64,000 nucleotides of DNA, from the NCBI GenBank assembly GCA_013359255.1, contig JABWCF010000007.1:1-64000 (forward strand), written 5' to 3'. A program made the translations under genes and the position numbers. This DNA is from Flavobacteriales bacterium. GTDB lineage: Bacteria > Bacteroidota > Bacteroidia > Flavobacteriales_E > Vicingaceae. The notes beneath the pieces are model-generated. The model worked only from the letters and a program-made list of their open reading frames with translations, was not told where the DNA came from and searched no databases. Positions 1 through 64,000 of this stretch are shown piece by piece; positions within the stretch are counted from its first letter, which is position 1; each line of letters starts with the position of its first letter.

Positions 1-3000
1 CATTACCTCTACCCGTGTTACCATTGCAGGGGCTACGCAGGTAGGTGCGGTTGATTGGGATTATCTTTCGGTAGCCTATAACCCCTCCAGCGGAAACTAC
101 ATTACCCACAGCACCTCTACCGGTGGTACGGCAGGCTTCGACAAAGTGCACGATTTGCAAACCGATGCCTCGGGTAACTTTTATTTAACGGGAACAGTGT
201 TTAATGCCAGCACAGGTTACGATATTTTAACCGTTAAGTTAGATGATAACCTGAATGTAATTTGGTCGGCAAACTACAACAGCACTTCTACCATGAACGA
301 TGTAGGTAACGCCCTGGCGGTGGACAATGCCGGAAATGTGATGGTTACCGGCTTTTCCGAAACAAGTACCGAAGGTACCAACTACGTTACCATTCAGTAC
401 AACTCATCGGGTACGCAGCAATGGGTAAAAACCTTTAACGGAGAAGGCAATGCTGCCGATACCGCCCGTGCCATTGCCATTGATGCAAATGATAATATAT
501 ACATTACAGGTTCTTCCTTTAATGGCTCTACCGAAGATTTTTATACCACAAAATACAAATCTAACGGCACGGAGCTTTGGGGCATTGCCTTTAACAGCCT
601 CTACAACGGCAGCGACAGGGCTTTTGATATTGCTCTTGATTCGCTAGGCGGGGTATTGGTAAGCGGACAATCGCAAACGCAAACAGGGTTTGAATATGCC
701 ACCGTTAAATACATTGAAAAGAATGTAACCCTAGTACAGGATACCGTTCTTGCTCCTGCCTCCTGGAGTTTTACCGCTAACTTAGGGCAGTTGATTGATA
801 CCGACACATTGGTGGCGGAAGATGTATTATTTTATACCCAACAAAGCAATCCTGCCCTGTATTTTCAGAACGATAGGTTCAACTACGTATGGGCAAAACT
901 TGATACCTCCGGCAGCGGTAACGATACCCTGCACCGCGTAGATATGTATTTTTATAATGCCAACACCACCAAAGCAAGGGCACACAACAAACAAGCTTTT
1001 TACACCAATTACTTTTTAGGTTATATACCAGAACACCGGGCCAAGGTGCCACATTACGATAATCTCTATTACAACAATGTGTGGGACAATATTGACATGC
1101 AATGCGGCAGCGACCCCAAGGGTTTTAAATACTTTATAGTAGTAAAACCCAATGGCGACCCTGCCGATATTGAATTCCGCTACAGTGGGCAAAACAGCCT
1201 TGCTATTGACGGCAACGGAAACCTGCTGATTATTTCGAGTATAGATACCTTAGTACAACCCGAGCCTACGGCCTGGGAAATTGATGCCAACGGCAATGTA
1301 ACCATGCTTAACTGGACTGCCTCGTACAGCATTAATGGCAGTAATGTTACCCTTAGCTTGGGCGGTAGCTATACCAGCACGAAAACCCTGGTGCTGGGGG
1401 TGGGTTGGGAAGCCTACCAAACCGGTGGAATTGCCTCTAACGGCAACCTATGGTGGAGTACTTTTTATGGTGGAAACGAATCCGACTGGGGCTTAGACGT
1501 GGTTACCGACAACTCCAACAACAGCTATATGGTGGGGAAAACGATGTCGAGTGATTTTCCTATTACAACTGGTCTAAATGTAATGCCATTCGGAGGCCAA
1601 ACCGATGGCTTTATGGTAAAATTTAACAACCAAGCCGTAAGGCAGTGGGCTACCTACTATGGAGGTATGCAGTACGATGCCGTTCAAGGAATTGTGTACA
1701 ATCAAATGGCAGACCCTATGCTGGGGCAAATATACATAGTAGGAACTACGGCAAGTAATGATTTGAAAATTGTACCCAATTTAAATCCTCTGGATGGCAC
1801 CTATTACAAATCCGATTTTTCCGGCAATCACGATGCCTTTATTGCTCGTTTTGATAATGGTGGATATTTAAAATGGTCGGCCTACGTGGGGGGAAGTGCC
1901 TACGATGAGGGGCTAAGCATTACTGCCGACCACACAGGCAATGTATATATAACGGGAAATACCTTTAGCACAACAGCACAGGCCAATTCCTGCCTTGGTA
2001 CCACAGGCACACAGTTTCCGCTTTGCGATCCCGGTAACGGTGCTTATTACCAAAATTTTAATGCCGGTGGACAGGATGTTTTTATTACCGGATTCGATTT
2101 TAGCAATAACTTGCGATGGAGTACGTTCTATGGCAGTAATGTGGACGACAGGGTGTATGAAATACATTTTTCAAAAGGTGTGGGCGATAGCGGTAACGAC
2201 CATGTATATATTGTCGGACATACCGAAAAAACCTCTCCATCGGGAACATACAACGGCTCGGTACCCGGAAACGGAGCCTTTCCATTGTGCGATTTACCGG
2301 GCAGCAACGACTTTTTTCAGATTGGAAGAGACGGTTTTATCAGCCGGTTTCATATTTCAGGAACACTCGACTGGGCTACCAACATGAACAACATCAATGG
2401 TTTTCATACCGTTACTTCTCACGGTGAATATGTTTATGTTGGTGGATTTGCAAACACTTCAGGTGTTTCCTCCTGCTCGCCCTCGGCAAACAATGTTCCG
2501 GTGTGTAATGTACAGGGAGGATTTTACGAAACAACCGGTAATATGTACCTCGCTAAATTTAAAACCGCAGGTGCAGAACTAAAATGGTCAACCCTGTACA
2601 AAGGGTATGCTGACATTATTAACAGCACCTACTTAAACTCTGTTTTCATGCAGGGTGCACCCTACCGAAAAATTCTGGATGCTGCTACCGATGCTTCGGG
2701 CAATTTGTATGTTATAGGCTCTAACATGGGTTATGATTTCGTTCCCCAGGCTTCTACTCCTTCGGGGATGTACTACAAGAGTTCGTACAACGGTGGACAG
2801 TACGATGATTTAGCAGAGGTGGTGCTTCTGAGTTTCGATTCGGACAATTACAGGGTTTGGGCATCGTATTTTGGTACTAATGCGGGGAATAATTCAACTC
2901 CTTTTACGCATCCTCTGTACGTTGACATGGGTGCTGCCATTACTGTATTTGAAACAAAAGATTTATACATTGTAGGGTATGCAGGCAACCTAAATGCTGG

Positions 3001-3403
3001 ATTTCCTTTCGAAAATCCTGGACCCCAACCAAGCGGTAATCCCTATTTTCAAACACAAGACATAAACCAACCTATGCCTTTGTGGAACGCTTTTATTTCT
3101 AGGTTTGATTTGGAAAGTATTGGCGTGGGAGTGAGTGAAGAAAAAGCGGAAACAATTTCTCTGAAGGGAATAAATATTTTCCCCAATCCTTCTTTTGGTT
3201 TGCTTAACATACATTTTCAGGAGAATGCAGAGGGTTACATCAATTTGCTTGACAGTCGTGGCACACTCGTAAAACAATGGAAAATAAATGCTGCGAAAGA
3301 GCAAATAATGCAAGTAGATATTGAAACCTTCAGTCCTGGTATTTATCTCATTCAACTGCAAACCGAAAAAGATTCCCAAACCGCTAAATTTATAAAACAA
3401 TGA
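1..3403 (+). CDS. T9SS-secreted beta-propeller (SBBP/DUF7948-type) protein, 5' partial
   Basis: The frame is open from base 2 with no stop, so the gene starts upstream of the window. A GTG at 146 is internal and is not a credible start. The visible protein has an N-terminal set of SBBP-like beta-propeller repeats ending near the sequence ATVKYIE. A DUF7948-like domain follows (NLGQ, then FYTQQSNPALYF), and then a second propeller whose repeats read like WSTFYGG followed by YxxGxT. The last 75 or so residues are a type A T9SS sorting domain (IFPNPS, then GIYLIQL, then KFIKQ). It is probably a large secreted adhesin-like or structural surface protein; no enzymatic motif is visible. Its stop overlaps the next start as ATGA, so translation is likely coupled. 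Function is unknown. Confidence 0.85.
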   Translation, partial: ITSTRVTIAGATQVGAVDWDYLSVAYNPSSGNYITHSTSTGGTAGFDKVHDLQTDASGNFYLTGTVFNASTGYDILTVKLDDNLNVIWSANYNSTSTMNDVGNALAVDNAGNVMVTGFSETSTEGTNYVTIQYNSSGTQQWVKTFNGEGNAADTARAIAIDANDNIYITGSSFNGSTEDFYTTKYKSNGTELWGIAFNSLYNGSDRAFDIALDSLGGVLVSGQSQTQTGFEYATVKYIEKNVTLVQDTVLAPASWSFTANLGQLIDTDTLVAEDVLFYTQQSNPALYFQNDRFNYVWAKLDTSGSGNDTLHRVDMYFYNANTTKARAHNKQAFYTNYFLGYIPEHRAKVPHYDNLYYNNVWDNIDMQCGSDPKGFKYFIVVKPNGDPADIEFRYSGQNSLAIDGNGNLLIISSIDTLVQPEPTAWEIDANGNVTMLNWTASYSINGSNVTLSLGGSYTSTKTLVLGVGWEAYQTGGIASNGNLWWSTFYGGNESDWGLDVVTDNSNNSYMVGKTMSSDFPITTGLNVMPFGGQTDGFMVKFNNQAVRQWATYYGGMQYDAVQGIVYNQMADPMLGQIYIVGTTASNDLKIVPNLNPLDGTYYKSDFSGNHDAFIARFDNGGYLKWSAYVGGSAYDEGLSITADHTGNVYITGNTFSTTAQANSCLGTTGTQFPLCDPGNGAYYQNFNAGGQDVFITGFDFSNNLRWSTFYGSNVDDRVYEIHFSKGVGDSGNDHVYIVGHTEKTSPSGTYNGSVPGNGAFPLCDLPGSNDFFQIGRDGFISRFHISGTLDWATNMNNINGFHTVTSHGEYVYVGGFANTSGVSSCSPSANNVPVCNVQGGFYETTGNMYLAKFKTAGAELKWSTLYKGYADIINSTYLNSVFMQGAPYRKILDAATDASGNLYVIGSNMGYDFVPQASTPSGMYYKSSYNGGQYDDLAEVVLLSFDSDNYRVWASYFGTNAGNNSTPFTHPLYVDMGAAITVFETKDLYIVGYAGNLNAGFPFENPGPQPSGNPYFQTQDINQPMPLWNAFISRFDLESIGVGVSEEKAETISLKGINIFPNPSFGLLNIHFQENAEGYINLLDSRGTLVKQWKINAAKEQIMQVDIETFSPGIYLIQLQTEKDSQTAKFIKQ

Positions 3404-4839
3404 AAAAAATAATTTTAGTTACCCTTATTGCTTTTACCACCTCTCTTGCAGCAGCCCAAAACTGGGCGGCTGTGGGGGTGGTTAGCAATGCTGTACACTC
3501 GCTCTATACAGACACTATCGATGATGTGTTGTATATAGGAGGAGGGTTTAAAATGTTGAATGGAGACACTGTTTTTGGTATAGTGAAATACGATGGAAGC
3601 AATTTTTATCGCATGGGATGTGGATTAGGGTGGGATTGCTCAACCACTTTTATCGGAAACCTAGGCTCTAGTATATATGGTGCTAAGGGAATATGCCGTT
3701 ATAATAATGAGATTTTTACTACAGGAGCTTTCAGTAATTCAAATGGCATACAACTGAACGGCCTTGCCCGCTGGGATGGAAACAACTGGCAACCTATGGG
3801 CACGGGCCTAAAAAATGAATACGGAGGAAATTCCGGGGGGAGCTCTTTAAAAGTGCTGAACAACGAGTTATATGTATGTGGTTACATGGATAGTTGTGCA
3901 GGCGTAGCTGTCAACGGAATAGCTAAATACAACGGAGTAAGCTGGAGTGCCGTACACAATATACCGCGTTTTAATCCTAATCAGAGCAATTATATTTACG
4001 ATATGGAAATATACAACGGAGATATTTACGTGTCGGGTAATTTTTACGACAGCATTGGAGGCGATATCTGGCGCATCGCCCGGTGGAACGGAAGCCAGTG
4101 GGTGGGCGTTGACGGTGGCATGAAAGGCGGCATTGGAGATGTCAATAAAATGGTGGTATATAAGGGCTTATTGTACGCAGCAGGTGTTTTCGAAAGTGCC
4201 GGAAGCAACCCCCATGCTAAATATATTGCCACCTGGGACGGCACGAAATGGGAAAATGTAGGAGGAGGGATTTCTTATTCAGGCTCTGCACAAATATCCG
4301 ATATGAAAGTGTACAAGGATAAATTGTATATTGTGGGTTGGTTTAGTCAGGCTGGTGGCATACCTGCCAAGCAATTAGCCGTGTGGGACGGAGTAAATTG
4401 GTGTAGTTTTGATACAACAAATACTTCTTTTGATAATATTATACTTGCATTGGGTTTTTACCAAGACACCCTTTACATAGGAGGTGGATTTTGGTCGGTG
4501 GATGGAGATACCAATATTGCCCGTATTGCCAAATACATTGGAGCAGGACCTGATACCTGCGGTAATACTACGGGCATAAACGAAAACAAGGTACAAACCG
4601 AAGGTTTACGTGTTTACCCCAACCCGGCAAGCAACAACGTAACCATAGAGTGGAGTAAAGAGCTACAAGTGCAAAGCCTTGCCGTTTTTGATTACCTTGG
4701 CAGAGAGGTGCTAAATGAAAAACTTAGCAATAACACCCACAGCTTGCAATTAGATGTTTCTGCCTTACCACAGGGAATGTATTTTTTGCATTTGCAAACC
4801 GAAAAAGATTTGCAAACCGCTAAATTTATAAAACAATGA
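3400..4839 (+). CDS. T9SS-secreted propeller-repeat protein, paralogue A
   Basis: This exported 479-residue protein begins with a Sec signal peptide (MKKIILVTLIAFTTSLAAAQ). The body has at least five degenerate repeats of the form AxWDGxxWxxxGxG (for example LARWDGNNW, IAKYNGVSW, IARWNGSQW, IATWDGTKW, LAVWDGVNW), which suggests a beta-propeller. A type A T9SS domain closes it (VYPNPAS, then DYLGREV, then GMYFLHLQTEKD and KFIKQ). It overlaps the genes on both sides by ATGA. The following gene is a close duplicate over its full length. The protein would be carried across the outer membrane by the T9SS and anchored or released. Ligand and role are unknown. Confidence 0.88.
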   Translation: MKKIILVTLIAFTTSLAAAQNWAAVGVVSNAVHSLYTDTIDDVLYIGGGFKMLNGDTVFGIVKYDGSNFYRMGCGLGWDCSTTFIGNLGSSIYGAKGICRYNNEIFTTGAFSNSNGIQLNGLARWDGNNWQPMGTGLKNEYGGNSGGSSLKVLNNELYVCGYMDSCAGVAVNGIAKYNGVSWSAVHNIPRFNPNQSNYIYDMEIYNGDIYVSGNFYDSIGGDIWRIARWNGSQWVGVDGGMKGGIGDVNKMVVYKGLLYAAGVFESAGSNPHAKYIATWDGTKWENVGGGISYSGSAQISDMKVYKDKLYIVGWFSQAGGIPAKQLAVWDGVNWCSFDTTNTSFDNIILALGFYQDTLYIGGGFWSVDGDTNIARIAKYIGAGPDTCGNTTGINENKVQTEGLRVYPNPASNNVTIEWSKELQVQSLAVFDYLGREVLNEKLSNNTHSLQLDVSALPQGMYFLHLQTEKDLQTAKFIKQ

Positions 4840-6278
4840 AAAAGCTAATTTTAACTGTTATTATTGCATTTACTACATCCCTTGCAGCAGCCCAAAATTG
4901 GGCGGCTGTGGGGGAGGTTAGCAATGGCGTATACACTCTCTATACCGACACCGTAGATAATGTGTTGTATATTGGTGGTTCCTTTACCTATTTTAACGGA
5001 GATACTGTTTTTGGTATTGTGAAATACGATGGAAGTAATTTTTACCGTATGGGATGTGGTTTAGAGTGGGATTGCAGTTTTATTCCCGGAGGAGGGAATA
5101 TTGTTGTTAAACCAAACAGTATTGTAAGATACAACAATGAAATATACATAGCTGGAAATTTTACTAAATCAAACAATGTTACCTTGAACGGCCTTGCCCG
5201 TTGGGATGGCAGCGACTGGCAGCCATGCGGCACGGGCTTAAAAAATGAATATGGTGGAAATTCCGGGGGGAGCTCTTTAAAAGTACTGAACAACGAATTG
5301 TATGTGTGTGGTATCGGCCTTGACTCTTGCGCAGGTGTGCCTGCTAACGGAATAGCCAAATACAATGGGGTAAGCTGGAGTGCCGTACACAATATACCGC
5401 GTTTTAAACCTAATCAGAGCAATTATATAACCGATGTGGAAGTGTACAACGGAGACATTTATGTATGCGGTAATTTTTACGATAGTATTGGAGGCGATAT
5501 CTGGCGAATTGCCCGGTGGAACGGAAGCCAGTGGGTGGGCGTTGACGGTGGAATGAAAGGAGGTATTGGAGGAGTTAATAAAATGGTGGTGTACAAAGGA
5601 TTATTATACGCAGCAGGGATTTTTGGAAGTGCAGGGAGCAATCCTCACGCCAAAGGCATTGCCACATGGGACGGCACAAAATGGGAAAATGTAGGGGGAG
5701 GAATTTATTATCCTTGGCCCATGAGTATGCAGATATTCGATATGAAGGTGTATAAGGATAAATTGTATATTGTTGGTTGGTTTAGTCAGGCTGGCGGCAT
5801 ACCTACCAAGCAATTAGCCGTATGGGATGGAGTAAATTGGTGTAGTTTTGATACAACAAATACTTCTTTTGATAATGTTATACTTGCATTGGATTTTTAC
5901 CAAGATACCCTTTACATAGGAGGGGGATTCTGGTCGGTAGATGGAGATACCAACATTACCTACATTGCTAAATACATTGGAGCAGGGCCTGATACCTGCG
6001 GTAATACTACGGGCATAAACGAAAACAAGGTACAAACCGAAGGTTTACGTGTTTACCCCAACCCCGCAAGCAACAGCATAACCATAGAATGGAGCGAAGA
6101 GCTACAAGTGCAAAGCCTTGCTGTTTTCGATTACCTTGGCAGAGAAGTGCTAAAAGAACAAGTAAGCAATAACAGCGGCAGCACACAGTTAGATGTTTCT
6201 GCCTTGCCACAGGGCATGTATTTTTTGCACTTGCAAACAGAAAAAGATTCCCAAACCGCTAAATTTATAAAACAGTAA
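4836..6278 (+). CDS. T9SS-secreted propeller-repeat protein, paralogue B
   Basis: A tandem copy of the preceding gene (480 against 479 residues) with near-identical signal peptide, repeats and sorting domain. The two differ mainly around residues 45-100 and 285-295, where short insertions and substitutions cluster. The start overlaps the upstream stop as ATGA, and this last copy ends in TAA. The repeats (AxWDGxxW) and the T9SS tail are as in its partner. The two copies start 1436 bases apart, as expected from an unequal crossover that duplicated one whole gene. No catalytic residues are seen; the likely role is a surface or matrix protein, possibly varying between strains. Confidence 0.88.
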   Translation: MKKLILTVIIAFTTSLAAAQNWAAVGEVSNGVYTLYTDTVDNVLYIGGSFTYFNGDTVFGIVKYDGSNFYRMGCGLEWDCSFIPGGGNIVVKPNSIVRYNNEIYIAGNFTKSNNVTLNGLARWDGSDWQPCGTGLKNEYGGNSGGSSLKVLNNELYVCGIGLDSCAGVPANGIAKYNGVSWSAVHNIPRFKPNQSNYITDVEVYNGDIYVCGNFYDSIGGDIWRIARWNGSQWVGVDGGMKGGIGGVNKMVVYKGLLYAAGIFGSAGSNPHAKGIATWDGTKWENVGGGIYYPWPMSMQIFDMKVYKDKLYIVGWFSQAGGIPTKQLAVWDGVNWCSFDTTNTSFDNVILALDFYQDTLYIGGGFWSVDGDTNITYIAKYIGAGPDTCGNTTGINENKVQTEGLRVYPNPASNSITIEWSEELQVQSLAVFDYLGREVLKEQVSNNSGSTQLDVSALPQGMYFLHLQTEKDSQTAKFIKQ

Positions 6279-6410
6279 AATCTTATTTTATATCGTTTTT
6301 CTTTTATGCTGTACAATTAAAAAACAGGATAATTTTTGTATAATACATTTAAAGATAAATCGTTTTCAATACGAGAAATATACATCAATTATTTTTGATT
6401 AAAGAGCAGT

Positions 6411-6638
6411 TTAACCATTTTTAAATTTCTTGCCAATAGTCATAAAAACATCGGCAAACGAATCGATAAATTCGGGAGTTAATTTTTCCTTTATCTCATC
6501 AAGTCCGCTTACCTCACTGTTTTTTATTTTATATTCTATGGCACAGTTGCCAAACTCTAATTTTACAATGTATTTTTCGTTGAAACTGAAAATACTTACA
6601 AGGCAGTATGGGTGAGGAACCGAGGCAAGAACTCGCAT
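6411..6638 (-). CDS. small conserved-looking hypothetical protein
   Basis: A 75-residue soluble protein that I do not recognise. It has a hydrophobic beta-rich N-terminal half (CLVSIFSFNEKYIVKLEFG) and an acidic helical C-terminal half (GLDEIKEKLTPEFIDSF) ending in basic residues. There is no signal peptide or membrane segment. Its ATG lies one base after the stop of the upstream subtilase gene on the same strand, so it is probably the last gene of that transcript. It could be a cytoplasmic partner or an unrelated passenger. Support comes from the tight spacing and ordinary residue composition only. Confidence 0.6.
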   Translation of the reverse strand: MRVLASVPHPYCLVSIFSFNEKYIVKLEFGNCAIEYKIKNSEVSGLDEIKEKLTPEFIDSFADVFMTIGKKFKNG

Positions 6639-6639
6639 T

Positions 6640-8991
6640 TTATTCTTTCATTATTTTGTAGGTGAAATCTATTTTTTTGTTCTCAGAAAATACTTTTACA
6701 AAATAAATTCCTTCTGCCAGTGCCGAAATATCAATGCTTACAGAAGCATTAAAAGATGCATTTAATTGTATGTTTCCGAGTAAATCGTACATTTCGAACA
6801 GATAATTTGTTTTATCTTCAACATCTATCAGTAAGGTATTGTTTGCTGGGTTCGGATATATTTTTATTCTCGAATGGGCTTTATTTTCATTTAATCCAAC
6901 CGGAAAACTTGCCGAAGAGCTGCTACAACCACTGTTATTGATGACTTCTACAGTATAAAATCCTTGCTGTGAAATTTTATAAAAAGCTTGGGTGGCACCC
7001 GGAATAAAATTGCCGTTTACATACCATTGGTAAGAAACATAGCCCTGTGTGGCATAAAGCGTATCGTTAGAAAGAGTAATATTTATATTGAACAGCGAAC
7101 TGCTTAAAGTGGCCATCGCATCTATTTTTCCTGCACCCCAAGAGTAATTGGGAACAAAGCCTGTAAAACCATCTGTTTTGGCTGTTCCGGTAATAGCTTG
7201 TTTTATTTCCAGCCAGTTTGCATGAGGGCATTTTTCTAAATACAGTGCAGCTGTTCCGGCTACCACAGGTGATGCCAGCGAGGTGCCACCATTGCGGTTA
7301 TGCATTCCGCCTTGTGCTACTTTAAAAGGTTCGGCAATTATCATTGCAGCCACCGTTGCCAGTCGGCTGCTGCTAAGGGTAATATCGCCCGAAGCCGCAA
7401 TGTCGGGTTTTTGTAAACCTATACGACTAGGCCCAATGCTGGAAGTGGCCGATTTTGCACCGGGAGTATAAGCCATTGTTTGCAGCGCGTTGTTATAGTC
7501 TAAATAGGTGCTCCGGTTAGTATAATTGGCAACCGTAATGGTAGAGGGCAAGCAGCTAAAACTTCCCACAATGGTTTTGAGAGTATCAGGCTCTTTGTAA
7601 TAAACAATGGGCGGAAATTGTCCTGGATTAGGCAATCCGCTTTTAGTCATTTTAGCAAAGCCCAACCAATTGTCCGACCAAATATCGAATTTGCCGTTGC
7701 CCGTAAGTTCTAAGCGAAAGGCATATTGGTTCGAATCGGGCTGTGGAATAAAAACTTGTAAAAAATATTTGTCTCCAAAAGTTTCAGCCCAGGTCTGCAG
7801 GTGAGCTATTTTTTGCCCCATATTATTTTTAATGGTATCGTTATACGTAATGTTTAAGCGGTTTTTAATGTTATCGAAATTTGTTCTTCCCCTAAAACTA
7901 TACGTGGGCGAAACTTGATCGGCTCCTAACGCGAATTGCACATTATTAAAATCGAGCGTATCGGCCCAAAGTTCAAATGCAACCCCGGGTACACCCATTA
8001 CGGTAGAACCATTGTTAACCTGAAACCAGGTAAAATTAGTATCGGAAGTAACGGAGTAACCAAGATGGTAAAAAACATGTCCGGCATTTCCGGCCGCACA
8101 TACAAAAGCTCTGCCGTTAGCAGCCTTTATTAAACTGTCAATAACGAGTGCTCCCGGGTCAGTACCATCGTGCGAACCGGAATAGGTGCCCACGCTGGCA
8201 TTAATTGCACAGGGCTTTTGCAGGGAATCGGCTGTAGCGTATATAAAGTGAGTGGCTTCGGCAACATTCATTTCCCAGTTGGGCGAATTAAAATCGAGGG
8301 CTACGGCTACAATATCCGTTTGCGGAGCTACGCCCTCAAATTTTCCAACGGCATTTCCGTTTCCTGCAGCAATTCCTGTAACGATAGATCCATGTCCGTA
8401 ATATTGGGCTTGGTCATCGTGGGTGCATAAGCCCAAATTTATTTCGGTAGAATCCCATATACGTCCGTATCCGTAGGGGTTTATTCCATCGTAGGCTTGT
8501 GTATGGTCCCATAACTTTACAATACGCGTAGAGCCATCAGTATTTTTAAAATCGGGATGATTTATTTCTATGCCGGTATCTATCATACCCATTACAATAC
8601 CTTTTCCTTTATAAATTTTATTAAGCGGGGCGCTTCCGTTGTGTATGGCTAATACGTTATTATTAATCACCATGGTATCGTTCAACACACTTCCTTTGGC
8701 AGAAGTAAAATATATTTTTTCAATTCTGGGGTCTTTTGCAAGGGCTTCAATTTTTCCGGTAGGCAGGTAAATATATTGCCAGCCCTGAGCCGAAATTCCG
8801 GCTTTTGCATCGTAAAGAGGAAGTTCGTTTAAAAGCGAAGTGTGAGATAGTTTTACGGGAATAGTTACCATTTTTTCGGGCGAATGGGAACGAATAAAAT
8901 AGTGTAACGATACGTTTATTTTCTCGCATGTTTGAGAAAACAAAATGTTGCTGCAAAAAATCAAAAAAAGAAAAAATAAAAATGAGGGCAT
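6640..8991 (-). CDS. S8 subtilisin-family serine protease with T9SS sorting domain
   Basis: A secreted subtilase of 783 residues. After a signal peptide (residues 1-19) comes a prodomain-like region to about residue 125, then the S8 catalytic domain. The triad is visible as D138 (MIDTG), H200 (GHGSIVTG) and S571 (GGTSLASP), with the oxyanion Asn at N302 (AAGNAG). The long spacing between N302 and S571 means a large insert of about 180 residues inside the catalytic domain. A short beta domain (residues 635-690) precedes a type A T9SS domain (IYPNPANN, then GIYFVKV). It follows the HsdR-N gene on the same strand by 35 bases. It is likely an extracellular protein-degrading enzyme; the substrate is unknown. 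Confidence 0.9.
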   Translation of the reverse strand: MPSFLFFLFLIFCSNILFSQTCEKINVSLHYFIRSHSPEKMVTIPVKLSHTSLLNELPLYDAKAGISAQGWQYIYLPTGKIEALAKDPRIEKIYFTSAKGSVLNDTMVINNNVLAIHNGSAPLNKIYKGKGIVMGMIDTGIEINHPDFKNTDGSTRIVKLWDHTQAYDGINPYGYGRIWDSTEINLGLCTHDDQAQYYGHGSIVTGIAAGNGNAVGKFEGVAPQTDIVAVALDFNSPNWEMNVAEATHFIYATADSLQKPCAINASVGTYSGSHDGTDPGALVIDSLIKAANGRAFVCAAGNAGHVFYHLGYSVTSDTNFTWFQVNNGSTVMGVPGVAFELWADTLDFNNVQFALGADQVSPTYSFRGRTNFDNIKNRLNITYNDTIKNNMGQKIAHLQTWAETFGDKYFLQVFIPQPDSNQYAFRLELTGNGKFDIWSDNWLGFAKMTKSGLPNPGQFPPIVYYKEPDTLKTIVGSFSCLPSTITVANYTNRSTYLDYNNALQTMAYTPGAKSATSSIGPSRIGLQKPDIAASGDITLSSSRLATVAAMIIAEPFKVAQGGMHNRNGGTSLASPVVAGTAALYLEKCPHANWLEIKQAITGTAKTDGFTGFVPNYSWGAGKIDAMATLSSSLFNINITLSNDTLYATQGYVSYQWYVNGNFIPGATQAFYKISQQGFYTVEVINNSGCSSSSASFPVGLNENKAHSRIKIYPNPANNTLLIDVEDKTNYLFEMYDLLGNIQLNASFNASVSIDISALAEGIYFVKVFSENKKIDFTYKIMKE

Positions 8992-9026
8992 GCTAAAAAC
9001 TTTACACTAAGTTAAGCATAGAATTT

Positions 9027-9482
9027 CTATAAACAAAGTTGGGAGTAGTTTGGAATTTCTTTTAAAAAAGTATATTTCTTGTTTTTATGATCCATTATAC
9101 AGTAGAAATGAGAAAGGCCATTACTAACCATTAAGTACGGAACATTTAAAACCATATTGTAAGTAGCAATTTGATCGAATGTTTGTTGCGAAATTTCTAC
9201 AAAAGGGGCCTTACACTCTACTATTAAAAGGGGCGTTTTATTTCGATTATATGCGATTACATCGGCCCGTTTGAATAAAGTGTTTAACTTTAGCCCGATT
9301 TCAACACCAATAAGTGTTCGTGGAATTTTTTTTTCGTTTACAAGAAATTCTATTAAGTGTTGCCTTACCCATTCTTCGGGGGTAAGTAATACCTGTTTTT
9401 TTCGGGTGCGATCAAAAATTTTAAGTCCCTCTTTGGTGTTAGTTAATTGAAAATTATATGAAGGAAAATTTAATTGCAGCAT
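9027..9482 (-). CDS. orphan HsdR N-terminal-domain (PD-(D/E)XK fold) protein
   Basis: At 151 residues this is only the nuclease-fold domain found at the N terminus of type I restriction HsdR subunits. The restriction-type motif is visible: E61, D74 (RADVIAY), then E89-C-K91, followed by a QxxxY motif (Q104 to Y108). No helicase domain, HsdM or HsdS is nearby, so this is not a restriction system. In Bacteroidota, such single-domain proteins are commonly found beside holA, and holA is 2.4 kb away here. The N terminus MLQLNFPSY resembles that of family members, which supports this start. That start codon overlaps the divergent start at 9481 within a CATG. It may be a DNA repair or processing nuclease; the function is not established. 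Confidence 0.82.
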   Translation of the reverse strand: MLQLNFPSYNFQLTNTKEGLKIFDRTRKKQVLLTPEEWVRQHLIEFLVNEKKIPRTLIGVEIGLKLNTLFKRADVIAYNRNKTPLLIVECKAPFVEISQQTFDQIATYNMVLNVPYLMVSNGLSHFYCIMDHKNKKYTFLKEIPNYSQLCL

Positions 9483-11121
9483 GAACTATTTTTTTATCAG
9501 CGTTTTCATTTTTGTTTTATCCGAACAGATATTTGCATTCACTGTTCCGTCTTCGTTTATCATAGAAAATGCTCCTCAAAAATGTATACCTCAATTAGTG
9601 CAGGATAAAAAAAATGGAAACAAAATGTACATTCAAACTCCGTTTGCATCACCTGTAATCATAAGTTCTGTGAACAAAGATATACTTAAAAAGAAAACCA
9701 TTACTCAAATAGAATTAGTTTATACTACTTATAGATTATCCGAAAAATTTAATCAAACAAAATTAAATTATAACCGGCTTGAAAAGTTAAGAAATGCCGC
9801 TCCTTTTCTGTTTACAGAAAACACCATTGAATGGGTATTTACAGCTCAAACAGCCTGCGTTTCTCCGGCCGATGGAAAAAATTATTTTCATGGATTTGTT
9901 ATTCATTTTCGATCTGAAGCCACCTTAGAAGAAGCTAAGCGTGAAGTAGAATATTTAGAGAGGCTGCTTGGAGAAAAAACTTCTCAGGCCACTGAAGAGG
10001 TTTTTGTAAAACAAGGTAAATTTAAAATGGCTCATGTAGATATGTTGGCCGAATTTAATGGCGGAAAAACGGCCCTAAACAATCATATAAATGAAAATAT
10101 AAACTATCCTGAAAAAAACAGTAACACCAGAATAAAAGGCATTATCCTCACTTCTTTTACGGTAAATGAAAACGGTAAAATAAGCGATGTGCAATTGGTA
10201 AACGGAAGCAAAACCCATTACGACAGCGTGGTAGTAGAAATGATAAAAAAAATGCCTTTATGGAAGTCTGCATTATTAAACGGAAGAAATACGTCTTCAA
10301 CCTTTGTGCTTCCTCTTAAATTTTACGAAAACGGAAAAGTAGAAGTAGCCCAAAGTTTACTAAAAGAAAACGATGGATTTGATTATGCAGAATACTTGAT
10401 GCTCAATCAGGGATTAACCATGGTGCCTATAAAAGAAACTCCAGTGGTTACAGCTAAGGAAGTAAAACTTACGTTGCCCGATTCTTCTGTATTTCGAATC
10501 TTGGAACGAAATACCGAATGGAATCATTTGCTTGTAGCCATAGACGTAACCGGAAGCATGTATCCTTATTTAGCACAGGTTTTATTGTGGTATAAAGAAA
10601 ACGAAAAAACTTTTTCACCTAAAGTAAAAATGTTTGCGTTTTTCAACGATGGAGATAATAAGCCCGATAGAGAAAAGAAAACAGGTAGTGTAGGTGGAAT
10701 TTATACCGGAAATTATTTAGGTTATGAAACGCTGAAAAACAACATGAAATTTGCCATGGCTCATGGAGGGGGAGGCGACAGGGAAGAAAACAACATCGAA
10801 GCCATTTTGAATGCAAATGCGAAGTGCCCCGATTGTACAAACATTTTAATGATTGCCGATAATTTTGCCACTCCTCGCGATTTATCGTTGGCAAATCAAG
10901 TTACCCACCCTGTACATGTGTTATTGTGCGGTACTCATTTTGGAATCAACACACATTATCTCAATTTGGCGAGGGCTACAAAAGGAAGTGTGCGTACCGC
11001 AAATCAAGATATTGTAAACTTGCATAAATTAGCCAATGGAGATGAGATAGAAATAGAGGGAATGCATTACATATTGCAACAGAATAAATTCGAGCAGGTA
11101 TTTAAAAAAAGAAACCCATGA
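9481..11121 (+). CDS. exported TonB_C / von Willebrand factor A fusion protein
   Basis: A 546-residue exported protein with a signal peptide (residues 1-20). Residues 196-290 resemble the TonB C-terminal domain (INYPEK, then GIILTSFTVNENGKISDVQLVNG). Residues 348-520 look like a vWA domain with a MIDAS-like motif D355-V-T357-G-S359-M, with Thr in place of the usual first Ser. A stretch GGGGDREENNIEA follows. There is no transmembrane anchor in front of the TonB_C domain, so it is not a standard TonB. Its ATG shares two bases with the start of the divergent HsdR-N gene, and its stop overlaps amn as ATGA. It may be a periplasmic metal-dependent interaction protein; the function is unknown. Confidence 0.8.
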   Translation: MNYFFISVFIFVLSEQIFAFTVPSSFIIENAPQKCIPQLVQDKKNGNKMYIQTPFASPVIISSVNKDILKKKTITQIELVYTTYRLSEKFNQTKLNYNRLEKLRNAAPFLFTENTIEWVFTAQTACVSPADGKNYFHGFVIHFRSEATLEEAKREVEYLERLLGEKTSQATEEVFVKQGKFKMAHVDMLAEFNGGKTALNNHINENINYPEKNSNTRIKGIILTSFTVNENGKISDVQLVNGSKTHYDSVVVEMIKKMPLWKSALLNGRNTSSTFVLPLKFYENGKVEVAQSLLKENDGFDYAEYLMLNQGLTMVPIKETPVVTAKEVKLTLPDSSVFRILERNTEWNHLLVAIDVTGSMYPYLAQVLLWYKENEKTFSPKVKMFAFFNDGDNKPDREKKTGSVGGIYTGNYLGYETLKNNMKFAMAHGGGGDREENNIEAILNANAKCPDCTNILMIADNFATPRDLSLANQVTHPVHVLLCGTHFGINTHYLNLARATKGSVRTANQDIVNLHKLANGDEIEIEGMHYILQQNKFEQVFKKRNP

Positions 11122-11891
11122 TAACCAAAGAAGAAATTGTACAAGATTGGCTTCCTCGCTACACCGGTATGGCTTTGGAAGAATTTGGAAACTATATTCT
11201 TTTAACGAACTTCGGAAACTACCTTAAACTATTTTGCGAAATAACAGGAGCTCAAATTAAAAATGCCGAAAAACCCATGCCTTGTGCAACTTCTGAAGGT
11301 ATTACCATGATTAACTTTACCATGGGAAGTCCCAATGCAGCTACCATTATGGATTTACTTTCTGCTATAAACATCGATGCTTGTTTATTGCTCGGCAAAT
11401 GCGGTGGACTAAAAAAGAAAAACAAAATTGGAGATTACATTCTACCCATTGCAGCCATTCGGGGCGAAGGAACATCGGGCGATTATTTACCTCCTGAAGT
11501 GCCAGCACTGCCTGCTTTTACATTACAAAGAGCCGTTTCTACCACCATCAGGAATTATGAACGAGATTATTGGACAGGAACCGTTTATTCTACCAACCGA
11601 AGGGTATGGGAATACGATGAAGAATTTAAAGAATACCTTCGGAAAATACGATGCATGGCCATAGACATGGAAACAGCTACTATTTTCACCGTAGGGTTTA
11701 AAAATCATATCCCCAGCGGTTCGCTGTTGTTAGTTTCCGACCAACCCATGATTCCGGAAGGAGTAAAAACGTCTAAAAGTGATGAACAAGTTACTACCGA
11801 TTTTGCCATTGAACACATTAATATTGGCATCGATTCGCTCAAAGAAATACGCGATAAAGGCACCAGCGTTCGTCATCTTCGTTTTGATTAA
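11118..11891 (+). CDS. amn: AMP nucleosidase
   Basis: This cytoplasmic enzyme of 257 residues hydrolyses AMP to adenine and ribose 5-phosphate, so it adjusts the adenylate pool. It belongs to the nucleoside phosphorylase fold. Recognisable segments are NFTMGSPNAATIMDLL, LLGKCGG (phosphate loop region), AAIRGEGTS, and the substrate-contacting CMAIDMETATIF, followed by SDQPMIPEG. The length fits the short Bacteroidota form, which lacks the regulatory N-terminal domain of the E. coli enzyme. The start overlaps the upstream stop as ATGA, and holA follows after 12 bases. Confidence 0.9.
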   Translation: MITKEEIVQDWLPRYTGMALEEFGNYILLTNFGNYLKLFCEITGAQIKNAEKPMPCATSEGITMINFTMGSPNAATIMDLLSAINIDACLLLGKCGGLKKKNKIGDYILPIAAIRGEGTSGDYLPPEVPALPAFTLQRAVSTTIRNYERDYWTGTVYSTNRRVWEYDEEFKEYLRKIRCMAIDMETATIFTVGFKNHIPSGSLLLVSDQPMIPEGVKTSKSDEQVTTDFAIEHINIGIDSLKEIRDKGTSVRHLRFD

Positions 11892-11903
11892 AATAGAGTG
11901 TGA

Positions 11904-12908
11904 ATGAATTTGACTTTCGAAAAAATACTAAGCGACCTGAAAAATAAAAAGTACGCCCCCATTTATTTTTTTATGGGAGAAGAACCTTATTTTATTGATG
12001 AACTTACAGACTATATAGAAAAAAATATATTGAGCGAATCAGAAAGAGATTTTAATCTTTCGGTTTTATATGGAAAAGAAAGCGATGTGCAAACGATACT
12101 CTCCGAAGCTAAACGATTTCCTTTAATGGCCGAACGAACCGTTGTAATTGTAAAAGAAGCACAAATGCTGGAAAAAATAGAGGAAATAGAACCTTACCTC
12201 GATCATTTTTTACCTACTACCATATTGGTATTTTGTTACAAATACAAAAACATTGACAAACGAAAATCTTTTTCTAAAAAACTCGATAAAAATCATGTGT
12301 TATTTGAATCGAAAAAAATATATTCCGATAAAATTCCTGCCTGGATCAGCGATTTTCTTAAAAACAAAGGATATAAAATAGAACCTAAAGCTTCGATTTT
12401 ACTTTCAGAATTTTTAGGAAATGAATTGACAAAAATTGTAAATGCACTCGAAAAACTTTTTATTTTATTACCCTTAGGAACAACAATAAATTCCAAACAT
12501 ATTGAAGAAAATATAGGAATAAGTAAAGATTTTAACGTGTTTGAATTAAATAATGCAATAGGAGGTAAAGAGGTATTTAGAGCCTATCAAATAGTAAATT
12601 ATTTTGCCTCCAACCCTCGTTCAAATCCTTTTGTGCTCACCATTACATCTTTGTTTTCTTTTTTTGTAAAAGTATTATTGTTTCATTCTTCTTCCGATAA
12701 ATCCAATGCCGGTTTAGCTTCTGCAATAGGTGTAAATCCTTTTTTTCTGAAAGATTACCATACAGCAGCAAAAAATTATACCCCCCGAAAATGTGTAGAA
12801 AACATTGCCTTAATTCGTGAGTTTGATATGCGTTCGAAAGGGGTTGGGAATGTTTCGGCCACCGAAGGCGAACTGCTGAAAGAGTTAGTTTATAAATTGA
12901 TGCATTAA
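11904..12908 (+). CDS. holA: DNA polymerase III subunit delta
   Basis: The delta subunit is the clamp-loader wrench that opens the beta sliding clamp. The 334-residue length is typical. The N terminus carries the family segment IYFFMGEEPYFIDELTDYI. The AAA+-like core (residues about 15-200) lacks a functional Walker A, as expected for delta. The C-terminal helical collar contains the conserved NPFFLKDYHTAAKNY region. It sits three bases before the methyltransferase gene and twelve after amn. The nearby HsdR-N gene is a common neighbour of holA in this phylum. Confidence 0.92.
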   Translation: MNLTFEKILSDLKNKKYAPIYFFMGEEPYFIDELTDYIEKNILSESERDFNLSVLYGKESDVQTILSEAKRFPLMAERTVVIVKEAQMLEKIEEIEPYLDHFLPTTILVFCYKYKNIDKRKSFSKKLDKNHVLFESKKIYSDKIPAWISDFLKNKGYKIEPKASILLSEFLGNELTKIVNALEKLFILLPLGTTINSKHIEENIGISKDFNVFELNNAIGGKEVFRAYQIVNYFASNPRSNPFVLTITSLFSFFVKVLLFHSSSDKSNAGLASAIGVNPFFLKDYHTAAKNYTPRKCVENIALIREFDMRSKGVGNVSATEGELLKELVYKLMH

Positions 12909-12911
12909 CGT

Positions 12912-13718
12912 ATGAGCAAAATAAAAAAATTTTTTAAGGCGATTTTTTTAATTAGTAAAAACCCTTATTTGCTCAATCACATCTTGTACGATGAGCAAAT
13001 AAACAAAGAAGACGTAATTAAAAAATATAATTTACCAAAAGGTTTACCCTGCATAGATATTTTGGAACTTATACCTGAATTTACACTTCAACTAGAACCC
13101 ATTAGTTTTTCCGATGGAGGTTCTACTCCTTTAGATTTAGCTTTGCTAAAAAGTTTAGCACAATCATTTCCTGCGTGCCAATATTTTGAGATTGGAACTT
13201 GGAGAGGCGAAAGTGCCGCCATCGTTTCAAGTGTAGCAGAGAATGTGTATACGTTAAATTTATCGGATGAGGAAATGAAAGAAATGGGTTTGCAAGAAAA
13301 CTATATTATGCAACACCGAATGTTTTCTAATGGAATTGAAAATATAACCCACTTACAAGGCAATTCGCTTACCTACCATTTTGCCGGGCTAAATAAAAAA
13401 TTCGATTTGATTTTTATTGACGGAGACCACCATTACGAAAGTGTAAAGAGTGACACTCAAAATGCATTTAAATTACTTAGAAACGAAAATTCCATTATTG
13501 TGTGGCACGATTATGGACACTCACCGACCGATGTTCGCTGGGATGTGTTAAAAGGCATTTTAGATGGAACACCGCCCGATAAATTAAAAAACGTATATCG
13601 TGTTTCTAACACTCTTTGTGCCATTTATACTACTAAAAATGTAAAATCAGAATTTCTACAACCATTTACAAAACCCAATAAATTTTTTACGCTTCATCTA
13701 TCAGCCAAAAAAATGTAG
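12912..13718 (+). CDS. class I SAM-dependent methyltransferase
   Basis: A soluble 268-residue protein of the Methyltransf_24 type. Motif I is visible as YFEIGTWRGESAAIV (about residues 92-106), and the acidic post-I region as LIFIDGDHHYESV. A further IIVWHDYG segment fits the family's metal- or substrate-binding region. The substrate cannot be read from the sequence; relatives act on small molecules or surface glycans. The gene starts three bases after holA and is followed after 17 bases by a thioredoxin-like gene, so it is part of the same run of genes. No membrane segments are present. Confidence 0.82.
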   Translation: MSKIKKFFKAIFLISKNPYLLNHILYDEQINKEDVIKKYNLPKGLPCIDILELIPEFTLQLEPISFSDGGSTPLDLALLKSLAQSFPACQYFEIGTWRGESAAIVSSVAENVYTLNLSDEEMKEMGLQENYIMQHRMFSNGIENITHLQGNSLTYHFAGLNKKFDLIFIDGDHHYESVKSDTQNAFKLLRNENSIIVWHDYGHSPTDVRWDVLKGILDGTPPDKLKNVYRVSNTLCAIYTTKNVKSEFLQPFTKPNKFFTLHLSAKKM

Positions 13719-13735
13719 TAACCCTTTATTAAAAA

Positions 13736-14248
13736 ATGCCTGTTATATCAAAACCCTTTTTAGTCCTGTTTATTCTCGCATTTATGATATGTCATCTGGC
13801 AATTTCTCAGGTTCGATTTCCGGTGGGTATGAGTGCTGAGTTGAATGTTGTACTAACCGATTTGCAAAACAAAAAAAATAATTTACAACAAAGCAAAGGA
13901 AAAGTAATTATTATACATCAATGGGCCACATGGTGTAGTCCGTGCAAAAAGGAAGAACCTTTGCTTCAGCATTTTTATAACGAATACCAGAATGAAATAG
14001 CTCTTTTTATGATTTCAGAAGAAAATACAAAACGTCTAAAAAAATATAAAGAGAAACACCACATCAGTTTACCATATTACACCGTGGGTGGAAAAAATCA
14101 GCATCTGCCAAAAATGTACTTCTCCGAAACGATTCCGGTTTCATACATTATTTCTAAAAAAGGAGAAGTAAGAATGATTGCAACAGGAGCATTGGATTGG
14201 CAAAGTGAAGCCGTTCAAAAATTTATTGAGAAATTAATAGACGAATAA
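13736..14248 (+). CDS. TlpA-family thiol-disulfide oxidoreductase
   Basis: An exported thioredoxin-fold protein of 170 residues. An N-terminal hydrophobic segment (residues 6-24) acts as signal peptide or anchor. The redox motif is W66-C67-S-P-C70 (HQWATWCSPCKKEE), and the cis-Pro region is IPVSYIISKKGEV. It would reduce or isomerise periplasmic disulfides, as in cytochrome c maturation, but no cytochrome genes are adjacent. It is the last gene before the cobalamin riboswitch; no clear hairpin terminator separates the two. Confidence 0.88.
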   Translation: MPVISKPFLVLFILAFMICHLAISQVRFPVGMSAELNVVLTDLQNKKNNLQQSKGKVIIIHQWATWCSPCKKEEPLLQHFYNEYQNEIALFMISEENTKRLKKYKEKHHISLPYYTVGGKNQHLPKMYFSETIPVSYIISKKGEVRMIATGALDWQSEAVQKFIEKLIDE

Positions 14249-14260
14249 ATTTCTTTTATA

Positions 14261-14268
14261 TACATTTG
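14261..14268 (+). promoter_or_regulatory. -7 promoter element of the cobalamin locus
   Basis: The octamer TACATTTG matches the Bacteroidota -7 consensus TAnnTTTG exactly. It ends about six bases before the first base of the riboswitch P1 helix, which is where transcription would be expected to start. No clear TTG -33 element lies 17-23 bases upstream. Inference from position and consensus. Confidence 0.55.
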
Positions 14269-14273
14269 CCTTC

Positions 14274-14450
14274 GATAACGGTTCTTTATTATTCATTTGA
14301 GTAATAAGATGAAAAGGGAATCGGGTGTAAATCCCGAACAGTTCCCGCTGCTGTAAGCACCGTCAAGCGTTGCCACTTCAAAGTCACTGCCCCTTTATAG
14401 GGAGTGGGAAGACAGGTAACAGGGTGTAAGTCAGAAGACCTGCCATTATC
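14274..14450 (+). ncRNA. cobalamin (B12) riboswitch
   Basis: An adenosylcobalamin-type riboswitch aptamer. The core reads GGGAATCGGGTGTAAATCCC at 14315-14334, followed by GAACAGTTCCCGCTGCTGTAAGC, the usual conserved core. The B12 box at 14429-14444 reads AGTCAGAAGACCTGCC. The ends pair as a P1 helix: GATAACGG at 14274-14281 with CCATTATC at 14443-14450, one mismatch. A GTCACTG / GGGAGTGGGAAGAC element lies between. It should reduce expression of the downstream TonB receptor operon when B12 is plentiful. No obvious intrinsic terminator follows, so control is probably by access to the translation start. Confidence 0.93.
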
Positions 14451-14553
14451 CAATTTTTAGTAGATGCTTTCGGAGAAAAGGCTCGCAAAACTTTTGAAGT
14501 TCAACTGTTTTTACACCCCATTTTCCATAGCATTTACGCCAACAAGTACGTTT

Positions 14554-16473
14554 ATGCTAAAAAAAATAGGTACGGGAATATGGTTTTGTTTGGTCTTCAC
14601 CTATTGGTGCAAGGCAGATAGTATGCATACCGATACCATAATACCTCTTGCCACCTTCGAAGTAAAATCGAATCGTTTATTTCAATTTTCTGCCGGAAAT
14701 AAAATGATTTCAATAGACAGTGCAGATTTAGCAAAACATTTATCCTATAGCTTGGCCGAGCTATTGAGAAACGAAACCCCGCTTTACATAAAATCTTACG
14801 GAGCAGGAAATCTGGCTACTTCTTCGTTTAGGGGAGGGAGTGCTGCACACACAGCGGTGCTGTGGAATGGATTTAATATTAATAATGCAGCTACCGGACA
14901 GGTGGATTTTTCTATAATTCCACTTTTTGCCGTAAATACAGTTACCGTACAACACGGTGGAGGTGGCACGCTTTGGGGAAGTGGTGCTGTTGGAGGGAGT
15001 ATTCATTTACAGAATAAACTTTCTTTTTACAAAGGAATAGAGGCTTCTGCTTGTTTAACAGCCGGAAGTTTTGGGAAATTATCTAAACAAACTTCATTTA
15101 TTTTAAGCAGAAAAAGATGGGCAAGCTCAGTGAGTATTTTTAATACTACGGCAAAAAATAATTTTTCTTTTATAAATCCTTACACTAACGAAAAGCAAAT
15201 CCAAGCAAATGCTGAGCAACAGGGAATAGGTGTAATTACCGATCATTCGTTTAAGATGAAAGAAAATATGTGGTTGAATTTCTCTTCATGGTATCAACAA
15301 AATAACCGAAACATTCCTGTAGCCATTAATCAGATGACACATAAAGCCTATCAGAAAGACGAGGTACTTAGGTGTAGTTCCGAGTGGAAATATTTTAGAA
15401 ATGCGTTTAATTACTTTATTAGAACAGCTTATTTTAATGAACAAATGCTTTATGTAAACGATATTGCAACTATTCAATCCGGAAACAAAACAAACACGGT
15501 AATTGCCGAAACAGAAACACGTTGGTTTTTTTTACCAAACCAATGCTTAAACATAGGTAGTAACCATACCTTTATTTCTCTTCATTCATCGGGTTTTGAA
15601 GATAAACACAATCAGAACAAAACCGCTTTTTTTATTTCGCACGGTGCAAAATATTTTAAAGAAAAACTAAAAACTACCATTTCGGGACGAAAGGAATTTT
15701 TGCAACATCAAAACATTCCCTTTACCTATGCTGCAGGAGTATCGTATTTGCTTTTTGAGGAAATTGAGTGGAAAGCTGCCTATTCAAAAGTTTTTAGATT
15801 GCCCACATTTAACGACTTATACTGGCAGCCAGGAGGCGATAAAAACCTTTTGCCGGAGAACGGATATTCTGGCGAAATAGGTTTCTTGATAGATACCAAA
15901 GAAAGATTCAAAAGCTGGCATTTCAAAACGGAACAAACCTATTTCAGCCGAGTGATGCACAATTGGATTATATGGCTACCGCAAGGAAGTTTCTGGGTTC
16001 CTCAAAATATAATGGAGGTATGGAGCAGAGGAGTAGAAACTCGTTCTTCTCTTACTTACTTGGCGGGTAAAACAAACATTTCTTTGTTTCTGCTTACCAA
16101 CTATGTAGTTTCAACCAATCAAAAAATAAAATCGGAAAATGATGCATCGTTTGATAAGCAGCTTATATATGTTCCCATGTATAGTGGCAGTGCAAGGCTT
16201 TCCGCATCGAATCGTTTTTTTGAAATTTCTGTTGCTAATCAATATACAGGATACCGATATATTAGTTCAGATAATTCCGAATATTTATTGCCTTTTTATA
16301 ATACTCATGCAAGGTTTTCTTACATTTTACCAATGCAAGAAATCTCTCTTTCTTTGTTTTTTTCTGTAGAGAATATTTTTAATACATCTTACATGTTGGT
16401 GCAGAGTTATGCAATGCCATTGAGAAATTACAATACCGGAATAATCATTAAATACCATAAGTCAAAAATCTAA
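14554..16473 (+). CDS. btuB: TonB-dependent outer-membrane receptor, probable cobalamin transporter
   Basis: From this ATG the protein has 639 residues and starts with a good signal peptide (MLKKIGTGIWFCLVFTYWC). An in-frame ATG at 14464 would add 30 residues and bury that signal. A plug domain (ELLRNETPLYIKSYGAGN, then SFRGGSAAHTAVLWNG) is followed by a beta-barrel with many aromatic-ended strands. There is no carboxypeptidase-regulatory domain, so it is a BtuB-like receptor and not SusC. The riboswitch directly upstream is the main reason to assign cobalamins as substrate. The gene symbol is by context and fold; DUF4465 and BtuG-like genes follow within six bases to 2 kb. Confidence 0.85.
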   Translation: MLKKIGTGIWFCLVFTYWCKADSMHTDTIIPLATFEVKSNRLFQFSAGNKMISIDSADLAKHLSYSLAELLRNETPLYIKSYGAGNLATSSFRGGSAAHTAVLWNGFNINNAATGQVDFSIIPLFAVNTVTVQHGGGGTLWGSGAVGGSIHLQNKLSFYKGIEASACLTAGSFGKLSKQTSFILSRKRWASSVSIFNTTAKNNFSFINPYTNEKQIQANAEQQGIGVITDHSFKMKENMWLNFSSWYQQNNRNIPVAINQMTHKAYQKDEVLRCSSEWKYFRNAFNYFIRTAYFNEQMLYVNDIATIQSGNKTNTVIAETETRWFFLPNQCLNIGSNHTFISLHSSGFEDKHNQNKTAFFISHGAKYFKEKLKTTISGRKEFLQHQNIPFTYAAGVSYLLFEEIEWKAAYSKVFRLPTFNDLYWQPGGDKNLLPENGYSGEIGFLIDTKERFKSWHFKTEQTYFSRVMHNWIIWLPQGSFWVPQNIMEVWSRGVETRSSLTYLAGKTNISLFLLTNYVVSTNQKIKSENDASFDKQLIYVPMYSGSARLSASNRFFEISVANQYTGYRYISSDNSEYLLPFYNTHARFSYILPMQEISLSLFFSVENIFNTSYMLVQSYAMPLRNYNTGIIIKYHKSKI

Positions 16474-16478
16474 AAATT

Positions 16479-17465
16479 ATGAAATCACTTACAAAAATTA
16501 CACTCGCCTCAATGTTGTTTATTTGCACAACCTTTACACAATCTCAAACCATTTCTACGCATGAAGAAATGCCTCTTGCTCCTAATTCGTATTGGAATGG
16601 CTCTTCTAATCCAATGGGTACAACATTTACCAGTGGAAACGCAATATTTCCGAATATGTACGATACCAGTTGGGGAGGATTTTGGGCCAGCGGATTTGCA
16701 TACAGTAATTTGAAGGATAGTATTACTCCGGGATTTGCTAATTTGTATGCAGCCAGAACAGCGGGTGGTTATAACGGTTCAGACCATTACGCTATTGCTC
16801 AGCAAAACGCCATTATAAAATTAAACGGCAATGCAGCGGGAAAAGTGGTTAATGGTTTTTTTGTTACCAACTCTACGTATGCCGCGTTAAGTATGCGAGA
16901 TGGTGATATGTTTTCTAAAAAATTTGGAGGAGTTTCCGGCAACGATTCCGATTGGTTTAAATTAGTAGTACGTAAATACTACGGAGGCAATTTAAGTGCC
17001 GACAGCGTAGAATTTTATTTAGCCGATTATCGTTTCTCGAATAATGCACAAGATTACATTTTAACTATGTGGGAATGGGTAGATATAACATCTCTTGGCA
17101 ATGTCGATAGTTTATTATTCACGCTATCATCAAGTGATGTTGGTCAATGGGGAATGAATACCCCAGCCTTCTTTTGCATGGATAATTTTACCACAGCCGA
17201 TAGCGGAGTAGGTATTTCCGAATGGAAAAACAAAGCACGGATTACATTTTTTCCTAATCCGGTTATCGATTACCTAACTATTTATCTTCCTCAAAAAACG
17301 AAATCCATTTTACAAATCTTTAATAACGAAGGAAAATTAATTTATGAGGAAAAAATAGAGGAAAAAAGTGCCACCGTCTATTTAAACAAATTAAATAGTG
17401 GCTTGTATTTTCTTAAAATATTCGATGGCGAAAATGTATACAATGAAAAATTTATGAAACAATGA
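16479..17465 (+). CDS. DUF4465-type surface protein with T9SS tail, B12 locus
   Basis: An exported 328-residue protein with a signal peptide (residues 1-22). The central domain shows features of DUF4465: WNGSSNPMGTTFTSG, WGGFWASGFAYSN, GSDHYAIA, then WFKLVVRKYY and DSVEFYLADYR. DUF4465 proteins recur in cobalamin-riboswitch loci of Bacteroidota. The last 75 residues form a type A T9SS domain (FFPNPVIDYL, then GLYFLKIF and KFMKQ), so the protein would be exported by T9SS, not as a lipoprotein. It lies six bases after the receptor gene and five before the next. Probable role: cobalamin capture at the cell surface, which is inference. Confidence 0.82.
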   Translation: MKSLTKITLASMLFICTTFTQSQTISTHEEMPLAPNSYWNGSSNPMGTTFTSGNAIFPNMYDTSWGGFWASGFAYSNLKDSITPGFANLYAARTAGGYNGSDHYAIAQQNAIIKLNGNAAGKVVNGFFVTNSTYAALSMRDGDMFSKKFGGVSGNDSDWFKLVVRKYYGGNLSADSVEFYLADYRFSNNAQDYILTMWEWVDITSLGNVDSLLFTLSSSDVGQWGMNTPAFFCMDNFTTADSGVGISEWKNKARITFFPNPVIDYLTIYLPQKTKSILQIFNNEGKLIYEEKIEEKSATVYLNKLNSGLYFLKIFDGENVYNEKFMKQ

Positions 17466-17469
17466 TATC

Positions 17470-18459
17470 ATGAAACAAATTCTAATTTTCTTTACTTGCT
17501 TGCTGTCTATACAGTCAATGGCTCAATTTCCTCCGGCTGCAGGAAAACCTGGTTCTACAGCCATACATGCCGATAGCAATGTGTTTGTGGCATGGGCCAG
17601 TGCCTGTTATGTTAAAAGGGGCTGGCAAGATGTATCCAATCAAACACTTGGGTACACTACGGTTGGTGATTCTTCTTCGGCTGTTGGTAAAGCCGGAATA
17701 AATGGAGTAGTGAGTTTAGGTGATGGAGGAGAAGCGGTGCTCTTATTCGATGCTCCTGTTACAAATGGCTCCGGTTGGGATTTTGCTGTATTCGAAAATT
17801 CTTTTAGCGATTATTTTTTAGAATTAGCTTTTGTAGAAGTAAGTTCCGATGGCATCAATTTTTTTCGCTTTCCCTCCACCTCTTATACTCAAACCGATGT
17901 GCAGGTGGGTACTTTTGATACATTAAATCCGGAAAAAATAAATAATCTAGCAGGAAAGTATAGAGCATTGTACGGCACTCCTTTCGATTTACAGGAATTA
18001 GAAAATACTCCCGGATTAAATGTAAATGCCATTACACATGTAAAAATCATAGATGCAATAGGAAGTATTCAATCATTATTTGCAACCTACGATCAGTATG
18101 GAAATAAAGTTAACGACCCTTGGCATACACCTTTTCCATCAGGTGGCTTCGATTTAGATGCAGTCGGTGTCATTCATTATCTTTCTACAAAAATAGAGGA
18201 AACAGCCCCTTTGTTTCTTGTACAAATGTATCCGAATCCCGCATCGCATCACATAACCATTAGATTCAATACGGCCCATGAAATAGATTATATTGAGGTA
18301 ATTGATAATATAGGTAGAGCAGAAAATATTTTTATTATAAAACAAGATAAAAGCGAGGTATTACTAGACATCTCTACACTTAAAAATGGCTTATATTATC
18401 TAAATATAGTTTCTGGTAATAAAATATTTAATCAAAAAATTATAGTAAATCATGAGTAA
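17470..18459 (+). CDS. T9SS-tailed cell-surface protein of the B12 locus
   Basis: An exported 329-residue protein with a signal peptide (residues 1-18). The mature part resembles a family often labelled cell surface protein, seen beside cobalamin transporters: GVVSLGDGGEAVLLFDAPV, then WDFAVFENSF and FVEVSSDGINFFRFP, ending near GFDLDAVGVIHY. A type A T9SS domain follows (MYPNPASHHITI, then GLYYLNIV). It starts five bases after the DUF4465 gene, and its last eight bases overlap the next gene. I infer a role in binding or presenting cobamides to the TonB receptor; no binding residues can be named. Confidence 0.75.
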   Translation: MKQILIFFTCLLSIQSMAQFPPAAGKPGSTAIHADSNVFVAWASACYVKRGWQDVSNQTLGYTTVGDSSSAVGKAGINGVVSLGDGGEAVLLFDAPVTNGSGWDFAVFENSFSDYFLELAFVEVSSDGINFFRFPSTSYTQTDVQVGTFDTLNPEKINNLAGKYRALYGTPFDLQELENTPGLNVNAITHVKIIDAIGSIQSLFATYDQYGNKVNDPWHTPFPSGGFDLDAVGVIHYLSTKIEETAPLFLVQMYPNPASHHITIRFNTAHEIDYIEVIDNIGRAENIFIIKQDKSEVLLDISTLKNGLYYLNIVSGNKIFNQKIIVNHE

Positions 18460-19495
18460 TAAAAGGAGCTATAACCTATTTATTTTTTTTGTAATGTTTG
18501 GTTTTTTATCTTGTCGGAAAGATAAACCGGCTGATAAGATAAAACCGAACATAATGATACAGCAGGGAGGAGTATTTATATCAAACGAAGGAAATTTTCA
18601 GTTTGGCAATGCAAAAATATCCTATTACAATCCGTCCGAAAATTCGATTTCCGAAGATGTGTTTGAAACGGCCAACAATAGGCCGCTGGGAGATGTTTGC
18701 CAATCGGTATGTTTTTACAATAGTAAAGCATATGTGGTAGTTAATAACTCAGGTAAAATTGAAGTAGTAAATGAGAAAACTTTTGTTTCAACGGCTATCA
18801 TCAACGGGTTCGTTTCTCCTCGCTATTTCTTGCCGGTAAGTAATGCAAAAGCATTTGTTACCGATTTATATACAAATAAAATTTACGTAGTCGATTTAAC
18901 CACCAATCAAATTTCGGGAAATATTCCTGTGGGAGGCTGGTGCGAAGAGATGGCTATGGTGTACGGAAAAGTGTTTATAACCTCTAAAGAAGGTAATTAT
19001 TTATATGTAGCAGATGCCATAAATGATTTATTAATAGACAGTATTCAGATTGGTTTCTCGTCAAATTCTATTGTACAAGATAAGAATGCAAAGTTGTGGG
19101 TGCTTTGCGATGGCAATCAAACAAATTCCATTTATCCATCGTTGCACAGAATAAACCCTGCTAACCATATGGTAGAACAATCTTTTCAGTTTTCAAGTAT
19201 CAACGATGCCCCCTGGCGACTTAAACTGAATGGCAGTGCCGATACTCTTTATTTCTTAAACAAAGGCGTATATAAAATGTCTATTTTGGAAAACACTATT
19301 CCTTTACAGCCATTTATTTCTTCCTCCGGGAGTAATTTTTACGGGTTGGGTGTAAACCCCGAAAATTCTGAAATCTATGTATCCGATGCCATCGATTATG
19401 TCCAAAAAGGGCAGATATATAGATATAAGTCTTCAGGAAGTCTTATGAATACTTTTAAAGCAGGAATTATTCCAAGCGATTTTTATTTCAGGTAA
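18452..19495 (+). CDS. BtuG-like beta-propeller surface lipoprotein
   Basis: A lipoprotein of 347 residues: a hydrophobic leader ends in the lipobox FLS-C21, and the residues after the cysteine are RKDK. The mature protein has repeated propeller blades of the YncE/DUF5074 type (GKIEVVNEKTF, NKIYVVDLTTNQI, NYLYVADAIND, EIYVSDAIDY). BtuG of Bacteroides is a beta-propeller lipoprotein that caps BtuB and binds cobalamin very tightly. The fold, lipoprotein signal and riboswitch-controlled locus all fit that role. It overlaps the upstream gene by eight bases and is the last gene of the operon. Confidence 0.8.
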   Translation: MSNKRSYNLFIFFVMFGFLSCRKDKPADKIKPNIMIQQGGVFISNEGNFQFGNAKISYYNPSENSISEDVFETANNRPLGDVCQSVCFYNSKAYVVVNNSGKIEVVNEKTFVSTAIINGFVSPRYFLPVSNAKAFVTDLYTNKIYVVDLTTNQISGNIPVGGWCEEMAMVYGKVFITSKEGNYLYVADAINDLLIDSIQIGFSSNSIVQDKNAKLWVLCDGNQTNSIYPSLHRINPANHMVEQSFQFSSINDAPWRLKLNGSADTLYFLNKGVYKMSILENTIPLQPFISSSGSNFYGLGVNPENSEIYVSDAIDYVQKGQIYRYKSSGSLMNTFKAGIIPSDFYFR

Positions 19496-19574
19496 AGAAG
19501 AAAAAAATAGAAAAAAGTGTGTTAGAGTATTTTTTTTATTAATTTTCGGTTCAATTATTTCAAAACCAATATGT

Positions 19575-22500
19575 ATGAAAAAATCAATATTCTTTATCGG
19601 TAAGATTACCCTTGCCATTCTGTTTGTGCTTTCGGCTTTTGCCGCTCATAGCCAACAATTTCACAAAGATTACCAAGATGGTAAAATTTGGTTTAAACTA
19701 AAAGATAATTATCTCGTAGTGAAGCATGCGGTAATAGGGGAATCGGTAGTAGAAAACCCTTGGAATGTTCCTTTAAACACATTGCCATTTGTGCAAAATT
19801 TAGCAAGTACATACCAAATAACTCTGCTTCAGCGTCCGTTTTTTGCTGCCAAAAATTCACCCGAATTACAAAGAACCTACGAGTTGCATTTTGCCGATTA
19901 TCAGAATGTAGAAACGATTATTAAAGATTTAATAAAGACGGGAGCTGTTGAGTATGCCGAAAAAGTGCCCAACGACCAGTTATTTTTAACTCCCAACGAT
20001 CCTCAATACAATGGTTCTAATCAGTGGGGTTTGTTTAAAATTTTAGCAGGGCAGGCTTGGGATATTTCTACAGGAAGTGCAAGCATAAAAGTTGCAACAG
20101 TTGATAATGCAATACAAACCAATCATGCCGATTTACAACCTGCCATGTGGGTAAATCCGGGCGAAACACCGGGAAATGGCATTGATGATGATGGCAATGG
20201 ATATATTGATGATCTAAATGGATACGATGTAGCCGATAATGATAATAATCCAAACCCACTAAATTCTTCATGGGATCATGGCACACACGTAGCAGGAACC
20301 ACCGGAGCAAAATCGAATAATGGAACCGGAGTAGCCTCCATAGGTTATGGAATATCTATTGTAGCGGTTAAAGCGACCAAAAACAGTAGTAGTCCATCAT
20401 CTGTAACCGATGGGTATGCAGGGATTACATACGCAGTAGCAGCCGGATGCAAAGTAATCAATTGTTCTTGGGGAGGTACCGGATTTTCTCAAACCGGCCA
20501 AAATGTAATCAATAATGCATGGAACAATGGTTGCATTGTAGTAGCTGCAGCAGGAAACAATAATGTTCAAACCCAATTTTACCCTGCAGCATACACTAAC
20601 TGTTTTTCTGTAGCATCTACTACTTCTACCGATACCAAGTCGGGCTTTTCGAACTACGGTACATGGGTTGATATTTCGGCCCCCGGAAGCAATATTTTAA
20701 GCACTGTTCCATTCGGAAACTATGCATACATGTCGGGAACTTCTATGGCATCACCCTTAGTATCCGGTTTATTAGGCTTAATGTACTCTTACAATCCGGG
20801 AATGAGCAAAACCGATGTGTTAAATTGTGTAACCAGCACAGCCGTAAACATAGATGGACTAAATCCAGGATATGCCGGCAAATTAGGAGCAGGTAGAATT
20901 AATGCTTTCGCTGCTATGCAATGTGTATCTGGTACTTTAAACCAACCTCCTGTGGCAGATTTTACATCGAATGTAACAACCGTAACGGCAGGTGGAAGCG
21001 TTAATTTTACCGATTTATCGTATAATAATCCAACAACGTGGAGTTGGAATTTTGGAGGAGGAGGTACGCCCAATACTTCTTCACAAAAAAACCCAACGAT
21101 ACAATTTAACACTCCGGGCACATACACCGTTACACTTACCGCAACAAACGGCAATGGAAATGATGTAGAAACTAAAACGAACTACATAACTGTAACTCCC
21201 AACACAGGATGCGATACCGTTACTAATATACAGCCCGGTGATAATATTTACATTTGGAGTTTTTCGGGTAATGGTGGATATATTGGAGGGCATAACAACC
21301 AAAGTGTAACGCGTTGGGCTGAATATATAACAGGATTTTCTCCTAACACACATGTGCAAGGAGCCTACTTTTATATTCCTAAAGCAAAAGTAAATGGAGT
21401 AGGTAACGTAACTTTTAGATTATATAATAATAATGGACCCGGAGGGGCACCAGGAACAACCATAGCCACAAAGGTGATGGCAATAGCAGATATTGTTCCA
21501 AATATCACACAAAATGGTTTTTATCCAACCTATGTTCATTTTAATGCACCTATTGCTGTGCCAAATAGTTTTTATATTGGGTATGAAATAGTAAATGCTA
21601 TCGGAGATACAATAACCACCGCGTTAACACAAAACCTAAATCCAGGCCCAAGGCCAAATACGTTATGGATGTATAATTTGGGAGGAAATGCTACGTGGCA
21701 AAATGCTGAATTAGTTTTTGGAGGAGCTCCGAGATGGAATATGCATGTGTACATTTTAGGAACCACATTACCTGTTACCGCAAATATTACTCCTGTAACC
21801 GCTACCGTTTGTCAGGATTCTACTTTAACTTTAAGCGGAAGCACTTCAGTAAATGCCGCAACGTATAAGTGGTATTTCAATGGTTCAACTTTTCAAACTC
21901 AGTCTACGCAAATGAGCCCGGCAGTTACATACAATATTCCGGGAACACACAAGCAGTATTTAATTGCGTACAATAGTTGTGGGTTTGGTCAGCTCGATTC
22001 TTCTACGGTAACAGTAAACCCAAAACCTACAGTAAACGTAAGTGCTGCAAACGATACTATTTGCAAAGGATTGTCTACGACTCTTTCTGCCAGTGGTAAT
22101 GCAAGTACATATACTTGGGATAATGGTTTGCCAAATGGGGTAGGGCCTCATACTGTTTCGCCTACAAATTCTACAACCTATACAGTAACCGGAACAAATG
22201 GTCAGGGTTGTAAAAATTCTTCATCGGTAACAATTACTGTACAAGATGTTCCTCAGGCGGCAGCCTCGTATAATCCAACAAATATTTGTGAAAACCAACC
22301 GGTGGTATTTGATGGTAGTAATTCTGTTGATGCCAACACTTTTAGTTGGGTTTTCAGTGGAGGTTCACCAGCCACGTCATCGTTGCCTTTTGAATCGGTA
22401 ACGTATGTGGCTGTGGGTACATATAATTACACTTTAGTAACGTCAAATAATTGCGGTAATGATACAGCTTCCGGGTCGGTAAACGTGGTTTCGTGTGTAG

Positions 22501-22769
22501 GTGTAAACGAATTGAATGTGAATAATGCAATTACGTCTTTTTACAATCAACAAGGAGAATTGGTTATTCGTTTTAATAATGCATTAGCCGGAAATTATAC
22601 TGTTAATCTAATGAATAGCATGGGGCAGTTGGTAGTTTCTACGGTTTTATCTGTTGATAATTCAACTATGGTAAAGCTTGTGAATATTGGTAATTTAAGT
22701 GACGGAGCATACCATGTAGTAATTGTTGGAAACGAAAATATATACACTAATAAGTTTGTAAAGTTCTAG
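19575..22769 (+). CDS. large S8 subtilase with PKD domains and T9SS tail
   Basis: A secreted protease of 1064 residues. Signal peptide residues 1-26; prodomain to about 140; S8 catalytic domain about 145-455 with D177 (TVDNAIQTNH), H235 (WDHGTHVAG), N328 (AAAGN) and S390 (SGTSMASP). An acidic NGIDDDGNGYIDDLNG loop at 201-216 could bind calcium. A PKD domain (PVADFTSN, then WSWNFGGG) spans about 455-545. An unassigned beta domain (545-750) and more Ig/PKD-like modules follow, then a T9SS-type C terminus ending KFVKF. It is probably a cell-surface or released protein-degrading enzyme, transcribed on its own after the B12 operon. Confidence 0.9.
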   Translation: MKKSIFFIGKITLAILFVLSAFAAHSQQFHKDYQDGKIWFKLKDNYLVVKHAVIGESVVENPWNVPLNTLPFVQNLASTYQITLLQRPFFAAKNSPELQRTYELHFADYQNVETIIKDLIKTGAVEYAEKVPNDQLFLTPNDPQYNGSNQWGLFKILAGQAWDISTGSASIKVATVDNAIQTNHADLQPAMWVNPGETPGNGIDDDGNGYIDDLNGYDVADNDNNPNPLNSSWDHGTHVAGTTGAKSNNGTGVASIGYGISIVAVKATKNSSSPSSVTDGYAGITYAVAAGCKVINCSWGGTGFSQTGQNVINNAWNNGCIVVAAAGNNNVQTQFYPAAYTNCFSVASTTSTDTKSGFSNYGTWVDISAPGSNILSTVPFGNYAYMSGTSMASPLVSGLLGLMYSYNPGMSKTDVLNCVTSTAVNIDGLNPGYAGKLGAGRINAFAAMQCVSGTLNQPPVADFTSNVTTVTAGGSVNFTDLSYNNPTTWSWNFGGGGTPNTSSQKNPTIQFNTPGTYTVTLTATNGNGNDVETKTNYITVTPNTGCDTVTNIQPGDNIYIWSFSGNGGYIGGHNNQSVTRWAEYITGFSPNTHVQGAYFYIPKAKVNGVGNVTFRLYNNNGPGGAPGTTIATKVMAIADIVPNITQNGFYPTYVHFNAPIAVPNSFYIGYEIVNAIGDTITTALTQNLNPGPRPNTLWMYNLGGNATWQNAELVFGGAPRWNMHVYILGTTLPVTANITPVTATVCQDSTLTLSGSTSVNAATYKWYFNGSTFQTQSTQMSPAVTYNIPGTHKQYLIAYNSCGFGQLDSSTVTVNPKPTVNVSAANDTICKGLSTTLSASGNASTYTWDNGLPNGVGPHTVSPTNSTTYTVTGTNGQGCKNSSSVTITVQDVPQAAASYNPTNICENQPVVFDGSNSVDANTFSWVFSGGSPATSSLPFESVTYVAVGTYNYTLVTSNNCGNDTASGSVNVVSCVGVNELNVNNAITSFYNQQGELVIRFNNALAGNYTVNLMNSMGQLVVSTVLSVDNSTMVKLVNIGNLSDGAYHVVIVGNENIYTNKFVKF

Positions 22770-22788
22770 CAACTTATCAATTAATAAA

Positions 22789-22820
22789 CAAAAAGAGGAG
22801 CCATTGGCTCCTCTTTTTGT
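22789..22820. terminator. bidirectional intrinsic terminator
   Basis: The arms AAAAGAGGAGCC and GGCTCCTCTTTT surround a three-base ATT loop, flanked by A and T runs on both strands. It lies between the convergent subtilase and response-regulator genes and would serve both. Confidence 0.9.
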
Positions 22821-22838
22821 TTTGTTAAAATGGCACAA

Positions 22839-23900
22839 TTAATAGGGCATTTTTTTGAGTTTATCTAAATTTAGCAAGGTAATGGTTCTTCCTTGAATGT
22901 CTATAAACTTATCGTCTTTAAATTCAGATAAAGTTCTTATCACCGTTTCGGTAGCTGTTCCTACAATACTTGCAAGATCTTCGCGTGTAATATTTATGGT
23001 AAAATGTTCTTCGTTTTTTGTATTGTATTTATTGTTGAGTGTTACCAGTGCTTCGGCCACTCTTTTACGAACCGAATTGTAAGCAAGGTTAAGCATTTGC
23101 TCTTCTTTTTCCTGGATACTGTTGGTGAGCATTTTAATAAATTTAACAGCTACATCGCGATTGGAATAGATGAGTGTAAGAAAATCGTCTTTAGGAATAA
23201 GTAATACTTCTGTGTCTTCTAATACGGTGGCCATATCTTTGTAAATGCAGTTCTCTAGCAAAGTGGTATAGCCTAAAAAATCGCCTTGATTATAAAGCTC
23301 GCTGGTAAATTCTTTTCCATCGGTATTGGTACGCACGGTTTTTACTTTTCCTTTTGCAATAAAGAATAAGTATTGAGCAGAATCTCCTTCATAGAAAATA
23401 GTGTCTTTTTTTCTGAAAGTTTTTCTTTTTTTATTTTCAGCAATTTTTTTTAGTTCGTCTAAACCACTTATTTCACTTAAAAAGGAATTAATTCCAGCTT
23501 CGTCTTTTGAAAAATCTTTTTTAACGATTTCGTTTTTTTTCAAACGGCTTTGTATGGCATTTATAAGATCCGATTCTTCGAAGGGTTTGGTTAAGTAGTC
23601 ATCGGCACCCATATTCATTCCTTTTCTTACATCGGTTTTTTCTGCTTTAGCCGAGAGAAATATGAATGGAATGGAGGCTGTATCAGTGTCTTTGTTTAAG
23701 CGGTAAAGCACACCATATCCATCGAGTTCGGGCATCATAATATCGCAAATAATTAAGTCGGGCAAGGTGCTTTTTGCTTTTTCTACACCTTCTTTACCAT
23801 TTTCGGCTGTTTCTACTTTGTACCCTGAAAGTTCAAGAATTTCTGCGGTATTTTCGCGCATTTCGAGGTTGTCTTCAATAAGCAGTATTTTAGTTTGCAT
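22839..23900 (-). CDS. response regulator fused to a CRP/FNR-type transcription factor
   Basis: A cytoplasmic regulator of 353 residues. The receiver domain (1-120) has phospho-acceptor D53 (CDIMMPELDG) and K105 (LTKPF). After a linker, a cyclic-nucleotide-binding-type domain spans about 150-265 (IFYEGDSAQYLFFIAKGKVK). A CRP-type winged helix with recognition region REDLASIVGTATETVIRTL follows at about 300-345. No FNR-type cysteine cluster is visible, so it would respond through phosphorylation or a ligand and not through its own iron-sulfur cluster. Its first 11 bases overlap the end of the kinase gene, so the two are partners. The targets are unknown. Confidence 0.9.
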   Translation of the reverse strand: MQTKILLIEDNLEMRENTAEILELSGYKVETAENGKEGVEKAKSTLPDLIICDIMMPELDGYGVLYRLNKDTDTASIPFIFLSAKAEKTDVRKGMNMGADDYLTKPFEESDLINAIQSRLKKNEIVKKDFSKDEAGINSFLSEISGLDELKKIAENKKRKTFRKKDTIFYEGDSAQYLFFIAKGKVKTVRTNTDGKEFTSELYNQGDFLGYTTLLENCIYKDMATVLEDTEVLLIPKDDFLTLIYSNRDVAVKFIKMLTNSIQEKEEQMLNLAYNSVRKRVAEALVTLNNKYNTKNEEHFTINITREDLASIVGTATETVIRTLSEFKDDKFIDIQGRTITLLNLDKLKKMPY

Positions 23901-25449
23901 AGGAGTTGATATTAATGGGTAAGGTTACGGTAAATGTGGTGCCTTCATTTTCTTTGCTGTTAAAAGTAACGGTGCCGTTCATCATTTCAGCATATTTTTT
24001 TACAATGTGCAACCCTAGTCCGGTACCTTGTATGTTGGTTGAATTTTTTGCTCTGAAAAATCTTTCAAAGAGGTGCTTTTGTTCGCTTTCAGGAATGCCA
24101 ATACCGGAATCTGTTACATGTATGGTAAGGTTATTTTCTATTTCTATTTTTATATGAATAGTTGAATTTTCAGGCGAATATTTTATGGCATTTGAAATTA
24201 AATTAATCATAATATTTTTTAGAAGTTGCTTGTCTAATTGAACAACGATGGTTTCTGTTTGGAACGAACAATTAATGACCTGATTTTGTTTTGCGAGGGC
24301 CTGCATTTCTTCTTTTAATTCTTTGCAAATAGATATTAAATCAAATTCGCTGGGTGTGCAGGTTACTTTTCCTTCTTCAATTTTATCTAATGATAAAAAG
24401 TCGTTGAGTATTCCCGTTAAGTTATTTACAGAAGAACGAATGCGGTAGAGGTGTTTTTTCTTTTTTTCGTGTTCTCCGTTTTCGTCATATTTTTCGATGA
24501 GAGTGGTAGAAGATAAAATGGTGCTGAGCGGGGTTCTAAATTCGTGAGAGGCCATGGACACAAAACGGGATTTTAATTCGTTTAACTGAATTTCTTTTTC
24601 CAGCATTTTTTTTATTTCTTCTTCCGATTTTTTTTCTTGAGTAACATTTTTTTCTACTACCAGTATTTGTTTTATTTTACCATTAGAGTCGGCCAGCGGT
24701 ACGGCATTTAACAAGTAATAGTTTTTTTTATGTTCAACTTCAAATGAAATGCTTTTTCCTTTAAATACTTTTTTTAAATTTTTTTCAATTTGAGGGCGTA
24801 TTTCCGGGGCAAGTCTTTCTAAATAGTTGGTTCCAACGAGCATTTTACTGGTTACTCCGTATCGGAAAAGTTCTTGTCCTTCTACAAAGATGTAGTTTAA
24901 ATCTGTATCAAATACATTGATGGTTCCTTTGGGGAAATTGCGGGCAATGGCACTATATAAGAGTTGGCTTTCTTTTATAGCTTCCAAGGCTTTGTCTAGT
25001 TCTTTAGTTCTGTGTTCTACTTTTTCTTCTAATTCTTGATTAAGTATATTTATTTTTATTGCTGCTTCAACCCGTTCAGTAATATCGGAAACGAGAGCCA
25101 GAATAAACATTTTACCTTGAGAGTGGTAATGATTTAAACTAACCTGAACCCTAAATTTGGTTTGGTCTTTTTTTAGAGCCCATAAATCGATGTTGGCTCC
25201 CATGTTTCTTTTTTTAGGGTTTTGATTAAACTCTTTTCGGTGTTCCTTGTGTTTGTTTCTGTATTCTTTGGGTAGTAGTATGTCAATATTTTGCCCTATT
25301 ACTTCTTTTTTAGTGTATCCGAATAATGATTCAATTTGAGAGTTTGAAAAAATAATGGTTCCTTTTTCATCGGTTACTAAGTAACCCTCTGCCGCAGTTT
25401 CAATGAGTGCATGTAAGATGTTATACTGAATTTCGGATAACGAAGTCAT
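23890..25449 (-). CDS. cytoplasmic PAS-domain sensor histidine kinase
   Basis: A soluble kinase of 519 residues with no membrane segments. PAS domain 1 covers about 10-130, and its loop R64-N-K-H67 resembles the FixL heme-ligand region. A coiled coil (130-160) leads to a second PAS domain (about 165-275). The HisKA phospho-acceptor is H302 (SMASHEFRTPLS). The ATPase domain has the N box (NLISNAIKYS), G1 (DSGIGIP), F box and G2 (GTGLGLHIV). The downstream response regulator overlaps by 11 bases. It senses an internal signal, possibly oxygen or redox state; that is inference. Confidence 0.9.
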   Translation of the reverse strand: MTSLSEIQYNILHALIETAAEGYLVTDEKGTIIFSNSQIESLFGYTKKEVIGQNIDILLPKEYRNKHKEHRKEFNQNPKKRNMGANIDLWALKKDQTKFRVQVSLNHYHSQGKMFILALVSDITERVEAAIKINILNQELEEKVEHRTKELDKALEAIKESQLLYSAIARNFPKGTINVFDTDLNYIFVEGQELFRYGVTSKMLVGTNYLERLAPEIRPQIEKNLKKVFKGKSISFEVEHKKNYYLLNAVPLADSNGKIKQILVVEKNVTQEKKSEEEIKKMLEKEIQLNELKSRFVSMASHEFRTPLSTILSSTTLIEKYDENGEHEKKKKHLYRIRSSVNNLTGILNDFLSLDKIEEGKVTCTPSEFDLISICKELKEEMQALAKQNQVINCSFQTETIVVQLDKQLLKNIMINLISNAIKYSPENSTIHIKIEIENNLTIHVTDSGIGIPESEQKHLFERFFRAKNSTNIQGTGLGLHIVKKYAEMMNGTVTFNSKENEGTTFTVTLPININSYAN

Positions 25450-25465
25450 AAATGAAATGATGGAA

Positions 25466-26335
25466 TTATTTTCTTGGAAAAATAAGGAGAGGCTTGTCTA
25501 GCTTGCCTAAAAGTAGTTCAGTAATATTATCGTAAAATAAACGGGCTATTCCTTTTCTGTTGTGCGTACTAATAGCAACTAGGTTTGTAGTAGGGTGGCT
25601 TTGTATATAATTGCTTATCCCTTCTTCTACTGTAAAGTCATTATAAACAGCATAGTCGCATTTTGCTAATTTATATTTCAACATAATATTATTTAGCTTT
25701 TGTATAGAGTATTTTGTAGATTCAAAAAAGGTAGGCGTGTTGATATACAATAATTTTAAGTTTGCTTTTGTAGAGAGGGCGAAGTTTTTAATCTCTATAA
25801 TATTTTTATTTAAGTTTTCTTCTTCAAAGTCTGATGCATAAGTAATCCCCGAAATAGGAGCCACTTGATGTTTTTGGCTTATGGCAAGAACAGGTAGGGT
25901 AGAAATACGAATTATTTTAGAAGTGTTAGAGCCTATCAGAGTTCCTTTTAAACCACCTTTACCTACGGTTCCCATTACAATTAAATCGGCTTTTTTTGCT
26001 TTTGCATATTCAATAATATCAGAATAAACCTGATTAAAAGCGATATCGGTGGTAGCGGAAACTTTTTTCTTTTCGGCTTCTTTTTTTAATATTTCTAAAC
26101 TCAATTTGGCACTTGCCATTTGTTTTTTAAATTCAGGAAATTGATCTAGTTCCGCATTGAGTGATGCAGCTCTCTTTTTGGGTACAGAGGGATTGTAGCG
26201 AATCCACTCTACAGGTGTGTTTATAGAATGAATAAAATTTATGGAAGATTTTGTTTGTTGTGCAATTAGTATGGCTTGGTGGGCAGCTAATGTTGCACAA
26301 GACGAAAAGTCGGTGGGAACTAATATGTTTTTCAT
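25466..26335 (-). CDS. tandem universal stress protein
   Basis: A cytoplasmic protein of 289 residues made of two UspA domains (1-145 and about 150-289). The first carries the ATP-binding pattern G-x2-G-x9-G-S (VMGTVGKGG through IGSNTSKIIR). The second lacks that glycine loop and ends LDKPLLIF, so only the first half is likely to bind nucleotide. It is 16 bases before the histidine kinase on the same strand. Universal stress proteins are often controlled by anaerobic or stress regulators, so the context suggests one stress-response module. Confidence 0.88.
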   Translation of the reverse strand: MKNILVPTDFSSCATLAAHQAILIAQQTKSSINFIHSINTPVEWIRYNPSVPKKRAASLNAELDQFPEFKKQMASAKLSLEILKKEAEKKKVSATTDIAFNQVYSDIIEYAKAKKADLIVMGTVGKGGLKGTLIGSNTSKIIRISTLPVLAISQKHQVAPISGITYASDFEEENLNKNIIEIKNFALSTKANLKLLYINTPTFFESTKYSIQKLNNIMLKYKLAKCDYAVYNDFTVEEGISNYIQSHPTTNLVAISTHNRKGIARLFYDNITELLLGKLDKPLLIFPRK

Positions 26336-26361
26336 TTTATAAAGATTAGAGTTTTCTTGTT

Positions 26362-26985
26362 TTATTTTTTATAAGTACTCAATTCAATTGAGTGATTACA
26401 AAAGTAGTATTCGTCTTTTATTAAGTTGGAGCAAACAATAACAATTCGGTTATTTCCGTATTGGGCAATCATATTTTTATACCATTCTATAGCTTGCTTA
26501 TCTAAATTGCTACAAGGTTCATCTAGCAACAAAAGGGGAGTGTCTGATAAGATGGCTAATGCCAGCTTTATGCGTTGTTTCATTCCGGACGAATATTGTT
26601 TGATGTATTTTTTTTTTACCTTTTCTAATTGCATTATTTCAATCACCTCGTTTGGAGTTATATTTTTTATGTAGGGTTTAAAGTGGGAGTGAAAATAAAC
26701 GAGTTCTTCTAAACGATACTCTTCTATTAATTCCATGTATGGTGCGGCAATACTCACATACTTATAAATTTCTTCGATACTTAGCTCCTTATTGGCAATA
26801 GAATATATTATTTTTCCTTCTGATAAGTGAGAAGCAGAAGATATAGCTTGCAGCAAGGTTGATTTGCCGGAGCCGTTAGTGCCTGTAATTACATATGAGT
26901 TTGGCGTAGTAAAGTTTAATGATACTCCTCTAAAAATCCACTCTTGGTTAAATCTTTTTCCTATATTATCTAACGCCACCTTCAT
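26362..26985 (-). CDS. ABC transporter ATP-binding protein without an adjacent permease
   Basis: An ATPase of about 207 residues, starting at the ATG at 26985; an in-frame TTG 12 bases further upstream is less likely because it would overlap the lpxA stop. Walker A is TGTNGSGKSTLL, the signature is YSSGMKQRIKLALAIL, and Walker B is LLLLDEPCSNLD. The permease is not encoded beside it, so the partner must lie elsewhere or the protein works alone. It follows lpxA by four bases, which places it in the lipid A operon. A role in envelope export is possible but unproven. Confidence 0.85.
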   Translation of the reverse strand: MKVALDNIGKRFNQEWIFRGVSLNFTTPNSYVITGTNGSGKSTLLQAISSASHLSEGKIIYSIANKELSIEEIYKYVSIAAPYMELIEEYRLEELVYFHSHFKPYIKNITPNEVIEIMQLEKVKKKYIKQYSSGMKQRIKLALAILSDTPLLLLDEPCSNLDKQAIEWYKNMIAQYGNNRIVIVCSNLIKDEYYFCNHSIELSTYKK

Positions 26986-26989
26986 GTGG

Positions 26990-27772
26990 TTAAACAATAG
27001 GTCCCCGTATAATTCCTTTATCGGCTTCTTTAATAAAATCGAGTATTATTTTTTTCTCGGGGCTGCTGGGTGCTTCTTTTTCAATTACACTAAGTGCATT
27101 GGAAACATTGAGTCCTCTAACGTATAAACTTCTGTAGATATCTTCAATTTGTAAAATGGTTTCGTTGTTAAACCCTCTTCTGCGAAGGCCAACTGAATTT
27201 ACTCCTGCATAAGAAAGCGGTTCTCGTGCTGCCTTTACGTAGGGTGGTACACTTTTTCGCACATTAGAACCTGCCGCAATAAAAGCGTGTTGCCCCACTT
27301 TTACAAATTGTTGTAAGCCAACCACTCCTTCTATTACTACATAATCTTGAATAATAACGTGTCCGGCTACATTAACACAGTTGGCTAAAACAACGTGGTT
27401 TCCTATAATACAATCGTGTGCCACATGAACGTATGCCATTAGTAATGTATTGCTGCCTACAACGGTTTTATTGCGGTCTACAGTACCTCGGTTAATAGTT
27501 ACACACTCTCTTATAATGGTATTGTCGCCAATTTCGGTGGTGGTTATTTCGCCTCCAAATTTTAAATCTTGTGGTATAGCAGAAATTACAGCACCCGGAA
27601 ATATTTTGCAATTTTTTCCAATTCGGGCTCCGTCAAAAATGGTAACATTAGGGCCTATCCATGTTCCTTCTCCAATTTCAACATCTGCATAAATAGTAGA
27701 AAAAGATTCAACGATTACGTTTTCAGCAATTTTTGCTTTAGGGTGAATGTTTGTTAAAGGATATTTTTCCAT
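26990..27772 (-). CDS. lpxA: acyl-ACP:UDP-N-acetylglucosamine O-acyltransferase
   Basis: The first enzyme of lipid A synthesis: it adds a 3-hydroxyacyl chain to UDP-GlcNAc in the cytoplasm. The protein is 260 residues, typical for the family. It is a left-handed beta-helix of hexapeptide repeats (for example IGPNVTIFDGARIGKNCKIFP) with the catalytic region AYVHVAHDCIIGNH, which holds the active-site histidine. A C-terminal helical domain begins near residue 190. It follows the lpxC/fabZ fusion by 38 bases. Confidence 0.95.
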   Translation of the reverse strand: MEKYPLTNIHPKAKIAENVIVESFSTIYADVEIGEGTWIGPNVTIFDGARIGKNCKIFPGAVISAIPQDLKFGGEITTTEIGDNTIIRECVTINRGTVDRNKTVVGSNTLLMAYVHVAHDCIIGNHVVLANCVNVAGHVIIQDYVVIEGVVGLQQFVKVGQHAFIAAGSNVRKSVPPYVKAAREPLSYAGVNSVGLRRRGFNNETILQIEDIYRSLYVRGLNVSNALSVIEKEAPSSPEKKIILDFIKEADKGIIRGPIV

Positions 27773-27810
27773 GAGCAGTAATAAAAAATAGTGAAAGGTA
27801 AATTACGTGT

Positions 27811-29235
27811 TTAATTTTTTACCATCTCTTCTTTTTTCACATCTTTTTTTTCTTCTTTTATTATCTGAGCCATAAGTTCTGCTTCAACTGCAATTTGCCC
27901 GTTTACATAGCCTTTTCCAAACATGTGTACTATTCCTCTTCGGATAGGAGTTAATAGTTCTAGTTTAAATACCAATGTATCTCCGGGTACCACTTTTCTT
28001 TTAAAACGAACCTTGTCTATTTTTAAGAAAAAGGTTAAATAATCTTCGGGGTTTTTTACTGTACTTAGAGCAAAAATGCCGCCTACTTGTGCCATAGCTT
28101 CTATTTGTAATACTCCGGGCATTACCGGATTACCCGGAAAATGGCCTGTAAACTGAGGTTCGTTAAAGGTAATGTTTTTAATCCCAACAATTGAATGATC
28201 ATCGATTTCAATTATTTTATCTACCAATAAAAAGGGATAACGATGCGGCAAGAGTTTTTCAATATCGGTAATATCGTAAATGGCTTCTTTGGTTAAATCG
28301 AAAAATACAGTTTGTTGTTTTTGAGTTTTTTTTATTTCTTTTTTTATAATGCGTGCAAAATCTACATTTCCTTTGTGACCAGGGCGTGCTGCTAAGATAT
28401 GGCCTTTAATGGGCTTCCCTGCAAGGGCTATATCGCCTACGATATCAAGCAATTTGTGGCGTGCCGGTTCATTTTGGAAGTGTAATGTAAGGTTATTTAG
28501 TATTCCGGCTTTTTCTACTTTTACGTGTGGTTTTCCGAGTAAGTCGGCAATTTCGTTGAGTTTTTCTTGTGGTAAAACTTTATCTACTAAAATGATGGCA
28601 TTATCTAAATCGCCTCCTTTTATTAAGCCGTTTTTAGCCAAGACTTCCAGTTCGCGTAAAAAAACAAATGTTCTGCACTTTGATATTTCGGATGCAAATT
28701 CGCTTATTTTATACATTTGGGCGTGTTGTGTGCCAAGCAGCGGAGAATTGTAATCAACCATTACAGTTACTCTAAAAGTATCTTGAGGAACCATAAGCAT
28801 TTCTGTTTGCCTTTCTGCATCTTCGTAGGTTATATTTTCTGTAACCACAAAAAAATCTTTATCGGCTTCTTGTGGTTTTATTCCCACATATTGAATTAAT
28901 TCAACAAAGGGATAGGCACTTCCATCCATAATAGGAATTTCCGGTCCGTCAACTTCGATGAGAGCATTATCAATTTCTAATCCATATAAAGCGGCTAATA
29001 TGTGTTCGGTAGTATGTACTCTTATGCCGTTGTGTTCTAAGGTGGTTCCTCTCGATGTGTCTACTACCAAATCGCAATCTGCGTGTATAATAGGTTGGTC
29101 TTTTACATCGGTTCTTTTGAACTTAAACCCATGATTTTCGGGAGCCGGATGCACTGTTAACTTTGCTTTTTTACCGGTATGCAACCCTATTCCTACTACA
29201 GAAAATGCTTCGTTTATGGTATTTTGTTTAGCCAT
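27811..29235 (-). CDS. lpxC/fabZ: bifunctional LpxC deacetylase / FabZ hydroxyacyl-ACP dehydratase
   Basis: A natural fusion of 474 residues, characteristic of Bacteroidota. The LpxC part (1-305) removes the acetyl group from UDP-acyl-GlcNAc; the zinc ligands read as H78 (HTTEHILAALYG), H260 and D264 (RHKLLDIVGD), with H287 nearby. The FabZ part (about 322-460) dehydrates 3-hydroxyacyl-ACP; H365 (FTGHFPGNPVMPG) and E379 (LQIEAMAQ) are the catalytic pair. Joining the two puts the enzymes competing for the hydroxyacyl-ACP pool on one chain. lpxD ends one base before this start. Confidence 0.96.
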   Translation of the reverse strand: MAKQNTINEAFSVVGIGLHTGKKAKLTVHPAPENHGFKFKRTDVKDQPIIHADCDLVVDTSRGTTLEHNGIRVHTTEHILAALYGLEIDNALIEVDGPEIPIMDGSAYPFVELIQYVGIKPQEADKDFFVVTENITYEDAERQTEMLMVPQDTFRVTVMVDYNSPLLGTQHAQMYKISEFASEISKCRTFVFLRELEVLAKNGLIKGGDLDNAIILVDKVLPQEKLNEIADLLGKPHVKVEKAGILNNLTLHFQNEPARHKLLDIVGDIALAGKPIKGHILAARPGHKGNVDFARIIKKEIKKTQKQQTVFFDLTKEAIYDITDIEKLLPHRYPFLLVDKIIEIDDHSIVGIKNITFNEPQFTGHFPGNPVMPGVLQIEAMAQVGGIFALSTVKNPEDYLTFFLKIDKVRFKRKVVPGDTLVFKLELLTPIRRGIVHMFGKGYVNGQIAVEAELMAQIIKEEKKDVKKEEMVKN

Positions 29236-29236
29236 A

Positions 29237-30277
29237 CTATTTGTCTGCTTTTATTATTAATCTTTCTATTTCATTTAATCTTTCTAATATTTCGGGCAAT
29301 TTTTTGAAACCTACATAAGCCCTTTTATAATCACCAACTGCAAATGCGGGTGAGCCTTGAACAATTGCATTTTCTTGTGGTATGTTTGAGCCAATACCGG
29401 ATTGTGCGGCTATTTTAACACCATCGGCAATAGTTAAATGCCCCACAATACCTACTTGACCGCCTATTAAACAATTTTTACCTATTTTGGTTGAGCCGGC
29501 AATTCCTGTTTGTGAAACAATTACAGTATTTTCGCCTATTACTACATTGTGAGCAATTTGCACCAGATTGTCAATTTTTACTCCATTTTTAATAAGGGTA
29601 GAGCCGAGAGTGGCTCTATCAATGCAGGTATTTGCTCCAATTTCTACATTATCTTCAATAATAACATTGCCTATTTGGGGCACTTTGTTGTAATGGTTCT
29701 GTTGGTCGGGGGCAAACCCAAAGCCGTCAGCTCCAATAATCACCCCCGAATGAAGGGTGCAATTTTTTCCTATTCTACAATTGTGGTAAACTGAAACATT
29801 GCTGTATAGCGTGGTATTATCTTCTATGGTGGTGTTTTCGCCAATGGTGCAGTTTGGATAAACTTTGGTGTGATTTCCTATTTTTACATTTTCGCCTATG
29901 TGTGTAAAAGCTCCAATGTAAACATTTTCGCCTATTACCGCAGTTTTACTGATATAACAAGGTTGTTCTATTCCTTGTTTGTTGTTTTTGTATTGGCTGT
30001 ATGCTTCGAGCAATTTGGTAAATGCGATGTATGAATCGGAAACTCTAATCAGAGTGCAATTTTGAGGTAGTTTACTTTCGGCAATAAAGCTTTTATTTAC
30101 TATAACCACCGATGCTTTTGTGGTGTAAATGTAGGGTTCGTATTTTGGGTTTGATAAGAAAGTAATAGCCCCTTCGCTGCCCTCTTCAATTTTTGATAGC
30201 GTGCTTACTAGTACGTTTGGATTTCCTTCGATTTCTCCCTGCAATAATTCCGCTATATTTTTTGCTGTAAATTCCAT
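29237..30277 (-). CDS. lpxD: UDP-3-O-(3-hydroxyacyl)glucosamine N-acyltransferase
   Basis: The third lipid A enzyme: it adds the N-linked hydroxyacyl chain. The protein of 346 residues has an N-terminal LpxD-specific domain (1-100) that begins with [16 protein letters not shown] long hexapeptide-repeat beta-helix (about 105-310) and a C-terminal helix follow. The catalytic histidine region is [16 protein letters not shown]. It is the first Lpx gene of the run, sitting 60 bases after the HD-domain gene. Confidence 0.95.
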
Positions 30278-30337
30278 TACTCAAAGGTAAAAATAATTTG
30301 TTTATTTAATAAAATAAGTGCAAATGTTATTAACGAA

Positions 30338-31573
30338 TTATTGTTTAGGATAACATAAAAAGTATTTTTTTACCGGCTTTGATAAAACCGATATATTGAG
30401 TTGGTCTGCTGCAGTGGCAATGTCGGTTACACATCCGTTTTTGTTTAGCAGTTTTATGCTGTCGTGTGTAGGATTATAAGCGTTATTTATAATTTCAGAA
30501 TTAAAAACAAAGTAGTTTATTTCATCATTTTTTAGTTTCAGTTTTTTGCAAACTTTTTGTTTATGCTTGTTTACATCGCTTTTTGAGAAAGGTTTATTGC
30601 TTAATTCAATTTTATATAATTTTCTGTTAATAAGATTATTGCAGAGCGTACTTAATATTTTATCTTCGTGGTTTACCCAAACTTTTATAGAGGTGAAAAT
30701 ATCATAATCGTCTAACAAAGAAAAGGTTTCTAAATGGATAGATTGAGTGAAAAACTTTTCTTTATCAATATGGTTATATAAAAAATGTTTTAACGCTGGA
30801 GTACAAAATAGCTCTTGTTTGTTTTGGGCAAGTTGTTTGGCTCTTTTTAAAATATTAATGATAAGATTTTCGGCCGAGAGTACCGTTTTATGAAGGTAAA
30901 CCTGCCAGTACATCAATCTGCGTGCAATAATAAATTTTTCGATAGAATAAATGCCTTTTTCTTCCACCACTAATTCATCATTTTTAACATTGAGCATGGT
31001 GATAATTCTATCGGTACTTATAACGCCTTCGGAAACACCGGTATAAAAACTGTCACGCCTTAGGTAATCAAGTCTATCCATATCTAGTTGGCTAGATACC
31101 ATTTGGTGCAGAAAATGTTTAGGGTATTTATTTCTGAAAATTTTTATGGCCAACCCCAGTTCATTATTAAACAGTTTGTTTAGCTTATCCATAAAAGCAT
31201 CAGAAATTTTTTCGTGCGAAATGCCGTGCACCAAACTATGCTCTAAAGCATGAGAGAAAGGCCCATGTCCTATATCGTGCAATAGAATAGCGATTATAAC
31301 TCCTTTGGCTTCATTGTGGGTAATAATATGCCCCTTTGAGCGGAGTACTTCAATAGCCTTTGTCATAAGATGCATAGCCCCTAAGGCATGATGAAAACGA
31401 GTGTGTAACGCACCCGGATACACAAGGTGAGTCATTCCTAACTGTTTTATTCTTCTAAGTCGCTGAAAAAACGGGTGTTCTATTAAGTCGAAAACAATAT
31501 CGTAGGGAATAGATACGAAACCGTAAATTGGGTCGTTAAATATTTTTCTTTTGTTAATGTTTTGAATATTCAC
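30338..31573 (-). CDS. HD-domain phosphohydrolase
   Basis: A metal-dependent phosphohydrolase of 411 residues, related to dGTPase-like HD proteins. The motif is intact: HTRFHHALGAMHLM, then ILLHDIGHGPFSHALEHS, with a later D in QLDMDRLDYLRRD. I chose the GTG at 31573 because the family N terminus (KRKIFNDPIYGF) follows directly. The open frame continues 363 bases further but runs antisense into porX and lacks protein-like sequence. It lies upstream of lpxD in the usual Bacteroidota order. The natural substrate is unknown. Confidence 0.88.
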   Translation of the reverse strand: MNIQNINKRKIFNDPIYGFVSIPYDIVFDLIEHPFFQRLRRIKQLGMTHLVYPGALHTRFHHALGAMHLMTKAIEVLRSKGHIITHNEAKGVIIAILLHDIGHGPFSHALEHSLVHGISHEKISDAFMDKLNKLFNNELGLAIKIFRNKYPKHFLHQMVSSQLDMDRLDYLRRDSFYTGVSEGVISTDRIITMLNVKNDELVVEEKGIYSIEKFIIARRLMYWQVYLHKTVLSAENLIINILKRAKQLAQNKQELFCTPALKHFLYNHIDKEKFFTQSIHLETFSLLDDYDIFTSIKVWVNHEDKILSTLCNNLINRKLYKIELSNKPFSKSDVNKHKQKVCKKLKLKNDEINYFVFNSEIINNAYNPTHDSIKLLNKNGCVTDIATAADQLNISVLSKPVKKYFLCYPKQ

Positions 31574-31608
31574 CTTACGTATTATAATTTTATTGTTCCG
31601 AACTTGGC

Positions 31609-31616
31609 CAAAATTA
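31609..31616 (-). promoter_or_regulatory. possible -7 box for the HD-lpx run
   Basis: On the minus strand the octamer reads TAATTTTG, an exact TAnnTTTG match, 36 bases before the GTG start. No TTG lies at the normal -33 distance, so this is a weak call. The 82-base gap is shared with divergent porX. Confidence 0.35.
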
Positions 31617-31655
31617 CAATAAGCAAAGTACAACACACTCGAAATACTCAATTTT

Positions 31656-33206
31656 ATGAATAAAATTAAAATTCTTTGGGCCGATGATGAAATCGATTTG
31701 CTAAAACCACATGTTATTTTTTTAGAGGAAAAAGGATATGATGTTACTGCTGTGCTTAGTGGAAACGAAGCCATTGAAAAAATTGGCGAACAAAAATTTG
31801 ATATCGTTTTCTTAGATGAAAATATGCCTGGGCTAAGTGGGTTAGAAACCTTGCAACAGATTAAAGAAAAATCGCCCTCCGTACCGGTAGTTATGATTAC
31901 AAAAAGCGAAGAAGAATCGATTATGGAAGGTGCCATAGGCTCAAAAATTTCCGATTATCTTATTAAGCCAGTAAATCCTAAGCAAATACTTCTTTCTATT
32001 AAGAAAAATTTAGATTCGGGAAGATTGGTTTCGGAAAAAACAACCATGAATTATCAACAGGAATTTCGCAATATAGGAATGAGCATAAGCAATCGCTTAG
32101 ATTTTAACGAGTGGGTAGATATCTACAACAAATTGCTTTATTGGGAACTTGAACTAGAAAAACTTAAAGACCGCAGCATGGAAGAGATTCTAAAAATGCA
32201 GAAAAATGAAGCCAATCACGTATTCTGTAGTTTTTTAGAGAAAAACTATATCCAATGGCTAAAAGACGCAGAAAATGCCCCCGTTATGTCGCATACGGTT
32301 TTTCGAAAAAAAATTGCTCCCAAAATAAACAACGATTCCCCCTTATTTTTAGTAGTTATCGATAATTTGCGTTTAGACCAGTGGCACGCCATAAAGCCAC
32401 TCATCTGTGAACATTTTTGGATTGATACGGAAGAAGCATATTACAGTATATTGCCCACTACTACACAATATGCTCGCAATTCCTTTTTTGCTGGTTTGTT
32501 GCCTTCTGAAATTGAAAAGAAATACCCCGATTTGTGGTTGAATGACGAAGATGAAGGCAGAAAAAATATGCACGAGCCTGAATTGCTAGAATCTCAGTTA
32601 AAACGACTAGGTAAAGACATAAAACCATCGTACAATAAGGTGTTAAACCAATCGTATGGGCGTAAATTAATAAATGATATCCCCAATATGATGCAGCGAC
32701 CTTTAAACGTAATTGTATACAATTTTATTGATATGCTTTCTCATGCTCTTACCGATACTGATATTGTTCGCGAATTGGCAGAAGATGAGCCGGCCTATCG
32801 TTCTTTAACTCTTAACTGGTTTGAACGATCCCCTCTTTTTGAAGCATTAAAAAATATTGCAGCCCGCAAAGGCCGAGTAATTATTACTACCGACCATGGC
32901 TCGGTAAGAGTAAAAGACCCCGTTAAAATTGTGGGCGACAAAACTGTAAATTCTAATTTGCGATACAAACAAGGAAAAAATTTGAGTTACTCTGCCAAAG
33001 AGGTTTTTGAAATAAAAAACCCGGCCGAGGCTTTTTTGCCAAAAGTTAATGTTAGTCAGGCATACGTTTTTGCCCGCGAATATAGTTTTTTTGCATACCC
33101 CAATAATTATAACCATTACGTAAAATATTATGCCGATACATTTCAACATGGAGGTATTTCATTAGAAGAAGTAATTATTCCTATAGTGCATCTCCAACCA
33201 AAGTAA
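31656..33206 (+). CDS. porX: T9SS regulator PorX (receiver + PglZ phosphatase)
   Basis: This 516-residue protein is a hybrid that controls type IX secretion. Residues 1-120 are a receiver domain with D54 (VFLDENMPGLSG), T82 and K104 (LIKPV). Residues about 160-515 form a PglZ/alkaline-phosphatase-superfamily domain: D236 (LVVIDNLRLDQW), a threonine cluster at 268-270 (ILPTTTQYARN) that includes the expected nucleophile, then DMLSH and TTDHGSVRV as metal ligands. In Porphyromonas and Flavobacterium, PorX is required for T9SS function and hydrolyses cyclic or linear oligonucleotides. It is divergent from the HD gene and four bases before tsaE. Confidence 0.95.
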   Translation: MNKIKILWADDEIDLLKPHVIFLEEKGYDVTAVLSGNEAIEKIGEQKFDIVFLDENMPGLSGLETLQQIKEKSPSVPVVMITKSEEESIMEGAIGSKISDYLIKPVNPKQILLSIKKNLDSGRLVSEKTTMNYQQEFRNIGMSISNRLDFNEWVDIYNKLLYWELELEKLKDRSMEEILKMQKNEANHVFCSFLEKNYIQWLKDAENAPVMSHTVFRKKIAPKINNDSPLFLVVIDNLRLDQWHAIKPLICEHFWIDTEEAYYSILPTTTQYARNSFFAGLLPSEIEKKYPDLWLNDEDEGRKNMHEPELLESQLKRLGKDIKPSYNKVLNQSYGRKLINDIPNMMQRPLNVIVYNFIDMLSHALTDTDIVRELAEDEPAYRSLTLNWFERSPLFEALKNIAARKGRVIITTDHGSVRVKDPVKIVGDKTVNSNLRYKQGKNLSYSAKEVFEIKNPAEAFLPKVNVSQAYVFAREYSFFAYPNNYNHYVKYYADTFQHGGISLEEVIIPIVHLQPK

Positions 33207-33210
33207 ACCA

Positions 33211-33627
33211 ATGGAATTTGTTTGTAAACAAGAGTCGGAACTTTTGCCCATTGCACAAGAAATTCTGAAACAATACAACCCGCAAAAGATATTTATTTTT
33301 CAGGGCGAAATGGGAGCCGGAAAAACAACCCTCATTAAAAATATATGCATTGTTTTGCAAAGTATAGATGAAGCATCAAGCCCCACTTTTTCTCTGGTAA
33401 ATGAATACCGAACAAATGATGGAAAAAATCTGTATCATTTCGATTTTTACAGAATAGCAAACGAAGTCGAAGCACTTGATATGGGTATAGAAGAATATTT
33501 CTGCAGCAACAATTATTGCTTTATAGAATGGGCTGAGAAAATACATAACCTTTTACCCTCAAATTACGTAAGGGTTGTGATTGAATCTGAAAACGAAAAT
33601 AGAATTATTAAAACCGAGAATGTATGA
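33211..33627 (+). CDS. tsaE: tRNA threonylcarbamoyladenosine ATPase TsaE
   Basis: A 138-residue P-loop protein needed for the t6A37 modification of ANN-decoding tRNAs, working with TsaB, TsaC and TsaD. Walker A is GEMGAGKTTLIKN (K38, T39). The family segments SSPTFSLVNEY, LYHFDFYRI and FIEWAEKI are all present. The stop overlaps the next start as ATGA. The porX-tsaE-ald order appears widely in the phylum. Confidence 0.95.
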   Translation: MEFVCKQESELLPIAQEILKQYNPQKIFIFQGEMGAGKTTLIKNICIVLQSIDEASSPTFSLVNEYRTNDGKNLYHFDFYRIANEVEALDMGIEEYFCSNNYCFIEWAEKIHNLLPSNYVRVVIESENENRIIKTENV

Positions 33628-34841
33628 CCCCCAACGATGATGTCCTTAAATCTTTGGCTAAAAGTTTTATGCCACAGCCCGAAATGCTGGAAGTAGCCCG
33701 TAAAAAAAGTGATTTATATATCGGAATTCCCAAAGAAACTTCATTTCAGGAAAAGAGAGTAGCCCTTACTCCTTCAGCCGTGGCCCTACTAGTAAACAGA
33801 GGACACGAAGTAGTGATAGAAACGCAAGCCGGCAAGGGAGCTAATTTTGAAGACCATGACTATAGCGAAGCAGGAGCCAGAATAACCTATTCGCCCGAAG
33901 AGGTATATAAAGCCAATATTATACTAAAAGTAGAGCCACCCTCACACACAGAAATAGAAATGATGCAAATGGGGCAAACACTCATTTCGGCTCTGCAACT
34001 CCCCATACAGCCTAAAAACTTCTTAAAAAAACTGATAGAGAAAAAAATCACAGCCATTGCTTTCGATTATATTATGGACGAAGAAAAAACTTTTCCTGTA
34101 ATACGAAGCATGAGCGAAATTGCCGGAACCACCTCTATTTTAATAGCAGCTGAATATTTAAGCAATGTAAACTCTGGGCAAGGATTAATGCTTGGCGGAA
34201 TTTCAGGAGTACCCCCTATTGAAGTGGTAATATTAGGGGCGGGAACAGTGGGAGAATATGCCACTCGGGCAGCTATTGGTTTAGGAGCTTCCGTAAAAGT
34301 ATTCGATAATAATATTTATAAATTACGCAGGCTTCAAAATGTGGTAAACCAACGTGTTTACACCTCTGTGGTTTCCCCGAACGTACTTAAAAAAGCCTTA
34401 CAAACGGCCGATGTGGCTATTGGAGCCATTCGAGCTCCTCAGGGAAGAACGCCCTGCATTGTTACAGAAGACATGGTAAAAGACATGAAAAACGGTGCCA
34501 TAGTGGTTGATGTGAGTATCGACCAAGGAGGCTGTTTTGAAACTTCAGAAGTAACCTCGCATGAAAAACCTACTTTTAAAAAGTACGGAGTTATTCATTA
34601 TGGAGTACCCAATATCGCTTCTCGTGTAGCTAAAACAGCTTCTTCTGCACTTAGCCACGTCTTTTCACCTATGTTGTTAGATATTGCCGATGACGGAGGA
34701 GTAGAAGAGTGCCTGAAAAAAGATTTTGGAATTAGGCAAGGTATCTACTTGTTTAAAGGAATTTTAACCAATAAATACCTGGGAGAAACCTTTAACCTGC
34801 CTTATAAAGACATTGATTTACTAATAGCCGCCTATAAATAA
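33624..34841 (+). CDS. ald: alanine dehydrogenase-like NAD(P)-binding enzyme
   Basis: A 405-residue member of the alanine dehydrogenase/transhydrogenase-alpha family. The N-terminal domain has R45 (QEKRVALTP) and K102 (ILKVEPP), matching pyruvate-binding residues of the Mycobacterium enzyme. The Rossmann motif is LGAGTVGEYA, and VDVSIDQGGCFE is conserved. However, the catalytic His of true Ald (H96, in a YLHLA context) is replaced by Q125 (ISALQLP). An N-terminal extension of about 30 residues precedes the usual start. The name is the family assignment; activity on alanine is not certain. Confidence 0.8.
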   Translation: MTPNDDVLKSLAKSFMPQPEMLEVARKKSDLYIGIPKETSFQEKRVALTPSAVALLVNRGHEVVIETQAGKGANFEDHDYSEAGARITYSPEEVYKANIILKVEPPSHTEIEMMQMGQTLISALQLPIQPKNFLKKLIEKKITAIAFDYIMDEEKTFPVIRSMSEIAGTTSILIAAEYLSNVNSGQGLMLGGISGVPPIEVVILGAGTVGEYATRAAIGLGASVKVFDNNIYKLRRLQNVVNQRVYTSVVSPNVLKKALQTADVAIGAIRAPQGRTPCIVTEDMVKDMKNGAIVVDVSIDQGGCFETSEVTSHEKPTFKKYGVIHYGVPNIASRVAKTASSALSHVFSPMLLDIADDGGVEECLKKDFGIRQGIYLFKGILTNKYLGETFNLPYKDIDLLIAAYK

Positions 34842-34842
34842 A

Positions 34843-35244
34843 ATGACATTTTTTCGCAGATTACGATTATATCTTTTGGGTGTTTTTATAGGTGTTATAG
34901 TAGTTTATTTTATGCTGCTGTACAAAAGAGAACGCCCTAGTTGGTTACCTCAAGGCAGAATACTAGAGCAAATAGCCGCCTCCGATATTCTTTTTACAGA
35001 AAAAGCACTATGTAGTATGGAGGCACTTAATGTAAACGAAACTGAAGTAAAAAGCCTTATTTCAAAAAAAGGTTCTGTATTTTTTTCAAAAAGCGATACC
35101 AAACGAAAACCTTGTCCGGTGTACTATATCAAAGGAAAAGAAGAAAAAGAAATATTTGTACAGGTAGAAATGTGCGATTCCCTGAGTACCGTAATGTGGG
35201 TAAGCACAGAAAATGCACAGCAACAGAATAAACATTGCTATTAG
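34843..35244 (+). CDS. DUF4258-type membrane-anchored protein
   Basis: A 133-residue protein with one N-terminal transmembrane helix (about 8-25, LYLLGVFIGVIVVYFMLLY) preceded by basic residues, so the rest is likely periplasmic. The soluble part resembles DUF4258, with two cysteines in the segments KRKPCPVYYI and QVEMCDSL. It begins one base after the ald stop, which suggests co-transcription. Such a protein commonly follows this ald gene in Bacteroidota. The function is unknown. Confidence 0.75.
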   Translation: MTFFRRLRLYLLGVFIGVIVVYFMLLYKRERPSWLPQGRILEQIAASDILFTEKALCSMEALNVNETEVKSLISKKGSVFFSKSDTKRKPCPVYYIKGKEEKEIFVQVEMCDSLSTVMWVSTENAQQQNKHCY

Positions 35245-35253
35245 GAATCTTAT

Positions 35254-35261
35254 TACTTTTG
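35254..35261 (+). promoter_or_regulatory. -7 box for the lipoprotein gene
   Basis: TACTTTTG matches TAnnTTTG, 20 bases before the ATG. A TTG at 35235-35237 is 16 bases upstream, slightly short of the usual 17-23 spacing. Confidence 0.45.
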
Positions 35262-35280
35262 TATAAATAAATTTACAACT

Positions 35281-36051
35281 ATGAAAAAAATAATTTTACC
35301 AATAGCCGCATTACTTGTGTTGTCGGCTGTAAGTACATCGTGTAAAAAAGGCGATGGCGATTCCTTTTTAAGTCTTCGTTCGCGTAAAGCGAGAGTTACG
35401 GGAGAGTGGAAAGCCACTAAGTTTGAAGAAAAAAACAGCGAATCAACCACCTCTACCTCTTCGGGAAATACCACCACTTCTTCTTCAAGTGGAACCATTA
35501 AGTTAGAAGGAGATAAGTTTACCGTTTCAATGACGGAGACCAATGAAAATGGAGATGTTACAACCATTAATGTAACAGGAACGGGCACATTAGTTCTAAA
35601 ATTTGAAAAGGATGGTACATTTTCCAATACTCGAAACTTTAGTGGCAATGGCACTGCTGTAAATGCAGGCTTTAGTACCGATGTGCAATTAACCAGTGAT
35701 GGCAGTTCTTCTGGAACATGGACATTCCTCACAGGAGTAGAAAAAGATTTTAAAAACAAAGAGCGGTTATTACTAAATACCTTAGCTGAAAAAGAAAAAA
35801 ATAATACAACTGCAACAATTCCTTTTATTGGAACTGTTACAAGCACAGAAGAGAAAGACAACGTGTATTTGGCTGGAGAAAACACCGAAACATGGATAAT
35901 AAGTACATTAAAAAACAAATTAATGGAGGTTTTCACTTCAGGTAAGAGTACCGAAAAAAGCACAACGACCACTTCTTTTGCCGGAACTCCTACGGTATCT
36001 ACCAATACAGTTAATTCAGAGTTTAATCGCACTGCCACTTTCGAACAATAA
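35281..36051 (+). CDS. lipoprotein with Ser/Thr-rich linker
   Basis: A 256-residue lipoprotein: the leader ends in the lipobox STS-C21, followed by KKGDGDS. Residues about 52-74 are a low-complexity run of Ser, Thr and Asn. The remainder is beta-rich with repeated GTxxLxFEKDGTFSN-like segments and resembles the lipocalin-like lipoproteins common in Bacteroidota, but I cannot place it in a family. It has its own likely promoter and a strong terminator, so it is a single-gene unit. The open frame on the opposite strand is a shadow of this gene. Confidence 0.78.
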   Translation: MKKIILPIAALLVLSAVSTSCKKGDGDSFLSLRSRKARVTGEWKATKFEEKNSESTTSTSSGNTTTSSSSGTIKLEGDKFTVSMTETNENGDVTTINVTGTGTLVLKFEKDGTFSNTRNFSGNGTAVNAGFSTDVQLTSDGSSSGTWTFLTGVEKDFKNKERLLLNTLAEKEKNNTTATIPFIGTVTSTEEKDNVYLAGENTETWIISTLKNKLMEVFTSGKSTEKSTTTTSFAGTPTVSTNTVNSEFNRTATFEQ

Positions 36052-36063
36052 AACACTTTCTGT

Positions 36064-36115
36064 TCCCCAAAAAATAAATCCTGCCGTAAAAGGGCAGGAT
36101 TTATTTTTTGGGGGA
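36064..36115 (+). terminator. intrinsic terminator after the lipoprotein gene
   Basis: A long hairpin: AAAAAATAAATCCTGCC pairs with GGCAGGATTTATTTTTT around a GTAAAAG loop, and outer CCCC/GGGG pairs extend it. It starts 13 bases after the stop. Confidence 0.9.
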
Positions 36116-36147
36116 GTTATCAAGCATCTTAGAGAAAAATAATGTTT

Positions 36148-36190
36148 CAATTAACTTCTATGTGTTAATTGTTTCAAATTTGAACAATTA
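36148..36190. promoter_or_regulatory. operator-like cluster of inverted repeats
   Basis: CAATTAAC (36148-36155) and GTTAATTG (36164-36171) form 8-base arms eight bases apart. A second near-palindrome spans 36166-36190: TAATTGTTTCAAA against TTTGAACAATTA, perfect apart from one extra T. No T-run follows. The TACTTTTG -7 candidate at 36211-36218 lies 20 bases downstream. The arrangement fits a regulator site for the next gene; the protein that binds is unknown. Confidence 0.45.
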
Positions 36191-36210
36191 CCCCAATAGC
36201 ATTATAAAAT

Positions 36211-36218
36211 TACTTTTG
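36211..36218 (+). promoter_or_regulatory. -7 box upstream of the DUF3352-type gene
   Basis: TACTTTTG fits TAnnTTTG, 14 bases before the ATG, which would give a very short leader. No -33 TTG at normal distance. Confidence 0.4.
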
Positions 36219-36232
36219 GTTTTAATAAGTCC

Positions 36233-38950
36233 ATGATAAAAAAAATAATAATCTTAGTTCTTGTTTTAACCATAGTGTCACTATCTATTATAGGCTATGT
36301 GTATTATAAACAAAGAAAATACAATGGGGTAGATTATTGGAGGTTAATTCCGGAGAATACTGTTATGGTGGTTAAAACCCGCTCTTTCCACCATTTTTTT
36401 TCTAAACTAAGTACAAATAATGTTATTTGGCAAGAATTAAAAAATACTCCTTTTTTTAATGAGTTAAATACCAAAGGCGAATGGATAGATTCGCTACTTG
36501 TTACTAGTTCTTTTTTTTCAGAAACCTTAAAAGACAACGATGCAGTAGCATCTATTCATAGTACCTCTAAAAACAAATGGCAAATTCTTTTTATACTTCC
36601 TTTCAACAAAAATATTTCAGGAAGCAGGATAGTGTCGGAAATAGAAAAAGTAAGTACAATCAAACATAATAAAATGTTTGAAGGATTTGAGATTTTTGAA
36701 GTAAAACGGAAAAATAAAGAGAAGGGTTATTTTACTATAATCGAAAATATAGGAATAGCATCTGCTTCTATATCATTAGTAGAAGAAAGCATAAGGCAGT
36801 TTAAATCGGGCAAAACAATAACCCAAAATGTAGGGTTGCAAACCGCTATAGAAACCTCTGGTAATAGTGCCGATGCCTCTGTGTTTATTAAGGTGGATGA
36901 TTTTATAAAAACACTCGGTATTTATTTAAATGATGAAAAGCAACAGTATTTATCAGATATTTCTGATTTTATGGGCTGGGTAAATATCGATGCTTCAATA
37001 AAACCCAACACAGTGCTTTTAAACGGTTTTGCTCATGCTTCTGATTCAGCTAAGCAATTTCTTAGTCTATTTTCTAACCAAAAACCGTTGGAAATAGAGG
37101 CTGTTTCTGTAATGCCTGAAAATACAGCGTGGTTTTGGCACATGTCTTTTAGCCATTTTACATTATGGAAATCGAACTTCCAAAAATATAAACAAAGAAA
37201 ATATGGGTCTACTTTTTTTAACTCTAAAATAGAAGAGTGGAATAAAATGTTTGAATGTGATGTGGAAGAAGAATTGTTGGGGTGGGTAAGTAAGGAAATA
37301 GTAATAGGAGCCCTTAATCAAAAGCCGGATTCTGCCGCAGGCAATGTTTTCATGCTTTTTCGTACAACCGAAGAACATGATGCTGTGAAGCGCCTGCGGC
37401 ATCTGGCATCTTCAGCCGAAGGGTGGTACACGGAGCAATATCTGGAATATGAAATTCAACGCTTACCAATAGATAGTCCATTTTATTATTTGTTGGGCAA
37501 ACCCTATGCTTCTATATCAAAACCCTATTTTGCTATAGTTGCAGAATATGTAGTAATGGCCAATACTATAGAAATTGTAAAAAGTATTATTAATGCATAT
37601 CATTCATCGCGTACATTAAATACAGATAACGATTACAGACAGTTTGCCGAAAATATTGCTTCCGAATCAAACCTGTTTTTTTACTGTGCCATGCCACACG
37701 GCTTTCCATCAATAATAAATATATTAAATAACGATCTTAAAAACAGGTTTTTAGAAAATGCCGAGACGATTAAAAAATTTCAGGCCTTTTCTTGGCAAAT
37801 TTCATACACAAAAAAGAATTTATACTACAACAATATTTTTGTAAAGTATAACCCTATTTATAAAGAGAAGAAAAGCGGATTGTGGAATGTTGAGATAGAC
37901 GCTGAAGTTACATACGGCCCTCATTTTTTTAGCAATCACACTACGAATGCTAAAGATATAGTGGTACAAGACGAACAAAATTATTTATATTTAGTTAGCA
38001 ATACCGGAAAAATTTTCTGGAAAAAACAGTTAGATGGACCAATAGTAGGAAATATTACCGAAGTGGATATGCTCAATAACGGCAAATTACAAATACTCTT
38101 GAATACCAATACTTCGGTATATATTATTGATAGAAAAGGTAATTTTTATAATGGATTTCCAATTAAACTACCTGCACCCGCAACTAGTTCAGTGGCTGCC
38201 ATTGATTACGAAAAAAATAAAACCTATCGTTTTATAATAGCCTGCAACGATAATAAAATATATAATTACGATATGGCAGGAAAACCCGTTGATGGTTGGC
38301 AATCGCCAGTAATAGGAAGCTTTGTTGCGTTTCCTGTTTTTCATTTTGCTACCCAAGGAAAAGACTATGTGGTGGTTGCTGAAAACAACGGAAAAGTATA
38401 TGCACTCGACAGAAAAGGACAACCGAGGCTTTCTTTTAAAAATAAAATTGCGAAAAGTGGTTTGCTTTTTTTTAAAGTAGAACCTTCTGTTTCATTCGAA
38501 AATTCCAGAATTGTTGCACTTGATTCAAGCGGACTCTTTTCCTCACTCAGCTTTACTGATAGATTAGATACTTTTCGATTGTTTTCTGGTTTAACAGGAG
38601 TTTCTTTTGTATACAGAGATTTAGACAAGGATAAGCTAAATGAACTTGTTTTTTTTAAACAGGGCGAGTTGAAAGTGGTATCGGAAAAAAACGAAGAAAT
38701 GATAAGGCATATTTTTCCTGGTCAGGCTCCCGGCAAGGTTGATGCATTTTACTTTAACAAAAATAATATCATTGGAGTTTTATACGAAGCAACTGAAGAA
38801 TTATATATGTATAATTCAAAGGGAGAACTTTTACAAGGATTTCCGATATCAATAAAAGATACTTACACTGCAGGAGATATGAACAATGACGGTATTTTAA
38901 ATATTATTACTATTTCAGGAAAAACAGTAAGAGCAATGAATGTAGAATAA
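36233..38950 (+). CDS. large membrane-anchored DUF3352-type protein with C-terminal propeller
   Basis: A 905-residue protein with one N-terminal transmembrane helix (about 4-25); the bulk is probably periplasmic. Residues about 35-560 resemble DUF3352 (WRLIPENTVMVVKTRS, then VMPENTAWFWHMSFSHF). Residues about 570-900 form a PQQ/FG-GAP-like beta-propeller (YLYLVSNTGKIFWKKQLDGP, SVYIIDRKGNFYNGFP, KVYALDRKGQP) and end with a NNDGILNI calcium-type loop. No catalytic motif is seen. It is monocistronic, flanked by terminators on both sides. I do not know its role; the architecture suggests an envelope scaffold. Confidence 0.72.
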   Translation: MIKKIIILVLVLTIVSLSIIGYVYYKQRKYNGVDYWRLIPENTVMVVKTRSFHHFFSKLSTNNVIWQELKNTPFFNELNTKGEWIDSLLVTSSFFSETLKDNDAVASIHSTSKNKWQILFILPFNKNISGSRIVSEIEKVSTIKHNKMFEGFEIFEVKRKNKEKGYFTIIENIGIASASISLVEESIRQFKSGKTITQNVGLQTAIETSGNSADASVFIKVDDFIKTLGIYLNDEKQQYLSDISDFMGWVNIDASIKPNTVLLNGFAHASDSAKQFLSLFSNQKPLEIEAVSVMPENTAWFWHMSFSHFTLWKSNFQKYKQRKYGSTFFNSKIEEWNKMFECDVEEELLGWVSKEIVIGALNQKPDSAAGNVFMLFRTTEEHDAVKRLRHLASSAEGWYTEQYLEYEIQRLPIDSPFYYLLGKPYASISKPYFAIVAEYVVMANTIEIVKSIINAYHSSRTLNTDNDYRQFAENIASESNLFFYCAMPHGFPSIINILNNDLKNRFLENAETIKKFQAFSWQISYTKKNLYYNNIFVKYNPIYKEKKSGLWNVEIDAEVTYGPHFFSNHTTNAKDIVVQDEQNYLYLVSNTGKIFWKKQLDGPIVGNITEVDMLNNGKLQILLNTNTSVYIIDRKGNFYNGFPIKLPAPATSSVAAIDYEKNKTYRFIIACNDNKIYNYDMAGKPVDGWQSPVIGSFVAFPVFHFATQGKDYVVVAENNGKVYALDRKGQPRLSFKNKIAKSGLLFFKVEPSVSFENSRIVALDSSGLFSSLSFTDRLDTFRLFSGLTGVSFVYRDLDKDKLNELVFFKQGELKVVSEKNEEMIRHIFPGQAPGKVDAFYFNKNNIIGVLYEATEELYMYNSKGELLQGFPISIKDTYTAGDMNNDGILNIITISGKTVRAMNVE

Positions 38951-38981
38951 AAAAAGGGAACTTTTAGGTTCCCTTTTTTTT
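38949..38981. terminator. bidirectional terminator between convergent genes
   Basis: A 13-base stem, AAAAAAAGGGAAC with GTTCCCTTTTTTT, around a six-base loop. It begins inside the stop codon of the + gene and reaches the pnp stop on the - strand, so both transcripts can end here. Confidence 0.9.
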
Positions 38982-41130
38982 AATTGCTTGCAACCGAATC
39001 GTTATGGTTGCTAGGCTTTTCTAATAAAACTTTTCTGGAGAGTTTAAACTTTCCCGTTTTTGGATCAACACCAATTAATTTAACATCAATAACATCTCCT
39101 TCTTTTAGAACTTCTTCTACTTTATCCAATCTTCTCCATTCTATTTCGGAAATATGAAGAAGTCCGTCTTTTCCTGGCAGAATTTCTACAAATGCACCAA
39201 AAGCCGCAATATTTTTAACTTTACCTTTGTAAATTTCCCCTACTTCGGGTACAGCTACAATTCCCTTAATTCTAGCCAAGGCCGCATCACTATTTTCTTT
39301 GTTGGCAGAAATAATATCTATTACACCCATACCATTTACCTCTTCTATTACAATAGTAGTTTGCGTTTCTTCCTGAATGCCTTGAATTACTTTTCCACCC
39401 GGACCAATTACAGCACCAATCATATCTTTTGGAATGGTTAACTGAATAATACGTGGCACATGTGGTTTGTAATCACTATTGGGGGCTTTCATGGTTTTGC
39501 AAATCTCGTTCAGTATATGTAATCTTCCTTCTTTAGCTTGTTTTAATGCTTCGCTCATAATTTCAGAAGAAAGGCCTTTTACTTTAATATCCATTTGGCA
39601 GGCCGTAATTCCTTTTTCTGTGCCGGTAACTTTAAAGTCCATATCGCCTAAGTGGTCTTCATCTCCTAAAATATCGGAGAGAACGGCATATTTACCTGAG
39701 TTTTCATCTGTAATTAAGCCCATGGCAATACCCGAAACAGGAGCCGATATTTGTACTCCGGCATCCATTAGAGCAAGGGTTCCGGCACAAACAGTGGCCA
39801 TAGACGAAGAACCATTCGATTCTAAAATATCGGAAACAATGCGTACTGTATAAGGGTTTAAAACTCCAAAAGGCACAACTGGTTTTAAGGCTCTGAGGGC
39901 TAAATTTCCATGACCAATTTCTCTTCTTCCGGGACCTCTGTTGGGCCTCGCTTCTCCGGTAGAAAAAGAAGGGAAATTATAATGTAAAATAAATTTCTCG
40001 GAACCTTCTACAACGGCACCGTCAATAGATTGTTCGTCTCTTTTTGTTCCGAGTGTTACTGTGGTAAGTGATTGGGTTTCGCCACGGGTAAAAATGGCAG
40101 AACCATGTGCACCCGGCAAATAATCTACTTCAGACCAAATAGGACGAATTTCATTTAGTCTACGACCATCTAACCGAGTTCGCTCACTTAGAATCACATT
40201 TCTTACGGCTTCTTTTTCAGTAGCATGAAAATACTGATTAATTAAAAAGGCGTTTTCAGAGGCTTCATCTGGGTTGAGAGTAGCAATAAAAGCCTCTTTT
40301 ACCTCACTAAAAAGCTGGGCTCTTTTATGTTTGTCGGCTAAGCCTTTCTTTGCAATTTCATAGCATTTCTCGTAGGCAAACGTGTGTATTCTATTTTTCA
40401 GTTCTTCTTTATTTTTTTCATGGCAGTATTCTCTTTTAGTAAGGGCTTTTTGCACCAAACCTTCTAACTCCTTTTGAACAGCACATTGTTTTTTTATTTC
40501 TTCGTGTGCACAATTAATTGCTTCCATCATTTCATTTTCAGAAACTTCTTTCATTTCCCCTTCAACCATCATGATACTATCTGTTGTTCCGGCTACAATA
40601 AGGTCAATATCTGCAGTTGGGAGTTCAGCAAAATCGGGGTTAATTTCTAGTTTGCCATTTATTCTTGCTACACGAACTTCTGAAACGGGGCCGTTAAAGG
40701 GAATATCCGAAACCATAATGGCTGCAGAGGCTGCTAAACAGGCAAGTGCATCGGGTGGAGTAGCTACATCTGCCGAAATGAGCATTACCTGAACTTGCGT
40801 TTCGGCATGGTAATCTTCCGGAAAGAGTGGGCGTAAAGCTCTATCGATTAAGCGAGATACTAATATTTCCGAATCAGAAAGTCTATTTTCTCTTTTTAGG
40901 AAGCCTCCCGGAAATTTTCCGGTGGCCGAGAATTTTTCTCTATAATCTACGGTGAGTGGTAAAAAATCAATATTCTCTCCGGCTGTTTTGTTAGATACTA
41001 CGGTTGCTAGTAACATGGTGCTACCCATTTTTACTACAACCGATCCATCGGCTTGTTTAGCTAGTTTTCCTGTTTCTATGGAAACTTCCCGTCCATTGGG
41101 TAGTGTAAATGTTTTTGTAATTGGATTCAT
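38980..41130 (-). CDS. pnp: polyribonucleotide nucleotidyltransferase
   Basis: A phosphorolytic 3'-5' exoribonuclease of 716 residues that degrades mRNA as a trimer. Two RNase PH domains (about 10-230 and 315-550) flank an all-alpha domain. The second holds the active-site segments [23 protein letters not shown] and [20 protein letters not shown] (about 555-615, [15 protein letters not shown]) and S1 domains (about 625-695, [21 protein letters not shown]) follow. It lies downstream of rpsO, the arrangement known from many bacteria. Confidence 0.96.
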
Positions 41131-41157
41131 CTTTCTTTTTATTTAGTGTTTAAAATG

Positions 41158-41194
41158 CAAAAAGGGGAAGTTATTTCAACTTGCCCCCTTTTTG
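41158..41194 (-). terminator. terminator between rpsO and pnp
   Basis: On the minus strand AAAAAGGGGGCAAGTT pairs with AACTTCCCCTTTTT, with one bulged position and a GAAAT loop. It ends rpsO transcripts and may attenuate read-through into pnp. Confidence 0.8.
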
Positions 41195-41226
41195 AAATTT
41201 TATATTATGGTTTTCTTATAGAAAAC

Positions 41227-41496
41227 CTATTTTCTTAGTTCTAGCTCCTCTATTAGTTTACGATATTTTCCAATATCGCTATCTTTAAGATAATTGAGCA
41301 AACTTCTTCTTTTGCCAACTAATCTTACTAAAGATCGTTCTGTATTCTTGTCGTTTTTGTTTTTTTTAAGGTGTTCGGTTAAGTGGTTAATGCGTTGGGT
41401 AAACAATGCAATTTGCCCTTCGGTAGAACCAGTATTCGCTTCAGAACCTCCGTACTGTTTGAAAATGCTTTTTTTAATTTCGGTTGTTAAATACAT
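41227..41496 (-). CDS. rpsO: 30S ribosomal protein S15
   Basis: The 89-residue length is exactly that of S15, which binds 16S rRNA helices 20-22 early in small-subunit assembly. Conserved segments are NTGSTEGQIALFTQRINHLTEHLKKN, then HS-type NTERSLVRLVGKRRSLLNYLK in which the usual DHHSRRGL region reads NTERSLVRL. An LKDSDIGKYRKLIEELELRK tail ends the protein. It is followed by a terminator and pnp. In E. coli, S15 represses its own translation; nothing here shows whether that applies. Confidence 0.95.
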   Translation of the reverse strand: MYLTTEIKKSIFKQYGGSEANTGSTEGQIALFTQRINHLTEHLKKNKNDKNTERSLVRLVGKRRSLLNYLKDSDIGKYRKLIEELELRK

Positions 41497-41527
41497 AATG
41501 CCTATAAATATAATTTTTTAAGGACGG

Positions 41528-41535
41528 CAAAGGTA
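41528..41535 (-). promoter_or_regulatory. -7 box of rpsO
   Basis: The minus strand reads TACCTTTG, an exact TAnnTTTG match, 32 bases before the rpsO ATG. No TTG at -33 spacing. Confidence 0.5.
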
Positions 41536-41567
41536 TGAAAAAGTTAGAATACTTTTTTATTTAGAGG

Positions 41568-42413
41568 CTATTTTTTAAACATTTCTAAAAGTTGGGCCAG
41601 TTTTGTTTTTAAATCTTTTCTGCTCACGATAAGGTCTAAAAAACCGTGCTCTAGCACAAATTCAGAAGTTTGAAAGCCTTCCGGAAGGTCTTTTTTAATG
41701 GTTTCTTTTACCACACGTGGGCCTGCAAAACCAATTAAGGCATTAGGTTCTGCAATATTTAAATCGCCTAACATGGCAAATGAAGCCGTAATTCCTCCGG
41801 TTGTGGGGTCTGTTAATATAGAAATGTATGGTATTTTGGCTTGAGCCAACAAAGATAACTTAGCAGATGTTTTTGCCATTTGCATAAGCGAGAATGCGGC
41901 TTCCATCATTCGAGCCCCTCCTGATTTTGAGATTATAATAAAGGGGAGTTTGTAACGTAACGAATGGTCTATGGCTCTGGCAATTTTTTCACCTACTACC
42001 GAACCCATAGATCCACCAATGAAATTGAAATCCATACAAGCAATTACTACGGCATGCTTGTTTATTTTTCCGGTAGCAGTTCTTACTGCATCTGTTAAAC
42101 CTGATTTCTTTTGTGTTTCTGCAATACGTTCTTTGTAGCCTTTTGTATCGGTAAACTTCAATGGGTCGGCCGAAGATATGTTTTCGTTTAACTCCTTGTA
42201 CTTTCCGTCATCAAATAAAAGGGAAAAATATTGCTCGGAATCTATTCTTGAGTGGTACTGACATACATCGCAAACCCATAAGTTGTTGGCGTGGTCTATG
42301 CTGGTAACAACCTGTTTGCATTTAGGGCATTTATACCACAATCCTTCGGGTGTTTCTTTTTTTTCTTTTGTGGGGGTTACAATTCCCTCTTTAATTCGCT
42401 TAAACCATCCCAT
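41568..42413 (-). CDS. accD: acetyl-CoA carboxylase carboxyltransferase subunit beta
   Basis: With AccA, this 281-residue protein transfers the carboxyl group from biotin to acetyl-CoA to make malonyl-CoA. The N-terminal zinc ribbon is intact: C29-x2-C32 and C48-x2-C51. The carboxyltransferase core shows [12 protein letters not shown], the oxyanion-hole region [19 protein letters not shown], and [16 protein letters not shown]. It starts 16 bases after the aldolase stop, so the two are probably co-transcribed. Confidence 0.95.
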
Positions 42414-42429
42414 AATTTAGAATTTTAGA

Positions 42430-43488
42430 TTAGGCAATTGTAATATCCTTGTTTAAATAAACGTCTTGAATGGTATTTAAAAGAACGACCCCTTCATTCA
42501 TTGGCCTTTGAAACGCTTTTCTTCCTGAAATTAAACCATGTCCGGCTGCTCTTTTGTTTATAATGGCTGTTTTTACGGCTTCGGCCAAGTCCGAATCACC
42601 AGAAGAGGCTCCACCGGAGTTTATTAATCCGGCTTTACCCATATAACAGTTTGCAACTTGATAGCGACAAAGGTCTATGGGGTTATTGGTGGTAAGTTCA
42701 GTATAAACTTTTTTATGTGTTTTACCAAAATTGATGGCGGTATATCCTCCGTTGTTTTCGGGCAGTTTTTGTTTTATGATATCGGCCTGAATAGTAACTC
42801 CAAGATGGTTGGCTTGTGCCGTAATATCTGTGGCAACATGGTAATCTATTCCATCTTTTTTAAAGGCATTATTTCTTAAATAACACCACAAAATAGTTGG
42901 CATTCCCAGTTGGTGTGCCCTTTCAAAGGCTTGGGCTATTTCAACAATTTGTCTTCCGCTTTCGGGTGAACCAAAATAAATAGTAGCTCCTATTGCAGTA
43001 GCTCCTAAATTCCATGCTTCTTCTACGCTTCCGAATAATATTTGATCGTATTTATTGGGATAAGAGAGAAACTCGTTATGGTTTATTTTTACTATAAAAG
43101 GGATTTTATGTGCATATTTTCTAGAGCAGGAGGCTAAAACGCCAAAAGTGGAAGCAACTCCATTGCAGCCCCCTTCAATAGCTAATTCTATTATGTTTTC
43201 GGGGTTAAAATAAACAGGGTTTGGAGCAAACGAGGCACCCGCAGAATGTTCGATGCCTTGGTCTACGGGTAAAATACTAACATACCCTGTGCCGGCTAAT
43301 CTTCCTGAATTGTAGAGAGAATTTAAATTTCTTAAAACTTGAGGGTTTCTGTTGCTTAGCCCATACGATTGATCAATAAAATCGGGACCTGGTAGAGTGA
43401 GTAAATCTTTAGGTATAGTTGTACAACGGTGGTTTAAGAGTTGCTCGGTTTCTTTTCCAATGAGCTGTTCAATGGTGTTTATTGACAT
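42430..43488 (-). CDS. fbaB: class I fructose-bisphosphate aldolase (DhnA type)
   Basis: A glycolytic and gluconeogenic aldolase of 352 residues, of the archaeal/DhnA type that uses a Schiff-base lysine and no metal. The key regions are [34 protein letters not shown], and the lysine segment [14 protein letters not shown], which matches the active lysine of E. coli FbaB. The C terminus, [18 protein letters not shown], forms the phosphate site. A full promoter lies just upstream. Confidence 0.93.
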
Positions 43489-43523
43489 ATAATGAGTTTT
43501 TGAATTCTAGTAGAAACGGACGA

Positions 43524-43553
43524 CAAAACTAATAAAATTAATAATAAAACAAA
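43524..43553 (-). promoter_or_regulatory. promoter of the aldolase-accD operon
   Basis: On the minus strand TTTG (43550-43553) and TAGTTTTG (43524-43531) are separated by 18 bases, matching the Bacteroidota TTG-N17-23-TAnnTTTG pattern. The -7 box is 35 bases before the ATG. Confidence 0.65.
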
Positions 43554-43574
43554 CGTGTGATTTACAGAGATTTG

Positions 43575-45899
43575 TTAGAATGGATAGCCAATACCTAAAT
43601 TTAGAGGAGGGGCATTAAACCGAGGTTTTATTAAGTATGGGTTTTCTGAAGATGGAATTTTTAACGGAATGCCTAAATCGAAACGCAGCAAAAAGTATCC
43701 GAAATCTAATCGCATACCAAAGCCCGTTCCAAGAGCAATATCTCTCCAAAATCGAGTAATATTAAATTCTGCATTAGGTCTGTTTTTATTTTTATTTAAC
43801 ATCCAAATGTTTCCGGCATCAATAAAAAAGGCTCCTTTAAAGAGTTTTGAAATATCAAAACGATACTCTATGTTTCCTTCTATGTGCATTTCGCCAATTT
43901 GGTCAATGCGACTGGAAATTAAGCTGTCGGATAATGAGCCAGGACCTAATGTTCTTACTCTCCAAGCTCTCATTCCGTTTGCCCCTCCTCCGTAAAATCC
44001 TTTTTCGAAAGGGAGCGCGCTTACATTGCCGTAGGGCAAACCGGCTCCTGTGGCAAACCGAAAAGCAGTAGTAGCATTTTTTTGTTTTATGTAGTAGCGA
44101 AAATCAATATTAGAACGCACGTATTGAGAAAACCGAATTCCAAAGAATTCAAAACTACCGAGTTCATCTAATGGAAAATCCATTACCTTGCTTATGGTAT
44201 TTAACACATTACCGGCTGTTTCGAAATTAAACCGGAAATAGTAATAGTGTAGTTGTTTTGGTTTAGATTGATTATTGAAAATATAACTGTATTTTACTGC
44301 TAAAATTAAATGGTCGCGGTAAGAGTTAAGTAAAAAAGGATCATTGATTGAGTCTAACAATTGTTTAAAGGTAGGGCTTGGATTTAATTTTACTAAACTT
44401 AAATCGATAGGAGAAATAATGTGTTTTTTGAAATCGGATTCATTCCAATAATATCCAAAATCGGTTTGAAAAACAGAGCGGTTGTAATCGGGGCGTTGTT
44501 GGAAATTGTAAGAAGTTTGAAAAATGGTTTTAGGGTTTGCTCTCTTAGAAAATTTATCAATTCTGATAGGCATTAAAAACTTTGGAACTTCAAATGTAAT
44601 TTCGGGGCCAAACTCTATGGTATTAAAAGGAAGGTTATTTATTATTTCACTGTTTTCAGCTGAGCGAATAATAAGAGGTTGAGCCTCTATTCCTCCTTTT
44701 AATTTAATATTTAGTAATTCGGCTCCTCTGAATGTATTTCGATTTTGGTAAGATACATTGCCTGCAATTCCAAGGTTTCCTCCGGTATTGGTGCCTTCTG
44801 CTTCTAAGGAAAAACTTCGAGTTAGCAAAGGAGAGAGATACACATAGCAGTCTAATAAATTGTCGGAACTCGTTGTCGGTGATTTGGTTATTTGTATGTT
44901 CGTGTATTTAAAAACTTTTAACGAATTAAAGCGTTTGTAACTCAGTTCATGGTCGGTTTGAGAATAAAAGCCGTCTTTGTTCAGAAGCAGTGTGTAGCTT
45001 AAGATAGCTGGTTTAAAACGGGGCTTTCCATTTTGTATAAAGTAGATTCCTCCTTTGTCCATAAGAGTATCACCTGCCAAGTTGGGAACAGAGGGTTCAA
45101 AGTCTTGCCTTATGTATATATTCCCCATTTTATAGTTTTTGTGCAAACTAAAAACGGTAGAATCGGTATTGGATATGGTTTTTTGTTTTTCCCTAAATGG
45201 TAGTATGTGTAGAGTTATATCCACTGCATACTCTTTGTTTATCGTATCTGCCGTGTAGTTTACATAATCTTTTGAAAAGAAATAATATCCGTTGTTTCTG
45301 ATGTTTTTTGAAATAGTCTCTCTTAATTTGTTCAATCTATCAGTATTAAAATTTTGTTTTTCCAGTTGTTTTATTTCATCAATGGAATGGTAAATAATAT
45401 CTCCGATATCTTTATCTGCACAATCAATTTTTATATTTTGAACTATATAGGCTTGTTTAGACCTTATCCGATAGGTTAAATTGACTTTCTTCTTTCGATT
45501 TTTTTTTACTGTTTGTACTTCTGCCTCAAAAAAACCTCTGTTTTTCATTAGCAGGTAAAGCTGTTGCTCCGTTTTATTGGTAAGCAGCGAATCAAAAATA
45601 ACCGGAGGTTCTCCAACTGTTTTTCTTAGAATGTCATCGCTTTCTTTTTTATAAAGATTATAAATGGTTAAGTGAAAACGGAAGAGGCCTAAAATTCTTC
45701 GATTGGGTTTTTGTTTTACTATGGCCAACAGTTCATCGTTTGAGACTTTTCGCGTATCGGTTTTCACTTTTACTCGATTTACCAGAAGCTCGTTACTTTT
45801 AAGGTTTTTGGTAGGGTTGCAGGCTGAAAATAATACAATATAAAACAGAAATATTGCAAAAGTAAATAGCTTGTATGTCCATTGCCAATGTATTCTCAT
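43575..45899 (-). CDS. tamL: TamL-type lipoprotein BamA/TamA homologue
   Basis: A 774-residue outer-membrane assembly factor. The leader ends in a lipobox (LFSA-C27), which separates it from normal BamA. POTRA-like repeats cover about 35-370 (NELLVNRVKVKTDTRKVSNDELL; ENGYY-type NIRNNGYYFFSKDYVNYT). The C-terminal 16-strand barrel ends with the expected aromatic (LNLGIGYPF). The barrel lid motif region GGANGMRAWRVRTLGPG contains the family's VRGF-like element in the form MRAWR. It would work with TamB on outer-membrane proteins. Its start is 27 bases from the divergent rRNA methyltransferase. Confidence 0.9.
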   Translation of the reverse strand: MRIHWQWTYKLFTFAIFLFYIVLFSACNPTKNLKSNELLVNRVKVKTDTRKVSNDELLAIVKQKPNRRILGLFRFHLTIYNLYKKESDDILRKTVGEPPVIFDSLLTNKTEQQLYLLMKNRGFFEAEVQTVKKNRKKKVNLTYRIRSKQAYIVQNIKIDCADKDIGDIIYHSIDEIKQLEKQNFNTDRLNKLRETISKNIRNNGYYFFSKDYVNYTADTINKEYAVDITLHILPFREKQKTISNTDSTVFSLHKNYKMGNIYIRQDFEPSVPNLAGDTLMDKGGIYFIQNGKPRFKPAILSYTLLLNKDGFYSQTDHELSYKRFNSLKVFKYTNIQITKSPTTSSDNLLDCYVYLSPLLTRSFSLEAEGTNTGGNLGIAGNVSYQNRNTFRGAELLNIKLKGGIEAQPLIIRSAENSEIINNLPFNTIEFGPEITFEVPKFLMPIRIDKFSKRANPKTIFQTSYNFQQRPDYNRSVFQTDFGYYWNESDFKKHIISPIDLSLVKLNPSPTFKQLLDSINDPFLLNSYRDHLILAVKYSYIFNNQSKPKQLHYYYFRFNFETAGNVLNTISKVMDFPLDELGSFEFFGIRFSQYVRSNIDFRYYIKQKNATTAFRFATGAGLPYGNVSALPFEKGFYGGGANGMRAWRVRTLGPGSLSDSLISSRIDQIGEMHIEGNIEYRFDISKLFKGAFFIDAGNIWMLNKNKNRPNAEFNITRFWRDIALGTGFGMRLDFGYFLLRFDLGIPLKIPSSENPYLIKPRFNAPPLNLGIGYPF

Positions 45900-45926
45900 A
45901 CCTTTGCAAATCTACCAATTAAAGAT

Positions 45927-46685
45927 ATGCTTACTCAGGCTCAAAAGAAAAATATAAAACAGTTACACGATAAAATCCATAGAAGGGAACAGGGTTATTT
46001 TGTGGCCGAGGGCGAAAAAGTAGTTTGTGAATTACTATTGTCTAGTTTAGAAGTCAAGTCTGTTTACGCATTGAACCAATGGGTAGAAAAAAACAATAAT
46101 TTATTGAATAAGGTTGAAACGATTGTAGTAAGCGAGAAAGAACTTCAGCAAATAAGTCATTTGAAAACGCCCAATCAGGTGTTGGCAGTGGCTAAAACGC
46201 CTCATTATGAAATAGATTTTTTGGAGATAAAAAAAGGTGTATCGCTATTTTTATCGAATGTAAACGACCCCGGTAATTTGGGAACTATTATACGTACGGC
46301 CGATTGGTTTGGTGTATCGCATATTTTTTGTTCGGAACATACTGCCGATGCATTCAACTCAAAAGTGATACAATCGGCAATGGGTTCTTTGTTTAGAGTA
46401 AAAATTTACTTTGTAAGTACCGAAGAATTTTTAGAGAGGTGTAAGCGTTATGAAATTACTATTTTGGGCGCAGATATGAATGGAACATCGGTTTATTCTT
46501 ATTCTTTTAAGTGCCCAATGGTATTGGTAATGGGTAGCGAATCGCATGGGATTGATGAAGTATGCAAAAGGTACATTAATGAGTATGTTTCTATACCAGG
46601 AAAGCACAACGCGGAGTCTTTGAATGTAGCTATAGCTACAGGAATTTTATGCTCAGAAATTATGCGTTCTGTTTTAGAGCAATAG
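45927..46685 (+). CDS. TrmH-family (SpoU) RNA 2'-O-methyltransferase
   Basis: A knotted SPOUT methyltransferase of 252 residues from this ATG; a TTG 45 bases upstream would add a poor N terminus. An N-terminal substrate-binding domain (1-90: KKNIKQLHDKIHRREQGYFV) precedes the SpoU motifs: motif 1 NVNDPGNLGTIIRTADWFG, motif 2 VMGSESHGI, motif 3 SIPGKHNAESLNVAIATGI. The target is probably 23S rRNA or a tRNA. Its last 26 bases overlap the 3' end of the convergent oxidoreductase gene. Confidence 0.92.
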   Translation: MLTQAQKKNIKQLHDKIHRREQGYFVAEGEKVVCELLLSSLEVKSVYALNQWVEKNNNLLNKVETIVVSEKELQQISHLKTPNQVLAVAKTPHYEIDFLEIKKGVSLFLSNVNDPGNLGTIIRTADWFGVSHIFCSEHTADAFNSKVIQSAMGSLFRVKIYFVSTEEFLERCKRYEITILGADMNGTSVYSYSFKCPMVLVMGSESHGIDEVCKRYINEYVSIPGKHNAESLNVAIATGILCSEIMRSVLEQ

Positions 46686-48234
46686 CGTCAGCACATTTTA
46701 TGCCGTCTATGGCAGCCGAAACAATACCTCCAGCATATCCGGCCCCTTCGCCACAAGGGTATAATCCGTTTGTATGTATATGCTCTAGTGTTATAGGGTT
46801 ACGTGGAATTTGAATAGGCGAGGAGGTTCTTGATTCTATGGCTACCACCATTGCCTCGTTGCTTAAAAAGCCTTTCATTTTTTTTCCGAATATTTTTAAG
46901 CTTTCTTGCAATGCCAATGCAATGGTTGTAGGAAGTTCTTTGTGCAATTCGGCACTCACAGTACCCGGAAAATAGCTGGTTTTGTTTAATGTGGCTGAAT
47001 ATTTTCCAAATACAAAATCAGAAAGTCTTTGTGCGGGGGCTTTTTGCCCTACATGGGTTTGTGTGTTGTTTCCTGCAATACGAAACATTTTTTTTTCTAT
47101 TTCTTGTTGATAGAGGATACCTGCCAGAGGATTGTTTACTCCAAATTTTTCAAGATCTGTTTTTTTTATTTCTGCCACTATTCCGGAATTGGCAAAAGGG
47201 TTGTTTCTTTTAGAGGGCGACCATCCGTTGGTTACAATTTCGCCAGCCTGAGTAGCACAAGGGGCAATTACACCTCCGGGGCACATACAAAATGAATAAA
47301 CCCCTCTTTGGTTGTGTTGGTGTACTAATTTATAAGAAGCGGGAGGGAGGTTAAGGTGTCTAGTGGCAGAGTGATATTGAATTTTATCAATTAATTCCTG
47401 CGGGTGTTCTACTCTTACACCCATAGCAAAAGGCTTGTAATTTATTTCAATTTTTTTATTGTATAGGAGTTCAAAAACATCGCGGGCAGAATGACCGGTA
47501 GCTAAAATGATACGGTTGGTTATTAAGTGCTTTCCGCATAAGGTTGAAACCGATTTTATTTTATTATTTTCAATTTCAATATCGCTTAATGAACAATTAA
47601 AGAATATTTCTCCGCCATATTTTTCTATGGTTTGCCTCATGGTACTTACCACTTTAGGCAATCGGTTTGTTCCGATATGGGGGTGTGCATCAAGTAAAAT
47701 ATCGGGAGAGGCTCCGTGAAATACCATTGTTTCCAATACGTGCTGAACATCTCCTCTTTTGGTAGAGCGGGTGTATAGTTTTCCATCGGAAAAAGTACCT
47801 GCTCCTCCTTCGCCAAAACAGTAATTAGAAGTGGAGTTTACTATTCCTTCTTTGTGTATGGCTGCAATATCCCTTCTGCGGCTTATTATCTCTTTTCCCT
47901 TCTCAATAATAATGGGTTTAATACCATGTTCTATAAGTCGTAAAGAGGCAAAGATGCCGGCAGGCCCAAATCCTACTACGACAACAAAGGGTTTGTTTTC
48001 TACGTTTTTATATTGGCTATGAAATGTGGGTTTAACAGGGTATTCGTTGTTGAAATAGACCTGATAACGAAGAGCAAATTTGGGTATTTTACTGCGCGCA
48101 TCAATAGATCGTTTCACCAATTCTATAGCTTCAATTTCGGAAATCTTTACAGCCATATTTTCTGCAATGATGCGTTTGTGCAAAGCTGAATTTTCTAGTT
48201 CGCTCGGGGAAACGAGTATGTCAACAGTTTTCAC
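46660..48234 (-). CDS. FAD-dependent dehydrogenase (uncharacterised family)
   Basis: A soluble 524-residue flavoprotein. The FAD-binding Rossmann motif is VVGFGPAGIFASLRL (G88, G90, G93). Further family segments are FGEGGAGTFSDGKLYTR, ATGHSARDVF, and, near the end, YPCGEGAGYAGGIVSAAIDG, which binds FAD. Members of this family are often called NAD(P)/FAD-dependent oxidoreductases; the substrate is not known. The start is GTG and overlaps the porT stop by one base. The gene's end overlaps the TrmH-type gene by 26 bases. Confidence 0.9.
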   Translation of the reverse strand: MKTVDILVSPSELENSALHKRIIAENMAVKISEIEAIELVKRSIDARSKIPKFALRYQVYFNNEYPVKPTFHSQYKNVENKPFVVVVGFGPAGIFASLRLIEHGIKPIIIEKGKEIISRRRDIAAIHKEGIVNSTSNYCFGEGGAGTFSDGKLYTRSTKRGDVQHVLETMVFHGASPDILLDAHPHIGTNRLPKVVSTMRQTIEKYGGEIFFNCSLSDIEIENNKIKSVSTLCGKHLITNRIILATGHSARDVFELLYNKKIEINYKPFAMGVRVEHPQELIDKIQYHSATRHLNLPPASYKLVHQHNQRGVYSFCMCPGGVIAPCATQAGEIVTNGWSPSKRNNPFANSGIVAEIKKTDLEKFGVNNPLAGILYQQEIEKKMFRIAGNNTQTHVGQKAPAQRLSDFVFGKYSATLNKTSYFPGTVSAELHKELPTTIALALQESLKIFGKKMKGFLSNEAMVVAIESRTSSPIQIPRNPITLEHIHTNGLYPCGEGAGYAGGIVSAAIDGIKCADAIALKQNA

Positions 48235-48989
48235 TATCCTTCAAAAGTAAATGAAAGTAAAAACATTTTAGAACGCAGCACATCTATTGGCGAAGAAAAG
48301 ATAGTAGGCGGAGTATCGGGTACTAAAATATTTTTTATACCGTAAGACATTTTAAGTTCCAGCCCAAACTTAAAATACTCTAGATAAAATTCCATTCCCC
48401 AACCGGCCTCAAAATGATAATCGTTTCGCCTTATTTTAACTACGATATCGCTTAAGTTGTTTCCGGCATTATCGGCTTTTTCGTTGCTGGCTAAGTCTAA
48501 CGAGTATTTTCCTCCGGCAATTACATACCCACTAAAATTGTTTACCCTGTCGGATTTTAATTTGAAAAGTATCGGAAATTCAAGGTATGTAGATTCTACC
48601 TGCTTTACAAAGGCTACGTATTTTTTACCTTGAAATTGGTAATTAATATCGCGTTGGGCAAATGATAAAGAAGGTACGAAACGCATTTTAATATTTTTTG
48701 TAATATGCAGTTCGGATACAATCCCTAAATTAAATCCGGGTTGTTTGGTAACGTCTAGTATCATTAAAGAATCAAAAACCTGATTGGGCGGTTTTCTGTG
48801 CAATGTGAAATCTGCGTTGTTTACTCCTAGAATAAAGCCAAAATGAAATAAATTGTGGTCGAAGCGAGGTAAATTTTTGGGACGTTCTTTTTGGGCTTTT
48901 GCGTAGGTTGCTGTTAATACCAAACAAAAAATCAGAAGTAAGCAGGTTATGTTTTGGTTAATTTTCAATGTTAGTTTATAGTCGCCCAA
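48234..48989 (-). CDS. porT: T9SS outer-membrane protein PorT
   Basis: An outer-membrane beta-barrel of about 245-251 residues, a component needed for type IX secretion. A signal peptide precedes AKAQ. The barrel shows the PorT pattern: FHFGFILGVNNADFTLH, LGIVSELHITKNIKMRFVPSLSFAQR, YLEFPILFKLKS, FEAGWGMEFYLEYFKFGLELKMSYG. No ATG is available: an in-frame stop lies just upstream, so the start is a TTG at 48989 or at 48968, and the second gives the cleaner signal peptide. It sits 20 bases after ubiE, the usual neighbour of porT. Confidence 0.9.
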   Translation of the reverse strand: MGDYKLTLKINQNITCLLLIFCLVLTATYAKAQKERPKNLPRFDHNLFHFGFILGVNNADFTLHRKPPNQVFDSLMILDVTKQPGFNLGIVSELHITKNIKMRFVPSLSFAQRDINYQFQGKKYVAFVKQVESTYLEFPILFKLKSDRVNNFSGYVIAGGKYSLDLASNEKADNAGNNLSDIVVKIRRNDYHFEAGWGMEFYLEYFKFGLELKMSYGIKNILVPDTPPTIFSSPIDVLRSKMFLLSFTFEG

Positions 48990-49009
48990 ATAACGAATTT
49001 AATCAAGTT

Positions 49010-49732
49010 TTATTTTTTGCCAATATATATGGTTGCAATTCCAAACATTAGAGGAATGGCATGGGTTTCGGTAAAATGGCATTTTTTCATTATGTTGGTA
49101 AAGTCTATTCCTTCCGGAAAGGCATTTACTGAATCGTATAAGTATGTGTATGCAAAACTATCTTTTGAAATGGTTTTTCCTATTAGCGGACAGATATGTT
49201 TAAAGTAAAAATTGTAAATATTTTTTACCGGAAAGTTTTTAGGTTTAGAAAATTCCAGTATTACTACTTTGCCGTTTTTTTTGGTAACCCTGCACATTTC
49301 AGAGAGCCCTGTTTCTAGATTTTCGAAGTTTCTTACTCCAAAGGCTACAGTGCAGGCATCAAAACTATTTTCTGCAAAAGGTATTTTTTCAGAATCGGCC
49401 AGCTGAAAGGATATTTTGGTTTCTAGTTTTTTTGCTTTAATTTTTTTTTCGGCAAATTGTAGCATGCCTTCCGAGATATCGATACCTATAATTTTTTCGG
49501 GATTTAAACTTAATGCTTCGATGGCTAAATCTCCAGTTCCTGTGGCTACATCTAAAATGGTTTTAGGTTGTAACTTTTTTAGTTGCTTAATGGTTTTTTT
49601 TCTCCATACCATATCAATTCCAAATGAGAGCAAATGGTTTAGCATATCGTAACGGTGCGAGATGTTGTTGAACATATCGGCTACTTGTTCTTTTTTGCTG
49701 TCTTGGCTTTCTTTGTAAGGAACAACTTTCAT
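49010..49732 (-). CDS. ubiE: demethylmenaquinone methyltransferase
   Basis: A 240-residue SAM-dependent enzyme that performs the last methylation in menaquinone synthesis (also called MenG). Visible motifs are VADMFNNISHRYDMLNHLLSFG, the SAM loop LDVATGTGDLAIEAL, and FDACTVAFGVRNFENLE. In this phylum the product is menaquinone, not ubiquinone. It is transcribed ahead of porT and the FAD oxidoreductase. Confidence 0.95.
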   Translation of the reverse strand: MKVVPYKESQDSKKEQVADMFNNISHRYDMLNHLLSFGIDMVWRKKTIKQLKKLQPKTILDVATGTGDLAIEALSLNPEKIIGIDISEGMLQFAEKKIKAKKLETKISFQLADSEKIPFAENSFDACTVAFGVRNFENLETGLSEMCRVTKKNGKVVILEFSKPKNFPVKNIYNFYFKHICPLIGKTISKDSFAYTYLYDSVNAFPEGIDFTNIMKKCHFTETHAIPLMFGIATIYIGKK

Positions 49733-49745
49733 TATTCATTGATAT

Positions 49746-49776
49746 AAAAAAGCAGCATTATTCATGCTGCTTTTTG
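49746..49776 (-). terminator. intrinsic terminator upstream of ubiE
   Basis: AAAAAGCAGCAT and ATGCTGCTTTTT form a 12-base stem with a five-base loop. It lies between the PPIase stop and the ubiE start and ends the guaB-PPIase transcripts. The symmetric A/T runs make it usable on both strands. Confidence 0.88.
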
Positions 49777-49795
49777 TGAGAGATTATTTGGGTTA

Positions 49796-51742
49796 TTACT
49801 TTATTTTTTGTAGTACTTCTGCATTTACCGTTACCTTGTATTTGGAGCGAATGTTTTGTATCCACTCTTTTTCTAGGTAATTTTGATATTCGGAAGTTAC
49901 CAGTCCTCTTACTTCTTTTAAGGGTTTAGGTGAGGGGGGGACAATTTCTTTAATGTGCACAAACACTATTTTGTTGTTGCTGGGAATATTCTTTGTAAGT
50001 CCTTTTTTCCATTCATCGTGATTTAAAAAAGGGTTTTCTCCTTTGGCAAATAATCCGTTTTCTGCTTTAATGTTTTCTGCGTTTTTCTTATTTATTACTT
50101 TTAATACCTGTTCAGAACTGAGGCCTTTTTTTTCGTTTTTCAAAATCAATTTCCGTGCATTATCGGCTATGGTTTGATTGGCACAAGTGTATACTACAGC
50201 ATTTGCTCGCTCATCGTACAGATAATTTTGGTTAATGGTTTTATAAAAGTTTTCTAACCCTGTTGAGTCTTTAACCGCTTTGCTCCATACTTTTTGGTCT
50301 GTAATTTCAAAAAGCATAATTCCGTCTTTGTATTCCTGAAGTAACATGCGGAATTCAGGATATTTTTTTTCTAAATTTTCATCTTCTAATTCCAATATTT
50401 TAGCTTCTAAAAATTCATTGTATTGTTGGTTTACCACCTCTGTTTTGCTTATAACGGGCCTTCGGGTTTGGCGGGCTCCCATAAAATTAAGTAAATCGCG
50501 TTGGGTATAGGTCTTCTTTTCTAAATCAAAAAGAGGTTTAGCCATGGTACTTGCAATTTCAGGCATAGTCCATTTTCCTTCAAAGAATGTATTATCGATG
50601 GCCTTTTCTATATCTAGTTTGTTTTTTGGGTATTCTTTGAGAGTGTATTGTTTTTTCAACTTGTTTACAAATTGTTGTTTAGAAACTTCTGCTCTGGAGT
50701 CGCGTGTAACTTTGTTTTTAATTTCGTTTTTTACTTCATCGTATGGTTTTATTCCAAATTTTTCAATGCGTTTAATGATATGCCAGCCAAAGTCGGTTTG
50801 AACGGGGGCAGAGTAATCTCCATTGTTAGCCAAGGCAAAGGCTGCATTTTCAAATTCAGGCACCATGCGACCTGTTCCAAATGGGGCTAATTCTCCGCCT
50901 TTATTAGCCGAGGCTTTATCATCGGAAAATTTGGCCGCTAAATCTTCAAATTTTTCACCGGCTTTTAATTTTGTATAAATATCGTTTATAGCTTGCTTCG
51001 CCCTCTCTTTCTCTTCGTTAGAAAAGTCGGCAGGTGCTTTAATCATAATATGGGCTACTTTAACGGTTCCTGCTGCGGGTCTTTTGTCGGTTACGTTAAT
51101 GAGGTGGTATCCGAATTTTGTGCGTACCGGTTGCGAAACGCCTCCTACTTTTGTATTATAGGCGGCCGATTCAAAGGGATACACCATGTAGAATACAGTA
51201 AAGTAGCCTAAATCGCCTCCGTTTTCTTTGCCCGAAGGATCTTCGGTGTATTCTTTGGCTGCTTTCTCAAAGGTTTTTCCGGCCGTTATTTCTTTTCTGA
51301 TTTTTGAAATTTTATTGTATGCTTCTAAGGTGTCTTTGGGGGCAGCATCGGCATCAACACGAATTAAAATATGGCTTGCTTTTATATCCCATTTCATTCG
51401 TTCGTATGCTTCTTTCATTAATCCTTCATTGGCATCTTTATCAGAGAGGTAGGGCTGTGCCAGTTGTTTGCGGTAGCCCATTAGTTCGTTTTTGAAGGCG
51501 GCAGTGGTGTCTATACCTTCTTTTTCAGCTTCTAATACTTTTAGTTTAAAGTTTATGAATAAATCCATATACTCCATTAAAGCCTGAGGGCTTTTGGCTT
51601 CCTTAGAATTATTTTTGTTGTAAATAGCTTCAAACTCGGAGAGTTTAACTTCTTTTCCAGAAAGAGTTAGTAATACGGGGTCGTTGTTTTGTGCAATCAA
51701 CGATAAGGGCAATAGGAATAGAAATAATTTTAACTTTTTCAT
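49796..51742 (-). CDS. periplasmic SurA-like peptidyl-prolyl isomerase
   Basis: An exported 648-residue chaperone/isomerase with a signal peptide (residues 1-17). Two parvulin domains follow: about 118-215 (ASHILIRVD, then GGDLGYFTVFYMVYPFE) and about 225-325 (VAHIMIKAP, then GGELAPFGTGRMVPEFE). A long C-terminal helical and SurA-like region runs to 648. It would help outer-membrane proteins fold on the way to BAM. It sits 10 bases after guaB on the same strand. Confidence 0.9.
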   Translation of the reverse strand: MKKLKLFLFLLPLSLIAQNNDPVLLTLSGKEVKLSEFEAIYNKNNSKEAKSPQALMEYMDLFINFKLKVLEAEKEGIDTTAAFKNELMGYRKQLAQPYLSDKDANEGLMKEAYERMKWDIKASHILIRVDADAAPKDTLEAYNKISKIRKEITAGKTFEKAAKEYTEDPSGKENGGDLGYFTVFYMVYPFESAAYNTKVGGVSQPVRTKFGYHLINVTDKRPAAGTVKVAHIMIKAPADFSNEEKERAKQAINDIYTKLKAGEKFEDLAAKFSDDKASANKGGELAPFGTGRMVPEFENAAFALANNGDYSAPVQTDFGWHIIKRIEKFGIKPYDEVKNEIKNKVTRDSRAEVSKQQFVNKLKKQYTLKEYPKNKLDIEKAIDNTFFEGKWTMPEIASTMAKPLFDLEKKTYTQRDLLNFMGARQTRRPVISKTEVVNQQYNEFLEAKILELEDENLEKKYPEFRMLLQEYKDGIMLFEITDQKVWSKAVKDSTGLENFYKTINQNYLYDERANAVVYTCANQTIADNARKLILKNEKKGLSSEQVLKVINKKNAENIKAENGLFAKGENPFLNHDEWKKGLTKNIPSNNKIVFVHIKEIVPPSPKPLKEVRGLVTSEYQNYLEKEWIQNIRSKYKVTVNAEVLQKIK

Positions 51743-51752
51743 AGGTTATTTT

Positions 51753-53231
<1,479 letters not shown>

Positions 53232-53241
53232 TTACAGTGGA

Positions 53242-53272
53242 CAAAGTTAAACATTACTGAGGCTAAAAGCAA
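53242..53272 (-). promoter_or_regulatory. promoter of guaB
   Basis: On the minus strand TTG (53270-53272) is followed after 20 bases by TAACTTTG (53242-53249), matching TTG-N17-23-TAnnTTTG. The -7 box is 19 bases before the ATG. Confidence 0.7.
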
Positions 53273-53364
53273 TTGTAATTTTTGTAAATAAAAAAGGCCT
53301 TTTTTTAGAACGTGAAATTCCTATTTCCTAGAATTAATTAAGCACGGTTAAGTCTTAAATAATG

Positions 53365-54123
53365 TTAAAAATTTTCAAAAACACCCAATCCGAAAAGAGC
53401 AAAATCGTAGCGAACAGGGTCGTTCGGATGAAAGGTTTTAAGTTTAAGAGTAAGCTCTTCTACCGCCTTCCAGTTGTTTTGTTTGGTATGCAGGAGGCCT
53501 AGTTTTCTGGCTACTCTTCCGGAGTGCACATCTAAGGGGCAGAAAAGTTCCGAAGGCTTTATTTTTTTCCAAAGGCCAAAATCAACCCCTCGTTTATCGT
53601 TTCTAACCATCCACCGCAAATACATATTAATGCGTTTGGCGGCCGAACCTATTAAGGGGTTCGATATATGTTTAGCGGTTCTGCTTTCTAGTTTTTTTAT
53701 TAAAAAGAGGTTTCGGAAATGATTTATTTTTTCCGGCATAGAACCATTAGCCAGAGAGAACGCATTTTCTAAGCCTTTGTGATGAGTATAAATGTTTTTT
53801 AAAGAATGTATGAAAAACAAGGCGTCTTGGGCATTAAAAGTGCGATGAACAAATTTTTGAAAAGGTTTTAATTCGGGTTTACTGTGGTTTAATATAAAAT
53901 CATGGGGTGTCATATCCATGTATCGCATTAGCTTGTTGGTGTTTTTAATAATGGTAGAACGTTGCCCCCAAGCGAGTGTAGTAGCAAAAAAACCGGCTAT
54001 TTCAATATCTTCTTTTTTTGAAAAGAGATGAGGAACGGAGATAGGATCGGTTTCAATAAAACGTTTGCGGTTATATTGGTCGTATTTATCTTCCAATAGT
54101 TGGTATAAATCTTGTTCGTTCAT
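53365..54123 (-). CDS. TIGR02757 / DUF2400 family protein
   Basis: A soluble, basic protein of 252 residues. Family segments seen: DPISVPHLFSKKEDIEIAGFFATTLAWGQR near the N terminus, FIHSLKNIY, and WMVRNDKRGVDFGLWKKI then LDVHSGRVARKLGLL. The C-terminal half resembles helix-hairpin-helix DNA glycosylase folds, but I see no confirmed catalytic residues. The function of this family is not established. It stands alone on the minus strand between guaB and the divergent DUF4294 gene. Confidence 0.85.
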   Translation of the reverse strand: MNEQDLYQLLEDKYDQYNRKRFIETDPISVPHLFSKKEDIEIAGFFATTLAWGQRSTIIKNTNKLMRYMDMTPHDFILNHSKPELKPFQKFVHRTFNAQDALFFIHSLKNIYTHHKGLENAFSLANGSMPEKINHFRNLFLIKKLESRTAKHISNPLIGSAAKRINMYLRWMVRNDKRGVDFGLWKKIKPSELFCPLDVHSGRVARKLGLLHTKQNNWKAVEELTLKLKTFHPNDPVRYDFALFGLGVFENF

Positions 54124-54228
54124 AAATAATTAAGGAAAATTTAACAATTTTAGTGTTATAATAACGTAACTTTATTGAGGCAATGTACATATAAAATCGA
54201 AGCAAAAGTTCTGTTTATTTCAAATAAT

Positions 54229-54873
54229 ATGAAAACGCAAGTGCATATTAACATAATTGCAGTAATAATAGGTTTGCTGGTGCATAGTTATGTTCCTTTA
54301 TATGCACAGCAAGAAACAGAATATGAATCTAAAGTTAAAAACGGCATGGTTGTAAAAGCGTTTGTAATAGATGGAGATACTGTACCTATGGTTGTATTGG
54401 AACCGTTTCGTGTGGTATCGTATAGGCCTTATAACAACAAAAAACTGGATAAAAAGTTTTTACGGTTGAAATGGCATGTTGAGAAAGTGTATCCTTACGC
54501 ACGCGTTGTTGGAGAGCGACTACGGTATTATAATGATTTAATGGAAAAGCTAAACGAAAGAGAGCGTAGGTTGTTAATGAAAAAGGTAGAGGCTGATTTA
54601 AAGGATGAGTTTGATGGAGAAATGAGGAATCTTACCGTTACACAAGCTTTGATACTAATTCGTTTAATAGACCGAGAAACTCAAAATACTTCGTACGATT
54701 TAATTAAAGAGTTGCGAGGTAGTTTTTCTGCTTTTTTTTGGCAAAGCATTGCCCGCATTTGTGGTACAAACTTAAAAACACAGTTTGATCCGGAGCATGA
54801 TGAAGAAGACGAAATGATAGAACGAATTGTTCAGATGTTGGAGGAAAAATATACAAGCACTTCTCTGAAATAA
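54229..54873 (+). CDS. DUF4294 family exported protein
   Basis: A protein of 214 residues when started at this ATG, which gives a signal peptide ending YAQQ. A TTG at 54175 would add 18 charged residues and spoil it. The mature part matches DUF4294: FVIDGDTVPMVVLEPFRV, then RLKWHVEKVYPYARVVGERL and LTVTQALILIRLIDRETQNTSYDLIKELRG. It is charged and helical at the C terminus, with an acidic patch (DPEHDEEDEMIE). The function is unknown. Its end is one base from the convergent PhoH gene. Confidence 0.82.
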   Translation: MKTQVHINIIAVIIGLLVHSYVPLYAQQETEYESKVKNGMVVKAFVIDGDTVPMVVLEPFRVVSYRPYNNKKLDKKFLRLKWHVEKVYPYARVVGERLRYYNDLMEKLNERERRLLMKKVEADLKDEFDGEMRNLTVTQALILIRLIDRETQNTSYDLIKELRGSFSAFFWQSIARICGTNLKTQFDPEHDEEDEMIERIVQMLEEKYTSTSLK

Positions 54874-54874
54874 A

Positions 54875-56221
54875 TTACATAAGTTCGTTGGCTAAATTGG
54901 CTAATTCAGATCGCTCACCTTTTTCAAGGGTAACATGTGCCACCAATTTATTTCCTTTCAATTTATCTATAATGTAAGAGAGTCCGTTACTTTGTTCGTC
55001 AAGGTATGGGGTATCTATCTGTCTCACGTCTCCGGTAAATATTATTTTAGTGTTTTCTCCAGCTCTTGTAATGATTGTTTTTACTTCGTGTGGGGTTAAG
55101 TTTTGTGCTTCATCAACAATAAAAATAATGTTTGATAAACTTCGGCCTCTGATGTATGCTAAGGGAGTAATAATGATTTTTTCATTTTTTTCCATTTCCT
55201 GAATTTGTAAACTCTTTTTTTCATTATCACCAAACTGGTTTTTAATAAATTTTAGATTATCCCAAAGAGGTTCCATATAGGGGCCTATTTTGTCTTTAAT
55301 ATCTCCGGGCAGGTAACCAATGTCTTTGTTGCTTAATGGCACAATGGGGCGGGCTAAAATGATTTGGTGAAATTTATTGGCTTGTTCTAAAGAACTGGCC
55401 AGAGCCAGCAGGGTTTTACCGGTTCCTGCCACCCCTTGTATGGTTACAAGTTTAATGTCGGGATTTAAAATAGAATGTATGGCGAATGTTTGCTCTGCAT
55501 TGCGGGGTTTTATTCCATAAACATATTGTTTATCCACTCTTTCAATTCTATCGGTTACAGGGTTGTAAAAAGCTAATGAGGAAGATTTACCGTTTTTTAA
55601 AATGTAGTAATGATTATTTTCTATTTCATTTTTCATGAAAGAATAATCTTCTACAAAACCTTCGGTAAAAATTTTTCTGATGATTTCACTGTCAATATTT
55701 TCAATGGTATCTCTTCCTGTGTAAAGATTTTTAACGTCTTTTATTTTTCCTGTTTCGTAATCTTCAGCGGTAAGATTTAGTGCTTTTGCTTTTAGTCGCA
55801 AGTTAATATCTTTGGTTACAAGAATTACTTTACGTTTAGGTTCCAGTTCTTTTAAGGAGAGTGCTGCGTTTAAAATTTTGTGATCGGGTTTTCGGTCTTG
55901 AAAAACAAATTCGGCATTTACTTTTAGTTTTTCAGCACTCATTATAACTTTAAATTTACCTTTTCTATTTCCGTCTATAGGTATCCAATCTTGCATGGTA
56001 TGACCTTCGGAAAGTTTGTCGAGTTTTCTGATAAATTCTCGGGCTTCAAAATTTTTGGTGTCGTTACCACGTTTAAAGTTATCTAATTCTTCTAATACGG
56101 TAATGGGTATAGCAATATCGTGTTCTTCGAAATTAAAAATAGAGTGATGGTCGTGAAGTATTACAGAGGTATCGAATACAAATATTTTTTTTTCTTTTTT
56201 AGTTTCTTTACGTGCAACCAT
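54875..56221 (-). CDS. PIN-PhoH fusion protein (PhoH2-type RNase/helicase)
   Basis: A cytoplasmic protein of 448 residues. The N-terminal PIN nuclease domain (about 12-150) has the acidic residues of the fold: FVFDTSVIL, LEELDNFK, and LVTKDINLRLKA. The C-terminal PhoH domain (about 225-448) has Walker A QGVAGTGKTLLALA, Walker B FIVDEAQNLTPHE and TGDVRQIDTPY. PIN-PhoH proteins unwind and cleave RNA in an ATP-dependent way. Unlike the mycobacterial version, no antitoxin gene is adjacent, so I do not call it a toxin-antitoxin system. Confidence 0.92.
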   Translation of the reverse strand: MVARKETKKEKKIFVFDTSVILHDHHSIFNFEEHDIAIPITVLEELDNFKRGNDTKNFEAREFIRKLDKLSEGHTMQDWIPIDGNRKGKFKVIMSAEKLKVNAEFVFQDRKPDHKILNAALSLKELEPKRKVILVTKDINLRLKAKALNLTAEDYETGKIKDVKNLYTGRDTIENIDSEIIRKIFTEGFVEDYSFMKNEIENNHYYILKNGKSSSLAFYNPVTDRIERVDKQYVYGIKPRNAEQTFAIHSILNPDIKLVTIQGVAGTGKTLLALASSLEQANKFHQIILARPIVPLSNKDIGYLPGDIKDKIGPYMEPLWDNLKFIKNQFGDNEKKSLQIQEMEKNEKIIITPLAYIRGRSLSNIIFIVDEAQNLTPHEVKTIITRAGENTKIIFTGDVRQIDTPYLDEQSNGLSYIIDKLKGNKLVAHVTLEKGERSELANLANELM

Positions 56222-56254
56222 GTGATGTGTTTAGTTTTTGATGTTTGTATAGAA

Positions 56255-56262
56255 CAAATATA
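56255..56262 (-). promoter_or_regulatory. possible -7 box of the PIN-PhoH gene
   Basis: Minus strand TATATTTG, an exact TAnnTTTG match 34 bases before the ATG; no -33 TTG found. Confidence 0.4.
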
Positions 56263-56310
56263 TTTTTTGCTTCTCTTTAATAGGGAGAATAAAATAGAAA
56301 GTAATTAACC

Positions 56311-56351
56311 GGCAGAGTTTAATAAATAGTTTGTAAATGTAATTCTCTGCC
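56311..56351. repeat. inverted repeat between the epimerase and PhoH genes
   Basis: GGCAGAG (56311-56317) and CTCTGCC (56345-56351) form seven-base arms 27 bases apart. No T-run follows, so a terminator is doubtful; it may be a weak hairpin at the 3' end of the epimerase transcript. Confidence 0.4.
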
Positions 56352-56378
56352 TATTGTAGGGTATTTGTAAAGTGAAAA

Positions 56379-57401
56379 TTAAAACGGAAATAATAAATTG
56401 GGAGTAGCTCCAATGCCTGAAATAGGAGGGAGTGTAACAGAGTTTTCTGTGTACATAATTCCATCAAACGGGTCGTTTTGAATCATTAGGGGAGCGTCTA
56501 AATCATGCCATTCTGCAATAGAGGCAAGATGTGTAGTAGCGGTAACAGCCAAAGTAGATTCGGCCATTGAGCCTAACAATACCTGCATATTATACTTTTT
56601 GGCAAGATGGGACATGGCAATCGCTTCCTGAAAACTTCCGCATTTCATTAGTTTGATGTTAATACCACTAAATACATTTTTTAATCGTTCTACATCGGCA
56701 CTTGTTTTAACGGATTCATCGGCTACTATGCAAAGGGGCGATGTTTCTTTAAGTAATGCGGTTTCTTCAATCATGTTTACAGGTAATGGCTGTTCAATTA
56801 ATATACACCCCGCTTCGTATAAGCGGTTTGTTTTATCGTATGCTTCTTGATATGATTTCCAACCGGCATTCACATCTACAAAAAAATTAGGATGCCTTGC
56901 TTCAGAAATAGCCCGAAGCATTTCATCATCAAAATGACTTCCCATTTTTATTTTTAATAAATGTGAAGGGGCATGTTTTTTTATTTCGTTCAGTGTTTCA
57001 TCATAATTGCCAATGCTAATGGTAAAAGCAGTTTTGCACGATGGTGCCGATAAGTTAAGTAATTTATAAACGGGTATTTGTTTTTGTTTAGCATGCCAAT
57101 CGGCTAATGCCATATTTAATGCAGCTTTTGCAGCATAATTATTTTCTTTTAGTTGAGAAATATATGCAACGGCATGCGGGTAATCCATTTGCTCTAATAA
57201 TTTACCATCAACACATTTTATATATGCCAATACGCTTTCTGCATTTTCGGTTAAATAGGGAGGTAAAGAGGCTTGTCCGTAGGCAATAATTTTATTGTGC
57301 GATAAACTAAGTAAAACGGTTTCGGTTGTATTTCTGCTTCCGGCAGCTATGCGAAATGTTTGGTTAAACCGAAGCGTGTATTTTTTTGCCAGAATTTGCA
57401 T
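56379..57401 (-). CDS. dipeptide epimerase (enolase superfamily)
   Basis: A 340-residue TIM-barrel enzyme related to L-Ala-D/L-Glu epimerase (YcjG/YkfB), which acts on peptidoglycan-derived dipeptides. The capping domain covers 1-110. Catalytic and metal residues are visible: the KxK motif LLKIKMG, metal ligands in FFVDVNAGW, LIEQPLP and IVADESV, and the second lysine in NIKLMKCGS. The C-terminal DLDAPLMI region is where members of the family vary in specificity. It would help to recycle cell-wall peptides; a lytic transglycosylase lies 1.1 kb away on the other strand. Confidence 0.88.
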   Translation of the reverse strand: MQILAKKYTLRFNQTFRIAAGSRNTTETVLLSLSHNKIIAYGQASLPPYLTENAESVLAYIKCVDGKLLEQMDYPHAVAYISQLKENNYAAKAALNMALADWHAKQKQIPVYKLLNLSAPSCKTAFTISIGNYDETLNEIKKHAPSHLLKIKMGSHFDDEMLRAISEARHPNFFVDVNAGWKSYQEAYDKTNRLYEAGCILIEQPLPVNMIEETALLKETSPLCIVADESVKTSADVERLKNVFSGINIKLMKCGSFQEAIAMSHLAKKYNMQVLLGSMAESTLAVTATTHLASIAEWHDLDAPLMIQNDPFDGIMYTENSVTLPPISGIGATPNLLFPF

Positions 57402-57652
57402 TGCAGAATTTGTAAAACAAATGAATGGAATAATAGTTGAAGAAGTTTATAAAAGGAATAATAAATACCAACAAGTTAATTGTATTTATAAACAGGCTGT
57501 ATTCTTATCTAATCTTTAACTTTACGGCATAATATTTACATATACTTTAGGATAGTAAACCGAAAAAGAAGAAATAGCATATTCCTTGGCTACCATAACA
57601 TAGGCCTTTACTAAGGCGGGTATGCGTCCTTTAAAAAATAAATTATGCATAA
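57402..57652. other. intergenic region between divergent genes
   Basis: 251 bases between the epimerase start and the next + gene. No tRNA, repeat array or open frame seen. It holds a near-match to the -7 box (TAACTTTA, about 57520) and a small hairpin GCCTT-TACT-AAGGC near 57604-57617, about 40 bases before the next ATG. Both are weak. Confidence 0.4.
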
Positions 57653-58393
57653 ATGAAAAGAAATAGAGTGAAATACATTTTTATCAGCGTATTGTCCATG
57701 CTTTATTTTTTAGATAATGCACAATCGCAAAATGTAAAAATTTGTGGTGCAGTTGTAGGAGAAGATGGGCAAACAACATTTAGCAATTTGCTAATTATAA
57801 ATAAAAAAACAAATGCTGGCATATTTGGTAATCCCGATGGAACTTTTTGTGTAAACGCTCAAAAAAGCGATACCCTAATAATTTCATCGGTAGGGTATAA
57901 TCGTTTTTATGTTTCGGTAACCGATTCTCTTGTAAAGGAAATTTACAATGTTAAAATAATGCTAAAAAAACTTTCTGTTGAGTTGAAAGAATTTGAAGTT
58001 ATTCCCCAAAGAGAACTTCAACAAATACAAAAAGACATTGAGAAATTGGGGTACAATAAAAACGATTATGTGTTAAGTGGAATAAGTTCCTTTTATAGTC
58101 CTATTACATACTTGTTTCAAACGTATAACCGCACAGAAAGGGGCAAACGAATAGCTGCCGAAATGGAAAATAATGATAAGCGGAGGGCTTTGCTTAAAGA
58201 ATTACTGGAAAAGTATGTAGATGCAGATGTGCTTTTTATGCTTGACGAAGAGTTTGATGATTTTATTGATTTTTGTAATTTTTCTGATGATGTAATGAAG
58301 CAAAGTACCCAGTACGAATTTATAATGTTGGTTAAGTTAAAATACAAGCAATATAGGGAAGGGCGAGTTATTAACAGGGTACCCCAAAAATAA
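57653..58393 (+). CDS. exported carboxypeptidase-regulatory-like domain protein
   Basis: A 246-residue protein with a signal peptide (residues 1-25, ending AQSQ). Residues about 28-115 are a CarboxypepD_reg-like Ig fold (KICGAVVGEDGQTTFSNLLIINKKTNAGIFGNPDGTF, then LIISSVGYN). The rest is charged and helical with a recurring FDDF-type acidic region. Such domains usually head TonB receptors, but here there is no barrel, so this is a free-standing periplasmic protein. The function is unknown. It is followed by 87 bases and then the lytic transglycosylase gene. Confidence 0.78.
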   Translation: MKRNRVKYIFISVLSMLYFLDNAQSQNVKICGAVVGEDGQTTFSNLLIINKKTNAGIFGNPDGTFCVNAQKSDTLIISSVGYNRFYVSVTDSLVKEIYNVKIMLKKLSVELKEFEVIPQRELQQIQKDIEKLGYNKNDYVLSGISSFYSPITYLFQTYNRTERGKRIAAEMENNDKRRALLKELLEKYVDADVLFMLDEEFDDFIDFCNFSDDVMKQSTQYEFIMLVKLKYKQYREGRVINRVPQK

Positions 58394-58480
58394 TACGCTT
58401 GCTTTTAATAACTAAACATATGGCAAACGTAACAAAAACCGAAAAAATGCGTTTCATTTGTACTCGTATAAAGAATTAAG

Positions 58481-59488
58481 ATGATAAAAAGGGTATTGCA
58501 TATCTTCGTTTTTAGTCCTTTGTTATTTACAGGGATGGCTACAGGAACAGGCTTGTCTGTTGATTTTAAAATGCTCGAAAAAAGTGCATACTCTAACCAA
58601 GTTAGAAAAATTGAAGTAGAAGGTTTGCACGAGGAAACATCTCATTTTTTAGTAATACCCGATTTATACATACAGGGCTGGGATACCTTGAAACATCCTG
58701 CTTTTTGGAGAAGCATCATGAAGTTAGGAAAAGATTCGGGTATCTTAAGCATCATGAGTACCCGACAAATGGTAGGTGTATTTTCAGTTGAAGAATGGGA
58801 CGGAAAAGCAGACATATTCAGAACCTCATACCGAGATAGTATTCGAAAAACGTATAATTTAAGTGCAGAAGATCGGATATTATTTACAAGAGGAAAAAGA
58901 GATTTTTACGATTTTGAGGGGGCTCTTCAGGGTATAGGAAAGGCTGTTTCCATTTTTGAAGAAAACAATACCGACCCTTTCTATGCTCAAGCCATTTTAC
59001 TTATAGAAAGCCCAGGCAAATGTGCCAAATCCAATGTTGGAGCATACGGTTCTTTTCAGATTATGAAAGAGGTGGCTAAAAATTTAGGCTTAAGGGTAGA
59101 TAAATTAGTTGATGAACGAGAAAATTTTGAAAAATCGGCATGGGCTGCAGCTAAGTTGATACGCACTATATGTATCCCTGAATTAAACAAGATACTAGAT
59201 GATAAATGCATTGAATACACCGGTAATGAATTGTGGTATAAACTACTTGTTTTGCATGTTTACCACGCAGGAGCAGGTAATGTAAAACTGGCATTAAACA
59301 GTTTAAACCCTGTAAGAGGTGGAATGGAAATGATTACCGGTCTTTGGAATACATCGGCCGGAGGTTTTAGAAATGCTTCGCAAAATTATTCGCAGTTGGC
59401 TTTGGCATCTTTTTTAGAGCTAGATGATATCATCAAAAGTAAATCATCATTGGTATACTATTGTCCCGAGCCTTGGGAAATAGAATAA
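58481..59488 (+). CDS. lytic transglycosylase (SLT domain)
   Basis: An exported 335-residue protein with a hydrophobic leader (about 3-20). The SLT domain begins near residue 165. The catalytic glutamate is E176 (AILLIESPGK), followed by the family motif GAYGSFQIMKEVAKNLG and, later, VYHAGAGNVKLAL, the counterpart of the YNAG motif. It cleaves the glycan backbone of peptidoglycan to form anhydro-sugars. The N-terminal region of about 160 residues is not a recognised domain. It sits on the same strand as the preceding small exported gene. Confidence 0.85.
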   Translation: MIKRVLHIFVFSPLLFTGMATGTGLSVDFKMLEKSAYSNQVRKIEVEGLHEETSHFLVIPDLYIQGWDTLKHPAFWRSIMKLGKDSGILSIMSTRQMVGVFSVEEWDGKADIFRTSYRDSIRKTYNLSAEDRILFTRGKRDFYDFEGALQGIGKAVSIFEENNTDPFYAQAILLIESPGKCAKSNVGAYGSFQIMKEVAKNLGLRVDKLVDERENFEKSAWAAAKLIRTICIPELNKILDDKCIEYTGNELWYKLLVLHVYHAGAGNVKLALNSLNPVRGGMEMITGLWNTSAGGFRNASQNYSQLALASFLELDDIIKSKSSLVYYCPEPWEIE

Positions 59489-59500
59489 AGAAATAATATC

Positions 59501-59526
59501 ACACAGAACTTTTCGTTTGTGTTTTA
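59501..59526. terminator. weak terminator between convergent genes
   Basis: ACACA-g-AAC pairs with GTT-TGTGT around a TTTTC loop, with one bulged G, then TTTAATTA. An eight-pair, AT-rich stem; a tentative call. Confidence 0.4.
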
Positions 59527-60363
59527 ATTACCCTTTAAAAAGTGTACTGTTTTTTCTAACACACTTTTGGCTTGGGAGCCTATTTCATTACTAAGGTGCG
59601 GATGGCTAATTCCAAAGGTGTGATTGGCTTTTTGTATTAAAAACAAGTTCGCAGAAGGATTCCAATTTTTTAAATTTTCAGCTTCCGAGAAATGAACCGC
59701 TTCATCATTGGTTCCATGTATAATTAGGTGTGGAATCTGTAACTTTTTTTCGCACATTTCTATGTTTAATCGTTCTTGGTTGCTAAGTAGCGTTTCGGCA
59801 AAATTAAAATACATCGGCATTTTTTGATTTGTGCGTGTATTTTCAACATAAATAACTCCATTTTTTTTCCATTCCTCAACATCTGGCACTCTGCTTATAA
59901 AGTCTGAAACAGCAGCCCATGTAACTAACTTTTTTATACGAGAATCTTCGCTTGCTTTTATTATGGCTATGCCTCCGCCACGGCTGTGGCCAATTAAAAA
60001 AATACAATGGGTATTTACTTCAGATGTCGGTAATAGAGTGTTGGTGTTTATCCAGTTTAATACCGATTCAACATCGTTCAATTCTTTTATATAATCATTG
60101 TTCCCAAAGGCTTCTAAATCTGGAAAATCGAGAGGTTGGTCTACAGTTCCACCGTTAAAAGAAAAGTTGAATTTAATAAATACGAATTTTTGCTGAATAA
60201 AGAAATTCATTACAAAATTAAAATGCCCCCAATCTTTAAATCCTTTAAATCCATGTAAAAAAATAATAATTGGTTTTGGTTTATTGTTTTTTAAAAAGCC
60301 AATATCGGTTAGTATAGGCTTTTTGTTTAACCCTTCAATAACAACATTTCTGAAAATACGCAT
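59524..60363 (-). CDS. alpha/beta hydrolase
   Basis: A soluble serine hydrolase of 279 residues with no signal peptide. The oxyanion region is LHGFKGFKDWGHFN. The nucleophile elbow is G125-H-S127-R-G-G. The acid is in IHGTNDEAVHFSE, and the histidine is in NHTFGISHPHL near the end. The family is broad, so the substrate cannot be read. It sits one base after the LTA-synthase-like gene, so the two share a transcript. Confidence 0.88.
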   Translation of the reverse strand: MRIFRNVVIEGLNKKPILTDIGFLKNNKPKPIIIFLHGFKGFKDWGHFNFVMNFFIQQKFVFIKFNFSFNGGTVDQPLDFPDLEAFGNNDYIKELNDVESVLNWINTNTLLPTSEVNTHCIFLIGHSRGGGIAIIKASEDSRIKKLVTWAAVSDFISRVPDVEEWKKNGVIYVENTRTNQKMPMYFNFAETLLSNQERLNIEMCEKKLQIPHLIIHGTNDEAVHFSEAENLKNWNPSANLFLIQKANHTFGISHPHLSNEIGSQAKSVLEKTVHFLKGN

Positions 60364-60364
60364 T

Positions 60365-62236
60365 TTAATTATCTAAATAAGTTTGAAAAACGTGTTGTAA
60401 AAAATATTTTCCTTCGTTTATCAATAGAGTTTTGTGAGTTTCGTTGTTTGTGCTTAATTCGTAGTAACGGTTTAGCGGATAGTCGTAAACAAAAAAGCCT
60501 TCGGGCTTTATCCAGCCAACTCCATCTACAATAGCGTAATAGGCAAATTCTTTAGCGGTATTGTTAAGTAAATTTTTACTGAATGTGTATTCAGAGAGAT
60601 TGATATTCAGTTGGGCCAGCAGAGTGGCAGCCAAATCGGTTTGTGAGCCTAATTTATTTACAACAAGCCCTGCATAGGAAGAGTCTATTGTTGGGCCAAA
60701 AAATAACATGGGAATTTTACGATATGCGGGCGAGAAGAAAGGGTGGTTTTTAGGTGAGTTATGGCTGTGGTCCGGGATAAATACAAAGAGGGTATTGTTA
60801 TACCATTTTTGTTTTTTTGCTTCATTCATAAATACTCCAAGGCAACTATCGGCATACCAAACGGAGTTTACATAGCCGTTTTCGTTTTCGCCCCATTGGT
60901 GAATGTAAGGGCGAGGAATATCGTAAGGGGCATGCGAACTGAGGTTAAATGAAACGGAAAAAAAAGGTTCGGGTAGTTTGCCGGTAACATATATTTTTTC
61001 TTTGTACACAAATTCGTCAGGAACGCCTAGTTTACTGCTGCTGAGTAAAGGGTTAAAATCTTTACCTTCCATAAGATAATCGAACTGATTATACACAATA
61101 AAGCTTTTTATATTGCCGTAAGTAAGTTGCCCACCAAAAATAAACGAAGTGGAATATCCCGCTTTTTTTAGGGTTTTACCAAGGCAGGGTAACTCTTTGT
61201 ATTTAGAAGGTTGAGAAATAATAGAAGTGGTGGGTTGTGCAGGGAATGCACTTAAAATAGCAGCCATACCTTGGTCGGAACGATCACCGCTTGCATAAAT
61301 ATTTGAAAATAAAATTCCTTTTTTTGCCAAACTGTCAAAGTGAGGCGTTACTCCATGATAGCCATTCAAAGAAGCTATTAAATCGGCACTCCATCCCTCT
61401 AAAATAAAAAGTACAATGTTGGATTTAGGATTAGTTAACACGGTTTGGCTAGAATCTTTATCGGAATAGAAGAGGGAGTCGACCATACTTTTTGCACGAA
61501 TTGGAGTGGTAATGGAGTATGGGTTGTAGTTTAAATAATTAAAATTTTCTCTGATGCTGTGTCCGATATTCCAAAGAGAATTTACAGCTGTATTATTTAA
61601 CGTGTTGTTATGAGAGTAGTAAACATCGCTTAGCTGAATGGGTATTTGTTGCCATCCGCCCCGAATGGAGAATAATAAAAGAGGGGGGAAGGTAAAAAAT
61701 AAAATGAAGAATGAAATAAATGGTTTTTCGGTTTTTAATGAGTTTGTGTGAATATACTTTCTGAAAAAAAAAATACCTATCAACGAGAAGATAAGAATGG
61801 CCAATGCTGATATCAGTAGTGTTTTTGTTCCGGCCGTTTGAATCACTTCACTTGGATGTTGCAGGTATTTTAGAGCTTTATAATGTAGTTTAATGCCCCA
61901 TTCTTTATAGATGTTTAATTCTGAAAACGTGATAATCATTACCAGAAAAAGCATAACCGAAACGTAATAAAAATTTAGTTTATTAAAGAAGTTTATATTG
62001 GAAACAGAATAGAAAAGAGTAAGCAGGAAGGACACAGAAACGATGTATGATGCGGCTGATAAATCAATATATAATCCTTCGTAGAAGGCTCTAGAGATAT
62101 GAAAAAATGATTCTTCAGATACTTTATAAAAGTGATAGAATAGAAATATACAGCGAACAAAGAAAAATACAACAAGCCAAAATAAATACTGATGTACAAG
62201 ATTAAGAGCGAGGCTTGCTACATATTTATTTTTCAT
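60365..62236 (-). CDS. LTA synthase-like membrane phosphotransferase/sulfatase-fold protein
   Basis: A protein of 623 residues with about five N-terminal transmembrane helices (between 15 and 195), followed by a periplasmic alkaline-phosphatase-type domain (about 270-600). Metal and active-site motifs: E280 (FILEGWSAD), the nucleophile position S320 (SGDRSDQG) where LtaS-type enzymes have threonine, and FIPDHSHNSP with D and H. Bacteroidota do not make LTA, so the substrate is likely another phospholipid head group or surface glycan. It ends two bases before the hydrolase gene. Confidence 0.87.
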   Translation of the reverse strand: MKNKYVASLALNLVHQYLFWLVVFFFVRCIFLFYHFYKVSEESFFHISRAFYEGLYIDLSAASYIVSVSFLLTLFYSVSNINFFNKLNFYYVSVMLFLVMIITFSELNIYKEWGIKLHYKALKYLQHPSEVIQTAGTKTLLISALAILIFSLIGIFFFRKYIHTNSLKTEKPFISFFILFFTFPPLLLFSIRGGWQQIPIQLSDVYYSHNNTLNNTAVNSLWNIGHSIRENFNYLNYNPYSITTPIRAKSMVDSLFYSDKDSSQTVLTNPKSNIVLFILEGWSADLIASLNGYHGVTPHFDSLAKKGILFSNIYASGDRSDQGMAAILSAFPAQPTTSIISQPSKYKELPCLGKTLKKAGYSTSFIFGGQLTYGNIKSFIVYNQFDYLMEGKDFNPLLSSSKLGVPDEFVYKEKIYVTGKLPEPFFSVSFNLSSHAPYDIPRPYIHQWGENENGYVNSVWYADSCLGVFMNEAKKQKWYNNTLFVFIPDHSHNSPKNHPFFSPAYRKIPMLFFGPTIDSSYAGLVVNKLGSQTDLAATLLAQLNINLSEYTFSKNLLNNTAKEFAYYAIVDGVGWIKPEGFFVYDYPLNRYYELSTNNETHKTLLINEGKYFLQHVFQTYLDN

Positions 62237-62258
62237 TTTACAAAAAAGGGGAGGAGAA

Positions 62259-63941
62259 TTATTTTACCAGTTTTTTGTACTTGAAACGCTGAGGTTGCTC
62301 GCCTAATCTTTTCTTTCTGTTTTCTTCATATTCGGTAAAACCGCCTTCAAAATAATAAACATTTCCTTCTCCTTCAAACGCTAAAATATGTGTGCAAACC
62401 CTGTCTAGGAACCAACGGTCGTGTGAAATAATTACGGCACAACCTGCAAAATTATCAATGGCTTCCTCTAAGGCTCTTAGGGTGTTTACATCAAGGTCGT
62501 TAGTGGGTTCGTCTAATAACAGTACGTTCGATTCTTGTTTCAGAGCCATTGCCAGATGCAGGCGGTTTCTTTCTCCTCCTGAAAGAATTCCAACTTTTTT
62601 ACTTTGGTCTGTTCCGCTAAAGTTGAAGCGAGAAACGTAGGCCCTGGAGTTTATGGTTTTGCCTCCAATGTCCATGTTTTCATTACCTCCAGAAATTACT
62701 TCCCAAACATTTTTTTCCGGATCAATTTCTTTATGCATTTGGTCTACATATGAAATAATAACGGTGTTGCCAATTTTAAATTCTCCTGCATCGGGTTGTT
62801 CTTCTTTCATAATAAGGCGAAACAAACTAGTTTTTCCGGCACCGTTTGGGCCAATAATGCCCACCACTCCGGCCGGTGGCAATTTAAAATTTAAATCATC
62901 GAAAAGCACTTTATCTCCAAAGGCTTTAGCTACATGTATGGATTCAATGACTTCGTTACCGAGCCTTGGACCGTTAGGAATGAATATTTCCAGTTTAGCC
63001 TCTTTTTCTTTGGTTTCTTCGCCCAACATTTTTTCGTAATTGTTAATACGGGCTTTGGCTTTTGCTTGTCTTCCTTTAGGCGACATTCGAACCCATTCTA
63101 GTTCTCGTTCGAGGGTTTTTCTTCGTTTACTTTCTTGTTTTTCTTCTTGTGCAAGGCGTGTGGTTTTTTGTTCCAACCAACTGGTGTAGTTCCCTTTCCA
63201 TGGAATACCTTCACCTCTATCCATTTCTAATATCCAACCGGCTACATTGTCTAAGAAATAACGGTCGTGTGTAATGGCAATAACAGTACCCGGATATTGT
63301 TTCAGATGTTGCTCCAACCAGTAAACCGATTCGGCATCGAGGTGGTTGGTAGGCTCATCTAACAACAGAATATCGGGTTGTTTTAGTAATAAGCGACAAA
63401 GAGCAACTCTTCTGCGTTCGCCACCCGAAAGATTTTTAATCAGTGCATCGGAGGCTGGACATTGCAGGGCATCCATAGCACGGTTTAGTTTTTGCTCTAA
63501 TTCCCAACCTCCTACGGCATCAATTTTATCTTGCAGTTCGGCTTGGCGGGCAATGAGTTTATCCATTTTATCAGGGTTATTCAGAATTCCCTCATCTCCA
63601 AATTTATTGTTTACCTCTTCAAATTCTTTCAGAAGGTCAACAATCTCTTGTGTTCCTTCCTGCACAATTTCTAGTACGGTTTTACTCTCGTCAAGTTTTG
63701 GTTCTTGTTCTAAATATCCAATGGAGTATCCGGGCGAAAAAACGACTTCGCCTTCGTATGATTTTTCGGCTCCGGCAATAATTCGCATCAGAGTAGATTT
63801 ACCAGAACCATTTAAGCCTATGATACCTATTTTGGCACCGTAATAAAATGAGAGGTAAATATCTTTAATAATGGTTTTACCTGTGCTAAGGGTTTTGCTT
63901 ACCTTAACCATTGAAAATATAATCTTCTTATCGTCTGACAT
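62259..63941 (-). CDS. ettA: energy-dependent translational throttle protein EttA (ABC-F)
   Basis: A cytoplasmic ABC-F ATPase of 560 residues that binds the ribosomal E site and gates the first elongation steps according to the ATP/ADP ratio. Two ATPase domains: Walker A GLNGSGKSTLMRII and GPNGAGKTSLFRLI, signatures LSGGERRRVAL and LSGGERNRLHL, Walker B LLLDEPTNHLD and LLLDEPTNDLD. The linker between them carries the arm region WVRMSPKGRQAKAKARI. The C-terminal end lacks the long extension of Uup. It lies 22 bases before the LTA-synthase-like gene. Confidence 0.95.
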   Translation of the reverse strand: MSDDKKIIFSMVKVSKTLSTGKTIIKDIYLSFYYGAKIGIIGLNGSGKSTLMRIIAGAEKSYEGEVVFSPGYSIGYLEQEPKLDESKTVLEIVQEGTQEIVDLLKEFEEVNNKFGDEGILNNPDKMDKLIARQAELQDKIDAVGGWELEQKLNRAMDALQCPASDALIKNLSGGERRRVALCRLLLKQPDILLLDEPTNHLDAESVYWLEQHLKQYPGTVIAITHDRYFLDNVAGWILEMDRGEGIPWKGNYTSWLEQKTTRLAQEEKQESKRRKTLERELEWVRMSPKGRQAKAKARINNYEKMLGEETKEKEAKLEIFIPNGPRLGNEVIESIHVAKAFGDKVLFDDLNFKLPPAGVVGIIGPNGAGKTSLFRLIMKEEQPDAGEFKIGNTVIISYVDQMHKEIDPEKNVWEVISGGNENMDIGGKTINSRAYVSRFNFSGTDQSKKVGILSGGERNRLHLAMALKQESNVLLLDEPTNDLDVNTLRALEEAIDNFAGCAVIISHDRWFLDRVCTHILAFEGEGNVYYFEGGFTEYEENRKKRLGEQPQRFKYKKLVK

Positions 63942-63967
63942 GGTTTGTATTAATTAATTTTAGCTCA

Positions 63968-63975
63968 CAAAATTA
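63968..63975 (-). promoter_or_regulatory. -7 box of ettA
   Basis: Minus strand TAATTTTG, an exact TAnnTTTG match 26 bases before the ATG. The window ends too soon to judge a -33 element. Confidence 0.45.
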
Positions 63976-64000
63976 GTTAAACTATCTGATAGAACACTTT

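Follow-up and report, generated by a model that had tools for sequence, protein, structure and literature searches.

A riboswitch-associated cobamide uptake operon with T9SS-tailed putative capture proteins, one of them a probable remote BtuH homologue

Capture of vitamin B12 at the cell surface is known from gut Bacteroides, in which the accessory proteins are all lipoproteins. How might such capture be organized where accessory proteins of a B12 operon carry tails for type IX secretion (T9SS) instead? The question is raised by a locus in a 64,000-nt stretch of DNA from a Flavobacteriales bacterium (the window). The closest known system is B12 locus 1/2 of B. theta (BtuB-BtuG-BtuH-BtuJ; PMC8941943, PMC10404256, PMC12751083), which has in common with the window a riboswitch, BtuB, a BtuG propeller lipoprotein, a DUF4465 protein (BtuJ) and a BtuH-related protein, all in one operon. 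In B. theta, the accessories are lipid-anchored proteins that may travel on vesicles, whereas two of those in the window each bear a Sec signal and a T9SS tail. The features on which our analysis is based are the following:

14262..14461, forward strand: cobalamin riboswitch aptamer RF00174 (cmscan 106.4 bits against a gathering threshold of 31.5, E 1.2e-25, model positions 1-189 of 189)
14554..16473, forward strand: BtuB-type TonB-dependent receptor (TonB plug and barrel domains)
16479..17465, forward strand: BtuJ-like DUF4465 protein, T9SS-tailed (PF14717, 166 bits against a cut-off of 25)
17250..17462, forward strand: type A T9SS C-terminal sorting domain of the DUF4465 protein (TIGR04183, 47.4 bits against a cut-off of 23, residues 258-328)
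17470..18459, forward strand: P4, an unnamed conserved protein and remote BtuH homologue, T9SS-tailed (profile link via a distant branch, and conserved neighbourhood)
17524..18198, forward strand: core domain of P4, a predicted beta-sandwich (AlphaFold2 pLDDT 89, pTM 0.90)
18226..18450, forward strand: type A T9SS C-terminal sorting domain of P4 (TIGR04183, 40.5 bits against a cut-off of 23, residues 253-327)
18452..19495, forward strand: BtuG-like DUF5074 beta-propeller lipoprotein (PF16819, 88 bits against a cut-off of 27.2)
31656..33206, forward strand: PorX, T9SS response regulator (NF052313, 824.6 bits against a cut-off of 300)
48234..48989, reverse strand: PorT/SprT, T9SS component (NF052311, 212.3 bits against a cut-off of 125)

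The aptamer is complete, is the sole Rfam match within the window, and is proposed to lower expression upon binding of cobalamin. Five bases separate the end of the receptor gene (16473) from the start of the DUF4465 gene (16479), four bases separate the end of the latter (17465) from the start of P4 (17470), and P4 overlaps the DUF5074 gene by eight bases (18452-18459). An initial annotation of this DNA had claimed a clear cobalamin riboswitch followed by four genes at exactly these spacings, encoding a TonB receptor, a DUF4465 protein, a second surface protein and a BtuG-like lipoprotein. It had also claimed type A T9SS tails in place of lipoboxes on two accessories, and porX and porT in the same window. 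The model and domain matches listed above bear out each of these points, the core of P4 remaining unnamed. It had gone unrecognized that this layout is standard for the lineage. An RF00174 riboswitch is found at the equivalent operon in 22 of the 23 relatives scanned, and their operons have the same gene set as the window, so the arrangement is not due to chance. The operon is family-wide, which rules out an oddity specific to the window. Scans for promoter-like elements gave a signal at chance level.

The core of the operon resembles that of B. theta. By sequence, the only relatives of the receptor in the PDB are BtuB2, BtuB3 and BtuB1 of B. theta (best E 1.2e-43, residues 49-637), and the score against the enterobacterial equivalog TIGR01779 (88.6) is under the cut-off of 599.7. 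The annotated receptor frame opens at 14464, two bases past the aptamer; the ATG at 14554, which gives a signal peptide, is the more likely start. The BtuG-like protein matches the B. theta BtuG structure 8p97_B (E 2.8e-74, residues 9-345 of 347), and a lipobox, FLSC, can be read in its sequence. By analogy with B. theta, it is proposed to cap BtuB and to bind B12. The genome encodes a B12-dependent MetH (1738 bits); CbiC was searched for in the genome and not found.

The first of the tailed accessories belongs to the DUF4465 (IPR027828) family. The initial annotation had assigned the family correctly but did not recognize that DUF4465 is the BtuJ family of proven B12 binders, which includes BtuJ1, BtuJ2, D5EK51 and Fluta, and in which eight divergent members bind B12 (PMC13398666). 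B12 binding is on record in the same paper for F2I9N3 of Fluviicola. The protein in the window matches the BtuJ1 structures 9fct/9qpm (E 4e-23) and deviates from them at the hallmark of the HI loop, where NTPSY (NTPxY) reads NTPAF. Phe thus replaces the B12-contacting Tyr (Tyr245 of BtuJ1), a residue present in 97% of homologues (PMC13398666). The same replacement is seen in most close relatives (39 of 59 related DUF4465 domains). The Asn and Thr of the NTPxY motif are kept, as is the equivalent of Tyr146 (VTNSTY). We file the protein as a BtuJ variant by its domain, with a presumed function in B12 binding.

The second accessory, P4, is less readily placed. When its core was searched against Pfam, NCBIfam and the sequences of the PDB, no named family was returned; matches to DHQ_synthase, THBD and similar Pfam entries were weak, scattered and under cut-off, and were dropped. 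P4 is present in 41 of the 46 genomes of the host's family, adjoins btuB and the DUF5074 gene under a riboswitch both family-wide and, beyond the family, in a large part of the phylum, and is found even in genomes in which the locus lacks DUF4465. P4 consistently accompanies btuB and btuG, more so than any other accessory. Two natural DUF4465-P4 fusion proteins support a shared job for these two proteins. A profile match also connects the P4 family to the LIC_13355 family lipoprotein of Leptospira (NF033170; 34 of 56 P4-family members, best E 4.9e-12). That family consists of spirochaete lipoproteins, unlike the T9SS-tailed P4, and has been studied as an adhesin with no mention of a B12 link (PMC11891782).

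The direct profile match between close P4 proteins and BtuH is weak (37 columns, P = 0.0038) and too short to rely on, and a distant branch was therefore collected. Close P4 proteins match this branch at P = 4e-27, and the branch matches BtuH at P = 1.7e-7, compared with 0.0019 or worse for unrelated profiles and 0.058 or worse for 30 column shuffles; the homology to BtuH is significant solely via the distant branch. Two residues by which the BtuH domain (7BIZ; the H-domain of BtuG1 in 8BLW) contacts the phosphate/nucleotide loop of B12 have counterparts in P4: Asn399 of BtuH2 aligns with an invariant Asn (39/39), and Phe401 with a near-invariant Phe (38/39). The segments with the corrin contacts Tyr510, Trp511, His476 and Trp577 have no counterpart in the P4 alignment, and P4 is therefore named a remote homologue rather than a BtuH. 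It differs from BtuH further in its T9SS tail and in having no PKD or propeller partner. The initial annotation had thus seen the tail of its second surface protein but not this distant relationship. It had proposed structure prediction and Foldseek, and for P4 both Foldseek searches ranked 8blw_B (BtuG1 of B. theta, BtuH domain included) first, but with a poor superposition (TM 0.45, rmsd about 12 Å; matched part of the chain unreported), and 7biz (BtuH2) was absent from the top 50 matches.

The Foldseek matches beyond 8blw_B are CBM32/discoidin folds. P4 could accordingly be a non-binder, a discoidin/CBM32-like structural or docking partner that attaches to surface glycan or to BtuB/BtuG and is co-expressed so as to position the capture protein. 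The missing corrin contacts would fit such a role, and BtuL and BtuK2 set a precedent, being encoded in B12 operons of B. theta with no B12 binding seen (PMC12751083). However, BtuH itself binds B12 despite a fold of this type (DALI likeness to AlyQ alginate lyase), the equivalent of its phosphate-contacting Asn is invariant in P4, and P4 is the accessory most consistently kept, with or without DUF4465. We consider a pure docking role rather unlikely.

Both the DUF4465 protein and P4 have Sec signals without a lipobox, and the genome encodes, in addition to PorX and PorT, the sortase PorU (1379 bits) and the translocon SprA (2632 bits). Type A cargo of the T9SS is either attached or released. 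A survey of tails, which the initial annotation had suggested and which was run here on P4 homologues, found a T9SS-type tail at the end of 109 of 116 untruncated close P4 proteins, and a lipobox-like start in one. SprA occurs in all 45 P4-carrying genomes compared with 320 of 392 overall in a phylum sample, which is modest evidence since SprA is common and the genomes are not phylogenetically independent. Two gut-type genomes were checked (G283, G275), and both lack SprA. A strict rule by which presence of the T9SS entails T9SS-tailed accessories was ruled out by two flavobacterial-type genomes with SprA (G290, G365) that encode BtuH- and BtuJ-like proteins with lipoboxes. Nor are such tails on B12 binders unreported: T9SS sorting domains (IPR026444) were counted on 229 of 824 DUF4465 proteins in 2025 (PMC12751083). 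The T9SS-tailed DUF4465 half of the arrangement is for this reason not new; what is new here is P4.

Taken together, the locus is probably a riboswitch-repressed cobamide uptake operon, in which a BtuB/BtuG core is served by T9SS-exported capture proteins. The computed basis comprises the riboswitch, the operon, the domain families, the tails, the T9SS genes, the conserved neighbourhood and the fusions. The cobalamin riboswitch would repress the outer-membrane uptake operon, and BtuB would form its core together with a BtuG-type propeller, for which homology is computed and the lid mechanism is taken from B. theta. The BtuJ-like DUF4465 protein and the BtuH-like P4 would enter the periplasm through Sec and cross the outer membrane through the T9SS, with PorU presumably removing both tails. 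At or near the cell surface, where they may be retained or from which they may be released, the two proteins would bind scarce cobamides and hand them to BtuG/BtuB. T9SS export would stand in place of the lipid anchor of the corresponding B. theta proteins. The interpretation offered by the initial annotation is supported in part; its further proposals, that B12 scavenging depends on the T9SS and that the T9SS-delivered proteins are anchored, may hold. One variation is that both proteins are soluble "cobalophores" that carry B12 in the medium and are recollected via BtuG/BtuB, with no anchoring to the cell. Attachment as well as release is described for type A cargo (PMC10202324), the BtuJ proteins of B. 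theta, carried on vesicles, exert their action at a distance (PMC12751083), and neither the DUF4465 protein nor P4 has a sign of attachment in its sequence. On the other hand, no feature of the sequences tells release apart from attachment, and secreted carriers could be lost to neighbours; we regard this variation as possible but doubtful. That the tails are decorative, with mainly periplasmic or poorly secreted accessories and uptake independent of the T9SS, is quite improbable, for even if BtuB/BtuG might suffice alone, both tails exceed curated cut-offs and are retained in nearly all relatives, and the T9SS machinery in the genome looks complete.

In conclusion, capture by a BtuB/BtuG core with T9SS-exported accessories is the reading we favour, and we see an even chance that P4 founds a new family of cobamide-capture proteins that spans the phylum, is delivered by the T9SS and is remotely akin to BtuH. 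P4 would then be the most constant BtuB/BtuG accessory in Bacteroidota with a T9SS and would hold a fixed slot in the operon beside interchangeable T9SS-tailed partners, whether DUF4465, another propeller or a third domain. If so, the unnamed but conserved P4 family would gain a role in cobamide capture, with a possible lead to the leptospiral lipoproteins. The capture proteins of many environmental Bacteroidota would pass through the T9SS, and B12 uptake in these organisms would rely on a relay that depends on the T9SS, or on a cobalophore system that is secreted, in either case replacing the lipoprotein system of gut Bacteroides. Uptake of a vitamin would then be linked to a secretion system whose better-known cargoes are proteases and gliding adhesins, and fitness defects of T9SS mutants could be partly nutritional.

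The operon opens with a strong cobalamin riboswitch (RF00174, 106.4 bits), as the initial annotation had proposed, and this is the sole match in an Rfam scan of the window. The coordinates and spacing claimed for the four genes behind it were borne out, and domain searches located T9SS tails on both accessory proteins expected to carry them:

14262-14461, + strand: cobalamin riboswitch
from 14554 (likely start), + strand: receptor with TonB plug and barrel
16479-17465, + strand: DUF4465 protein with T9SS tail
17470-18459, + strand: P4, an unnamed core with T9SS tail
18452-19495, + strand: BtuG-like lipoprotein with DUF5074 domain

The receptor start is placed at 14554 as the likelier choice, since 14464 falls two bases past the aptamer and the signal peptide comes after the second ATG. 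The assignments of receptor and BtuG-like lipoprotein were upheld: by sequence, the former has only the three BtuB proteins of B. theta as PDB relatives (best E 1.2e-43), and the latter shows homology along its entire length to BtuG structures from B. theta (E 2.8e-74) and has a lipobox, read from the sequence as FLSC. By analogy, the BtuB/BtuG lid mechanism established in B. theta (PMC10404256) may operate in this organism.

DUF4465 is known as a family of B12 binders, with binding shown for B. theta BtuJ1 and BtuJ2 (PMC12751083) and for six other, divergent members (PMC13398666). The window protein matches the BtuJ1 structures (E ~4e-23) and has NTPAF as its HI-loop motif, where the family hallmark is NTPxY. 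Phe occupies the position of the hallmark Tyr in 39 of 59 domains of a related DUF4465 set and is therefore a lineage feature, not a sequencing error. Judged from its sequence, the protein likely binds B12. Tandem DUF4465 domains occur within single T9SS-type proteins at four loci of other genomes (L071, L075, L064 and L135); two of these loci, L064 and L071, pair a copy bearing the hallmark Tyr with one bearing Phe. Earlier work already covers T9SS-tailed members of the family: the T9SS sorting domain IPR026444 has been reported on 229 of 824 DUF4465 proteins, never alongside a lipobox (PMC12751083). The signals described on DUF4465 proteins in PMC13398666 are of lipoprotein and periplasmic types only, and a full-text literature search combining T9SS with vitamin B12 gave nothing relevant.

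Searching Pfam, NCBIfam and PDB sequences with the P4 core gave nothing beyond a weak partial match to the leptospiral LIC_13355 family. Within the same GTDB family, 41 of 46 genomes have a full-strength P4 match (DUF4465 in 25 of 46). In stretches from these genomes it adjoins btuB, usually DUF5074 too, and the operon has a riboswitch at 22 of 23 scanned loci, the remaining one starting at a contig end. A scan of named genomes yielded at least 565 relatives. Of 73 unique close P4s flanked by 3.5 kb or more on both sides, 58 lie within 4 kb of a btuB or DUF5074 gene in the same orientation; the median gap from close P4 to nearest partner is -3 bases. A T9SS-type tail is present on 109 of 116 untruncated close copies (a lipobox-like start on one) and, as an independent check, TIGR04183 matches 47 of 56 sampled family members. 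In the family set, every P4 gene that has an upstream neighbour (38 cases: 24 DUF4465, 14 others) is immediately preceded by a gene for a T9SS-tailed protein. Most of the non-DUF4465 neighbours that were read are a second, T9SS-tailed beta-propeller; at further loci a third domain type fills the position.

This second beta-propeller, often in the slot before P4 where DUF4465 is absent (L077:4939-6198, L091:5840-7108, L096:5660-6940 and others), is possibly a T9SS-delivered BtuG-like protein. The third T9SS-tailed accessory, which takes this slot in B12 operons under a riboswitch (L164:4175-5362, L175:4808-5947, L099:4691-5947), consists of two copies of a ~150-residue domain; apart from its tail it matches nothing in Pfam or the PDB. 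At L112, a cobalamin riboswitch (5690-5874) immediately precedes a P4 gene (5926-6912), and neither btuB nor btuG was found in the fetched stretch; this P4 is predicted to be stand-alone and B12-controlled.

Several lines of comparison suggest that P4 is remotely homologous to BtuH and has a putative cobamide site. P4-type domains occur in 45 of 392 sampled Bacteroidota genomes, 36 of them with a distant branch that again lies mostly beside btuB and DUF5074, with a riboswitch at 10 of 14 loci. Genuine BtuH references were drawn from gut-type and flavobacterial genomes, one identified by its match to 7biz (BtuH2; E 1e-206) and the others aligning with it. Profile comparison joined close P4 to the distant branch (P = 4e-27) and the distant branch to BtuH (P = 1.7e-7); among the controls, none of 12 comparisons with unrelated profiles scored better than 0.0019 and none of 30 column shuffles better than 0.058, while reversing the profile gave 0.21. 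Compared directly, close P4 and BtuH match weakly (P = 0.0038 across 37 columns). In structure prediction of the P4 core, a proposed check, AlphaFold models of close and distant cores (pLDDT 89 and 96) both rank 8blw_B, B. theta BtuG1 carrying a BtuH domain, first among PDB structures (E 6.6e-3 and 5.2e-5), with poor superpositions. Their other matches are CBM32/discoidin folds, as also reported for BtuH (AlyQ). The B12 contacts of BtuH2 include Asn399 (phosphate) and Phe401 (lower ligand) (PMC8941943); these align with an invariant Asn (39/39 P4s) and with Phe in 38 of 39. Because the corrin-contact segments of BtuH are absent from P4, we name it a remote homologue only, for which cobamide binding is plausible.

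The T9SS machinery is present: the window encodes PorX and PorT, as first noted, and its genome the sortase PorU (1379 bits) and the translocon protein SprA (2632 bits). SprA occurs in 320 of the 392 sampled genomes and in all 45 with P4; the two gut-type genomes whose BtuH and BtuJ are lipoproteins lack it. Lipoprotein versions of the accessories also occur in T9SS-positive flavobacteria, and the T9SS form is therefore permitted by T9SS, not forced. Elsewhere in the window, a subtilase gene (19575-22769) lies just 3´ of the operon; its product combines PKD/Ig domains with a weak T9SS tail, and several relatives have a related gene downstream of their copy of the operon. Two adjacent, highly similar T9SS-tailed repeat proteins with a four-base overlap (3400-4839 and 4836-6278) are apparently recent paralogues. 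The protein encoded at 9481-11121 scores 26.7 bits for a TonB C-terminal domain, marginally less than the curated cut-off of 27.1, and seems to include a VWA-like part.

Under B12 shortage, riboswitch repression would be lifted, BtuB and BtuG would be placed in the outer membrane, and the DUF4465 protein and P4 would be exported via Sec and then T9SS; outside the membrane they would capture cobamides and pass them to BtuG/BtuB. Family membership and the predicted export of the two proteins are well supported by sequence; we infer the hand-over, the anchoring and the T9SS dependence of uptake. DUF4465 and P4 share one open frame at two loci (L126:5263-6927, with a single T9SS tail for both domains, and L108:4315-6096), much as BtuG and BtuH are fused in B. 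theta. The window genome encodes a B12-dependent methionine synthase (1738 bits), and CbiC was not found in it, which is consistent with B12 being obtained by uptake; CbiC is one marker and no proof of auxotrophy.

In conclusion, what the initial annotation observed holds, and its interpretation finds support in part. T9SS-tailed DUF4465 proteins were already known, and what is new relative to the searched literature is P4 as a family, together with its connection to BtuH and its almost constant position in B12 operons of the T9SS type. NF033170, the NCBIfam model of the Leptospira LIC_13355 lipoproteins, matches 34 of 56 P4-family members (best 4.9e-12). The leptospiral family has so far been studied as an adhesin, and a role involving cobamides would be worth testing.
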